Shown here in pieces: positions 1-64,000 of a DNA stretch of 64,000 nt; the first letter of the stretch is position 1, and every line of letters starts with the position of its first letter. The position numbers and the translations under genes are program-made. The DNA is from Liolophura sinensis (lineage: Eukaryota; Mollusca; Polyplacophora; Chitonida; Chitonidae), in NCBI RefSeq assembly GCF_032854445.1, contig NC_088300.1, positions 2,416,001 through 2,480,000 on the forward strand, given 5' to 3'. The notes beneath the pieces were generated by a model. It worked only from the letters and a program-made list of their open reading frames with translations. It had not been told where the DNA came from and did no database searches.

Positions 1-44
1 CGTATAACAGTGATATTTGATATATACAAATAGATCATGTTCTA

Positions 45-395
45 CAATGCAATGGTCAGAGCATCCGCCTCGAAGTTGGGAGACCCGGGATCAAACCCAG
101 GTCGGGTCATACCAAAAACTTTAAAAATGGTACTTGTTGCTACCTCACTTGGCGGTCAGCACTGAGAGACTAGAGCAAGGAAACAAGACTGGTTGGCCCA
201 GTGTCAGTATAATGTGATGCACAGTGGAGGCAGCACTTTGGTTGGCCCGGTGTCAGTATAATGTGACTTCGGCATTATGCTTCAGTGGAGGGATGACCTT
301 GCCCTGCCACAAGGAGACACAGTAAATGAACACACACCTAATGATTTCTCCTCGCCATATGATTGCTAAGTACGACGTAAAACCCAGAGTATAAT
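45..395 (+). mobile_element. tRNA-derived SINE
   Basis: The 5' part is tRNA-like: an A-box-like stretch (tggtcagagcatcc) is followed about 30 bp later by a B-box-like stretch (gggatcaaaccc), the spacing of an internal RNA polymerase III promoter. A body follows that contains ggttggcccagtgtcagtat, and a near-copy of this segment recurs at about 231, so the element carries a small internal duplication. The 3' part runs to about 395 (gctaagtacgacgtaaaacc). The type resembles long tRNA-derived SINEs common in molluscan and related genomes. That family link is from memory. No target duplication was identified. Confidence 0.7.
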
Positions 396-502
396 TCATA
401 CAAATGCATAGACAACACAATGAAAATTGCTTCAAATCTGCCAATATATTTGTTATCCTTACCTTGTTCATGTAGTGTTTTAGCTACTTGATATAATCTT
501 AC

Positions 503-3500
503 CTACGACCTTGTGGTATGTGTTGGTCATCACGGGTGTATAAGGTGGCTCAATAAGGTGCCCCGTCCTTGGGTAAACCAATGAGGTGAACTTTGACCTT
601 TGCGCCGGGGTCAGTTTCGCCAGGGCTGGGTCGTGCATCCCTGGTCGCAAGGAGCCATCGTCGTCACCGGCCACAAACAACACACGGCCATGTATTTTGG
701 AGTACTTAGAAAGACAAACACTAAAAGATTACGGAACCGCTACCTGCCAACTCTGTCTAGCTACTATGTTTTTCTGTTAGCCGTTTTATTTAGTAAACAT
801 ATATTTGTTGTACAATATGCAAAAAATATAACACAAAAGTGAGCCGTATGGGGAAAGGTCTTCCAGCAACGTGCAGATGGTTGTCTGTTCCTATGGGGGC
901 AAGTCGATTGGGAATATTTTCTCTGTCCATGCCTTTAGTGCTACAGGCATAATGTTTGCAACAGTGTGGCACCTATACTACCAACAACACGAGTTTAGAT
1001 GCCCTCAGAGATGTCCCCAGTGTTCTTCTGAATGACCAACTTTTTCCAGCGTCACTGTAATCTAGGTTACATATTATGAAGATGGTAACATTGATTTACA
1101 CATACATTTAAACGGGCTTTAACGTAGTGCTCATGAATATTTAAGTATTAGGACAGATTATGTGTACCAGAAACAGCGCAGATGTTCTACATACTACATA
1201 TTAAAATCTAAAGTGTTTTAAAGACCACTGACTACACTAAAAAAATGAATGTTAATTTTAACAGTCAAGTCTGTTGTCTAAGTGATGCCAGAATGTGTTC
1301 TGATATTGCAGCAGATTGTTTAAATAAAACACACATATTCCATGAATTCAGCATAACGATTTTATTATACTAACAGAATGTTATGTTATGATAACAGAAT
1401 ACATTCTAGCATCAATCAGAAAACAGACTTTCTGTTAAAATTAACAGATTCATTTTTTGAGTGTAAAGTACATCAGTACTAACATGACTGCAGTTAATGG
1501 TGCTCGGTGAAGTTGCTGCAATTTAATGTGAACAGTTAGAATAAAACTTGGTTATGCGTGACCATTTGGCAGCCATCACACTGGTTTTACTCTTTTGTGC
1601 TAAACGGTCTTGGGAAGCCACTGCACCTTAAGAAATACTTCATACAGGCCTCCTGACGTTAGGCCGCAGTTCAGCCTGTTGTTAGACTCAATCGCATGAC
1701 CACTTTGTATAGGTGGGATGGTCACCTAAACGGTACCGTCAAAATCCAGACTAGTTGTTATGATTTAAATCATTAACCCTAGCAACCTACATCGAATAGA
1801 CTATCATCATCGTGTTGAAGTGTGTCTCTAGCCATGACCCCCTCGTCTGTTTCTTCATATTTTGCGTTCCAATTCACCCTGTTCGATTTACATGTAAAGA
1901 AAGCAAGTTAAAACGTTAGCAAAGAGCACAGAGTCAATGTGGTATAAAAAAAATTTTGTTTGGATGTGATCTGCCAGAGAAGATATATAGTGCTGGTCAA
2001 GTCCACTTTCCAACAGAATCGTTGAAACCATGGCATGCGTGATGTAGGCATATATAATGATCACAGTGATAACACTGACGGAAGATCACGTTACCACTAT
2101 AAACACATACTGGTCAAGGCAGCACGAAAACGATGTTAGAAATCTATGATGTTAGAAACAACACGAACATGTCCTGGAGAAAATATTCGTATCAATATGG
2201 ATAGACCACTTACGCCTGTACTGCCCCCGACACTCGACACTCTGAGATGCATGGAACAAGACTGGTTCAACAGTAAAGTCGGCTTGATTGCACAATTTAC
2301 CGACAGTCTGTTGCCATGGAAGCCTGCAATCTAGGAGGAAGACAACAGGAAAACGACCGAAAAGACATCCTAATGGATCAAAGGTCTGATTGGGGCAGAG
2401 AATATATGTGTATATACTTTCCAAAATTATTAAAATCATTCATGGTGTTCTGTAAAAGTACGTTTCCTGAAATGTCGATATTAATTGTCTATGATGTTAC
2501 CGACTGATCTGATGATGTTTTACTCCCTACTCAATAATATTTCACTTTTACCACGGCACCCAGTATTATATCACCATCTACCTGATTGAAGCCCCATTTC
2601 GAGCGAACACACCAGAGGCCCAAAAACTCAGCACAGCCAATAGTTTTGGCCTATCCCCTGGATACCATGACCTACCATCCCAAACCTAAAATAGCTCTGC
2701 CCAGCTACACCATTAACTCTATATGCTGATTTCCAAGCCTTTGAGATCTGCTGACTGGTCTCCATGAGTAAGTTATGGAGTTAATCCTGAAGTCTACACC
2801 GCGAACTCTTACTCTACACTTTAGCACAAACTTACGGTGCAGATTTTAGGTAGACATCTCCGAACTTCAGGTCGTTGAACATAATGAAGGGCGTGCCTCC
2901 AATACTCACAACAGCCTTCACCTGTTGAAAACATTAATGAAAAATAATAACTATCAATATAATACTTTAGATGATTGAAAACATTTCTTCAAATGTTTCT
3001 GTAGACCAAAATTGTTTGTTCATTTGTTTTTGGATTTGGGGTAGCTTTTTGCATTATTCATACCACTTCTGTGGCACCATATAACAGAGTCCCAATGCTG
3101 ACATAGTTTCAGTGTTACCTAACCCAAACGTCATGCGCAGGACACCAGACATGACGCCCCATCTACCAGTGTACTCAAACCGTGCCCACCAGTACATGGC
3201 CCATATTTCCTTCACTGAGAAGACGGGATGCACCCTGATTGCCCATTTTCACCTCTTATACAAAATCTGGTTTGGGATTGAACTGGATGAAATGTGACGG
3301 TTATGAACAACATTTACCTCCGGGCGAGTCATTGCCAGTAACAACGCAAAGTCTGAGCCTTTGGAAACTGCCATCACGCCTATGCCCGAAGAACATACTT
3401 CCCGTTGAGATTTAAACCAGTCAATGGCTTCCTGAAGAACATGATCAACCTTTGACAACAAATGTTATGAAACTGAATTTAACCGATTAATGTTGACAGT

Positions 3501-6500
3501 GAAAGTTACCCAATAGCAATAAAACCTAACGGCATAATTTGTCTTCAGAAACTCTACCACAGTACACATATGTAAGATGGCATATTGTTGCATGCCTTGA
3601 AAGCACTGCCTGGACCTCTTCAAAAGCATTAGGCGCCATTTACTTTGTTTAATTTTTGGTATACTCTTTCCAATTCCCATATGCACGCGAGCAGAATAAA
3701 ACTATCCTTCAAGAAGGGCAATAATTGTTATTTAATTCGTCTTTGGCATATTACACCCAGTAATATGTACCTTTCATACAATTTTAATATTTTCGCCTGG
3801 TTCCTCGTGGGACTGAAGTAGCACTTCAAAGAATTTTTTAAATATTTTTCTGTGATACCTCAGAGTGCCCTTCTTCCTTTTTTTCTATGTATATATAGTG
3901 ACAGACTCTATATTCACTTTACTCGTATTTCTTTCTCAAAAGCCCTCTAGTCTCATCCGCTGACTTCCTAGCCGTACTCACGTAAAAATAGTTTAGATCC
4001 ACATCTTCGAATGATTTTGGCAGGTCCTCAAAATCAAACCAAGCCAAGGCCAAGGTGGTGAAACCTCGAGAGGCGAGGAGAGATGCCTTGTACTCCAACA
4101 ACCCACCAACAGTCCCAAATATGTCAATCACTCCTCGGTGGGGGCCAGGACCTAAACCCGAAATCGCTCTCCATCAATACATTAGTTTTAAAAGAAATTT
4201 GTCAATATTAGTACAAACATCAACTGTATTAGCAATATATGTGGTTGGTCATCGTGCCACAGCCACAATGAGTCATATTGAAAGACTAATCTAGAACTGA
4301 CACATGGCAGCTTAGAATAGCCTGTTCTCTTTCTGCCTTTTTCAAATTTTGAAGCCATTTATCACCTTATTACACATACTTTGACATTCACATCCATCCA
4401 TCCAGGATCTGACCACCCGATGGTCACCCTCACTAACTCATTCATTCATTTTGCACAATTCAATCAACGTCTGGGCTGTGTAACATATAAACATCACTGG
4501 CTCTTTATGTGAGAATCCGTGAAAAGTCAACAACTACTGAAAAGTTGTCCCAAGCACCTAAAACAATCATCCATTAACACATACAACAAGATTATGTCTT
4601 CATGCATCACACTGGCTCTATCTTACGAAGTGGTACGAACACAGTGCCTTGGCTCTATCTTACCGGGTGGTATGAACATGGTGCCTTGGCTCTCTCTATC
4701 TTCCCGGGTGGCACGAACATGGTGCTTTCGCTCTATCTAACTGGGTGTTACAGGCATGGTGCCTTGGCTCTATTTTACTGTGTGATATGAATATGGTGCC
4801 TTGGCTCTATCTTAACGTGTGGTATAAACACGGTGCTTTGGCTCTATCTTACCAGGTGGTATGAACATGGTGCCTTGGTTCCAGCTTACCAAGTGGTATG
4901 AACACGGTGCCTTGGCTCTATCTTACCGGGTGGTATCAACATGATGGCTTGACTCTATCTTACTGGGTGTTACAGGCATGGTGCCTTGGCTCTATTTTAC
5001 TGTGTGGTATAAACATAGTGCCTTGGCTCTATCTTACCATGTGGTACAAACATAGTGCCTTGGCTCTATATTACTGGGTGTTACAGGCATAGTGCCTTGG
5101 CTCTATTTTACTGTGTGGTATAAACATAGTGCTTTGGCTCTATATTACTGGGTGTTACAGGCATGGTGCCTTGGCTCTATTTTACTGTGTGGTATGAATA
5201 TGGTGCCTTGGCTCTATCTTAATGTGTGGTATAAACACAGTGCTTTGGCTCTATCTTACCAGGTGGTATGAACATGGTGCCTTGGCTCTACCTTACCAAG
5301 TGGTATGAACACGGTGCCTTGGCTCTATCTTACCGGGTGGTATCAGCATGGTGGCTTGACTATCTCACTGGGTGTTACAGGCATGGTGCCTTGGCTCTAT
5401 TTTACCATGTGATATGAACATGGTGCCTTGGCTCTATCTTACCATGTGGTACAAACATAGTGCCTTGGCTCTATATTACTGGGTGTTACAGGCATGGTGC
5501 CTTGGCTCTATTTTACTGTGTGGTATGAACACGGTGCCTTGGCTCTATCTTAATGTGTGGTATAAACACGGTTCCTTGACTCTATCTTACCGAGTGGTAT
5601 AAACATGGTGCCTTGGCTCTATTTTACCGCGTGGTATAAACATGGTGCCTTGGCTCTACCTTACCAAGTGGTATAAACATGGTGACTTGGCTCTTTTTTA
5701 CTGGGTGGTATAAACATGGTGCCTTGGTTCTACCTTACCAAGTGGTATAAACATGGTGACTTGGCTCTATCTTACCAGGTGGTATAAACCTGGTGCCTTG
5801 GCTCTATCTTACCGGGTGGCATAAACATGGTGCCTTGGCTCTATCTTACCAGGTGGTATAAACATGGTGCCTCGAATGTTCCCATGACGTATTTCCCTTC
5901 TTTGGACATCCTTTAATATATACCACCGAAACACATGTTCCCGACACAGGTAATCAAATGACTGCCTAGACAGATTTTCCCAGGAAACGTGTCCGTCGAT
6001 CACAGATATAGCGATGTTATATGGTGTTGTGACGTCCTTTTTCACCAGTCTCAATCCTTTTTGCTGACCAGGTTCAAACGTCATGCTCCAAAACAGACCC
6101 ATTGGCTCAACACCTTATCCCAAGAAAGACATGTTAGTATGTATAAAACCAATCAGGACCCATACCACAGATGTTATGTCTTTAATGATATAGAGAACAA
6201 GGAAAACTAAACATACACCAGAATATCATAACAAATACATGCAACATTCTTATCCACATTAGTGCTTTAAAGTTTATTCTACCAGATTTTTGATTCACTA
6301 AAATATACACAGTTATCTCCCAAATGAATTGTACAATCTGCTATAGCCGTTTACCAACGATGCATCCAACAATCCAACTGTACTTGGGTTGGGTATTATT
6401 TAATGTGCTATTTACAAAAGTCTATGGGTTATCCTATTCTGCAGGTTCGTTACCTGTGTATGATCCAGACAAACTCTGCTGATGACTTAAATCCAGACAG

Positions 6501-6715
6501 CCTTCCATCGTGGCAATGAAGTGCCCGCATGATGCCATGCAAATATCCTTCTCTATCAATCGGGCATGAAGTGTTACAGGTTGCTTTGGTGACAACCCAG
6601 TTACTGTGATTCTCACTGGCTCATCCACCAGTGCCTCTGCTGGTATCACAGACAGCGAAGCAAACGACTGTCTAGACATTCTTCCAATGTAACGAATTCT
6701 CGACAAATGGTACAA
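503..6715 (-). CDS. Acyl-CoA thioesterase / BAAT-family hydrolase, 3' end beyond the window
   Basis: A multi-exon gene read right to left: 6454-6715, 5850-6113, 3982-4151, 3318-3449, 2836-2921, probably 835-940, and 503-704. Phases agree at every junction (1, 1, 0, 0, 2, 0, then 1 running off). The N-terminal exons encode the beta-sandwich domain of acyl-CoA thioester hydrolases/bile acid-CoA:amino acid N-acyltransferases ([36 protein letters not shown]). The rest is the alpha/beta hydrolase domain: FIPPG, then [12 protein letters not shown], and the nucleophile elbow MAVSKGSDF with Ser at about residue 261 counting from 6715. The late acid and histidine motifs are FVAGDDD and GHLIEPPY. Family members cleave or transfer acyl groups from CoA thioesters. 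A Ser nucleophile, rather than the Cys of mammalian BAAT, favours thioesterase activity. About 407 residues lie in the window and one more short exon is expected to the left. The start could instead be the Met at 6679. Exon 835-940 fits by phase but has a weak donor. Confidence 0.85.
4609..5872. repeat. 37-bp minisatellite derived from an exon end plus splice donor
   Basis: About 34 tandem units of 37 bp. Read on the minus strand (the gene's sense), each unit is a copy of the last 22 bases of the 5850-6113 exon (ending TTTATACCACCTG) followed by the first 15 bases of its intron (gtaagatagagccaa). The array abuts the real donor at 5849/5850 and fills most of the 1.7-kb intron (4152-5849). Many units keep a GTAAGA or GTAAAA donor-like core; some have lost it (for example gttaag). 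The period was measured directly at 5761-5835. Confidence 0.92.
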
Positions 6716-7273
6716 TACGCCGAATGTTATGTGAAAAGAAATGCAACTCGTTAATAAGGATTTGACACATAACTTGCATGTAATAGCTAATTAATTCATA
6801 GGCACTGGGTTAATCTCTTTTTGATAGGTCAAACATTTTGAAAACAATGAACATTGTCCATTATGATAAGTCAACATGTCACTGGACATTTAAACACAAG
6901 TCTGCCTTGAATGAAGATAATCTAAAATACTGAAACAAAATCTGGCCACCAGATACTGACGAGGATATACATACCTCTCACAAACAAATCTGTAAACATA
7001 ACTAGACCAGATTCAAGTCACCATCAGCAATCATCACAAGAGTTCCCTTGTCATCTGGAACAATATAAGACATCCAGATAAGAACATTGCTACCCACTTT
7101 ATTATGAATACTTCACCTATAAAGCGTGTCCAAACACATCAATCTACTATTCACATTGGTAATAAAACTATATTCGTGCCAGCTCATGTTTAATTAATGC
7201 TGGGGTGTCCGCTCTGTGCACCCGACCCTTCTGGTGCATAAGTTAATTAGGGTTATGTACATGCGCTAGACCA

Positions 7274-7379
7274 AGATTGCTCTAACGTTAGTTTTGGTAA
7301 AATTTTGATCGGCCAAGGTTGGAATCTAAGACAAAACTGAGCGAATAAAATTTTGCCAAACCTATCATCAGAGTAATCT
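7274..7379. mobile_element. MITE-like foldback element, copy 1
   Basis: The ends form an imperfect inverted repeat of about 33 bp. The left arm starts agattgctct and runs into tttggtaaaatttt; the right arm is the reverse complement of agattactctgatgataggt followed by ttggcaaaatttt. A related element lies at 53953-54051, so this is a dispersed family. No coding capacity. A target duplication is not evident. Confidence 0.6.
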
Positions 7380-7525
7380 GGGGTATGTGTAAACATCATA
7401 TAAACACAGATCTTCAGGACAAAGAAATATCTGCAGTACAGAATTACCATCATCTTATGTTTCGTAAGGCTCATAAAGCAACTTACAAACTTAATGCCGA
7501 ACTTAAATAGGCCTAATATAGGGCC

Positions 7526-7724
7526 TACACTCTTAAAACCGAAGTGCTGCATTTACACTTAAAGATTCCAAGATCGAGTGACCAAACTTTTAAAGTGTTG
7601 TACAGAGGAGTTGCAACTTTTACATATAACATTGCATTGCGTGTATTACATAGCACATTTTCAAAGTGTGGTCACTCCTCTAACCATTTAAATTTCAATG
7701 CAACACTTAATTTTTAAGAGTGTA
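7526..7724. mobile_element. MITE-like palindromic element with TACACTCTTAAAA ends
   Basis: A 199-bp segment whose ends are inverted: left tacactcttaaaa, then aagtgctgcatt; right end the reverse complement of tacactcttaaaa, then aagtgttgcatt. Internal parts are also partly palindromic (gagtgacca near the left, tggtcactcctc near the right). This is the architecture of a non-autonomous DNA transposon. The superfamily is uncertain; the leading TA could be a TA target duplication. Confidence 0.6.
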
Positions 7725-8504
7725 TAGTTAAACTGGAGCGGACTGCTGATGCGCTATCTGGGTTAAGTACCCTAAATCTACACAGGATCTACACAATGTA
7801 TCGTTGTGAAAACTAATCACCAGATGACCTGTTTAAATATGTAACATGTAGAGCAGAGTTTGCCACCTTAGAATTAGGCTTATATAAATTTATCTGACAG
7901 AGGAGTATCTGACGGAGGGGACCACATATTCCCATTCCCCCATTTGCCTTATGACCTAATGTAAGCATAGCAATAAGGCCATGTTCCTACACTGGTCAAT
8001 TTGTCGTATTTCACATCTGAACTCTACACAATGGGAAAGTGTCAAGAACCCGGATCCATTTTAGTCGACAGGAGCCAGCCGTATGAAATAGGCCTTGTTC
8101 TATATTAGCACACAAGTTAATTGTTGAATTCAACAAATCCACTTCACAAACCCAACACTGTGAATGTGGCTTTGGGATTTTACTATCCATGCTTAGTACT
8201 TCCAGATCTGAGGGACAGACTGAAGAGTAAATAACATTTGCAAAGCTTGGAAACATTTGGAAAAATTATTTATGCAACAAGTCTATGGAGTGGCACTGTG
8301 CTATTAATGTGGTATTTTTTTTTTATCAAAGCTTTGAAATTCGATTTTTCACTTCAGAGGGATACAGAATGGATAATGATTGGCTGGAGCGAGAGATAAG
8401 GAAGTCCAGGCTGTCCAGGCAAGAAGTATATCAGGTCAGTTTTGCTGCTCGTGGGTATAGGAGGCTGAGGAGGCTGAGTAAATCCTGGGTTATACTTATG
8501 GGAA

Positions 8505-8607
8505 GGTCGGGTGAGTCAGGTGGGCAAGGTGGGCGAGGAGGGGGAGGAGGGTGCGGAGGTGGAGGGGTAAATGGGTCGTTGTAATTTGGGGGGGGTGGGG
8601 GTGGTTG
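8505..8607 (+). other. G-rich tract with G-quadruplex potential
   Basis: The plus strand carries many runs of three or more G separated by one to a few bases (gtgggcaaggtgggcgagga, then later ttggggggggtgggggtgg). This pattern is compatible with intramolecular G-quadruplex formation. No gene is attached to it. Confidence 0.5.
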
Positions 8608-9381
8608 TGCGCGTGCGAGGAAGTCATGATGTCAAAGGAAGCGGTATAACATCATGGTGTTCTAGAAGGTGTGTGATGTTCTGGAAGCGTCCTGTGTAGT
8701 AGCAGTAGTAACAGTGTTGTAGCACACGATTCAGGTGCACGGCCAGCCTATCACCCAAGGTCGTGGACTTCGCACTGTGGGGCGGGTGCATTCCACGACC
8801 TGGTCTGCTGCCTACATAAGCCTGTCATGATGACACACATAAACCGTAAGTGCTCAGATGGAAATATCTCTTTCGGAAAGATATACTTGGCCCTGAAAAG
8901 GGCCGTTGGAAAAAAAAAATCCTGAAAAAGACTGCCACGCAAAACTGGCACGGCGAGAGGCAGGTATCCGCTGGGGTGGTGGTACACACGACCCACTGTT
9001 TCATTGGAGTTCCCAGTGGGGGGCCGACGTTGTGAGGTTGGTGATGATGGTAACATCCCTGGTAAGCCGCCCCGCCTGAGCCATTATACTGACACGGGTC
9101 AACCAGTACTTGCACTATCCCCTTCATGCTGAATGCCAAGCAAGGTATTAGGTCATGATGTCGACATGTGAGCGTCAGTCCCAACTGTGAATTATCTTGG
9201 ATTCACTGGTTGTAAAGGCTAAAGAATGTGGAAAACATTGGCAGAGGAACAATGTCGAGGTGAACTTAATTTATTAGAGTTTTATCTGGTTAATGCATGC
9301 ATTGGTTCACTTTGCATGGATTCATGGAGTTTCTCCACACTGAGCTGTTCTTAAATACCAATGTTTTAATTTGGAAGACTC

Positions 9382-9429
9382 CTCGGCTGTGGTCTAAGCC
9401 TAACCCCACATTAAAAGATCACAGCCGAG
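9382..9429. repeat. Short foldback repeat shared with 55300-55346
   Basis: CTCGGCTGTG at 9382-9391 is inverted at 9420-9429 (cacagccgag), giving a perfect 10-bp stem. The right half, from about 9397 to 9445 (attaaaagatcacagccgag and flanks), recurs in reverse orientation near 55300-55346, so the sequence is dispersed. The cacagccgag word appears again near 10431. Confidence 0.45.
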
Positions 9430-12400
9430 ATCCTTGGTTAGTCATATTGTGGTCGCAGTGAGTAGTGAACACCGAACGCAATCTTACAAAGCGATAGGTC
9501 ACGTGAGCTGTGATGAACACCTTACATGAATATTCAAAAGGACAAAAATGAGGCCTTTGAAGGCCTTAGCAGATATATGAATAAGTTTTCAAACTAGGTC
9601 TCACTGCTGGGAGTTATGAGGTGTTCCTGCAACCTAGCTACTTAGGACGCCTGATGCGGTGAACGGTTTGAGGCTGGGGGCCCTGCTTGTGGCGGATCTG
9701 TGTCGATCGGGTGTTTGCGCTAAGCTAGGCATCATTATGGCTACATCGGGGGAGCTTAGTGTATCCAGGTTGTCTGAGGAGGGTACCGGCCCAGGGCGGA
9801 GACGCAGCAGACAAAACCTCTCATGTGCAGCAGTAGTGGGATCGCGCCCCTAAATAGGCAAGAGCTCATAGCCCGTCAAACATGATCGGATCCGTGCCTC
9901 CTCCCCCCACCCCTCCCCAACCAAACAAATCACGTAAAATTAAATCAATTACCCATAAAATTCAAATTCCATGATACCGATGAAAGCAACAATATACACT
10001 GAATAAAACTCAGTGGCGGAAATCAGCATTTGACCATGATTTAATCCAGATTAAGAAAGATGTATATCTCAATCCCAGGTTTAATTAAGGCAGTTAAACT
10101 GGGTCATGCACAGACTATATATCAGGTGGGATTAAATTAGCAGATAAGTTAGACTACGTTTAAGAGTGGCATTGTGTCTGCGCAGTCACTGGCGTACATG
10201 CCTGTGTCCCACGTGCAATAGTAGGTCTACTAAGCCTACACACGTTTTCCCACGATGTGAACCCACAAATATACAGCCATCTTTGAGGTTAACAAAATTA
10301 GTAGAAGGTGTCACATCCACAGGTCTGATACGTTATAGGGCGAGTCAAATTAAAATAGCGAAGTTTATATGGGCGTAGGCTTAGCCAAGAAATCAGCTGT
10401 GAACTTCAAATATTAGGTGAGGTCTTGTTCACAGCCGAGAACAGAGCCAGGAACACAATACAAGAAAACAGTTAGGCGTCATCGGCAAAAGTCAAGTGAA
10501 TTACATTTGCTGACGGCTTCGTGGTCATCTGGACAATTTTTGTCCAATTCCGTGGAGTATACGACTAGTAATTCCATGATATCTCGTTTTTGTCCCCTAC
10601 TCACAAATATCGTCTTCGTGGTGCATGCGCCTATGTGGTTGACATTTAGCTGGTGAAAAAAAAAACTCGCAGTCGCAGCGTCAATTTCTGGTCATTTTAA
10701 ATGCATGTGTCCCTTCATACTTCTACTTCACTCAACAATTAGCTTCCAAAACAACACCGTTGTCCACTTCTGTATGCGGAGCTGTTCTATAGATTGGAAT
10801 AGTTAAATAACGTTGTGATATACTTTTACATGATGTCAGATTCACAACAGACGTCAACGTGATTGACGCCCCAATTTAGGTCAGTCGGGTAGACGGCATC
10901 ACGTGGTGAGTAGCTCAAAGCAGACCTTATTTTCGAATTCGACTGAGTTTTTCTGAGGAAATATCAAATAAAGGCCAGTGTCAATGGCTGCAAAAAGTGC
11001 ATAAATGTCTTAGCTTGCGGATAGGCCATGTAATTAGTGGATTTGGATATTGTGGCGATTTTGCTAGAGCTATACACATGCTACCACAAAAAGGATTAAT
11101 TCCAGTAACTGACTCATGTACATATGTAAATAGCCTACCAACAAACTGCCATAATCTATCAAAAATATTCATGCGTTGAAAAAAAGAATAAAACGCAGAT
11201 TTGATGGGCCACGATATCCGTCAGGAAAATGACCCTAACACTAGTATTTAAACCAAAAAAAAACTTTTAGTCCCAGATGATCTCTGACGACTGTCATGTT
11301 AACATCTCAATTTCCACCTAGTTAGCTTTCTAAGGCAGGTATTTTACATTCATATCAGCAGTTAAAGTAGTAGTTAGACAAGTTGTCAGCACTAAAGTGG
11401 GATTTCAGCTTTAGAGCTTACCAGTGGGGTTGTTGAGAGCTTAACATTGGGGCTGTTAGTTCCAAATTGTGACACAAGTGTTCCCAGGCTGTGGGACTGA
11501 CTTTCCCAGGCTGTGGGAATGATATTCCCAACCATGATTGTGACAGTATATCTCAACAGTTTGTAACTGGGATTTTCTGGACCAAAAGTTTATAATTCCT
11601 ATGTATGTGCTGAAATATCTATATTGGGAGAAGTTGTCTATACATATAAGTGCCCCTGAGCAACAGTGGGACTGGGATTCACAGCACAGTGAGACGCAGA
11701 GTCCCAGATTTTGGAACTCGTTTTCCCAAGTTATCACTGGACCATTTCTGGAACTGTTACTCCCAGAGAAGACCTGGAAGTATTATTTGCTGATAATTTC
11801 CCCACATATAGCTGACATATTGTCTATATAACAACAGTTGGACATATCGGTATCACAACAGAACTAGAATTAATACCTCCCTGAGATATCCCCAACAAGT
11901 TACCCACACCAACTGAAGTACACGTCATGTGCCTGTATACAGTACCTCCACCTTTACACATATATATTAACATACTCCTGTCACTCTATTTTAATAAAAC
12001 TGTTCCTGCTGTTTGTTGAACCTCGAAATCGGACTTTTCTTGGTTATTCGAAGTTCAGAGCTAACTAGTGGTTTTCCAACGACTATTTCTTATTGGATCC
12101 CATTAACTTTCAATGGAATTGCTATGTTGAGAAATCATTTTCGGACAATTATGTTTAAACTGACCGGTGTTTCCACACATAAAGCATTATACACGCGTGA
12201 GTGACAAACTGATTGCCATGACCTAATCATGCCATTCATGGATAATACAAGGCTTTCTAGTATTTCTTCCAGCTTAACAATTTAATTTTACTTTCAGGTA
12301 ATTCTTAAAAATTCCTTGACATATATGAGGAAGGTTTCCCAAGTTATAGCCCCAAATTCCAAGTGGGTTTTGAGATAAGACCATCTAAAAACACCCTGTA

Positions 12401-13454
12401 AAGTTCATTTTCAACAGTCGCGAATAGGATATCTGTTCTGGAGGCATTTTTGGATGACCATCTCCGCGTAAAACCAGTCATCCCTTAATGTTTCCCTGGC
12501 AATCTTCTTTTTGCAACTAACTGCAAACTTGGCTGCAAGATTTTGGACAATAGCTTTTGAATACACCATACTGCCGTGATGCACAGTACACCATACTGCC
12601 GTGATGCACAGTACACCAACATTCCACCCAGAGTAGCATCCAAAGCTCTCCTCATCATTTCAGGATCATACTGCCGTCTTATTTGAATTTTGTGCGGATA
12701 TCAAAGGAAAGCCTGTTCTTAGAGCATTATTCTAAAATATACATGTTTTAAAAAAATTGAAGTTCTACGTACATACATGTATTTAATTTAATTTATTTAA
12801 TTTAATTATATTTAATATTTAATGGAGTGTATTTAATATGTAGTGAGGTAAGTGTGGTATGAGCTGCTGTGAGCTGCTAACGAGGAGCTGCACTTCCTCG
12901 TTACCCATTTCCACAAGTACGGCCGCCAGAGGGCTTATTCCGCGAGACTCGACGGAAATAGGTCACCCCGCGAAACGACAAAGAACGAGTATAAATTCCA
13001 CCTTCTGACGCCAATTTGCCACGGGAACTGCTTGACAGTCCTGGTCTTAAATCTGGTTGCAAAGTAATAACAATCTGGAAACTGCAATAGTAGACAGACG
13101 AAGGTTGGTTGCATACATACCAGAGACGTCTGGCGATACCGGGCGTCCTGAGTGATAGCTGTGTAGCAGTTCAGAGAAAAAACTTATGCAGTAATTACAT
13201 CCAAAGGTTGACTGGGATATACGCAAACTCAGAGTGTCAGAAGAGTCTATTCCAGACTGAGGGGGTATGCCTTGTTGTCTTGTCTGAGAGGAGACTTCGT
13301 TATAAATAAAAGCATGACGTTCATGTAGGCCCATAGGTCTACTGGTCCAAAAGTTTCGCATATTTATTAAGGTCACCCAGCGCTATACACATTGTTACCA
13401 TCAATATCCTTTAAACTCTTGATTTAAGATTCAAATGTCACGGTATGAAACCTT

Positions 13455-13591
13455 GTGCCGTACGTGGTCGTGGGTTTCCTCCGGGCTCTGACCAGTTTCC
13501 ACCCACCATAATGCTGGCCGCCGTCGTATAAGTGAAATATTCTCGAGTAAGGCGTAAAACACCAATCAAATAAATAAATAAATAAATAAAT
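13455..13591 (+). mobile_element. SINE, 5'-truncated copy
   Basis: Matches the 3' two-thirds of the SINE family seen at 16106, 32435 and 37837: cgtggtcgtgggtttcctcc, then ccaccataatgctggccgcc, then aacaccaatcaaataaataa with an (AAAT)n tail. The tRNA-like head is missing. Confidence 0.8.
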
Positions 13592-14057
13592 GAGACTTTG
13601 TGCACTTGAAGCACCAGAAGTTAGAACATAACACACCTTGGCTGGCAAAATCATGTCGGAATTAGAAGTACACTGTTATAAACAAGTTGCCATATCATCA
13701 TATCAAGGCATACATGTATGTATACCATGCTACCATATCACAATAAAACTATAAGATTAGTGCTCAAATAGTCCTGCTTTGACGTCACCATCGCTCCGAC
13801 ATGATTTTAAAGTCACTACGCGTACATTACTCTGGGGTGGCTTTAAAATCACATCTAAGTGAAGGGGCCGTCAAGCGGGACTAGTGCCCCCGACAATCAA
13901 CGATATGTGGTTACACTTGTTTAGTGAGCATACATGTATATACAATACAGGTAGCTCAGCATGTTGTTGTTGTTGACGTATACCAAAAAGATACTTGTAT
14001 TGGGACTGTGTGTTAATGCTGGCAGTATATGTGATCCTAATTTCAGTGGCCTGTCAC

Positions 14058-14098
14058 CAAATACTCGGCTTAAAACACCAATCAAATAGATAAATAAA
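14058..14098 (+). mobile_element. SINE 3'-end fragment
   Basis: Only the terminal sequence of the same SINE family remains (ttaaaacaccaatcaaatag followed by ataaat). Confidence 0.6.
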
Positions 14099-14404
14099 TT
14101 TCCAGGGATGATTGCTTCACCTTACATTTACTAGTGTTGACAACTTATGTTTCCTTAGATGTCAGTGTTGATGGGCTTTCTGGTTTCATTGGAAGGATTG
14201 CCATAAACTGCTATAAGCTATATACTGTTTCGTAACAGACTGTTGCATGCAACGCGTGTTCAGCGTATACCTTACTTATTCGATGTCATGTGTACATGTA
14301 TGTCTGCCTGTCTGCCTGCTCAAACGTGTACTACATGTTAAACCAGGCTTAAATCTTAATGTCAGTCTTGGCTTAGAACCAATCTAATGTGATTCTAGTC
14401 AAGA

Positions 14405-14410
14405 CTTAAG
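14405..14410. repeat. Polinton target-site duplication, left copy
   Basis: CTTAAG immediately precedes the left terminus (TAGTAGTAGGGGGAAC). The same six bases follow the right terminus at 27152-27157. Six base pairs is the duplication length known for Polintons. The word is palindromic, so it could in principle be read as part of the inverted repeat. Confidence 0.75.
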
Positions 14411-14578
14411 TAGTAGTAGGGGGAACGAGGGTTCTGGCACACTCTCCATTTGGCAAATGGAGGCCCCCAGCCCCTATTCCCGGCGAGGTCCAGAAGTTCT
14501 AGTATACACACTATAGGTTCTGGCACAACCCCCACCCCCTTGGGACCCTCCCCAGAACAAAATATAGGCCCCACCCCG
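14411..14578 (+). repeat. Polinton left terminal inverted repeat
   Basis: Begins TAGTAGTAGGGGGAAC and matches the reverse complement of 26992-27151 through blocks such as ctctccatttggcaaatgg, cccggcgaggtccagaagtt and gttctggcacaac, up to cctccccagaacaaaa. It has an extra TAG at the tip and a few indels relative to the right copy. The block ccatttggcaaatgg is itself a hairpin (CCATTTG/CAAATGG). Confidence 0.93.
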
Positions 14579-14982
14579 CTTTCCCTGCTTCCCCACAAAC
14601 CCCGCCTTAGGCGCCTCCCCAGCCAAGGCATACACGCTTATTTACAAGTCTCGCCTTCACACACACACATTGATATGAGGCGACCTAGCTGGCATTTAAT
14701 ACGTAAGGATAATAGTCTATATGTAGGCTGGCTGTATTGCACAACAGGGTGATTCAGATGATTTTCTCCCCACTATAGGGCTTAAACCACGGATTTTTAT
14801 AAAAAATAAATGTGACAGCCTTTTTCAGCGTGCCTTGATTGATAAGATCCAGTATTTTTAGGAGAATTATTTGGAAATATTTTGTTTATGCGGAATAGAC
14901 TTTCCAATTTAGTCTATGTTTCGTGGGTCGTGGGATATACCTCAATCAGCTGACAGAGGTGGGAAAGGCGCTGTGTGTAAGG

Positions 14983-15069
14983 GGCGTATTCATATACTAC
15001 ATGTATAAGGGGATGTTTGCTAGCTCAAATCCGGATTTGGTCTCCTGTATATGTAGTATATGAATGCGT
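14983..15069. repeat. Inverted repeat with about 20-bp arms
   Basis: gtattcatatactacat at about 14985 is answered by atgtagtatatgaatgcg ending at 15069. The arms of roughly 18-20 bp are separated by about 45 bp. It lies inside the Polinton left end and is not repeated at the right end. Confidence 0.6.
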
Positions 15070-15207
15070 TACCTGCATATGGCGCCGGGCTCTACGCACT
15101 TCTAAGGAATCTCTGCAACTTTCGACAGTTTCGGGGGCAGAGAGACCTTACCAAGGGGTGTTGTAGATGGCCCAAAGGTAGTGGGATGTGTCAGCCCCAA
15201 TTAACCC

Positions 15208-15345
15208 CCCTAACGGTGGGTCGCTAGCGCAAAAAATCCGGAGCCCGCCGTTAGGGTGGTGATTAATTGGTAAAAGGCTGAGCTATAAACCTTTTGCTTT
15301 TTTGGACCATGGGTTCGAACCCCACACTGGGCAGAATTTTTTTTT
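15208..15345 (+). other. tRNA-like segment preceded by a 13-bp hairpin
   Basis: ccctaacggtggg (from 15208) pairs with cccgccgttaggg about 23 bases later with one G:T pair. Directly after come an A-box-like tggtgattaattgg and a B-box-like gggttcgaacccc, then actgggcag and a run of T, in the order and spacing of a pol III tRNA promoter. The T arm folds (four of five pairs), but I could not close an acceptor stem or a normal anticodon arm. It is therefore more likely a SINE head or degenerate tRNA than a functional tRNA. Confidence 0.4.
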
Positions 15346-15734
15346 TACCCCCGGGCACCAGGCTAGCCAGACACCCGTCCACCCGTCCAACTGGACGGGC
15401 AATCCAGCCAAAGGGGGTATTTTTGACGGGTAAAATTTTGAATCAACAGCCCACAGACCAGTACACTGTTTCAAAGTGTATTAATATTATATGTATGTAT
15501 ACTAGATTGTGAATATTTTTCTAACATGTAAGTTTACAAAGTGTATTCATATATGTATTCAGATGACAGAAATGATGTTTGACATGCACTACTGTGCCCA
15601 GAGTTAATTTCTCGACATAGATAGTACATGTATTTGAATTGTTTCTTGTTTATTTCTACCTACTGTGACTTAGGTGCTCAAAACGTATGGTGCCACTACT
15701 CTTTTAGTGGTGAGTGACAGTCACAGATTCAGAT

Positions 15735-16739
15735 TCATTTGCCTGTTCTCAGTCTCAGAGCGATGTATACTGTATTCTGATTTGGTTCCGCTGCATGTGA
15801 AGTAGTGTAACAAGTTCCCCCTGGGCACCTCCCCAGAACTAGTTTTCGACCGCGATCTATAAGCTGTTTTTTCGTGCTTTCATCGATCTCTACGGCGTTG
15901 AATACCTTATGAGACTTAGCGCGTATCTCCTGCTTCAGATCAGAGTAGTTCTTGAGCTCCTGAACGACTTGCTTGAACTCTACGTCCGAAATAACACCAT
16001 CAGATAATGCCGTAGATACCTGCGCACGGATGATGTTAAGTTTGGCCTCGGCCAACAGCCGTATATCGTTATGTTTCTTGGCCTTTGCGTGAAGCCGGCG
16101 GCTAACGAATTTTTTTTTTTTTTTTTTTGATTGGTGTTTTACGCCGTACTCAAGAATATTTCACTTATACGACGGCGGCCAGCATTATGGTGGGTGGAAA
16201 CCGGGCAGAGCCGGGGGAAACCCACGACCATCCGCAGGTTGCTGGCAGACCTTCTCACGTACGGCCGCCAGCATGAGCTGGACTTGAACTCACAGCGACC
16301 GCATTGGTGAGAGACTCCTGGGTCATTACGCTGCGCTAGCGCTTTAACCGACTGAGCCACGGAGGCCCCCGACATTTAAGACACCGCAAGCTAGGGCCGC
16401 AGCTTCCATGGCCAAGACAGCAGGGGCTGCAATTATTGTTGTGAGTAGTCCCACGCCTGCAACCCCTAGTCCCAAACCGGCCGTGAGCATGGCCGAATCA
16501 AGGGCCTCGGCGGCTAAGACACCGCGCCGGTACTTTTTGTACAAGGCCCGGCGGAGATCTCCCTCAGATTCAAGCTGCCTCTGTATTTCGCTGATATACT
16601 GGAGGCGATGGGCGTGCGCCACACCCTCAGGGTGGTTTTCAACCATCGGTGCGGTCGGGGTCAACGGGTGGTCATCCGTCGGCTCTTCATCCTTGATCGC
16701 TGGGTACAGGCGTCCCATATTGCTCGTCCTACGAATCAA
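15735..16739 (-). pseudogene. Polinton accessory protein gene split by a SINE
   Basis: Two halves of one reading unit flank the SINE at 16106-16369. The N-terminal half (16739 or Met at 16718, down to about 16375) has a basic, charged start, a helical stretch with KYRRGVLAAEALDSAM, and then a long Gly/Ala/Val/Leu-rich hydrophobic segment typical of one or two membrane helices. The C-terminal half (about 16097 down to 15735) is charged and helical with an EAKLNIIRAQVSTALSDGVI segment followed by DVEFKQVV. I recognise this layout as a recurrent unnamed Polinton-linked protein family of invertebrates; its function is unknown. The start overlaps the end of the 16729-17574 gene by about 11 bases, consistent with one minus-strand transcription unit. 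Confidence 0.65.
16106..16369 (-). mobile_element. Full-length tRNA-derived SINE inserted in a Polinton gene
   Basis: Read on the minus strand it begins gggggcctccgtggctcagt (tRNA-like A box), has a B-box-like gagttcaagtccagc, and continues with the family body (ccaccataatgctggccgcc). It ends aaaacaccaatca plus poly(A). It interrupts the reading frame of the 15735-16739 gene. No target duplication is apparent: the flanks gacatttaag and ttcgttagc do not match. Confidence 0.88.
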
Positions 16740-17574
16740 TAACGTCGGTAAACTCTAAATCGTCATCGGGAATACTAACACGAAAGCTGCGAGGGTATAT
16801 ACCGGACTCTAAATAGATTTTCTCAAGATTGACATCGCCCCCTGCAAAGACCCGTATATCCTCGAGAGAGCTCCGGATGACTGGGTCGCCCTGGGCCGGT
16901 AATTTGATCATAAGTCTGAGCTCCTTTCCATTGTGCTCTGCAGGCCACTTTAGTCTCACCCCGTTAATCAAGGAGGAACGGCGCTGAGAGTCCGCGCCAA
17001 GTATGATGCTGAAGATAAGTATAGATCCAGGATTTATTTCTAACATGGACGTAGATGGGGCGTGCGCTGTAAGACATTCGGTCTCTACACCATCCTTCGC
17101 AGCTAGTGCGTAGATACCTGCACCTGGTCTACTACCCCGAGCTACCCTACAGCCGTTGTTTGGCATCCACGACACGAAATAGGTTCCGGAGTTGAAAACT
17201 TTTTTCACATCGCCACTAGCGCCCCCGAAGATCGGGACCGTCATCGGGGTCACCTTCAAATCTACAACCCAAGTGGGGTCGCGAGCTCTGGTAAGAACAA
17301 AGCGGTCTTCAAAGCGAATTAATGAGAGTTTTTGTTCTTCAATCACCTCAGAAGGTGACCTGCGCTCTTGCTCTACAGAGGATGAGACATCTTGAAGGGA
17401 AGCAAACGTGGCAGGTTCTGCTTGCCCCCCAGCAATCTTTTTGCGGTGGTACAAGCCATTTTTTAACTCGAAGGCGAAGATTTTACCTTCCTGGTCTTCG
17501 AGTTCGAACTTCGCCACATCTGTCAAGTCGGTTAAAGCCAGGCACGCAGAGCGGGGGCCGAATGCTTCCACCAT
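16729..17574 (-). CDS. Polinton protein of unknown function, 281 residues
   Basis: The longest uninterrupted minus-strand frame in this part of the element. It starts at ATG 17574, two bases after the stop of the preceding gene (TAA at 17577-17579), so the two are tightly coupled. The protein is mixed beta-type with many Gly/Pro turns (TVPIFGGASGDVKKVF; MLEINPGSILIFSIILGADS; SSLEDIRVFAGGDVNLEK) and no transmembrane helix or catalytic motif I recognise. Position among capsid-type genes makes a structural role (minor capsid, spike or tail-fibre-like) possible, but that is inference only. It is one of few Polinton frames here without an internal stop. Confidence 0.6.
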   Translation of the reverse strand: MVEAFGPRSACLALTDLTDVAKFELEDQEGKIFAFELKNGLYHRKKIAGGQAEPATFASLQDVSSSVEQERRSPSEVIEEQKLSLIRFEDRFVLTRARDPTWVVDLKVTPMTVPIFGGASGDVKKVFNSGTYFVSWMPNNGCRVARGSRPGAGIYALAAKDGVETECLTAHAPSTSMLEINPGSILIFSIILGADSQRRSSLINGVRLKWPAEHNGKELRLMIKLPAQGDPVIRSSLEDIRVFAGGDVNLEKIYLESGIYPRSFRVSIPDDDLEFTDVIDS

Positions 17575-17576
17575 AC

Positions 17577-18080
17577 TTATTGTATTTCTAGGGTAGCACT
17601 GAGGTACTCTACATTAATATACTTACCGTTTTTGTCTAAAGGTGCCACGGTCAAGTGTGTTATATAGTCGGCGCGCAAGGCTTTCTACTGTGGGTTGGGA
17701 AATGAAACTGTCTTCCCGCAGTTTATCCCTTCACCAGTCACGGCGACGGCCTGAAGTAGTGTCGAACCGCCACCGAAATCTGAGGTTATTCTCACGTTTT
17801 CTGAGGTGCTCAGTTCATCAAAATGGACGAAGACTTCTTTGTGTAGGGCCAAGTTAGGTAGATTTTCACCCTCCATAGTCCCCCCTATGGGCGCAATCCC
17901 GTCGGAGAACCCTAAGATGGGGGCAAGCTCTTGGAGTATTATGAAGGTATTTCTAGGGAGGGTAAGGACTAAGCGGACCGTGGCTTCATTCAATCCCAGA
18001 GAAATCCCATGCGGGCGGAATATGTCCTTGTCCAGCATACAGACATTGTAGTAGCCCGTCGGCAATTTAACATTTACCAT
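17577..18080 (-). pseudogene. Polinton protein of unknown function, broken by one in-frame TAG
   Basis: Starts at ATG 18080 (a TTG precedes it) and reads LPTGYYNVCMLDKDIFRPHG near the N-terminus, then LVLTLPRNTFIILQELAPIL. A TAG at 17685-17687 interrupts it, but the same frame continues with protein-like sequence (RADYITHLTVAPLDKNGKY) to TAA at 17577-17579, two bases before the next gene's ATG. The clean continuation and tight junction argue that the frame to 17577 was the original gene of about 167 residues. No domain recognised. Confidence 0.6.
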
Positions 18081-18108
18081 CAAGCAAGAAGCCCATTTTT
18101 TGGGGAAT

Positions 18109-19286
18109 ATTCAACCAGGCTGGGTAGAATGTTATCTCGTGAAGGGCGGTTTTAAGGCGGCCGTCGAGGTTGTTAAGGGCATGAGGCAGCGTGTGCTGTG
18201 CCCCATTTAGAGCGCAGAGCAGCTCACGCGATTTAACATCTACATCGATGAAAAGAAGGTCTTTACAGTCCAGTTCACAGATGTGTTGGCCAAGTACCGG
18301 CTGCCAAAGATAACGGCAATGACATTCTTTGGGCCTGGAACACCAATCCTATGCAATTCTGGCAGAACCAAGTGAACTTCGCGGTCTGGTGCGCAACCAC
18401 GGGCTGTGGCGTCTCTGCAAAAGACCATCTTCTCGCCCCCGACCAACGAATTACCAAGTTAGGCGGTTCTTGGAAGAGATCCAGGCCCCCCTGCTGCAAG
18501 ACAGAGCGTGGGCGACATTCGAAAACCCCTACGACAAGAGGGCCTATGAGAGGATTTGTAGGGAGTTCCACGTAGATACGCACACAGACTGGAGGCGCAG
18601 TGGGGTGAATCACGGCCTCGGAGTAGCATATTACTATGTGATGAGAACGGGCTACAGCCCCATTGGCGATGGGTCCTTCGATTCGAGCAGGATGTCGTTC
18701 TCTACAAAGCCTACAGCGCTCCACGTCGACTACATCGAGCAGGACGCCGAGGAGGCTTGGGCGGCGTTCATTGTCGACACATCCCAAGGATTCACGCAGC
18801 CGGGCGTAGATATATTCCATCCGGACATATGTGTGGGCTATTCTAAGCGCCCAAGCGCAAACAAGGGCGCGTATTCTAGGCACGGGCACAGCCTTCGACA
18901 CGCAAAAACAGTTTGCCGCGAACGTTGAAGACGTTATTTCTTCTCCGATCGACCTTCCGTCTGCTATCAAACGCTACCATGACGTGCTACAGTATTCCAG
19001 GAGCGCTGTAGACTTTGTGCATGGCATAGGCCTATATATGGCCCCCAGCGACATGCTTCTGCAGATCGGCCATATGGCGAACTACAACAACAAAATCATC
19101 GTGGCCACAGAGGACCAGAAGCTAGGCGCCAATGAGGGTGTGAACGCTAAAGTGCCACCCACTTTGCACAAGCGCGCACCTTCCCACGGGATCGTTGAGC
19201 CACAAGAAAGCGTCCCACCACCCACCGCGTGCGTTCAGCATGTTGCTGCCGCCGAAGGCAAACAAGAACCCCTATTTCCAAAGTAA
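18109..19286 (+). pseudogene. Large Polinton structural protein, probable major capsid protein, frameshifted
   Basis: Coding similarity runs through all three plus frames in succession, so several indels separate the pieces: an N-terminal piece with EKKVFTVQFTDVLAKYRLP, then MQFWQNQVNFAVWCATTGCG, then a long piece with AWATFENPYDKRAYERICRE and DYIEQDAEEAWAAFIVDTSQ, then AILSAQAQTRARILGTGTAF through GIGLYMAPSDMLLQIG and a proline-rich end at 19286. An in-frame TAG precedes the first clear piece at about 18206. I recognise the family as a large protein linked to invertebrate Polintons. Assigning it as the jelly-roll major capsid protein is inference from size and company. Confidence 0.6.
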
Positions 19287-19372
19287 AAGAATCACGATGC
19301 AGAGAAGAGAAGACAGCCATCGTCGTCGCTGGGGTTGGTATCGGCTTACTGCTGCTGTGGACTATGCGTTAA
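19240..19372 (+). pseudogene. Small membrane peptide gene, frameshifted
   Basis: A frame opening at ATG 19240 (LLPPKANKNPYFQSKR) shifts by one base near 19300 into EKTAIVVAGVGIGLLLLWTM and ends at TAA 19370-19372. The second part is a clear single transmembrane helix. It overlaps the end of the capsid-type gene in another frame. Small basic-then-hydrophobic proteins are typical of this part of Polintons, but the join is inferred. Confidence 0.3.
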
Positions 19373-19567
19373 ATACTTGCGAACAGCCACGAGCGTTAGG
19401 CCACCTACTGCGACGACTAGAGCCCAGACATTATCGGCCAGCCACCCAGACGCTTTCCCGAGAAGGTTCAGTAGCCAGGACACGATACTGCCAATAATAC
19501 CTGGAATCGCAGCGGCAGCCTTCCCAGCCAGCTTGCCAAGGGCGCGCGCCAGGGACTGGTAGATTCG
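19346..19567 (-). other. Small minus-strand membrane protein frame
   Basis: An open minus frame of about 73 codons between stops at 19568-19570 and 19346-19348. It encodes SLARALGKLAGKAAAAIPGI, then IVSWLLNLLGKASGWLADNV and WALVVAVGGLTLVAV: an amphipathic Ala/Gly helix followed by one transmembrane helix. It lacks an ATG, so either the start has been lost or translation begins elsewhere. It would be divergent from the ATPase gene. Similar Gly/Ala plus transmembrane proteins occur in Polintons; the function is unknown. Confidence 0.4.
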
Positions 19568-20160
19568 TTAGCGTGCTTTATTGATGACGCCCACTGCGTG
19601 ATTATCTGCGGGCAGACGAACTGCGGCAAAACAGTCTTCGTGCTGGACCTACTTGACGGGCCTTTCTGTGGTTTTTTTCATCACATTGTGATCCTGTGCC
19701 CCACTCTTAATCATACTGGCGGCGATGGATACTGTCTGACCCTGAGGTCTATTGTTTTGATCCCGGCGAGCGGCTCAACGACTGCCTCAGAGCTTTCTAC
19801 AGATTGTTCGAGGGGGAGCCCACCCTATACATCATCGATGACTGTAGCGCGTTAGAGGCGATGAAGAAGAAACAAAAAATGCTGTCATTCATGGCTTTCT
19901 CGGGCCGCCATGCAAAGCAAAGCGTCTGGGTCCTCACTCAGAAATACAACGCCGTCCTCAAAGACTTTCGCGAGCAGACAAGGTGGGTGGCTTTATTCCA
20001 CTGCAAAGATTGGCACTCGTTCAATGAATGCCTGGAGGAGAACCACATCATCGAGGCCGATAGCGAAAAGGCAGAGGTTCGACAGAAGCTCCAGAACAAT
20101 CCGCATTCTAAGCTCCTGCTAATGACTGATACGCCCGCCACATCTAAGATTATATATTAG
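19556..20160 (+). pseudogene. Packaging ATPase (A32/FtsK-HerA type), one frameshift
   Basis: The first piece carries Walker A (GQTNCGKT, codons from about 19610) and a following helix (VFVLDLLDGPF). A frameshift near 19715-19735 moves the frame to ILSDPEVYCFDPGERL. It then runs to TAG at 20158-20160 with Walker B (TLYIIDDCS), ALEAMKKKQKMLSFMAFSGR and the sensor-like VWVLTQKYN. In Polintons and related viruses this ATPase pumps DNA into the capsid. The start is uncertain: the frame is open upstream of the GTG at 19598 but has no ATG nearby. Confidence 0.85.
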
Positions 20161-20185
20161 ACGTAGTCGCCCCTACATATTAATA

Positions 20186-20752
20186 ATGGATACCGACAAG
20201 CTTATAGACGATATTCTGGGCACAGAGGAGGAGGAGAAGAAGCCCAGCCAATAGCCCAGCAAACATGCACAGCAGCTCAGGGATAGGGTGGCGGCACTTG
20301 CGGTGGGTGGGCAGGTCAAGCGATATCTGGGAAAAGACGTAACAGCCGCTGAGATCGACGCCATGAGCGACAAAGACGTTGAAAGGCTGCACTCCCGATA
20401 CGAGGCTAAGCTCGGTGCGCAGATGGTTAACGGTCTCGGAGGTATATTCTTGAGATCATATGTAAGGGCGGCCAGCTGGCTTCTACCAATCCCACCTGAG
20501 AATTGACCAATGCTCATGGCACAGCTCGCCACCGACCAATTTGTTGAACAGACGCTTAGCAGTGCTAGCTGCTGGCTATACTACTGCTATGGTAAGTACT
20601 TGGCACCGTTAACCATGGCGCTAACCACTACTGAGCACTGCTCATTTAAACACCACTGCTTTCCTAGAAATGATGATCCAGAGGAACATGAGTACAACGA
20701 ATCCGGAAGGCCCGAAGGAAGCGGAGGGGGTGACAGCGGATTCTATGAATGA
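20186..20752 (+). pseudogene. Polinton accessory protein, two in-frame stops
   Basis: ATG at 20186 (MDTDKLIDDILGTEEEEKK), 25 bases after the ATPase stop. A single frame runs to TGA at 20750-20752 but contains TAG at 20249-20251 and TGA at 20504-20506. Protein-like sequence continues across both: DVERLHSRYEAKLGAQMVNG before the second stop and LYYCYGKYLAPLTMALTTTE after it. Both stops can arise by one C-to-T change from CAG and CGA. The family is an unnamed Polinton-linked protein of about 190 residues in invertebrates. No catalytic motif was seen. Confidence 0.6.
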
Positions 20753-21212
20753 CGGCCCTGCGAAGAATCCCAAAAGAGTCGCTGCGGGTCGAGCGGGTGC
20801 TGCAGCGAGAAAGGCCAAGGCTGAAAAGCTCAAGGACGAGCTTTGCGAGGCAAAGGCTGCTTTGCTTGGCGCAGCTGATTCCACCAACAAACAGCTGAAG
20901 GAACCGGATTCTACGAAGGAGGGGGGAGCCACAGATTTTGCGAAGGAACCGGATTCTACGAATGCACACCAAATCACCTGCTGGAGGGCGCCCCTAGCAT
21001 TATTAGGCGTTGGCGGCCTTGCAGTGCTTGTGTTGCTATGCGCGTGGCGCAGCCGCTATACTGCACATGCACAAGGTGCAGATATTACGCCGCATGCACG
21101 TGGTGCAGATATTACGCCGCATGCAGATATCACGCCGCAAGAAAAGAATCTCCATTTGAATACACGTCGCGACCCTTTCTATATAGATCAGCATATCTAC
21201 TCCACCCGGTGA
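20670..21212 (+). CDS. Small basic single-pass membrane protein of the Polinton
   Basis: Open frame without internal stop; the first codons at 20670 overlap the previous gene, and Met at 20688 is a reasonable alternative start. The N-terminus is Asn/Pro/Glu-rich, followed by a basic Ala-rich helix (NPKRVAAGRAGAAARKAKAE), an internal near-duplication around KEPDST, one transmembrane helix (PLALLGVGGLAVLVLLCAW) and a tail with a short degenerate repeat (GADITPHA). The repeated tail suggests local slippage. The function is unknown. Confidence 0.5.
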   Translation: MMIQRNMSTTNPEGPKEAEGVTADSMNDGPAKNPKRVAAGRAGAAARKAKAEKLKDELCEAKAALLGAADSTNKQLKEPDSTKEGGATDFAKEPDSTNAHQITCWRAPLALLGVGGLAVLVLLCAWRSRYTAHAQGADITPHARGADITPHADITPQEKNLHLNTRRDPFYIDQHIYSTR

Positions 21213-21432
21213 CGGAAAAGTGCTAGTCAACGCGGCCTACCACGCCGCTGTGGTCTCTCTCCTGGCTACTGGGTACGCTCGTCTCGGCCAGATGTTCCTG
21301 AAAGGAGCCCTTCCGAAGCTGGACTTAACACCCCGTGACGTCGGCATGGTCATTGCAGATGTAGGCCTGGCCATGTTTTCGAAGGACCTGCTAATTAAAC
21401 AAGGGCTCCTTTCTCCCAATATAATCAAGTAG
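21208..21432 (+). CDS. Small hydrophobic Polinton protein
   Basis: A frame of about 70 codons ending TAG at 21430-21432, three bases before the next ATG. It reads VNAAYHAAVVSLLATGYARL, then LDLTPRDVGMVIADVGLAMF. A GTG at 21220 is the only start-like codon; an ATG is absent, so the start may be lost. Packed between small genes of the same strand, which supports it being real. The function is unknown. Confidence 0.45.
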   Translation, partial: GDGKVLVNAAYHAAVVSLLATGYARLGQMFLKGALPKLDLTPRDVGMVIADVGLAMFSKDLLIKQGLLSPNIIK

Positions 21433-21434
21433 TA

Positions 21435-21884
21435 ATGGCCTCCATCGCAATGATATTGGGCGGCGCCCTCGTAAACGCTTTGGCCTTCAGCAGGAGCAAC
21501 TATATGTTTTTGATGCTGAGGAGTTCCGGTGTCGGCGAAGAGCGGAGGCGCCATGACCGCGCTGTAGAGCAGCTCCAAGCCGCCCAGGAAAAATGAGCCT
21601 GAAAGCGCACTGAGCGCTTGGACTGGATCAACGATGAACTCCGCCGCCAGGGCCACGCTGTCCAAACGTTCCGGGATGTCGACGCTGCAATCCGCGAGTA
21701 TTCTAGGGTCACGGGCAAAACTCTTACACGCGATGCACGCGATTCGCTGCTGGGTTCAGAGCCACAGCTCTCAGATTTCTATGTGCCTAGTGAAGATAAA
21801 AAATACAGCGAGATGACCTTCGTCATCCTGGGGATGTGTGTGGTTGGGGTTCTGAGTTACGGAATCGCAAAACTCACCAAGTAA
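21435..21884 (+). pseudogene. Small coiled-coil/membrane protein, two in-frame TGA
   Basis: ATG at 21435 opens with a hydrophobic stretch (MASIAMILGGALVNALAF) and a charged coiled-coil (EERRRHDRAVEQLQAAQEK). Two TGA codons sit one codon apart at 21594-21596 and 21600-21602. The same frame continues with RLDWINDELRRQGHAVQTF and ends in a transmembrane helix (FVILGMCVVGVLSYGIA) at TAA 21882-21884. Each TGA is one transition from TGG or CGA. Unnamed Polinton-linked family. Confidence 0.55.
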
Positions 21885-22021
21885 TCCGAACTGACTGTGC
21901 CGGACTCGCCATCGAGCTCCTCGCCAGGCACGATCTTAGTAGTGAGGTGGTTCTGCGCCGCGACGATTAACATCTTTTTCGTCGCAAATCTGTTAGAGGG
22001 CTGCTAGAATGCCTTGATGAC

Positions 22022-23021
22022 ATGGCTAGTAAGGTGTCTGCTCGCCTGGCAAATATCTCCTACAGCCCTCGTGGGTACTGGAAGGGCCGCGCGGCCATCC
22101 AGAAACTTGCCACTGCGGCTAAAGTCTCCGAAGATGTGGTCCGGGCCTGGCTGAAAAAGCAGGCTATCTGGCAGATATACCTGCCTCGTCCCCGAAAAAT
22201 ACCGAGGCCTATGTTCGATGTTTCCACGCCGAATGACATCCACCAAGCTGATCTTCTATTTCTACCACATGATCGGCGAGTACGCGCTGACAGTTGTTGA
22301 TGTCGCTTCTCGCTACAAGGAGGCGGAACCTCTGGCTACTAAAGATTCCAAAGAAGTTGCTGATGCTCTCTCTTGCATTTACAAGCAGGGGCCCCTGAGA
22401 TGGCCGAAGCTTCTCCAAGTTGACCCTGGGCGCGAATTTATGGGTGCGGTGAGCCAACTGCTGGCCAAACACGATGTCACAGTCTGCCGAGGCCGCGTGG
22501 ATATCCACCGAGACCAAGGCATAGTGGAGCGTTTCAACCGTACTCTGGCTGAGCGGCTCTTTGGACATCAGCACGCCCAGGAGATGCGCCTCCCTCCCGA
22601 ACACCGGTCTACTGAATGGGTGGCTCGGCTGCCCTCTGTTGTGGCCGCTCTGAATAACGAGACAATGAGACTGATCGGTAAAAAGCCGAAAGACGCCATC
22701 AAGGCAAAAGGGGTGCCCCATAAGCCTTCCTCGGCGGTTCCAGGTCGTCCAGTTGGACTTAATGAGCGAAAGATCCCCGAGGGTGTTGGCGTTGGTTATC
22801 TCTATCAGCCTGGAGAGCTGGAGGGTGGCCGCCGTCGCGCGACTTATCCTGCCTGGTCTCTAGAGATATATCGGCTTGGGCGCTCTGTCACAAAGCCTAA
22901 TGAACCCGTGCTGTACTATCTAGACGATACGTCGGATTCCCGGGACATCTCTATGGCTGTAAGCCAAGGTGTGGACACTATCTTCGGCGATCCAGCGCTT
23001 ACTATCGAAGGGGGAGAGTGA
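22022..23021 (+). pseudogene. Retroviral-type (rve) integrase of the Polinton, one frameshift
   Basis: The N-terminal part (Met 22022) has SYSPRGYWKGRAAIQKLA, a helix-turn-helix-like VSEDVVRAWLKKQ and the first catalytic Asp in HQADLLF. A frameshift near 22265-22275 is followed by ALTVVDVASRYKEAEPL, the second Asp in VDPGREFMGA and the catalytic Glu in IVERFNRTLAER. The DDE triad is therefore present as codons but split between frames. The C-terminal part (PEGVGVGYLYQPGELEGGRR; YPAWSLEIYRLG) is the small beta-barrel/chromo-like domain usual in Polinton integrases. It stops at 23021 and overlaps the end of the converging polymerase frame by about 100 bp. Confidence 0.88.
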
Positions 23022-26000
23022 GACCTTATTCAGGTGCTGCCCATAGATATGGTGGCGCTCTGATCGCAGCACGTCCATACCGTGTCGGAAGATCTTCTCG
23101 AAGAGGGCCTCTTTGTACTGTTTATGGCGGATGCACTTTTCCACAACTCCCTTTTTCATGCCCTTGGCCTTCTTAATGTTGGCTCCACCTGCCTCCAGAA
23201 TGGAGAACATCTTGGGGCGCAGACCAATGTATTCGGCGATCGGCTGCCCCGCGCACTCGTCCTTCATTTTCCCCAAGACCTTCATATTTGCTACGCTGTG
23301 CAGGGGGTGGTCTTGGGGGTAATCTGAGATGTTGTACAGGGTTGCATTCTCAGCCATATCCCTATAAACATCTTCAGTCTGAATCTCGAGTAGCAGACTA
23401 TCCGTGTCGGTGTAGAGGAGCTGGCAGCGCTCTCCGTACTGGGCGTTCATGTGGTTGTAGTAGAAGTCGTACATCAGGTGCTTGGAGAGATCTAGAATGC
23501 TCATGCCCACGTAGATAGGTCGGTTTAGGACTAGACGGGTCTTGAGCATCTGAATCGCTGCAAGGTCATCATCAAATATGTTTGCCCGTGCAAAGCTCGG
23601 GCTGGCTATCAAGCGTCAGAGCTTGTCGTCTTCTCCAGAGCGTACCAGCATGACGTCCACACGCTTCCAGAGGTTCTCCATGGTTTTTCCGAAGACCGAG
23701 TTGTTCATTAGCTTGTACAGGTCCTTCTCGAATTTACTTGCGGCCGTTTTTCAGAGCTCGGTGTTCATCCTGATATAGGGTTCCATCCAAGGGCTCTGGG
23801 CGAATCTCAGGGCCCGGTGAGGCGCATTCCCAGAGATAGATACAGCTGTAGGTTCCGGTAGTGCAGGACGTACCGTTCCTTGTTGCGGAGGTTGGGGACC
23901 AGCTTGTCGACCTCGGTAGGCGCTTTCTTGCCTAGGAGGCTGTGCTGATAGTCAGACATCCACTCCTTCTGGACCATGAGACGCTCCGGGGCTAATGGGT
24001 AGCTGTTATGTGCGTTATGTAGGCCGGCCGGATACTCTAGGTCGGCCTCGAGGATGTAACCAGAAGGACTGTCGTGGGGGTGGGTAGCAATCGTTTCACC
24101 GAGACGCTGCGCGTCACCTACCCACTAGAAGCCGCCCGTTGGAAGAAACTGACTCATAGCCCAGCCATATAGATTATTGGCGTCTAGGTATTGGATGTAG
24201 CTGTAGGCTTTCGGGGTTGTATCCCTCCACCTGCAGATTATTGGCTTTGGCGTGTCGCTTACTTACCATGGAGATACCTCCACGCAACCCCTTCTCAATG
24301 AAGAGATGTTGGTCGTAGTCAGTCAACAGCTCCAGCTCTACCCCAGTCTTCTTGAACAGCGCATCCCTCGAGAGACCTGGGCTCGTGAAATAGTGAGCGG
24401 GGTCCAATCCATACTGCCGTAAAGTCTTCCGGAAGGCCTCAAACACATCAGCCAATAGGAGCACGTCTGTGCGGCAGTAAAGGTATGTGTAGTCCCCCAG
24501 ATTGGTGCAGTCAAATGCCTTCCATACCTGTTGAGCGTGGATGTAGTCCTCATCGCTAATGCCTCCGAGCTTCCTGTACAAAGCCTCTTTGGGTGGGAGG
24601 CTGGACTCGTTGAAGTGCTCCCAGGAGTCCATATACTCATAGGGGTAGACACCATTGCGCATGAGTAGCTTTTGTTTTTCTTCGGCGGGCTCATACCGGG
24701 CTGTGATGTGGAAAGCCTCAGGTTTGTTGGCCTCAACCAGGTTGTCAAGGGAAGTCCGTAAGAATTGAACGCTGTCGATGAAGCGGAGCTGCACTAGCGA
24801 GAAGGAGATGTACTTTTCCGTGTTGTTGGGGATGCAGGTGATGCGGCCCTCCACCTTACTTATGGCTTGCATCAGGAGGTGCCTGTCGTAGCCTCGTAGG
24901 TTGTGGAAGACTACTGGTATGGCTGTCTTGGGACCCAGCCGCAACTTTAGGTTGCATGCGTTATGGGCCGCGCCTCTCTACTTGCTGGTGATATGGCTGT
25001 GATCGCGCACAGAATCGGCGCCTAGAGGCTTCTCACACACGTGGCAGGTTGCGGCGTTGTTGTGGGCCTGCCAATCTTGGGGAGTCATATTCATGGCTAT
25101 TGGGTTGGCTAGAACATTTTTGATTTCCCGCTCCTCCTGTTGGAGAGCTCTGAGGAAGTGTTCTGTCGCGTTAGGGCCTCTGCATTCCACGGGGCGTTTT
25201 GTGTGGCCGTCGCAACGCACCACAACATAGAAGTAACTGCAGGGCTCGTGGTGCTGAGTCTTTTGAGTGCTGCTCTCTGTAGGTGATGGCGGCGGGCCTT
25301 CAACCTTTCTGGTCAGAGCCTCGAAGTCGGCATATATGATGAACGGAGCCGGTAGCCGTTTGTGGTGGTTCTGAAAGGTGAACTTGTTTTCCCCCTCCTG
25401 GGGCATTTCCACCCTCACCGCCGTCTGGCCAATCCCTCGGCATTCCGGCTTATGTGCCTCGAGCAGATCCTCCCTTGTGTAACCGTGTAGGCAGCGCTCG
25501 CAGAAGTGTTTGCGATTTCGTTTCTTACTTTCTTGGAACAGGAAACGATCGAGATCTTTTATCTTTTTATTGCCTGCCTTCTCAATCAGCAGCAGATTGA
25601 TTCGGGGCATGTCGCCGGGCTTCTTGCTGAGGCGGTGCACGATCACACCCTTGTCCCACCCGAACACGTTGATGGCGAGGTTGTTCTTTTCCTCCACTTT
25701 AGGGATCTGAGAGATGGGCGTGGGGGCGTCGATCCCACTAAAGTCAAGACCATCATTGGTGGGATACTTTGTTGGTCTCTGAGGGTCCCGGGCAGCTGGA
25801 AATAAGGCAGAGCGGAGTGCCCATCGGAGGCAGTCGTCGTCTTTGTTCTTCACATTGATGACTGCTTTCTTGTTACTCACAGCTGCAGGTAGGGGGATGT
25901 AGGACCCCCCTCTCAGTGGCTGATACCTTGCAATGTCAAGCCAGAGGGTTTGCACGCTATTGACAACCCACCCTGACCCTCGCTGTGTCCATTTTTCCAG

Positions 26001-26619
26001 CACCTCCTGGATGGTGGGGAAGGCCTTATCTAGAGCCCCGTCAATGTCACCAGCCTCTAAGAGGGCCTCCTGTTTGCTGTGGAGTACTGGGCTGGTATAC
26101 TCTTCACTGCCATCGGCGTTGCCCTTTCGCAGCTGAACCCTGAGGCCTAGTTGGAACTTAACCCCGTTGAGTGCCAGGATCTCTTCTTCTAGCTTCTGGC
26201 GAATAATGGCTCGAATTTCTTCTAAGAAGGCTATTGGGTCCGTCCAAACGCCTTTGGGTATGCCCATCCCCCAGGCCTGGAGGAGATTCCTTATAGCCCG
26301 GCCGGTGTTAGTGAATTCTAGTTTCTTTTCGCCCAGTATTCCGCCTAGCAATTCATCCAACTCCTCGTTACTGAGGAGGTTCTTGGCGTCTTGCTTCAAC
26401 CCCTCATTACTGAGCGGGTTCTTGACGTCTTGCTTCCTCGTTACTTCGGGAGTTCAACTCAGCCACAGCCGTTTTATGCCTGTCGAGGATCCCCTGCAAT
26501 TCTTTCAAGGCATTGCGGGACCGTGGGTACTTAGGCCGCACACCTAGGAGCGTCTCAAACTCCCCCTGTAGTGCTCGCGCTTTTTGATGGTGCCTCATTG
26601 TACGCGCCGATATCATCAT
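22920..26619 (-). pseudogene. Protein-primed family B DNA polymerase of the Polinton, multiply broken
   Basis: Read right to left: N-terminal region (26619-26407), a frameshift near 26400, then a long frame with a zinc-type CERCLHGYTREDLLEAHKPEC-like knuckle, exonuclease motif I (IIYADFEAL) and CHVCEKPL. After TAG at 24978-24980 the same frame goes on with exonuclease motif II (NLRGYDRHLLMQAI) and SVQFLRTSLDNL. A frameshift near 24200 leads to the palm motif A region (LDANNLYGWAMSQ), then TAG at 24125-24127. A frameshift near 23820 leads to [11 protein letters not shown], interrupted by TGA at 23751-23753 and 23616-23618. The last frame has palm motif C (YTDTDSLLL) and ends at 22920. The enzyme would replicate the element from a terminal protein primer; this copy cannot be translated whole. 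Confidence 0.93.
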
Positions 26620-26991
26620 TATACTAATAAAAGCATCTCTCTAATTGTAAATTTCAATAGCCGCCAGCCGTTTGAACTCCGTTTGAAAAGTCTTGAGCCT
26701 CTGCTGTCTTTCACGCATCTGGACCCTATTATATCCGCAGGCCATGCAAAGCTGAAATCGGTTTTTAACACCCCGACCACAGCTAATACATGGCAGGGTA
26801 CCAAGACCCTTGCGCAGACGGTTTAGGTGAACCCCACAGTACTACCCCAGACAACTCTTACCACAGAGCTCCGTGGAGCCTATGGGTAGCCACCGGCAAT
26901 TATTATAACCCTTTGGCATGTTGCTGTTGTATACACAATTGGTGTAGAAGCATATCTGAGCAATGGGTATGTCTAATAGAACCCCAAATGG
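26620..26991. other. Polinton right sub-terminal region without a recognised gene
   Basis: About 370 bp between the polymerase start and the right inverted repeat. No supported coding frame, and no copy of the left-end inverted repeat or tRNA-like segment. It may contain the polymerase promoter on the minus strand, but no element could be pinpointed. Confidence 0.5.
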
Positions 26992-27151
26992 GGGGTGGGG
27001 CCTCTGTTTTGTTCTGGGGAGGGCCCCAAGGGGGGGTTGTGCCAGAACCTATAGTGTGTATACTAGAACTTCTGGACCTCGCCGGGAATAGGGGCTGGGT
27101 GCCTCCATTTGCCAAATGGAGAGTGCGCCAGAACCCTTCTTCCCCCTACTA
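26992..27151 (-). repeat. Polinton right terminal inverted repeat
   Basis: Reverse complement of 14411-14578 with scattered substitutions and small indels. It ends ccccctacta at 27151. Shared blocks include ccatttgccaaatgg, ctagaacttctggacctcgc and ttttgttctggggaggg. Confidence 0.93.
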
Positions 27152-27157
27152 CTTAAG
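27152..27157. repeat. Polinton target-site duplication, right copy
   Basis: CTTAAG directly after the right terminus, identical to 14405-14410. Confidence 0.75.
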
Positions 27158-27784
27158 TTAATGTTGGGATCAACAGCTAATATATTTTTGAACAACTGAG
27201 CCTTGAATATTATATTTTTCCAATAACAGACTGTTCCGACCCTAACTTATTGAATGTTTAGTAGCTGCAGATCATATCTTTCCAGTGAAAAACTGATCCG
27301 CTCCACATATGTACTGTGAACAGTTGCTGGATTCTGTGACAGGCGATTACAGATTCTCATGTCATAGCACATAAGAAAGTATACTGAGACAAGACATCAT
27401 AAAGTTTCCTGACTCATACTGTATTGTGACAGATACACAGTAAGAGCACATGCACACATATATGCAACCAGCTCACTCCGAGTCTCCTGCTCGACTGACT
27501 TTTCGATGTCACTGCACAGCTCTCTTGCTATCGTAGGTGTGAATTTACCCTAAATTTACCAAATGCCAATTATGTAGGGCCTATAGTTGCCAAAGGCTAT
27601 ATTCATTCAAAGACTGCTCTGTACCAAACATTATTAATAGTTTACAGTTGCTGAGTGGCATAACTTTTAGAGAAATATTGCTCCATCCAACACATGTTCA
27701 ATGTCGAGTTGCTGCATGTCACACTTTTTAAAATAACTGACTTCTTTGCATGTCACATTTTATCAGCACATTGTGACACCATAC
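27158..27784. other. Intergenic sequence between the Polinton and the 52-bp array
   Basis: AT-rich host sequence with no supported gene on either strand. Confidence 0.5.
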
Positions 27785-30700
27785 ATTTGCAATCACATAC
27801 CGCTGTGAGCCGAACTTGTCCAGTGTCTAGTCATACTTTTTCAACTACATAACACTGTGAGCCAAACTTGTCCAGTGTCTAGTCATACTTTTTCCATCAC
27901 GTACCGCTGTGAGTCAAACTTGTCCAGTGTCTAGTCATACTTTTTCCATCACGTACCGCTGTGAGCCAAACTTGTCCAGTGTCTAGTCATACTTTTTCCA
28001 TCACGTACCGCTGTGAGCCAAACTTAGCCAGTGTCTAGTCATACTTTTTCCATCACGTACCGCTGTGAGCCAAACTTGTCCAGTGTCTAGTCATACTTTT
28101 TCAACCACATAACACTGTGAGCCAAACTTGTCCAGTGTCTAGTCATACTTTTTCAACCACATAACACTGTGAGCCAAACTTGTCCAGTGTCTAGTCATAC
28201 TTTTTCCATCACGTACCGCTGTGAGCCAAACTTGTCCAGTCATACTTTTTCAACCACATAACACTGTGAGCCAAACTTGTCCAGTGTCTAGTCATACTTT
28301 TTCAACCACATAACACTGTGAGCCAAACTTGTCCAGTGTCTAGTCATACTTTTTCCATCACGTACTGCTGTGAGCCAAACTTGTCCAGTGTGTAGTCATA
28401 CTTTTTCCATCACGTACCGCTGTGAGTCAAACTTGTCCCGTGTCTAATCATACTTTTTCAATCACGCACCGCTGTGTGTCAAACTTGTCCAGTGTCTAGC
28501 CATACTTTTTCAACCACATAACACTGTGAGCCAAACTTGTCCAGTGTCTAGTCATACTTTTTCCATCATGTACCGCTGTGAGCCAAACTTGTCCAGTGTC
28601 TAGTCATACTTTTTCCATCACGTACCGCTGTGAGTCAAACTTGTCCAGTGTCTAATCATACTTTTTCCATCACGTACCGCTGTGAGCCAAACTTGTCCAG
28701 TGTCTAGTCATACTTTTTCAACCACATAACACTGTGAGCCAAACTTGTCCAGTGTCTAGTCATACTTTTTCAACCACATAACACTGTGAGCCAAACTTGT
28801 CCAGTGTCTAGTCATACTTTTTCCATCACGTACGCTGTGAGCCAAACTTGTCCAGTGTCTAGTCATACTTTTTCAACCACATAACACTGTGAGCCAAACT
28901 TGTCCAGTGTCTAATCATACTTTTTCCATCACGTACGCTGTGAGCCAAACTTGTCCAGTGTCTAGTCATACTTTTTCAACCACATAACACTGTGAGCCGA
29001 ACTTGTCCAGTGTCTAGTCATACTTTTTCCATCACGTACCGCTGTGAGTCAAACTTGTCCAGTGTCAAGTCATACTTTTTCCATCACGTACCGCTGTGAG
29101 TCAAACTTGTCCAGTGTCTAATCATACTTTTTCCATCACGTACCGCTGTGAGCCATTCTTGTCCAGTGTCTAGCCATACTTTTTCCATCACGTACCGCTG
29201 TGAGCCAAACTTGTCCAGTGTCTAGTCATACTTTTTCCATCATGTACCGCTGTGAGCCAAACTTGTCCAGTGTCTAGTCATACTTTTTCCATCATGTACC
29301 GCTGTGAGCCAAACTTGTCCAGTGTCTAGTCATACTTTTTCAACCACATAACACTGTGAGCCAAACTTGTCCAGTGTCTAGTCATACTTTTTCAACCACA
29401 TAACACTGTGAGCCAAACTTGTCCAGTGTCTAGTCATACTTTTTCAACCACATAACACTGTGAGCCAAACTTGTCCAGTGTCTAGTCATACTTTTTCAAC
29501 CACATAACGCTGTGAGCCAAACTTGTCCAGTGTCTAGTCATACTTTTTCAACCACATAACACTGTGAGACAAACTTGTCCAGTGTCTAGTCATACTTTTT
29601 CAACCACATAACACTGTGAGCCAAACTTGTCCAGTGTCTAGTCATACTTTTTCCATCACGTACCGCTGTGAGCCAAACTTGTCCAGTGTCTAGTCATACT
29701 TTTTCAACCACATAACACTGTGAGCCAAACTTGTCCAGTGTCTAGTCATACTTTTTCCATCACGTACCGCTGTGAGCCAAACTTGTCCAGTGTCTAGTCA
29801 TGCTTTTTCCATCACATACCACTGTGAGCCAAACTTGTCCAGTGTCTAGCCATACTTTTTCAATCACGTACCGCTGTGAGCCAAACTTGTCCAGTGTCTA
29901 GCCATACTTTTTCAACCACATAACACTGTGAGCCAAACTTGTCCAGTGTCTAATCATACTTTTTCCATCACGTACCGCTGTGAGCCAAACTTGTCCAGTG
30001 TCTAGTCATACTTTTTCAACCACATAACACTGTGAGCCGAACTTGTCCAGTGTCTAGTCATACTTTTTCCATCACATACCACTGTGAGCCAAACTTGTCC
30101 AGTGTCTAGCCATACTTTTTCAATCACGTACCGCTGTGAGCCAAACTTGTCCAGTGTCTAGCCATACTTTTTCAACCACATAACACTGTGAGCCAAACTT
30201 GTCCAGTGTCTAATCATACTTTTTCCATCACGTACCGCTGTGAGCCAAACTTGTCCAGTGTCTAGTCATACTTTTTCAACCACATAACACTGTGAGCCAA
30301 ACTTGTCAGTGTCTAGTCATACTTTTCCCATCACGTACCGCTGTGAGCCAAACTTGTCCAGTGTCTAGTCATACTTTCTCAACCACATAACACTGTGAGC
30401 CAAACTTGTCCAGTGTCTAGTCATACTTTTTCCATCACGTACCGCTGTGAGTCAAACTTGTCCAGTGTCTAGTCATACTTTTTCCATCACGTACCGCTGT
30501 GAGCCAAACTTGTCCAGTGTCTAGTCATACTTTTCCCATCACGTACCACTGTGAGCCAAACTTGTCCCAGTGTCTAGCCATACTTTTTCAACCAATAACA
30601 CTGTGAGCCAAACTTGTCCAGTGTCTAATCATACTTTTTCCATCACGTCGCTGTGAGCCAAACTTGTCCAGTGTCTAGTCATACTTTTTCAACCACATAA

Positions 30701-30842
30701 CACTGTGAGCCAAACTTGTCCAGTGTCTAGTCATACTTTTCCCATCACGTACCGCTGTGAGCCAAACTTGTCCAGTATCTAGTCATACTTTTTCAACCAT
30801 GCACCGCTGTGAGTCAAACTTGTTCAGTGTCTAGCCATACTT
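27785..30842. repeat. 52-bp satellite array, about 58 copies in two subtypes
   Basis: Tandem units of 52 bp (measured 27857 to 27909) built on gtgagccaaacttgtccagt and gtctagtcatactttttc. The last 15-18 bases come in two clear alternatives, aaccacataacact and catcacgtaccgct, interspersed irregularly along the array. A few units are shortened by one to several bases (for example near 28240 and 28833). No long open frame and no link to a splice junction found. Confidence 0.95.
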
Positions 30843-32434
30843 TAGCCACTCCTCCAACTTACACTTATCTTACAAGTCTTCTTCTTGTCAAACAACAGAC
30901 TGCTCTTAATCACACTTATGTCCAGTTGCTGAAGCGTTTAATACAGACCACTCAGTTAAGGAGGAACCCAGTATATGCACCCACTACATGTGTGCGTACT
31001 TAATCAGCACTGAGAACATTAGATCTAAACCTTATAGTCTAACGTCCTGTTCCAGTCCGAACCATGTCCGACACACGTGGGATACCACACAAAGGTGTGT
31101 TCTGATACACTGTATAAACTTAAAGCCTATCCATAGCACCACCGTCATGGAAATGGGTGGTTTTCATGAGATTTTATTCCACTTTCATATAAAAATACAT
31201 CATTAAAAGTTGACGTACATAGCAGTTCACTGTTCTATAACAGGCCTATAAAGCATACCTTACACAAATATCATCTCTCAAATGTTCTATTGATTGATGT
31301 ATAACATGTATAGAGTGCCAAAACACAGCAATACTTGTATAAGTAATGGCCTATCATGGGCGAACAGCACTCACCACTTAATCATATGTGTATGTCTACA
31401 ATGACATTTGCATACATTGACCTTGTAATCAAATTTGCAGGAAATAATGTTGTATATTTCTCCATGTACAAAACAAAATCATACCTTCAATATCAAATCA
31501 CACGAGTCCTCTCAACATTGACCTGTGTTTGTAACATATTTGTCCACAGCACCTCCAAACTATCACATAAATAACAGTGTTTACCATGTATGCCATACAC
31601 CCTGCCAAAAGAATACTTTGGGGAGACCCTAACTGTTACAAAACTGGTTATTTCTAAGAGTCTCTCAGGTACCAGTTAGTAACCAATCATTACTGATCCA
31701 GTTTCCCATTTTAGAACAGCAAAGAAGCATCCCCCCCCCCCCCCCCCACCGACCGAGTACATTATTTGACTGGAAGATTAGAATTGTAGGACTGATCTAT
31801 AATAGTTACCACATGCGTGCATCTAACACCTACTAATGCACATTACAGAATTCATCTGATTGGGATTTTGCATCATGCATACATCATGGCAGTTTCCAGG
31901 TGAAACATTCAAGTCCCTTCAGATAAAATGGTGACTGAATCCGCAGGCCCTGGGTTTATGATGTGTAAAGTTAACATTAGAAAGTCTTTTCTCTGACTTA
32001 CTCCTACTTCCCATCTCTCACACAAGCATGGTTTAATACAACCTCAACTACAGGATCAAACACATGTTAATGATTACAAGCAGTCCATGACAAAAACTGC
32101 ACAGTGTGAATACCAGTCTGACATATGTAGGCCTACATATCAAAGAACATCTAATCACCACCTGACTTCTCATATCCTCTAAGACTGGAGAGAAACTCAA
32201 CTTTTACCTCCACTGGTATTGGCTTTGACTAGTTAGTAGGAGACTGCCTGATTGTACCTGGGATATCTAACCATCACCCCATCTATCATATTGCAAAGGA
32301 ATGACAGACAATATCGGCTCGATTTGAATGCTTCTTCCAGATTAACAATCCAGTATTCCATGAATAAATACCACTTATTTTAACAGTAATGTTCTAACTT
32401 CAGTAAAAACTATAATATCGCTTCTCTATAGAGA

Positions 32435-32615
32435 GGGGGCGTCCGTGACTCAGTTGGTTAGCGCAGCGTAATGACCCAGATGCCTCTCACCAATGCGGTC
32501 GCTGTGAGCTCAAGTCCAGCCATCCTCCCACCATTATATATAATGCTGGCTGCCGTTGTATAGGTGAAATATTCTTGACTATGGCATAAAACACCAATCA
32601 AATAAACAAATAAAT
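32435..32615 (+). mobile_element. tRNA-derived SINE with 11-bp target duplication
   Basis: Starts gggggcgtccgtgactcagt and has the same order of blocks as the 16106-16369 copy (tgcctctcaccaatgcggtc; gagctcaagtccagc; aacaccaatcaaataaacaa), but with an internal deletion. CTCTATAGAGA lies at 32424-32434 and again at 32616-32626, a direct repeat flanking the element as expected for LINE-driven retroposition. Confidence 0.88.
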
Positions 32616-34019
32616 CTCTATAGAGAAATTACCATTTGACTTATGGTATACTCTGACTATACATGTCCATATTTACACCCAAAAAGATAGATATTTCACT
32701 AACCAAAAACATACAACTATATTCAACTATAACTCACCCTAACACTAACAGATCAATAATGCTGAGTACATATGGCCAGAAAACCAATGAAGTAAACACA
32801 GAAGGTATTCAACTCAAGGGGAAATAACTCTACATTTCCAAGCAATCCTATAAAATGCCTCAGTGAACCAAATTTGAAAGAATTATTGCCCTTGGTGGTG
32901 AAAAATATAACACAAAAAGACAACCTTTCAAGCACTAACATGAATGCTGAGAATTCATTTACCACTTTCAAGATGCTGCTTCACAAAGCACAAGGCTGAC
33001 AAAAAAAAAATCAAAAATTTTGTGGGGTACCTGTACGTATTAATTCGTGTACTTATTTTCCTAGAAAATTATACATAAATATACATTTTTCAGTCTGGGC
33101 TCTAAATTTTTTCCCTAAACATTGCTTTGGTCTAAAATCAACCTATCACAGTTTATCTTAATGAGATGACCTAATGACAATATCTTTGGACCAAATCGGT
33201 ACTTAAACCCATTTGGACAGTTTGTCACACTGTAATGACAGACTACGGACACAAAGGCCTACCGATTTATTAATATCTCATACTATCATAATCTCACAAC
33301 ACATTGGGGCTATTGTCCACTGATTTTTGGTGCATGCTGTAGCACGTATCAACAAATATGGACTAGTCATTATGTGATCATTCAATGGCTGTTCAATAAT
33401 ATAAACCAAAGAATTCAGGGATTAGCCTTTCTCCAGCATGATTTCCGCAGGTAATTTCAAACATAGCCAGTGTTTGGGAGAGGTTTATTCATGAGTAGCC
33501 TACACATCCAATGATGTCCTGTCTAAATCACTTGACAGTGCCAGTTTATAATTTAATTTGTACAAAACCTGGTGTAGAAAACTGCAATGTCACCATACGT
33601 CATGCCCAATTCTGTTTGATAGCACTTGCTCAACTGGGTACTCTACTCTCCTATAAACTACTTCCTGTTTATCAACTTCTGATCCAGGAATTTGAGACCG
33701 TGCATACTCAAGCACTTGTCATTACTGGATACAGACTACTTGCTCAGACACAGAGGTGAAAGTGTTGTCTCAATGACACAAAACACAGGATCAGACAGCT
33801 ACATCTGTATATTTCCTCGCCCTAACTGTAAGGAGCCTTGATGACAATAAACAGCTGACGATGGTGGTGTGGCAGTTTACACATTCGTCATTCGCCGCAG
33901 GCCACTTCATCCATCATTGTCATGGTGTGCATACCTAAGTCACATGGGAAACTCTCAGGTACTTAGCAGAAATGTGTTTTACTATGAGCACTGTACTTTC
34001 CTCAACAAAACTGACAGCA

Positions 34020-34070
34020 GTCTTATAAGTGAAAAATTCTTGAGTATGCGTTAAAAAACAATCAAATAAA
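34020..34070 (+). mobile_element. SINE 3'-end remnant
   Basis: cttataagtgaaaaattctt and gcgttaaaaaacaatcaaat match the last 50 bases of the SINE family. Confidence 0.65.
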
Positions 34071-34162
34071 TCATTACATAATACAAAACTGCTTCAAAGC
34101 AGAACTACTCAACACTGTTCCCAATCTGAGTGTGCTAAGCAGATCGTTCTGTTGTAAAACAC

Positions 34163-34278
34163 ACTATATGGTAATTTTCCAATATTATCAGGTAATTTTC
34201 CAATATTATCAGGTAATTTTCCAATATTATTAGGTAATTTTCCAATATTATCAGGTAATTTTCCAATATTATCAGGCA
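34163..34278. repeat. 21-bp minisatellite, about 5-6 copies
   Basis: Tandem ggtaattttccaatattatc units with very few differences, just downstream of the GH65 coding end. Confidence 0.9.
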
Positions 34279-34467
34279 TAATTCTCAGAATATAATCCAC
34301 TGTCGTTCATTCCATACAGTGCCTTCCCATCTTTCAGCTCGTTGTCTGCTTACCTCTGCCACAAGGTAAGTGAAGTGCCAGGATGTCACCGATACATATT
34401 TGTGGCATATGGAATGAGATTGGTGGAAGTTTACTTCAGTATTTCAGATCCCAAATGTTACTTGTCG

Positions 34468-37400
34468 CTATCTAACCATATCCTTTTGAGGACGAAGCTG
34501 TCGAATCACACCCTTCGTTCCAGCTTTTAGCCTCACTGTCCTGTTGTTTTTAAAAGTGTGAGTTTTTGTTGTCTGCAGATCAACCACAATTAACAACAAC
34601 TGCCGGGTTCTGGAGGGTGTCAAACTTATTACAATGCTATCCTTGGTGATGACGAAAGTTAACGACTGACCCAGATAATCCACACCATGGACTGTGAATT
34701 GGGTCACCTTTGGTGGCAAAACTGGGTCAAAGGCCAGCTGTTGTTGTTGTATTCTAAAGCCAGCGTACCCATATAGAAGAGTCTGCAGATAGGCAGCCAT
34801 GGCTGGCACAAAACTAACGGCTCCTGTCCCGTCTGTGTGCTCTGACCACACCTACAAAAGGAACAATTTAACAACAAAGATGACAATTAGTGTATAATAA
34901 ACAGAAAATTATAATCTAGCTGTTAGACAGTACATGTAACTAACAAAATGAATAAGACCAATTTGACATCATCTTTATCTTTCATCTGAAGTTCAGATTG
35001 TAAACATGCAGTTTTGGAAGCACTTAAAGGCCTTATATAATGCTAAGTTTGATGCATGAACTAAGCTCGTTCTGATAAGAAATAATCAAATATTAACTTT
35101 ACAATAAAATCTTTAGTGACCCTACAAAATCAATCGAAACCACAGCAAGCAAAATGTGACCTGTTGAAAAAGACTTCTCATGGAAATACAGTAATTCTGC
35201 ACAACCTGAATGGTTATGGTATTGCAATAATGAAGCACCCTCACACATTCTACTGTCTTCTTGGAAAAGTATGTATGGAACAAAAAACCAAATGTATAGT
35301 GGTACACTTTGACATTTGGCACAAAATAACTGACCAATTGTTTTACCCTATTGAGCAAACATGGCAGTACTTTCAATAGTTGGTTTATCTGATTGTTGGT
35401 TAAGGCCACTGTATTAAAATCAAGTATATGACCCTCTGATAATTATTAATTTGCACAGTGTATGACTTTACACACCTTGAATGGTCCCCTGACAGACTGT
35501 AGGCATCTGCTGAGCGATTCTTCAGCCTTAACTCCATCCTTCACAAAGAGCCAGTTCATTGTGACCGAGGCATGGGTCAGTGGAGACCGGCTAGCACTTG
35601 AGCTCTGTCAAGGAAATGGTCATTTATTTATTCATTTTTCAATTGTGGTATAACGTAAAATGCTGTTAGGCACTGACCTCCATCAGGTATACCTGAAAAA
35701 CTTCTGACTGAAAAAGTAATCCTTGGTTGACATGGAAAATGTCAATCGTCCTGTCATTTGTCCAGCTACAATGGTAATATTACCGGTATGGAGGAAACAT
35801 TTGCAGGTATGGAGGTAACATTTGCAGGTACGAAGGTAGGGAGGTAACATTTGCAGGTACAGAGGTAACATTTGCAGGTATGGAGGTAACATCTGCAGGT
35901 ACGGAGGTAGGGAGGTAACATTTGCAGGTACAGAGGTAGCATTTGCTGGTATGGAGGTAACATCTGCAGGTACGGAGGTAGGGAGGTAACATTCGCAGGT
36001 AGGGAGATAACATTTGTAGGTAGGGAGGTAACACTTGCAGGTACGGAGGTAACATTTGCAGATATGGAGGATCACATCTGCCGGTATTAATGTAACATTT
36101 TCAGGTACCGGGCGTAATATTCTGTAACAGTTTTATCACAGGTGTTATAAAATCCACTAAATTTACTAGGATCTTGACATCCTTTCTGACTACGGATATC
36201 TACATTTAGCTATGTAGATGTGCATGTCAGAGGATCTACTGATGTCATTTATATACCAAGTATTACACATAATAACTTTAATCCTACTGTAGCAATACAG
36301 ATATGGTGTTCATACCAACGGCAAAAATGGCCTAGGATACAATACAGTTTGAGGACAAACTTCTCCAGCCAGATTAAAATACAAGATGTCAGAAATACCA
36401 ATGATGATTTATCAGACAAACCTTTTCATAAACTTTAAGGTTCTTCTTCTCTACATCAACTCCGATGTCATCTGTCAGGGCTATATTCAACAACAACACC
36501 TCAGGTTCTTTTACTGGAGAGCCTGAAGGTTATAAACATTCATTATTTAAGTACTATTTATAAATGCACATCACCATTACCACAAACATATATATATATA
36601 AGTACTAATTACAAATGCACATCACCATTACCACAAACATATATATATAAGTACTATTTACAAATGCACATCACCATTACCACAAACATATATATATATA
36701 AGTACTATTTACAAACGCACATCACCAATACCACAAACATATATATATAAGTACTAATTACAAATGCACATCACCATTACCACAAACATATATATATAAG
36801 TACTATATACAAACGCACATCACCATTACCACAAACATATATATATAAGTACTATTTACAAATGCACATCACCATTACCACAAACATATATATATAAGTA
36901 CTATTTACAAATGCACATCACCATTACCACAAACATACATATATATAAGTACTATTTACAAATGCACATCACCATTACCACAAACATATATATATAAGTA
37001 CTATTTACAAACGCACATCACCATTACCACAAACATATATATATAAGTACTATTTACAAACGCACATCACCATTACCACAAACATATATATATAAGTACT
37101 ATTTACAAATGCACATCACCATTACCACAAACATATATATATAAGTACTATTTACAAATGCACATCACCATTACCACAAACATATATATATAAGTACTAT
37201 TTACAAATGCACATCACCATTACCACAAACATATATATATAAGTACTATTTACAAACGCACATCACCATTACCACAAACATATATATATAAGTACTATTT
37301 ACAAACGCACATCACCATTACCACAAACATATATATATAAGTACTATATACAAACGCACATCACCATTACCACAAACATATATATATAAGTACTATTTAC

Positions 37401-40400
37401 AAACGCACATCATCATTACCACAAACATACTATTTACACATGCATATCATCTTTACCACAAACATACTATTTACAAACGTACATCATAACTGTTATCACA
37501 AACGTAAGTACTGTTTACAAACGTACATCATAACTGTTATCACAAACGTAAGTACTGTTTACAAACGTACATCATAACTGTTATCACAAACATAAGCATT
37601 ATTTACAAACGTACATCATAACTGTTATCACAAACATACATGACCACTGCTTACAAATACACCTATGCCTAATTCAAACTTACACATTAAAGTTTATTCA
37701 CAAAGTTAAACATAGCATGTATTTTCCACAAACATAGATAAATAAAAGTGGATAAAAAACAAACATGTTGACTGACTTAAGGTTTGGTTAAAAGATACAG
37801 TACCTCAGGGCAAACTTTTACCATGAAATTGCAAATTTTTTTTTTTTTTTTTGATTGGTGTTTTACGCCGTACTCAAGAATATTTCACTTATACGACGGC
37901 GGTCAGCATTATGGTGGGTGGAAACCGGGCAGAGCCCGGCGGAAACCCACGACCATCCGCAGGTTGCTGACAGACCTTCTCACGTACGGCCGGAGAGGAA
38001 GCCAGCATGGAAATTGCAAATGGCCCCTTGACTATTCATAAGTCAAGGTTATCTGTTATTGTTAATATCTTTAATATCCTTTATAGGACCCTGCAACATG
38101 TTATGTGACTGACTGAATATTGCACATGGCTTGCACTGAAAAGGCATTTAAATAGAAGACAAAACTATCAGATAATTTTACAGTTTAAAATATGTATAAA
38201 TGCTACTTACATATTGCACATTCATACATAACAGCATTTCAATGTTAATGAGACCATGGAGGTAGAACAGAAGAAGGCACTACTTGGCCTGGTTACTATT
38301 GACTGACCCACTGAACGCATGCTGTTCCATTGAATTATGAAAGCGCTTCATGAAATCTTGTACCCGTTTGATAAACACTGTTATTTACAGACGATTAGTT
38401 ACAGATGATCAGCTAGATTTGCCCAGAAAAGGAGCTTTCTCCAAAGAACACATAAATTACCTCTGTGTAGCATTTTTCCCTCGTGCGTACTTCATTACAA
38501 GCTGGTCACCAATAAGGGTTCTAAATTGCTTACAAAATGACCTATGAGCAGAAGTTTGATTGACAGCTGTACGAGACTAGGCTATGTTGTTACAGTAATC
38601 TGAAAAAGACCTTGCTGTAAAATGATTTTTTTGTAATTTGAAATACTTTCCCATCAACTGAGAAAAATAAAATTTCGTGTCAATGTATATAACATATCAA
38701 GTTATTGACTACATAAGTGAACTGGAGGACGGAAGCATATTTTCAAAGAAAAGCAGTGTTAAGAAATCCAGAAAAGGCCCATTTGATTAACATTAGAAAA
38801 ACTGAGAAAATCACAATATTGCCTGTCTTTGACAGAGTACTAATATACTTTCTGATCAGCTTTCATGAAAAAAGGTTATGCCAATCAAAAGAGCAAAATA
38901 AAGTGTTCACGTACCGCATTATTTGGGATTCGGAAGCCCGAATTCCGAGTTCTTGGAACTAACGCAAGAACTACTTCTGCAATATTTTCTTCTCAGCGCA
39001 TGAGCACAAGAGCTCAGGGCTATCCATGGTGAACAATTAAATCTATAGGCCTACATATTGTGTAATGCCATTCATATAGAGTAAGGACGTGGTCTAACAA
39101 AAGTCACAACAATGCTTTAAGGAAACTCCTACTGGCACGCAGTAGTGTTTAAAAACGTCCACTCTTGTTATATCTGGGGTTAAAACTTAAATAAGCCTGT
39201 TGATAACGTAGGAGTCGCAATTAGTGCCTGCTTGGGTGGAGGGGTATATACACATACTGACTGTCAGGCCTGTTGCTCAGCAGCTGCATGAGTGGGGCGG
39301 CCAGGTGACTTAAATAATTAGTGCCTGCTTGGGTGGAGTGGTATATACATGTACAGACTGTCAGGCCTGTCGCTCAGCAGCTGCATGAGTGGGGCGGCCA
39401 GGTGACTTAAATAATTAGTGCCTGCTTGGGTGGAGGGGTATATACATGTACAGACTGTCAGGCCTGTTGCTCAGCAGCTGCATGAGTGGGGCGGCCAGGT
39501 GACTTAAATAATTAGTGCCTGCTTGGGTGGAGTGGTATATACACATACTGACTGTCAGGTCTGTTGCTCAGCAGCTGCATGTGTGGGGCGGCCAGGTGAC
39601 TTAAATAATTAGTGCCTGCTTGGGTGGAGGGGTATATACATGTAGAGACTGTCAGGCCTGTTGCTCAGCAGCTGCATGTGTGGGGCGGCCAGGTGACTTA
39701 AATAATTAGTGCCTGCTTGGGTGGAGTGGTATATACATGTACAGACTGTCAGGCCTGTTGCTCAGCAGCTGCATGTGTGGGGCGGCCAGGTGACTTAAAT
39801 AATTAGTGCCTGCTTGGGTGGAGTGGTATATACATGTACAGACTGTCAGGCCTGTTGCTCAGCAGCTGCATGTGTGGGGCGGCCAGGTGACTTAAATAAT
39901 TAGTGCCTGCTTGGGTGGAGTGGTATATACATGTACAGACTGTCAGGCCTGTTGCTCAGCAGCTGCATGTGTGGGGCGGCCAGGTGACTTAAATAATTAG
40001 TGCCTGCTTGGGTGGAGGGGTATATACATGTACAGACTGTCAGGCCTGTTGCTCAGCAGCTGCATGTGTGGGGCGGCCAGGTGACTTAAATAATTTGTGC
40101 CTGCTTGGGTGGAGTGGTATATACATGTACAGACTGTCAGGCCTGTTGCTCAGCAGCTGCATGTGTGGGGCGGCCAGGTGACCTAAATAATTAGTGCCTG
40201 CTTGGGTGGAGTGGTATATACATGTACAGACTGTCAGGCCTGTTGCTCAGCAGCTGCATGTGTGGGGCGGCCAGGTGACTTAAATAATTAGTGCCTGCTT
40301 GGGTGGAGTGGTATATACATGTACAGACTGTCAGGCCTGTTGCTCAGCAGCTGCATGTGTGGGGCGGCCAGGTGACTTAAATAATTAGTGCCTGCTTGGG

Positions 40401-43400
40401 TGGAGTGGTATATACATGTACAGACTGTCAGGCCTGTTGCTCAGCAGCTGCATGTGTGGGGCGGCCAGGTGACCTAAATAATTAGTGCCTGCTTGGGTGG
40501 AGTGGTATATACATGTACAGACTGTCAGGCCTGTTGCTCAGCAGCTGCATGTGTGGGGCGGCCAGGTGACTTAAATAATTAGTGCCTGCTTGGGTGGAGT
40601 GGTATATACATGTACAGACTGTCAGGCCTGTTGCTCAGCAGCTGCATGTGTGGGGCGGCCAGGTGACTTAAATAATTAGTGCCTGCTTGGGTGGAGGGGT
40701 ATATACATGTACAGACTGTCAGGCCTGTCGCTCAGCAGCTGCATGTGTGGGGCGGCCAGGTGACTTAAATAATTAGTGCCTGCTTGGGTGAATTGGTATA
40801 TACATGTACAGACTGTCAGGCCTGTTGCTCAGCAGCTGCATGAGTGGGGCGGCCAGGTGACTTAAATAAAAGAAAAGTAGTTAGGACAGCTGGGACTTAC
40901 ACCGCTTCCAGCATTACCCGGGCTGATCTCCCCTAGATCTAATAAAAACATTAAGGATTAATTAAAACCAACATATACGTATTTATATATAGACCCCAAC
41001 AGTTTAAGCCCTCTATGCCAACCATGGATTTATATACCACAGTTATATTTTTTTACTTATTATTTACTTTCAACTGCCTGTGAACAAATGGTACTATGAC
41101 CTCCTCATATACATACAAATGAAAAACGCAAAGACTTACGTCTCAATTTTATTTAGGAAGAGCATGGCTGATTGAGACCCTCAAGCATGGATATTTACGC
41201 AGAAAAGCTGTCTGAATACCCTCTTATTTGTGGTGAAAGGGTTGCTGTGCAAAAAAGTCCAGCCAACAAGGCAAAATAGGGGTGACTTACTGAATTTCTT
41301 CCAACCTGACATGTGCAATGAGATTATCATATTATCTTTTTGTCCAGCTGAATTCCATCTGAGATCCGTGTCCATTTATCTCAGTGTTGAAGACAAAACT
41401 TCCAAATGGATCAAAATAAACAAAATAATGACCAGCGCCTCGAGTTTGTTCCAAACAAACTAGTTAAACCGGTAGGAATGCATCAACTCCAAACATGTAA
41501 ATTTTAAGCTTTACCGAATCTTATACAATATGTTGATGAATCCATGAAATTCAGTAACTATAGATCAACACTGTAACCATTAGACTACACCCTATCAGTC
41601 CTGGAGATTTTGTTACTTATTGCACAGAAGGCATAAAGGATGCTAATTAAAGAACCATCAACAACTCCCATGAATTTCAGAAAAACTTTAATATTACACA
41701 TGTATGTGTATTTTCTCCTTTGTTCCTGTGATTCCTAGAGCAAAACACCAGCCAGTCTTTTCTTTGTCTTGCTGGCCTGCTTATTTGCCAAAATACAAAG
41801 GCTTTAAGGTTCAAAACATTTATTTACTTCAATTTTCACCAAAAACCACAAACAGGAGTACACAAATTTACAGGCGGCATCGGCAAATGCCTGCAAGCTG
41901 GACTTTAGTCTTTATCAAAACACGTGCCCTGGCTGTTCGCCTACGACAGCCTCGCAAGAGCACTTGTGCCAAGGCCTGACCAAGCCAGACTGCTCTAACC
42001 TCCTGTCACAACAGAGCAGCCCTCGTGGTGTCGGGAACATGCAGTAAACACTTTGAAGCATCACAGTTGTGCTCCTACTATTTTACCTCCATGATGAGAC
42101 GTACACACCAAGGTGTTATTAAGGTTACACATACCTGGCTGATATTTGTCAAAGGCTGGGTTGAACCGGAGGTTTTCATCAAACGGGATGAATAGGCTGT
42201 CAGCATAGGCTTTAAACTTGTCGGAAAATGGTATGCCTTGCTCTGGAAAAAGCTGATGTGGTAACATGAGGCTGATGTTGGCCACGCTGTTTGTATACAT
42301 GGAGTTATTCACCAAAAACGAAGATTTCCCAGGGGGCATAACTCCTATAAACATAGAAAAACAATTACTGCCTCTATTCATTCTTACAATCTAAATTTAT
42401 AATGTAATTTAAACTCCATGGATCATTATTTCAGAAAATAAAAAACACCTCTTGTTTTTTACAATAAAAGTCAGGCCTCATTAAAAAATAAGTAATTACT
42501 TAAGAAATTATATCATTTCAACTAACAAACTTTTTACATTTGAGAAGTCTGCAAAGCAAACAATTTTTGCATTTGGCAATTACATGTCTACCATGAGGAA
42601 GTTGCATCTAACATCTATGTTTCTATTGGAAAGAGGTCCTTGGTGGTAAAGATGTTATGGATGAGACAATGCTGATCACTAATTATCTGCTGCTTTCCAC
42701 CTCAAAGTAATTAGGTACATGCTGCGAGGGTCATTTACAACAGTCGGATGCACTGGCATACCGCCCTCCATTTATGTACTCAGGTGACACTCAGTCAGAC
42801 TTACCTGAAATTTTATATAACTTTTTGCTAGTGTCATAGGTAATTCGAGATTCCCAGAATTCCGCAATGGCCTTGACCAGATCTGACCCTTGACCTCTGG
42901 TTAAAAAACTTGTATCATTGGTTAGCCACATGTATTGCTGCACGGCTAAAGCTAAATCACCTGTGCTGTAGTGACGATACAAGTCTGCCGACTTGTCAGA
43001 GCTAACACTTCGTCCTGAAAGGTAAAGTTGTGCAGACCCGTTGACTACGAACAAGGTTTACCTAAAGTCTTTCATCAGCATTAACATTAATAAACCAATG
43101 GTATTTACAACATAGACCACAAACACGTTACACTAAAAGTAGTTGTCAAGCTCAAATGTTTGCATGATAGTGAAGTCACATTTCTTTGTCAGGAAAACTC
43201 AAAAGTTACCATATATATCATCCCAATGACTTTTTTTTTTTCTTTCACTGAGACTAGTGTGTTTACATACTTATAAACAGTTCCCTCAGATGAAGTGTAT
43301 TTCATATATCAGGAGTTTATGGTCATTAATTTGGGACGGTTTCTATTACTGGACGTGCCAACTCATGAGGACTTTTCAAAAAATGCCCTAAATATTTTTA

Positions 43401-44309
43401 CAGCGACAATATCACAGAGTTACATGACTGAAAGTGGAACTAGTACTGAAGCTTTTTTCACACTCACAGGAAAGACTGATAACATGAAAAACCCTTTAAC
43501 TTGCACGATGCACCTAACACAGAGCATAAACACCATTCTTATTTATACGCTAATCTCGTAGACCACAACCATAACCAAGCATCTGACGACCAGAAAAGTA
43601 CCAGAATATGCTGTCTCCCAGGAATACAGAGCCCCTTTGTAATGCTGTGATGCTGCCGTTTCCATGGCAACCTTGAGTGTGTGAGCTCGATAATCCAGCA
43701 TAGACCTGCTCAGGTTAGAATGCAACAATAGGAGTGGGGGGAAGATCCACCGTTCTTGATCCCCAGTCACATGACCCTGAAACATCCAGCAAACATAACA
43801 CGAAGTTACCATAAGGCATGTTTGTATCATAGTGGTATTTGTTTATTTATTTATTATCTAATTGTTATTTAATAGTCATTTAATTAGTTTCACTATTGTT
43901 TAAGGTCATACTGAGGAGTTTTTTCTTATATGATTATGGTCAGCTTTCTGGGTCCAGGATATCCAAGAGCTCAGAGTAAACAACAGACACAGTGGAACAG
44001 TCTGCCTGCCTCGGTGCAACCTGCCTCCTTAGTCAAATCGTTTAAAAATTTGCACCAAAGATATCCAAGAGCCCAGAGTAAACAACAGACACAGTAGAAC
44101 AGTCTGCCTGCCTCGGTGCAACCTGCCTCCTCAGTCAAATCGTTCAAAAATTTGCACCAAAGATATCCAAGAGCCCAGAGTAAACAACAGACACAGTGGA
44201 ACAGTCTGCCTGCCTCGGTGCAACCTGCCTCCTCAGTCAAATCGTTTAAAAATTTGCACCAAAAGTCTCAGAAAGTGCCAAACACATAGCAAAGCCTTCT
44301 CTCTCTCCT

Positions 44310-44340
<31 letters not shown>

Positions 44341-47300
44341 CTCTCTCTCTCTCTCTATATATATGTACATGTTAACTTTGAACTGATTAATGCTTTGTGT
44401 AATTTTTTTTGTTTTTTTTTTTATTTTAATATTTTTTTTATTTTATTATTTTTTTTTATTTTTATTTCAATAACCCGTGTGACTGCCGAGTGGTTGTGTG
44501 AGTGAATGAAGGGCCTCAGGGAAGATCAATACTGTCATACTGACTGAAATTGTTACTCTCTGAAAATGAAGATATTATTAGTATTATTATTATCTGGCAA
44601 GTTTCTGCTGAACTTTTCCACAGGACCCAGATTTCCACTCCATATTGGTAGAAGACATGTAGAATTTGTCCCACAAATGCTCCTGACCACTTGATATCAC
44701 CAAGAAAAATGGCATTAGGTGGAACAGCTTACGAGGTAGGGCCTAACATATTCTCCATATCACTGACAAATTTGGACACATACAGTTTATGTGAAACTGT
44801 CAGAATCATTACTAATGTTATCTCAGAACAGAGAACACACAGTTACATTCTGTAGCTTGAAGTCCATGAGAAGAAATTCAGTTATTCTTCATGTTTTGAT
44901 TATTTGATTTTAACTCACCTGTCGTTGTTCTCCATTGGCCAACCCTCCTAAAGACATGCCACCAAAGGGGTTGTTTACATCCCATTCCAAGGGCAGACAA
45001 CTCAGAATATAGTACAGGCTGGAATAACTGAGCTGGGCCAGTTCAGAGTTACTTCCCATATCCATTCGTCCCTCTGCCCATATTGATGCCCAGGCGCTCA
45101 TGTGACTTCTGCTGAGTGGATGTCTTTGGTTTAAACGGAATCCTGAGATATAGGTGCCAAAGACAGCTTCGTTTAGTCACAAGAAAGCCAGGGTAGTGAT
45201 TACAGGTGTCAGAAATGCACAGCATTTGCTATTAAATCAAAAAGTATAATCGACAGTATATAGGTCGATGAACAAAAAAGTGTAACCCAGCCATCAAGAC
45301 AATTTCCTCATCTTGAATACAAAGAAATAAACACAAAATAAAGACACAAGCATACACTTCAGCCTATTGAATGTACACACCGGCTGTTTGACTTATGCAG
45401 CAGATGTATGCACCGGATGTTTGATTCATGTGGCCGATGTTTACACGGGATGTTTGATTCATGTGGCCGATGTTTACACCGGTTGTTTGATTCATGTGGC
45501 CGATGTATGCACTGGATGTTTCATTCATGTGGCCAATGTTTACACCTAATGTTTGATTCATGTGGTCGATGTTTACACCGGTTGTTTAATTCATGTGGCC
45601 GATGTTTACACTGGACGTTTGATTCATGCTGCAGATGTATGCACCGGATGTTTAATTCATGTGGCCGATGTTTACACTGGACGTTTGATTCATGCTGCAG
45701 ATGTATGCACCGGATGTTTGATTCATGTGGCCGATGTTTACACCGGATGTTTGATTCATGTGGCCGATGTTTACACCAAATGTTTGATTCATGTGGCCGA
45801 TGTTTACACCAAATGTTTGATTCATGCTGCAGATGTATACGCTGGATGTTTCATTCATGTGGCCGATGTTTACACCAGTTGTTTGATTCATGTGGCCGAT
45901 GTTTACACCAAATGTTTGATTCATGTGGCCGATGTTTACACCAGTTGTTTGATTCATGTGGCCGATGTTTACACCAAATGTTTGATTCATGTGGCCGATG
46001 TTTACACCAAATGTTTGATTCATGCTGCGGATGTATACGCTGGATGTTTCATTCATGTGGCCGATGTTTACACCGGTTGTTCGATTCATGTGGCCGATGT
46101 TTACACAGGATGTTTGATTCATGCTGCGGATGTATACGCCGGATGTTTGATTCATGTGGCCGATGTATGCACTGGATGTTTGTTTCATGTGGCGACACAC
46201 AAAATCTCTAGCCCTCACCCACATGATATACAATTATTCATCCAATGATTCAAACAGGAGAAAATAAGGAGACCAAACCTGGTATTTTTTAAAAAATCTC
46301 AAAATTAAGACACTTACTTCTTCAAAACATATTCATCAAGCCCATTTATTTACAAGATAGAGTGAAGTTGACTCAAACATAAAACCTTCCTCTGGGACTA
46401 TGTGAATATGAACACTAACAAAACTTTCACGTCCATTAAGTTTGCTGAAGATTTAGTGAAAAATGTGAGAAATGTTGACCCAAACATCCGGGGCTAGATG
46501 CTTAAAAACTGGCTGAACCACAGAAATTTTGAAGAAAAAAAAAATCATCTATAATCCCAGAATTGAGAGGTCTTTATCTTCAGAGCATGTTCGTCAAGCT
46601 GATGTACTGAAAACAAAACAAACGAAAAAGCTAACAGCTGACCTTAACAAAAAAGCTTACCCAGCAAAAAAAAGTGTCATTTTTGGGCATATCTTTCTTA
46701 ATGTTCCTTAAAACCATAACAAGAACATGTTAACCTGCTGTGGTGGCTATTGTTACATGTATTCACACACTAACATAAGCTCACTATGGGAGCTATTGCT
46801 ACTACATTATCTACTGCTAAGCACGCAACTGTACCATTGTCAAACTTGTCCTTAGCCAGCCTGGGGTCAGGACTGAGAGACATGAGGTAAAGGTGGGAGG
46901 CCTCCTCCACCATCCCATCATCCATGGTGATGTTAGTGGGTATATCTGTGTAGAAGATATGAACTTCTCCAGGCTTCTCGCCCTCACACTCTGGCTGCTT
47001 CACTGTTCCATGGACATAACTGAAAAAAAGAAAAATGGACCTGTAGCTTCACCTGCTGACATGCTTGCAGTTCATGTGGACAAATGTGTCAGATGCATAT
47101 TACCTGTACACCATAGTTATCATCACCCTACATGTATAACTGCCTGCAGTCCATTGTTATGAACGGCCCACATGTAAAACTGCCTGCAGTCCACAGTTAT
47201 GAACGGCCCACATGTAAAACTGCCTGCAGTCCACAGTTGTGAACGGCCCACATGTAAAACTGCCTGCAGTACACAGTTATGAACGGCCCACATGTAAAAC

Positions 47301-50300
47301 TGCCTGCAGTCCACAGTTATGAACGGCCCACATGTAAAACTGCCTGCAGTCCACAGTTGTGAACGGCCCGCATGTAAAACTGCCTGCAGTCCACAGTTAT
47401 GAATGGCCCACATGTAAAACTGCCTGCAGTCCACAGTTGCGAACAGCTCACATGTAAAACTGCCTGCAGTCCACAGTTATGAACGGCCCACATGTAAAAC
47501 TGCCTGCAATCCACAGTTGTGAACGGCCCACAGGTAAAACTGCCTGCAGTCCACAGTTATGAACGGCCCACATGTAAAACTGCCTGCAGTCCACAGTTAT
47601 GAACGGCCCACATGTAAAACTGCCTGCAGTCCACAGTTGTGAACGGCCCGCATGTAAAACTGCCTGCAGTACACAGTTATGAATGGCCCACATGTAAAAC
47701 TGCCTGCAGTCCACAGTTGCGAACAGCTCACATGTAAAACGGCCTGCAGTCCACAGTTATGAACGGCCCATATGTAAAACTGCCTGCAGTCCACAGTTGT
47801 GAACGGCCCACAGGTAAAACTGCCTGCAGTCCACAGTTGTAAACGGCCCACATGTAAAACTGCCTGCAGTCCACAGTTATGAACGGCCCACATGTAAAAC
47901 TGCCTGCAGTACACAATTATGAGCGGCCCACATGTAAAACTGCCTGCAGTCCACAGTTGTGAACGGCCCACAGGTAAAACTGCCTGCAATCCACAGTTGT
48001 GAACGGCCCACATGTAAAACGGCCTGCAGTCCACAGTTATGAGCGGCCCACATGTAAAACTGCCTGCAGTCCACAGTTGTGAACGGCCCACAGGTAAAAC
48101 TGCCTGCAATCCACAGTTATGAACGGCCCACAGGTAAAACTGCCTGCAGTCCACAGTTGCGAACAGCTCACATGTAAAACGGCCTGCAGTCCACAGTTAT
48201 GAACGGCCCACAGGTAAAACTGCCTGCAGTCCACAGTTGTGAACGGCCCACAGGTAAAACTGCCTGCAGTCCACAGTTGTGAACGGCCCACATGTAAAAC
48301 TGCCTGCAGTCCACAGTTATGAACGGCCCGCATGTAAAACTGCCTGCAGTACACAGTTATGAACGGCCCACATGTAAAACTGCCTGCAGTCCACAGTTGT
48401 GAACGGCCCACAGGTAAAACTGCCTGCAATCCACAGTTGTGAACGGCTCACATGTAAAACTACCTGCAGTCCACAGTTATGAGCGGCCCACATGTAAAAC
48501 TGCCTGCAGTCCACAGTTGTGAACGGCCCACATGTAAAACTGCCTGCAGTCCACAGTTATGAACGACCCACATGTAAAACTGCCTGCAGTCCACAGTTGC
48601 GAACAGCTCACATGTAAAACTGCCTGCAGTCCACAGTTATGAACGGCCCATATGTAAAACTGCCTGCAGTCCACAGTTATGAACCGCCCATATGTAAAAC
48701 TGCCTGCAGTCCACAGTTGTGAACGGCCCACATGTAAAACTGCCTGCAGTCCACAGTTATGAACGACCCACATGTAAAACTGCCTGCAGTCCACAGTTGT
48801 GAACGGCCCACATGTAAAACTGCCTGCAGTACACAGTAATGAACGGCCCATATGTAAAACTGCCTGCAGTCCACAGCTGTGAACGGCCCACATGTAAAAC
48901 GGCCTGCAGTCCACAGTTGTGAACGGCCCACATGTAAAACTGCCTGCAGTCCACAGTTGTGAACGGCCCACATGTAAAACTGCCTGCAGTCCACAGTTGC
49001 GAACAGCTCACATGTAAAACGGCCTGCAGTCCACAGTTATGAACGGCCCATATGTAAAACTGCCTGCAGTCCACAGTTGTGAACGGCCCACATGTAAAAC
49101 TGCCTGCAGTCCACAGTTGTGAATGGCCCACATGTAAAACTGCCTGCAGTCCACAGTTGTGAACGGCCCACATGTAAAACTGCCTGCAGTCCACAGCTAT
49201 GAACGACCCACAGGTAAAACTGCCTGCAGTCCACAGTTGTGAACGGCCCGCATGTAAAACTGCCTGCAGTCCACAGTTATGAGCGGCCAACATGTAAAAC
49301 TGCCTGCAGTCCACAGTTGTGAACGGCCCACAGGTAAAACTGCCTGCAGTCCACAGTTATGAACGGCCCACCTGTAAAACTGCCTGCAGTCCACAGTTAT
49401 GAACGGCCCACACGTAAAACTACCTGCAGTCCACAGTTGTGACCAGCCCAAATGTAAAATTACCTGCAGTCCACAGTTGGTATGTCACAGGTACCTTCTG
49501 TAATATCCAAGTCATCGCTACTAACATCAGATTTTACGGACAGCTTCAGGATTAATGGCTCACGGGTTGGATGATCGTGGATTTTTATTTTCAACTCCAC
49601 AACAAAGAGTTCTCGGTAGGTTCTATGAGCATACGTCAGCTTCTCTATTCTGAAGAATGTTCCCACCGTAGTTTCATTGAAAATTCCTAAAAAAAAGCAT
49701 TTCATACTGGTTATTTTCAGTTTAAACACACCATTTGTTGGGTATGAGATCTTCATTAAATAGAAAATAACAGTACACATTTAATTTCATTTCAAATAGA
49801 TCACCCATTGGGTGTGTCATTATTAGAAAATAGAAAACAACACATCACTTCCAATATTATCATCACTGAACCTACCTCCTCCCATCTCTAGAGAATAGGT
49901 TTTAATGACTGGAACTTTTGGTGCTGCTATGGAAATTTCAATTGCAATCAAGGCAGGAATCCTTGCCCTGTGAGAAGTTGCCTGAGCACCATTGTACAGT
50001 CCATTCATATGTATGGTGTCACTGTTAACGACGGTAGCAATATGACCATTACCAACTGTTGGCCATAAACCTCTATCAGTTGGCATTCTGAAACAATGAA
50101 AATACTAGAATCTAGACAGGGCACATTTAGGAACACCACACAAGAATTTAAATTGGGATGTAGCCCCACACAGCAGTAGTTAATCAATCTGTACATCAAT
50201 CAATACAACCTGTCCAGTTTGACAACATTTTAGGAATATTACTACCCTGTAGAGCTTATATCGCTGAATCACTCTCAGGTATGTGGTACAGCTCAAGGGC

Positions 50301-51172
50301 CAACTGTAGAAAGCTGTTTCTGACCAAACAGCAAGTCAAATTTAAAACCTCGTCATAATGTCTAGTATTTGGTAATGAAAGTTGATATTTTAACATGTCT
50401 GGTTGAAGATAACATTGATGATGTGGTCAAAACCTTGTTTTTTAGGACCATCATTGTGTGTCAAAAGTCAGAATTTATGTCAGAAATAGCCCTGTTAACT
50501 TTGCCCCCTGAAACGTTCACAATGATTGCTTACTACTGTTGGACAATAATGTCATAGTCAAAAAACAGTTTGTAGCTCCACAGTAGCCTGGACTTTATTG
50601 TGAACCCGGCAGTAACATTTGGCTACGATGTTGTAAGCAGTGCAGAACTGAGCAGAGACCATTATGCCATTAAGTACTTTACTACATTCTTCTCCATGAT
50701 CGCTTTAGTTGATACAAAAAACGCAGATAAAGAAAAGCCTTCTGTAACAATGGTAACACTAGTCTAGGGCATTAACCACAATGTAATGTACAAGATACAA
50801 GATGTGATTTCTTACTGGTCAACCTGGAATATGCTGTCATGTGGAGGTACATTTCCCAGCAGCCTTTGAATGTCATGTGACCTGTGAGGCAACACCTCTG
50901 GAGCTGACTCTACATTGTTACTCTTTTTCTCCAGGTCTATGAGATCATTTTGCACAGGGGGCTTGACCTTATCAGGAGGTAACTCGTCCTTCACAACTGG
51001 CTGCCCAAACCTGTTACCTGCCCGGTGCTGGATGTTATGAAGCTTTAAATAAGGTTTTCTCTGCCATGGTGAAGTCTTGTAACAGATTCCAGCAAACAGT
51101 AGAAAGACCAAGATCAATGTTGCTACTATCACAGTTTTCAGTTTCATATCTAACAACCATTCCACCAATTGC
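34468..51172 (-). CDS. GH65-family protein, PGGHG/ATHL1-like, membrane-anchored, probable pseudoenzyme
   Basis: Coding exons in order: 50816-51147 (exon to 51172), 49876-50087, 49464-49686, 46835-47019, 44919-45142, 43602-43776, 42805-43014, 42135-42344, 36422-36522, 35476-35604, 34468-34851. Summed length is 2385 bases, exactly 794 codons plus stop, with matching phases at all ten introns. Residues 6-23 form a signal-anchor helix (VIVATLILVFLLFAGICY), suggesting a type II secretory-pathway protein. Family landmarks are WPTVGNGHIATVVNSDTIHM, MNGLYNG, GALYSWETAYSG, VNNSMYTNSV and VWSEHTDGTGAV. Active family members remove glucose from glucosylgalactosyl-hydroxylysine of collagen. Here the conserved acid-bearing motif is RHYSTGD (Arg at about 464), the usual PDEYH position reads PGKSS (about 525-529) and the KQAD position reads KEPE (about 595-598), so catalysis is doubtful. 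The 5' untranslated exon was not located. Confidence 0.9.
35788..36115. repeat. 20/21-bp minisatellite in intron 9 of the GH65 gene
   Basis: About 15 imperfect units of ggaggtaacatttgcaggta with variants and occasional shorter insertions. It lies between the 36422-36522 and 35476-35604 exons. Three overlapping minus frames are open through it only because the unit has few stop words. Confidence 0.9.
36546..37440. repeat. 49-bp minisatellite directly upstream of a splice acceptor
   Basis: About 18 units of 49 bp (measured 37047 to 37096) built on gtactatttacaaatgcaca, tcaccattaccacaaaca and an AT dinucleotide run of variable length. On the gene's strand the array ends only about 24 bases before the acceptor of the 36422-36522 exon, so the branch-point region sits at or inside it. 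Degenerate 41-43-bp relatives continue to about 37640. Confidence 0.93.
37837..38009 (-). mobile_element. SINE, 5'-truncated, with 12-bp target duplication
   Basis: On the minus strand it runs from cacgtgag-type sequence through ccaccataatgctgaccgcc to aaaacaccaatca and poly(A). The tRNA-like head is missing. GAAATTGCAAAT at 37825-37836 is repeated at 38010-38021. It lies in intron 8 of the GH65 gene. Confidence 0.88.
39219..40868. repeat. 97-bp minisatellite in intron 8, 17 copies
   Basis: Units of 97 bp (39221 to 39318) beginning attagtgcctgcttgggtgg, with agactgtcaggcctgt, the palindromic cagcagctg and ggggcggccaggtgactta. Copies differ at only a handful of sites (for example gagg/gagtgg, atgagtgg/atgtgtgg), so the array is very homogeneous. 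No splice-junction origin was found. Confidence 0.95.
43958..44263 (+). repeat. Triplicated 102-bp fragment of a non-LTR retrotransposon ORF end
   Basis: Three tandem 102-bp units (starts 43958, 44060, 44162). Each plus-strand frame reads WNSLPASVQPASSVKSFKN, the conserved C-terminal signature found at the end of many LINE reverse-transcriptase proteins. The second copy has a stop (TAG) in place of the Trp. It lies in intron 5 of the GH65 gene, antisense to it. Confidence 0.7.
44299..44470. repeat. Microsatellite and T-rich tract
   Basis: (CTTT)n followed by (CT)n and a short (AT)n at about 44299-44362, then a T-rich low-complexity stretch at about 44400-44468. Intronic. Confidence 0.9.
45368..46193. 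repeat. 33-bp minisatellite in intron 4, about 25 copies
   Basis: Units of 33 bp (45421 to 45454) built on gtttgattcatgtggccgat and gtttacaccg, with a second version carrying catgctgcagatgtatgc. Because 33 is a multiple of three and the unit lacks stops, three frames (two plus, one minus) stay open for 190-267 codons. They carry 11-residue repeats. Confidence 0.95.
47128..49478. repeat. 40-bp minisatellite derived from an exon end plus splice donor
   Basis: About 58 units of 40 bp. On the gene's strand each unit copies the last 15 bases of the 49464-49686 exon (AACTGTGGACTGCAG) followed by 25 bases of intron (first unit gtaattttacatttgggc). The array starts at the true donor (49463/49464) and fills nearly the whole intron (47020-49463). 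In most units the donor dinucleotide GT is GC (ctgcaggcagtttta). GT is kept only in the true site, the adjacent unit near 49421 and one near 48461. Confidence 0.95.
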
Positions 51173-52134
51173 CTACAACATAAATAAAACAAAATTTAAG
51201 ACAAAGTAAATGAATTTCTGCAGAGGGAGAAATAATCTCTATTTCAAAAACACCAAAAATAGTTTTTACAATTACATCGACATTTTTTTATTTATTTAGT
51301 TATTTACATCACATGTGTTTAAAGTTGTACTGGTACTTTCACTTTAATTTGTATACCATTTGTTTCATCATTTAGACATTTTGGGTTTACTACCGGTAGT
51401 GACAGATATCAGCCAGAGTGCATAGGAAACTTGACCTTAGCCACTACTTGACAAATGTTCACACATTGAGCTATAGATGAACCATGAGCTGGATTTGAAC
51501 CATATGACATGACATAATACTCATGGCTTGAAGACAAACAACATTTTTATAAGCAATCACTCAGCAATAAATAAGGTTGTTTCTCTAACGTGAAAGTTTG
51601 CAGAAAGTAAGATCAGATTCCCTTTGAACATTTACATAAACAGTTGACCTGTCAAGGTTAAATTTGGCTGTGATCACAGGTCCAAATATCAAAATTGTCA
51701 CAACCAAGGTTTCTCAGCTACTACAGTCTATAACACACCCATTACATTCTTATCATGTTATGGTGGGATCATATTAGTGAGTGCATTATCAAAACCTTGC
51801 ATCACGCTCTTTTACATCTTATAGTGAATAATTCTATCAGATCCATCATACATCTCAATCTATAATTTTTTTCTCTTTCAGATTCTACATAGGGAAGAAT
51901 ACAGAAGAGCCACTTGACAGATGTCTTTAATATGGGCACATAACATTTTAGTCTTTGACAAACATATTATCCACTAATTATTTATCGATTCTGACAATTA
52001 TGTCAGCTGTAAAAAATAAAGCATCGAATTTAAATTGTTGAACTAAATTGATATCTTCAGCCTCTTGAATGTCTTTTACAATGGTGCATACAAAGCATGC
52101 TAGCAGGACAAATATCTGTGGACAATCATTCAAC

Positions 52135-52301
52135 AGATGGTTTGCAATGGCAGTCATCTTTGAGGTAAGTTTGTGTATTGCCCACTGGGTGTCTATTGTT
52201 GGAGGTGACATAAGCTGGGCAGAGGCCCTTGGCTGGAAAGGGCATACAATGGGCAATATACACAGACTTACCTCAAAGATGGCTACCATTGCAAACCATC
52301 T
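52135..52301. repeat. Foldback with about 55-bp arms
   Basis: agatggtttgcaatggcagt at the left is matched by the reverse complement of the right end (agatggtttgcaatggtagc), and the match continues through catctttgaggtaagt and gtgtat to ttgccca. The arms differ at few positions and a loop of about 55 bp separates them. It could be a MITE or a template for a long hairpin RNA. Confidence 0.8.
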
Positions 52302-52635
52302 ATACAACCAAATATAATCCAATAAAAGATTACAGAATGATTCTAACACATGGTAGGCTTACACCTAGTCAGAGTAGTGTGTGGGGATTTGAACAGGAGA
52401 TGCTACGACGATGATTTGATCAGCTTAAGGTAAGTTCTTATTCGGGCCGCCACGTGCTCTTCACCATGTAACTTAGGGTGCTCGTATCGACTGGGGTTGA
52501 GCAGCCATGAATATGGTGTATACAAATATTTAGTGTTCTTGGACTAGCCTACAGAGCGGTGAAGGCTACACAATGTCTTCTTATTCAACAACGTTAAATG
52601 TACTACCTCTACATTTTATATTTCTGACATTCATT

Positions 52636-52672
52636 CGGTCGATCGGTCGATCGGTCGACCGACCGACAGAGT
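52636..52672. repeat. GGTCGATC tandem with palindromic end
   Basis: cggtcgatcggtcgatcggt runs into cgaccgaccgac, so the tract is both an 8-bp tandem and a perfect foldback. Confidence 0.8.
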
Positions 52673-53952
52673 AAATATCAGAATGATAAACAAGGAGGGA
52701 GATCATTTAGCTCCCTGAATTGCATGTTTTCTAATAATTCCAGTGTGGCCCTGTCCTCTCTGTCATTTTAAGTTGCACTTGAGGAACCTGGGTCACAATA
52801 AATATTACTGTAACGGACAATAGTAATGTTTTTGTTATCTAAAACAATGACACGTTGTTGTTGTTTTGTTATCATCTTTTGAGAGGAAAACATTCAAGAT
52901 AACCGCAAATTAATGCTTCGCCATACTTGACTGCGTACCGTTTTACATACTTGCAATTTCTTTCCATAGCAAAACTGCACGTCGCATTTCATCAAGTTTT
53001 GACAGTCATTTTTGACAACAGTTTTGAGTTTTAGTAACTTCGTTTTAACTGGACTGGTACAAACGTGGAAATCCCCTTCAAGGGAAGTAACTCATGCTTG
53101 GTTAACTGTGAAGCGGATGGCGCCTCGCAGTCATTCGATGACAGATTCGTCTGGCGCCGGTGTGCTGTTCCATGCTTCTGAATATTTGAAGATTAAAATT
53201 GATTTTTTTAAATGTTTCAAAGTCACGCTTTAAAAAAAATTCAAAACTTTAAGAATATGGTACTAGGCGGATTATGTCACTATTGGGCCTACATAGGCCT
53301 ACATGCCAACGGATGATGTATATTAATATATGAAAAATAATTCCACCACACCGATGCCTACAATTTTTTTTTTCACTTTTTTGTGCATTGGTGGATAAAG
53401 TAAACTTATGCAGATATCAGTCGACCACGTAATGTATACTGGATTAAGCTCTAATGTATGTTTATGAAACAATGCAGGGCCTATTGTTAATTGTGCTGTA
53501 TATAGATGCATGTGTCTGCATGTTTGAAAAAATAAATATAACATAGACACTACCGTTATGCCATTTGTTAAGATTGTGAACTTATTGGTCTTTCATTTAG
53601 GACTAGATCTGAACAATGTAATTTTTAGATCGACGAGTTTGCTTTGAATATATTTAACACGAATCAATGATATCTGATATGTCGGCCTAATGTAATGTTT
53701 ATTGGTCTAAACTGTATATATCCACATGCCCTTCACACGCATGTAGACAGTGTATCACACACTTAAACTTAATTTACATGAGTCTGTGCACAAAATGCAA
53801 CTGTACCCTACGGTGTACAGTTAAATCGAGGAAAAACTGTTGTTGGTTAAACGCAACTTGCGTCCTGATCACCATATATAACTTACGTGCGCATACGTTC
53901 GGGACCGGGATATGTAGCGACATACACGTGTATATAATCATGCACGAGTCCA

Positions 53953-54051
53953 AGATTGCTCTGATGATATAGATTTGGTAAAATATTGCTCGTGGTTTGG
54001 GGTCATCCTTGGCAAAACAAAATTTTGCGAAACCTAACGTCAGAGCCATCT
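53953..54051. mobile_element. MITE-like foldback element, copy 2
   Basis: Ends agattgctctgatgatatag and the reverse complement of agatggctctgacgttaggt, related to the element at 7274-7379 over both arms and the ttggtaaaat inner blocks. Confidence 0.55.
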
Positions 54052-55299
54052 GAGACGTGTAGGCCTACATGTGCATGCATATGCATGGCTGCATGTACCT
54101 ACCTTTGTACGGCTCAGTACGATGTATGCCTCCATTGTAAAGTTCTGCAAAATCAATCACACTTTGCGCAATATAAGGTTTGTTCGAAGCACCGGTCGCC
54201 CAGGCTTCAGATTTATGAACTGTGTCAGCCGTTAGGCGGAAACCCGTGTCGGCACAATGTCACCATGCATAGCTCATTTAACTTTTCACATCACCGCCAA
54301 TTCCTGTGACAAGGGCGAACACCAGCCAATAAAAACTATATCGATACAAATGAATGGTCTGTTGGCGTGCGTAGATGGATGCGTGCTTGACGGACAAGTA
54401 GCAACCTGTAAATAATTGCAGACGGGGACCTGCGTGAGTGAGTTGTGGTACCTGTACTAGAATTCGACAGACCGTGCATATAAGTGCATTGACTAATTTA
54501 GGCAGACCTGAATAACGGAATGTTCCTTTGATGCATACAACCTAAAGGTAAACTGGAAAACACCTAGGCTATAGATTCATGAAGTATATTAATTACTGCA
54601 TACCGGTATGTGTTTGGTAATCACGATAATTCTCTTATACCACAACCAGTTCATTTTAACTGGTACATGTATTTACAGTATTTGTTTGTGTACTTTTACC
54701 TGAATGATTTATGTGCAAGGAAAAAAATATCTAAAATGATGATTTAGCCAAGTTAGCATCGTTTAATTGTGACATGTAGCCTAATTATATATATTGACTG
54801 GTACATATATAGCTCGACGGGAAACAAATGTAAAATGATTATTTAGCCAAGTTATAGGTCTATGTACAGATAATTTACACATGATATATGACTTGCATGG
54901 GTATATTTGTATTTACTGCAGAAAAATATCACCAACCGGTGCCATAAACAGAGAATGTATGAGCCATTGCCTGTATAACATAAGGGTACATGTACTGAAA
55001 GAACCATGGAATAGGTGGAAGATAACGTCAAGCATCCCGATAGATGGCGCCTCGGTGGAAAAGCGGCGAATGTGATTTCCACACAGGCCTTCGACAGACG
55101 AGAGGCTTTGGAAATTTGTGAGGTGAGTTCAGATCATTTATGTCAAGGCTGATAGTTACTGTTTGATTGTAAAACAATGTTATGGCTGTTCGTGAATGCT
55201 CTGTTCGATCAGTGGATGATTTATTTCCTGTTAGCCTGAGCCAGGTCTCGGCGGTTTGGTTGATGAACTGCTCATACAATTACCAAATCAAACTGCAAT

Positions 55300-55346
55300 T
55301 AGCCAAGGATCTCGGCTGTGATCTTTTAATATGGGATTAGGCGTAG
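55300..55346 (-). repeat. Dispersed repeat shared with 9397-9445
   Basis: agccaaggatctcggctgtg and atcttttaatatgggattag are the reverse complement, with few changes, of the sequence around 9397-9445. Only one arm of the foldback seen at 9382-9429 is present here. Confidence 0.5.
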
Positions 55347-57194
55347 ATGGCTAGCGGTCCCCGCGTATCAGTATATGTAAGCCACCCTTAGACCGAGGTC
55401 TCAGACTATACTGCGATAGGCAATAAATCGTAAAATTGCACATTTGTTGTATTTTTAGATTTTCAGAGGTTTCATATTTGTTTTCAGAAGAAATCATTTT
55501 AAAGGGCATAGGTTCATAAATGAAATTTAAAAACAAAACAGAAAAAAATAAACGTTTATCCTGTATGTTTCACGAAAAACTATTATTAAAACATAGTAAA
55601 CAAACGATTGAGAAAAGTGAGGAATTGAGGGTTTGTGGACAAGAAGGTCCTGATGGAACGCAATGTCAGTTGTACCTCAGAAAACAGATGAGACATTCAA
55701 TGTTTTTTGAGTAAATTAGACATTGATTGTTGGATTAATTAGTCAATGAAAATTGCCTGCTGTGATTCTTCAGCCTTTTTCTGAAGGCATTATTTTGTTT
55801 AGACTGATAAAATTATACTTTTTATGAAGCCCTGAAACTGGCCAATCCAATAAATGTGCATAAATTGCACTGAAAGTTGCTCTTTCATATAGGCGAAAAG
55901 GTTGAGGAATTAGGGTAACATTTTTGACAAGGCACAGTGGGACATTTTTTACCTTTGGGGATAAACTGTTAGAACTCAAAATTCTCTTATTAAATAAGTA
56001 GGCTATATTAGATCTTTCTGTACTTAGGTTTTGTTCGTTAGAATAATCATTTTACGGTAATATCAATGCGACTTAATATTTACTGCACATATTTATTTTA
56101 AGAGAGGAATTCACTCCTCAGGCATGAATCTGTAATCTGAGACCACTATCACAAAACTTCTACGATTGAAATGCTGTAATATGCATTGATGTAACAACTG
56201 CAGGCTAATTAATTTCTGGACTGACGGCTGGTGAATTCAGGTTAAATGCCATTTTGTCCTTCAAGAACATGCGTTAATACATGTACCTATCATTCACTGC
56301 ATGTTAAGAAAGAAAACCAATTCACAAATCGTGGTAATGGGGGCTTACACTGTAGCTCAGCTGGCCATTCATATGGTAGTAAAGGTAAGACCATTGTACA
56401 GTCTGCAGACCAGCTGTATAAGAGGTATATGTATAGATCTTGACATCCTAGGTTTATCTTTAAGCACCTCATTAACGGGGGACCATTTCTTTGTGGCCTG
56501 TTTGTTGTGGTGAATACAACATTGATAAGTGAAGAAACAAAACTCTTAAGAGTTGTGCATGTCCAAGAGCTGGGTGATAGCCTAGGTGATCAGCCTGCGA
56601 GTGGTGTTTGTTAGACAGGTGTGATGGGCAGGTAACAAGGTAAGGAGGGGAATGGAGTGGGATGGCCTCTGTTCATTCACCTTAAACTCTGACATGTATG
56701 CAGTTAGAAAATGTTGCAATAAAGCATTTCTGAAAGTTTCTGTGAGTACCAATTGGAAGTTGTTCTTGGTAAAAAAAAATTTATATATGTAGGTTATTTT
56801 GGCCTCTTGCTTTGATAATGAGCAAAAGTGTTTATAAATTAAAGGTTTATATGTGTTAATTTAGAATTTTTTAATTTATGTCTTCTGTACAGTAAATTCT
56901 ACAGTTGGCTATGACAGTCTTTAAGTGTTAAATAAGCTTGTAGCTTTTAAACTGTGGTGTGTACCAAAGTGTATTTCCTAGTACATAGGCACATATATAT
57001 ATTATATATATGTATATATATATAATATTTTGATAGTAGTTCATAGTATAATTCATGTGATTGATAACATTTTTACTCTCTAGATGTTTGAAGGAACAAA
57101 GGAGGCTCTAATATTTATTACTATTTTTAGCGAATCATTAGTCAAAGAAGAATGTTTGCTTTACAGGGTTAATTTGCACCTTACCTGCTTACAG

Positions 57195-57314
57195 ATCTTG
57201 TAATAGGACAGCTTAGTGCCTACATCTGGACTATATGAAAGAGTTTGCCGAAGACAAAGTGCCTTACAGTGGCAAAGAGCGGTTCAGTGCTGCGAAACTT
57301 GGCATTGTGTACTG
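57195..57314 (+). CDS. Possible first coding exon of the right-hand gene
   Basis: Preceded by a good acceptor (ttacctgcttacag) and followed by a donor (actg|gtaatc). All three frames are closed across the full exon, but ATG at 57235 opens a frame reading MKEFAEDKVPYSGKERFSAA then KLGIVY up to the donor in phase 2. The peptide looks protein-like but matches no family I recognise. Its phase does not join directly to the calponin-homology exon at 59926, so an intermediate exon would be needed. Confidence 0.3.
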
Positions 57315-59925
57315 GTAATCTTGTTATATCCTTGGATTTTTACCGTTGTTTGTCAGCTTTTTATGAATAGTGCTCTATTGTCCATTCAGTGGATTAAGCA
57401 GTGCCTGACTTACCACTTATACAAGCGATAATCTGTTTTTGTAACAGTTTACTGTTATTAGATCATAGTGGTTTTAGTCTAAGTACAAATCCCCAAGGCA
57501 CGTCATAAATGTGGAATTGAAATTACACACCTGCCACAGTGTCACTGATAATGGATTATTGGTTCATAATGAAGGAGACTCAAGTGACAATGCAACGGAT
57601 TCTGTGAAGTACATATATGACAGTGAAATCTGTTTTGACATGTCTTACCAGGCTCAGGCATTGACTGATAATCAGATTCAAAACTCTGAGGAGCAAGCAT
57701 GTGTAAATAGGTCTACACTGAAACAATGTTTGTACTCTGCTTGCTCAATCCACTTTCTATTGAAGGTGGAGAAAACATAAAAATGACATAAAGTTCAGAT
57801 GAAAGAGCACGAAAAATTATTCCTAAATGTGGATTTCAATATTTTTTTTCAATTTTTCCTTAAGGAGAAAAAGACACTTGAAAATAATTTTTGTATGGTG
57901 GGCATATGGGACCACCTTTTGGTATTTATAGTCTTTGTTTAATAATGTTATAAATGAGGATGTAACACAGGTTTAATAAATATTTTTGCACTAGAATTTG
58001 TTCTTTTCAACTAACAAATGCATTAACCCTCAATTTGGATCATAGTTATATTTTTGATATGTTCATAAATATTATCGTAATTTAGGTTTCGATATAAACA
58101 ACAAATTTACATTCAAATTAATTTATTAGACAAGCATCACATCATTATTTATGACGTTGTTTTACAACAACGATAAATACCAAAAGTTGGTTCTAAATAC
58201 TCACCATACAAAAATATTTTCTAACACCCTTTTCTCTTGAAAAAAAAATCCCAAAAAATATTAAAGATCATATTTGCAAATAAGTTTTGACACTCTTTCA
58301 TCTGATTTTGGCATCATTTTTATGTTTTCTTCTTTTTTAACCTATTAAATTTAAATGACGTGGGCAGGTGGTACATGTATGTAAGGTGTAAGATCTGGTT
58401 TTCTTCTTGAGAAAAGCATGATTTCCCTTTATTAAATTTGGTTAGAACTACAATTATAGTGTAAAATGTGTAACAATTTTGAATGTGCGACAAAAAACCT
58501 AATATTGTTATTAAATGTGCCAGTTAATAAATGTGAATAATAATAGATTTGTAACTGCAGTCCACCTATACCCCCCATGGCAGTTTTGTTGTGTTTTATA
58601 AACTGTTCTGCTTAAATCAAGATTTCAGTTAATGTAAACAGCCAAGTGCTTGAACCTTGCTACCTAGAAGGTGTGTATTCTGCTTGGTCTCTTGTTCCAT
58701 AATGGCTTGTGTTACACATGATCATTCTTGTTATGGTCATAATTGTAAACTCTGAAGTTACCATTGAGGAACAACATGGTATGTCATACCGGCACTGTAT
58801 AATACCGGCACTGTATAAAACCTATGATAGACTCTGTGCACATTGCTGGGTTTACTAGCTATTTTATTGTGTAACAGTAGGTGTTGTATATCCTTTAATA
58901 GCCCAGTGTGCTATCTGACTTTTATGGTGGGTAATTGTGAAGAGGTCTGCTGTCAGGATCATCATGTGGGAGGTCTGTGGCTTACTCAGAAAACTGAATA
59001 TGTCACAAGACAAACATACATATAATTATATATATATATAGCACTATAGCCAGAAAGAAAGATAAGCATCAGTGTTTGTCACATTTTACATTCACAAAGC
59101 ATTTGCAGTTTCATTTCACTCTGGGATCTAGAAGGAAGCTTTCTTTATCTTTCTTCCCCTTTCCTTAGATTTCTTGTTTAAATTTTATAACATTATTTTT
59201 TCTTTTTAATGAAATGTTATGTATTTATTTAATACATTAAATGTCACACAAGCTAGGTGTGTTAAATTATGCATAGATAATACAGTGAATGTTACTTGTA
59301 CAGGTATAACAACATTTGTGTACAGGTATATGAAGCAACATTTACATTAGCTGAGATATAATTCTGAACTATTTGCTACAAGGAGATAGGAAACAGGCTT
59401 TGAGTTAAACTATATTGTACTCTAATAGTAGGTGTATAAAACGTGTGTTTGCAGGTAGAGACCTACACAAGGTCTGTAGAGCATAGGATATTTAAAACTT
59501 TAAACAGTACTGATAAAAAAAGCCAAGCCCCAAGCCCTGCCCTTTAGCAGAACAAACAAAAATGGGCAGCGTGAAAAGTTCGGCAGCGGTGTGGCCGTCC
59601 AGGCGGTGATTTGTTCTAACTGTGCTCTGCCTGTACAGACTTGACAGAGCCGACAGAGGGGTCTTCCATTGCTCAGGTAGTCAAGGCTGCTCTGGGCTCG
59701 TGTTATTGCTTCATGTTACCCACTCCAGGTAACCAGCCCTTAATGGCCTGGCCTGTGCCTTATTACATGTAAGGTGTGCACTGGGTGATTGTTAAACAGG
59801 AATGTTTTGAAGAGACAGAGTTTGTGTCTTTGTTGGCAGGCTAGGAGTGTCATTGTGAAGGTCTGGTGTTTACCTCAAGACAATCTGAGCTAATTGTCTT
59901 TGTGTACTCTTGGATATGTCTTTAG

Positions 59926-60052
59926 GAACATACCACCTGGGCTAACGAGATTCTGAAGCAAGTCCCACCTGGTCATTGTGGAGGACAGATCCAGGATCTG
60001 CTCAGGAGTGTCGCTGATGGTGTAACCCTACCTAACATTATCTCAGCTCTTA
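59926..60052 (+). CDS. Exon of a calponin-homology domain protein, partial gene
   Basis: Acceptor tatgtctttag and donor ctta|gtaagt flank a 127-base exon with one open frame: EHTTWANEILKQVPP, GGQIQDLLRSVADGVTLPNI, ISAL. The W-N...L...DL...DGV.L...I spacing is that of the first helices of a calponin-homology domain, and the TWAN start resembles the domain at the N-terminus of neuron navigators. The rest of the gene must lie to the right, beyond the window or in exons I could not identify. CH domains bind actin or act in signalling; the exact family is uncertain. Confidence 0.6.
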
Positions 60053-63000
60053 GTAAGTATCCACATATTATAAGATTTTAATTGTCTTGTCAGTTTTAAT
60101 GAGTTTTTTATGTGTTGCTCTTTTTCATCATCACAATGTCTCCGTGTTTAAAAATTCAGCAGTTTTCCAGCTGGGTCTTGTCTTTCCATTTTGTAATGTT
60201 GATTTTACCTATTTTAAAAGAAAAGTCAGAAATATGGTGAAAAGAATGTTTTGTGTATATTTTTTCCTATGTGTAATTAAAAGGATTGTGTTTGATATAC
60301 TGAAAATGTTACTATTGCTAGTTTATAATTTTGAATACACAAAATAGAAGACTAAAGACATGCTGATAAGTGCATTGACAACTAACTACAAATGAGGGTC
60401 AGAGGTTAACCTAAGGTTGATATTAGACAATGCAAGAGCTCTACACTGACTGTGTAATTGGCTAACCACAAATAGTTGAGGCGTAAGGTTTACCTGTACT
60501 ATTTCTACAGGGTAGAAGCTCTTGTATTGTTTATTATTTTTGGTTTACAGATGAATCATTCATGTGATTATACCTTGTTCAGATTCAAAGTTTATGAATT
60601 AAAGACAAAATATAGTTCTTTTTTATCTAAGTTTGTTGTTCATGTACTGAAAAGTGGAGTGAACCAGTTGACAAATTTGCAAACCTTACATTTCATACAT
60701 GTATGTGAAACTGGGAAATTGTTCATTCATTGGTTAATAGCTCACGAGTAGCATGTACACTCTGGTAGCATGATCGTGGTGGTTATATTGATTGCCAGAT
60801 TCAAGCTACGTATGTACCTGTGAGCTTAACAGGTAAACAGATACAGGTCTCTTAAAGTTGGTTGTACTTGCTCAGGTGAGATCATAGCCTCAGCCAAATG
60901 TGCTGGCTGGGCATGCATCAGGCACACTTCCTCTTACAGGAGTAGTAATTATCATAGGCAAAATGAAGGAAATAACTTAAAGACTGGTGATTAAAACCTC
61001 AACATCTATGAATTGTTGATGTATTAATCCAGCTAATTCACACTTTCATGTGGGTAATTATGTCTGTAGACTGAACACTGCGAAAAGCTGATTTTCTCCT
61101 AGTTAAATTACTCTTGAGTTGATGACGTGCACCCTGAAGACATTCTGCCCATAATACATATGGTTTTACTCTGACTGCTTTATCCCTTCGTAATAATGAG
61201 GGATGCTGTTGTCATCAGTATGAAGTACACACCACATGAAAAAGCTGTAATGATATAGTCGTCCCGGATTGAAGCTTGGATGTAGAACAGCCATTCTGTA
61301 TCCTGGACTATATGTAGTAATATGCGTGTTAAAGTCATATTATCGTATTGCTGATAAACAAACTGACAAAACTAGGTGTGGTTCAAAGAATGGTAAAGTG
61401 GAGCAATTGTTAAGTCAAGTGTAATCAGTCCATTGTCACCTGTAGACGTTGTATAGTCTTTACGCTGTGGCTGTCCACAGTGGTGACATGATTCTCTTTC
61501 TGCCTGAACTAGCCGAGTGGCTTCACCTGGACTGACGGCACACCTATGTTACGGTCACCAGCTGTGCAAAGGTAGCATTATTAGACTACAGTGGTACATG
61601 TAGCTAGTGTCAGATCTCTAACATCACTGATTTGTGTGATTAAGTGTTGTTAGTCATGGAGTTTGCTCAGAGCCCAGGGCTGTTGATAGCAGTAAATCCC
61701 CACCCCCTTCAAAAAACAAAATCAAAGCAAGAAAAAAAAAATCTTCTTTATTCAAGCTTTCAAGCTGTATAAGAAGACATCACTGATGCTAAGGAATCCA
61801 ATGCATAAAGCTTCACTGACAGAGTTGGTAGTACCTTCAGAAATCCTTACTTTTATGAGGAAAACGCAGCAAAACAGCATGTACATGTATATATGCTATG
61901 CTAAACTGCGAATTACAGTATTGATCTGTTGTTTATATTTAAGTGAGGTTATTTTCCGCACTGGTACACATCTACACAATTTTATATTTTCAGTCTATAC
62001 TGGACACCCATTCACTTTGTAATAGCTTTAGTCAGGTTTTTCTAATACATGATGCACATACATGATGGAGGGTTCTCCCCTCAAGCTGCACTGTTTCTCC
62101 ACCTGAGGGTAGCAGGGAAGATCAGTTAACAGTGACTATTTGATCACACAGTGGAGTCAGGTTCATATCACCTTTGGCTTGTATGTATGTATGTACATGT
62201 ACAGTTGTATGTATCACTCAACATGTATGTGTGCGTGCTTTGCCTACATTAACTTACATGTAACAGTGGGTCTACGCCAGCCTGTTATTATGTCTAAAAA
62301 AAGAGGTTCAGAAGACTGCCTATCAGCATTTCCAATTGACCAGTTACATCATTATGTTCTTGTGACAGATAGATGTAGGCACTGTCCTATCCTTGTATCT
62401 ATGTGTATCATGTGCTATCATGGACTTCCCACAAGGGTGTAACTCTGATTTTGAGAAACCTCTTTTTTCAGTCCTAAGGTCTGAAAATCTCTCCTTTATC
62501 GCGAAGTTGATAGAATAAAGTCATTCCGTTAATATGGGTGAATAAATCTAATCATGTACAGCTCCTATCAGATCAGTGCTTCAGTTGACTATAATGTTGT
62601 ACTTGTATTACTTTTTATCATAAATCCTTTCATGTTTTCATAATTATCTTCAGAAGATTTTTGATTTCATAATGATTATCTATGTTAAATACTTTTTGAG
62701 TACTAAGATTTCTCAACATGTGTATATAGGGGATCGTAATTCCCATGGTAATTAATATGCATCTTCACAGTTGGGGAGCACAGCGTGATGCATTGGTAAG
62801 GTACACAATTCCAAACTCTGATGCACAAGATTTCAGTTGGGCAGCATGTATATATATATATATGGCATTTAACATGATCCAGTTAAATATATAAATGCTA
62901 ATCTTCACAGGCTATGGTAGTTAAGCCATCAAGTATTAAAGCGTAACAGCTCTCACAGCCTTGCATGCATAATGACTGCGGTAGATTGATGATTTTTTCT

Positions 63001-64000
63001 GGGCCTGACAGGAATATGTAGGTGATAAAGACCTGATTTAAATTCACTAATTTACATGTTGAAATTTTGGAATGCCTGAAAAAACAACAACTCAGGTATG
63101 TAGAAAGTATTTTCTGATGAAAATGTTTTAAACAAAACCAAAGTATAGAATCATGCATTGCCTTGTATCTTTTGTTGGAGTTACCACAATACTCTAGTTT
63201 ATGAAGCTTATCAGTGGAAATGGAAAAATGTGATCATGATAACACCCTGCATCTGGTGATGAGTATAAGCCATCCTGTCCTGGACATTTTGTCAGGTTTC
63301 TGTGCCATTATCTCGTGGCCAGCGTAAGATGGGCGTTTGTTCACTTGTCAGTCTGTAGCTTTGTTCATATACCTGGAAATGTACACAGGCCTCTGGTGTG
63401 TACAGGTAAGTGTTTATCAGCTGTGTGCATTAGACACTATGCTTCATTAGATCTGGAGACATAGCCTGGGAGGATAGCCATTTATTCACCAACATGTCTG
63501 GGCAAACCCTGTGCAACAGGTAGCACATATCCAGTAAGCCAGGTAAATGCCTGTAACTGACAGTGGGCTATTATTCCAAATCTACAGGTAATGATTTGTG
63601 CATGTTACACACCTGGACATTTATACAGTTTGTCTGCATAGCTGTTATGGAGGGGCATGGTTTGTCTGTCTTCCTTTATCCTGGGAAAACAACAGATTTG
63701 TTACAGGGCACATGACATTTAGAGCTTTTTTTGCCTTTAATTTGTAATTTGTTTATCGAAGTACGTTGTGGAAAATCTGAAGAAAAAGTAAAATAACAAA
63801 TATTTAATAACTTTGTAAATAGCTTAAACTTTTGATAACTTTGATTGGCTGATATCAGTGTATAAAGTCTAGGTGAAATTTTTGAACCTGTCTGTGTGTT
63901 GCTAGTCAAGAATTGACCTAGATTTGTAGACATGTGAAATCACTCTGCAGTCCTTGTTACATTACACTGACAAAACTGTCTAACTATAAATCAATTGAGC
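60053..64000 (+). other. Probable long intron or intergenic sequence
   Basis: AT-rich, with no exon that I can support on either strand, no recognised transposon and only short simple repeats (for example an AT run near 62852-62863). The next exon of the calponin-homology gene was not found here, so this is probably intron. Confidence 0.4.

Follow-up and report, generated by a model that had tools for sequence, protein, structure and literature searches.

Mirages and related systems

The closest described systems are the 'mirages' of amphioxus, minisatellite-like tandem repeats that lie over exon-intron boundaries, at 5' or 3' splice sites, and carry splice signals in many, though not all, of their copies (PMC3087553, PMC3902484). 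Mirages are described from Adh3, troponin C and the globins BflGb6 and BflGb9, with similar repeats in PGBD5; RT-PCR found splicing undisturbed, and length instability is recorded (PMC3087553, PMC3902484). The units measure 10–160 bp and mirages are suggested to be general in cephalochordates (PMC3087553).

The array that we analyse here, in intron 3 of a GH65 gene of the chiton Liolophura sinensis, is a structure of this described kind, now in a mollusc. Its repeat unit likewise spans the exon-intron boundary and, at 40 bp, falls inside the published range (PMC3087553). It differs from the amphioxus cases in its molluscan host, in the concentration of about 60 units in a single intron and in the replacement of GT by GC in 56 of those 60. 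Moreover, where the amphioxus accounts draw on RT-PCR and on observed instability, the chiton array is known from the genome sequence and an NCBI protein.

Introns are also reportedly created by the duplication of AG|GT-bearing segments, a route associated with Rogers and with Gao and Lynch (2009). The chiton array has in common with it tandem copies containing splice signals, but lengthens an old intron and makes no new one. With GC-AG introns it shares copies that carry AG|GC; in contrast, its true donor is GT, as read from the genomic sequence in our exon model, and its GC copies have no G at +5.

The GH65 gene and the junction at intron 3

The window, the whole stretch of 64,000 nucleotides that was analysed, contains 11 coding exons of a gene whose product matches Pfam family PF03632 (E 2.8e-30) and, in the PDB, PGGHG (E 6e-76). 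Eight exons were joined in the model with consistent phases. The NCBI protein P0002 of Liolophura sinensis reads ...TVDC|SYVHG... across exons 3 and 4, which is exactly the junction of the model.

34471..51177, reverse strand: GH65 gene (protein-glucosylgalactosylhydroxylysine glucosidase-like), from tblastn of P0002, the exon model, Pfam and the PDB match
49464..49686, reverse strand: exon 3 (exon model and P0002)
49464..49478, reverse strand: final 15 bases of exon 3, the exonic share of the repeat unit (unit 0; unit alignment)
49462..49463, reverse strand: true 5' splice site, CAG|GTAATT (exon model)
47020..49463, reverse strand: intron 3, 2444 bp (exon model)
46835..47019, reverse strand: exon 4, acceptor ...TTTTTTTCAG|TTATGT (exon model and P0002)

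An alternative end of exon 3 at the earlier donor AAG|GTACCT (49494–49493) was rejected, having the wrong phase for the acceptor and contradicting P0002. Elsewhere in the gene, our own start of exon 5 added eight extra residues and was replaced by the better NCBI acceptor (45142).

Structure of the array

TRF reports a tandem array at 47130–49479 with a period of 40, 58.8 copies and 92% matches; counting in register from 49478 downward gives sixty units.

47079..49478, reverse strand: array of sixty 40-bp units in register, units 0–59 (TRF and unit alignment)
47159..49398, reverse strand: interior units 2–57, GC donor in 55 of 56, mean pairwise identity 93% (unit alignment)

The analysis confirmed that intron 3 consists almost wholly of a 40-bp tandem array repeating its own exon-intron boundary. 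The first-pass annotation had put the share at about 95%, and units 0–58 indeed cover 96% of the intron (2345 of 2444 bases). Its further description, of a unit made of the final 15 exon bases and 25 intron bases in an array starting exactly at the true donor, is upheld by the in-register alignment and by the identity of 49478–49464 with the last 15 bases of exon 3. The repeat does not extend further upstream into exon 3, where an ungapped comparison matches at 4 of 25 positions.

In the 609-Mb assembly the exact 15-mer has 50 occurrences, 47 of them in this array, the only such array found there. That the array represents a dispersed intron-generating element (an introner), or a genome-wide satellite present by chance, might be thought plausible in a genome in which minisatellites occupy many introns. 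The three matches elsewhere, however, hardly exceed the two of the reversed control and are not the dispersal expected of an introner, and the eight junction arrays that we describe have different unit sequences and, for the most part, different unit lengths, so that this explanation is extremely improbable. Scarcely more credible is an assembly artefact: tandem arrays are error-prone in assemblies, but this one was built from PacBio HiFi reads at 14x, whose mean length of 8,347 bp exceeds that of the 2.4-kb array (PMC11068029), and the 60 units comprise 32 different sequences.

Units 0, 58 and 59 are the most divergent, sharing 35/40, 31/40 and 19/40 bases with the consensus. Edge units less alike than a homogeneous interior are the arrangement looked for in a mirage. 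Within the array, no exact duplication of a block of three or more units was found. Variability along the unit is uneven: 7 of the first 25 columns vary, but 13 of the last 15 do (hypergeometric P 0.0004).

Origin of the array

We consider it likely, with a probability of roughly 0.8, that the array is a mirage founded by tandem duplication of 40 bp over the 5' exon-intron boundary of intron 3. Growth by duplication of this boundary, as first proposed from the sequence, is supported because the junction is coding and phase-consistent and because the paralogue L029 has the intron without the array. Its intron, of phase 2 and 622 bp, lies at the same place, directly before Y-V-H-G, and since position and phase agree while the array is absent, the intron is older than its array. 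The final codons of exon 3 encode a loop that shows no conservation across the 15 proteins aligned; the direction from exon to repeat is therefore argued from the position of the intron and not from conserved exon bases.

This loop also bears on the reverse order of events, in which the array came first and the donor slid into it, so that the last 15 bases of the exon were captured from the repeat. The residues that these bases encode are not conserved, and the loop is two residues longer than in the paralogue P0003. The position and phase of the paralogous intron nevertheless speak against it, as does the fact that the exon-edge copy and those at the distal end depart furthest from the consensus, as expected of old edge units; we regard this order as improbable.

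Under boundary duplication, a pre-existing intron would have undergone a 40-bp duplication (15 exonic and 25 intronic bases) across its 5' splice site. The array would then have grown by slippage or unequal exchange, lengthening the intron, while the outermost exon copy stayed as the real exon end. GC would have replaced GT in an early unit, from whose lineage the interior grew, and the edge units, least homogenised, may have retained GT, as the positions of the units suggest. To judge from the sequence, the real donor presumably remains in use, since no other donor closes a defined exon and U1 pairing is poor for the GC copies.

The reading frame past the true donor runs AGG TAA. The expectation of the first-pass annotation that downstream donors would preserve the frame at every third unit thus fails: with TAA directly behind the true donor, use of any downstream donor yields a truncated product, which should then go to nonsense-mediated decay.

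GT and GC donors

The donor dinucleotide is GC in 56 of the 60 units and GT in four, namely the true site (unit 0), unit 1, unit 25 and the decayed unit 59. The earlier observation that nearly all copies carry GC therefore stands, whereas its restriction of GT to three sites does not, the fourth lying in the decayed unit at 47118–47079.

49399..49438, reverse strand: unit 1, GT retained, CAG|GTAGTT (unit alignment)
49359..49398, reverse strand: unit 2, with the off-register decoy CAG|GTGGGC at 49371–49370 (unit alignment, U1 pairing)
48439..48478, reverse strand: unit 25, GT retained (CAG|GTAGTT) amid a GC block (unit alignment)
47119..47158, reverse strand: unit 58, diverged, GC donor, 31/40 bases as in the consensus (unit alignment)
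47079..47118, reverse strand: unit 59, decayed edge unit, GT donor CAG|GTAATA (unit alignment, U1 pairing)

Aligned in exact register, unit 59 agrees with unit 0 in 15 of 19 bases, while the best of 123,118 other places in the window reaches 14 of 19. Pairing with what we take to be the 5' end of U1, in itself a crude measure of donor strength, amounts to −8.1 kcal/mol for the true donor and to −4.7 or −4.5 kcal/mol for the GC copies. Two sites within the intron pair more strongly than the true donor, at 49371 (−10.3) and 47052 (−8.4); the stronger, CAG|GTGGGC, is found in unit 2 only, off the donor register.

GT at both edges with GC inside favours, on these sequence grounds, the spread of one GC founder, although the diverged unit 58 is already GC and the sequence of events at the 3' edge is therefore not simple. 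A single founder would suffice without selection, because only two of the five positions at which unit 0 departs from the interior consensus belong to the donor. Expansion of the GC lineage might instead have been driven by DNA structure, the T-to-C change at +2 completing the inverted repeat AACTG...CAGTT and so promoting slippage. For three tandem consensus units the predicted fold is indeed more stable with GC than with GT (RNA, −46.9 against −40.8 kcal/mol; DNA, −19.0 against −12.1 kcal/mol), but these differences are modest and derive from consensus units of the intron 3 array without shuffled controls. We think this explanation unlikely.

Further junction arrays

Seven more junction arrays were found, one in the window, in a BAAT-like gene, and six in GH65 paralogues and myosins, of which five lie at donors and one at an acceptor.

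4613..5872, reverse strand: second junction array of the window, 37-bp units over the donor of the BAAT-like gene (exon end 5850, CTG|GTAAGA; TRF)

The donor arrays hold 3 to 59 copies each; counts vary with the matching rule, being 24, 23 and 16 for L034, L036a and L036b under a looser rule and 23, 7 and 17 otherwise. These arrays bear on the view that GC copies reflect selection against functional decoys, arrays of GT copies having been mis-spliced so that only lineages with disabled donors could expand. U1 pairing is weaker than at the true donor for 58 of 59 copies in intron 3, for all three in intron 9 of the paralogue L029 and for 16 of 17 in the myosin array L036b, whose farthest copy likewise has full strength. 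In four of the seven donor arrays, intron 3 among them, the donor 9-mer has also diverged more than the remainder of the unit. Elsewhere, however, copies equal or exceed the true donor: 7/7 in L036a, 4/5 in L035, 12/23 in L034 and 14/33 in the BAAT-like gene. Donor copies are thus nearly all weakened in three of the seven arrays and partly, hardly or not in the other four; the myosin L036a has 16 further exact CAG|GTATGT behind its true donor. Decoys that equal the true donor in strength persist in other arrays of this animal, so that silencing is no general rule, and selection is a doubtful explanation of the GC copies in intron 3, if the least unlikely of the alternatives. The first-pass annotation had offered spread of a disabled unit and selection on decoys side by side; the two are partly separable, GT edges around a GC interior fitting spread and general decoy silencing finding no support.

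Six of 43 arrays straddle an exon end, where 2.7 are expected if the null allows overlaps of up to 40 bp (P 0.04; 0.049 on repetition); leaving out the intron 3 array gives 5 of 35 against 2.3 (P 0.066). With overlaps limited to 20 bp, which fits the observed exon overlaps of 2–19 bp, P falls to 0.002 for all arrays and 0.009 without that of intron 3. Random placement without the intron 3 array thus predicts 1.3–2.3 straddling arrays for the five of 35 observed (P 0.009–0.07), and whether arrays are born preferentially at junctions depends on the null. None of the 30 P450 matches examined, out of 99, has a straddling array of period at least 15 and at least 2.5 copies; these thresholds left out two short hits, L056 (18 bp x 2.1, overlapping an exon) and L043 (18 bp x 2.0, 10 bp off). 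A long array at L065 stops 34 bp before the exon match, with no exon copy visible inside it by eye.

Similarity above the shuffled maximum was also seen on the acceptor side at P0002 intron 1 (25 against 22), L035 exon 8647 (28 against 22) and L037 exon 9367 (33 against 19), and on the donor side at L038 exon 3002 (33 against 19).

Biological implications

The mirages of this genome look like by-products of minisatellite-rich introns, not a device, and their recurrence in a mollusc suggests that mirages can form in any genome whose introns are of this type. Each junction array repeats, in natural form, the classical duplicated-splice-site experiment, and the published RNA-seq of Liolophura sinensis, from five tissues, could show directly how far the choice of donor depends on position or on strength. 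More tentatively, mirages at a sizeable share of chiton junctions might amount to a large natural experiment in splice-site choice, in which some arrays may, under selection, evolve copies that are weak inside and strong at the edges (GH65 intron 3, myosin L036b) and elsewhere position alone would lead the spliceosome to pass over many full-strength decoys (myosin L036a). Junction arrays of this kind also provide material on which splice-site sliding and intron change could draw.

The GH65 gene and the array in its third intron

The GH65 gene lies on the minus strand, where joining eight exons from the window yields a single open reading frame in which the intron phases agree. The NCBI protein of this gene, P0002 (808 aa, L. 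sinensis, named protein-glucosylgalactosylhydroxylysine glucosidase-like), matches the 598-residue query over its full length with 99% identity, and tblastn of P0002 located the remaining exons down to 34471. The protein matches Pfam family PF03632 (E 2.8e-30), and its closest solved structure is PGGHG (E 6e-76). At window 42300-42344, the motif VMxPDE(Y/F), present in 11 of the 15 aligned proteins, is VMPPGKS in P0002. The acid absent here is presumably the catalytic residue, and P0002 may therefore be inactive as an enzyme. Five further GH65 paralogues form a cluster at G000:C1:70984000-71030700, in which a single long exon replaces several in mid-gene.

The first-pass annotation had described intron 3 of this gene as an array of copies of its own 5' splice junction, and the gene model bears this out. 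Units of 40 bases run in register from 49478 downward, beginning with the real junction (unit 0), in which the 15 exon bases are followed by CAG/GTAATT. Units 2-57 have a mean identity of 93%, with 28 distinct sequences among the 56. The donor dinucleotide is GC in 56/60 units and GT in units 0, 1, 25 and 59. The true site, its neighbour and unit 25 had been recognised earlier as keeping GT; they are not the only ones, since the decayed unit 59, just ahead of the 3' end of the intron, also has it. The first 19 bases of unit 59 agree with unit 0 at 15 positions in register; at most 14 agree at any of 123,118 other placements across the window. Unit 58 retains 31 of the 40 consensus bases and already carries GC. 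GT thus occupies both outer edges of the array and GC the inside, except at unit 25, whose GT is probably a back mutation.

The intron is older than the array. In a paralogue at locus L029, which encodes P0003, the matching position holds a phase-2 intron, its donor side reading AACTCAAG then gtgata and its acceptor side ttacag then GTATGTTCATGG; this intron is 622 bp long and contains no array. Because place and phase are equal, the boundary must have preceded the repeats. The residues encoded by the 15 exonic bases fall in a loop of varying length among the 15 aligned proteins, so these bases do not add to the proof of direction.

Splicing consequences

Directly behind the true donor the reading frame continues AGG TAA, so that the product of any downstream donor would stop there; the earlier argument that only every third unit preserves the frame is thus immaterial. 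Pairing energies computed with an assumed U1 5' end are -8.1 kcal/mol for the true donor and unit 59, -7.8 for units 1 and 25, and -4.7 or -4.5 for the GC copies. By the same calculation, an off-register site in unit 2 reaches -10.3 kcal/mol and a site near the 3' end of the intron -8.4; hence the true donor does not have the strongest U1 pairing in intron 3. Its predicted use is based on the exon phases and the NCBI protein.

Junction arrays elsewhere in the genome

The survey for further arrays covered the two modelled GH65 genes with tblastn matches in five more paralogues, 23 of 81 myosin-head matches in four regions picked by match density before their arrays were inspected, and the exons of 30 of 99 P450 matches together with three further listed matches within those stretches. 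Among 43 arrays (213 kb, 104 exon matches), six straddle a known exon edge, none of them in the P450 stretches. Two more, at L034 and at a BAAT-like exon (PF04775, E 1e-13), were recognised by inspection and lie outside this count. The L034, L035, L036 and L038 arrays belong to myosin and GH65 genes, and the unit sequences of the eight junction arrays differ.

Arrays at exon-intron junctions
GH65 intron 3: window, minus strand; straddles a known exon edge
L029 intron 9: L029 7880-8028 (G000:C6); GH65 paralogue, 40-bp units over the donor; straddles
L035: 3042-3233; straddles
L036: 7385-8843 and 5778-6333; two myosin arrays; both straddle
L038: 1646-3006; acceptor repeated; straddles on the acceptor side
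L034: 2558-3981; 56-bp units over an exon end inferred by paralogy
BAAT: window 4613-5872, exon end 5850, minus strand; 37-bp units over the donor, GT retained in 29/33 copies

Random placement of the 43 arrays gave a mean of 2.7 straddling (P 0.04). As GH65 intron 3 was the case chosen in the first pass, the count was repeated without that gene: 5/35 arrays straddle where 2.3 are expected (P 0.066), or 1.3 when the null is limited, as in the observed arrays, to an exon entry of 20 bp or less (P 0.009). An excess of arrays at junctions is thus suggested, though not established.

At L038, the acceptor TTTGTAGGTTTGAG occurs in 46 exact copies, counting the true site, and at L036 a full-strength donor is repeated, the true CAGGTATGT being followed by 16 exact copies. 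At L035, one myosin exon is apparently tandemly copied (696-800 and 1792-1887), each copy resembling the other's neighbourhood; these are perhaps mutually exclusive exons. In the L029 paralogue, intron 4 holds an array (2782-4675) that starts about 40 bp past the exon. Its units score 26 for similarity to the stretch just within the donor, against a maximum of 21 for shuffled sequence; the array is not clearly a mirage, the amphioxus name for a boundary-spanning minisatellite.

Copies weaker than the true donor, in numbers that depend on the copy-matching rule (another count used a looser one), amount to 58/59 in GH65 intron 3, 3/3 in L029 intron 9 (one through a GT to GC change), 16/17 in L036b, 19/33 in BAAT, 11/23 in L034, 1/5 in L035 and 0/7 in L036a. 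Compared with the other positions of the unit, the donor 9-mer has diverged more in four of seven arrays and less in three. Given this range and this split, we conclude that weakening of decoys is common yet not required. In L036b the most distal copy equals the true site in strength and those lying between are weaker, a pattern shared with GH65 intron 3. In 5/7 arrays the frame runs into a stop before it reaches the first copy's donor, and a frameshift arises at the first copy in BAAT (37-bp units) and L035 (31-bp units).

Other repeats in the window

The stretch at about 15700-26500 holds a virus-like transposon, judged by eye to be a Polinton/Maverick, with an integrase core (PF00665) above cut-off, a weak A32-like ATPase match under cut-off and, by eye, polymerase-like open frames. 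An array at 27780-30843 (59 copies of a 52-bp unit) includes, on the minus strand, GTACGT resembling a donor; no exon was recognised beside this array. The stretch 37856-38010 resembles, by eye, what we take to be a molluscan SINE tail.

Origin and kind of the array

The GH65 array would have been born by tandem duplication and have grown via slippage or unequal exchange, a GC founder presumably spreading through its interior. The GC units are predicted to fold more strongly than the GT units, and one idea is that this folding could itself promote slippage. The first donor would be chosen through exon definition, and products of decoy donors would undergo decay.

In amphioxus, mirages are described in Adh3 and the globins BflGb6 and BflGb9 (PMC3087553) and in troponin C, with similar repeats in PGBD5 (PMC3902484). 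Titles and abstract openings among the papers listed yielded no mirage outside amphioxus, and earlier reports may exist; a gastropod paper covers microsatellites and names minisatellites in a reference. The array in GH65 intron 3 is equally a tandem repeat spanning an exon-intron boundary, and we conclude that it belongs to a kind already known, though rare, in this case in a mollusc.
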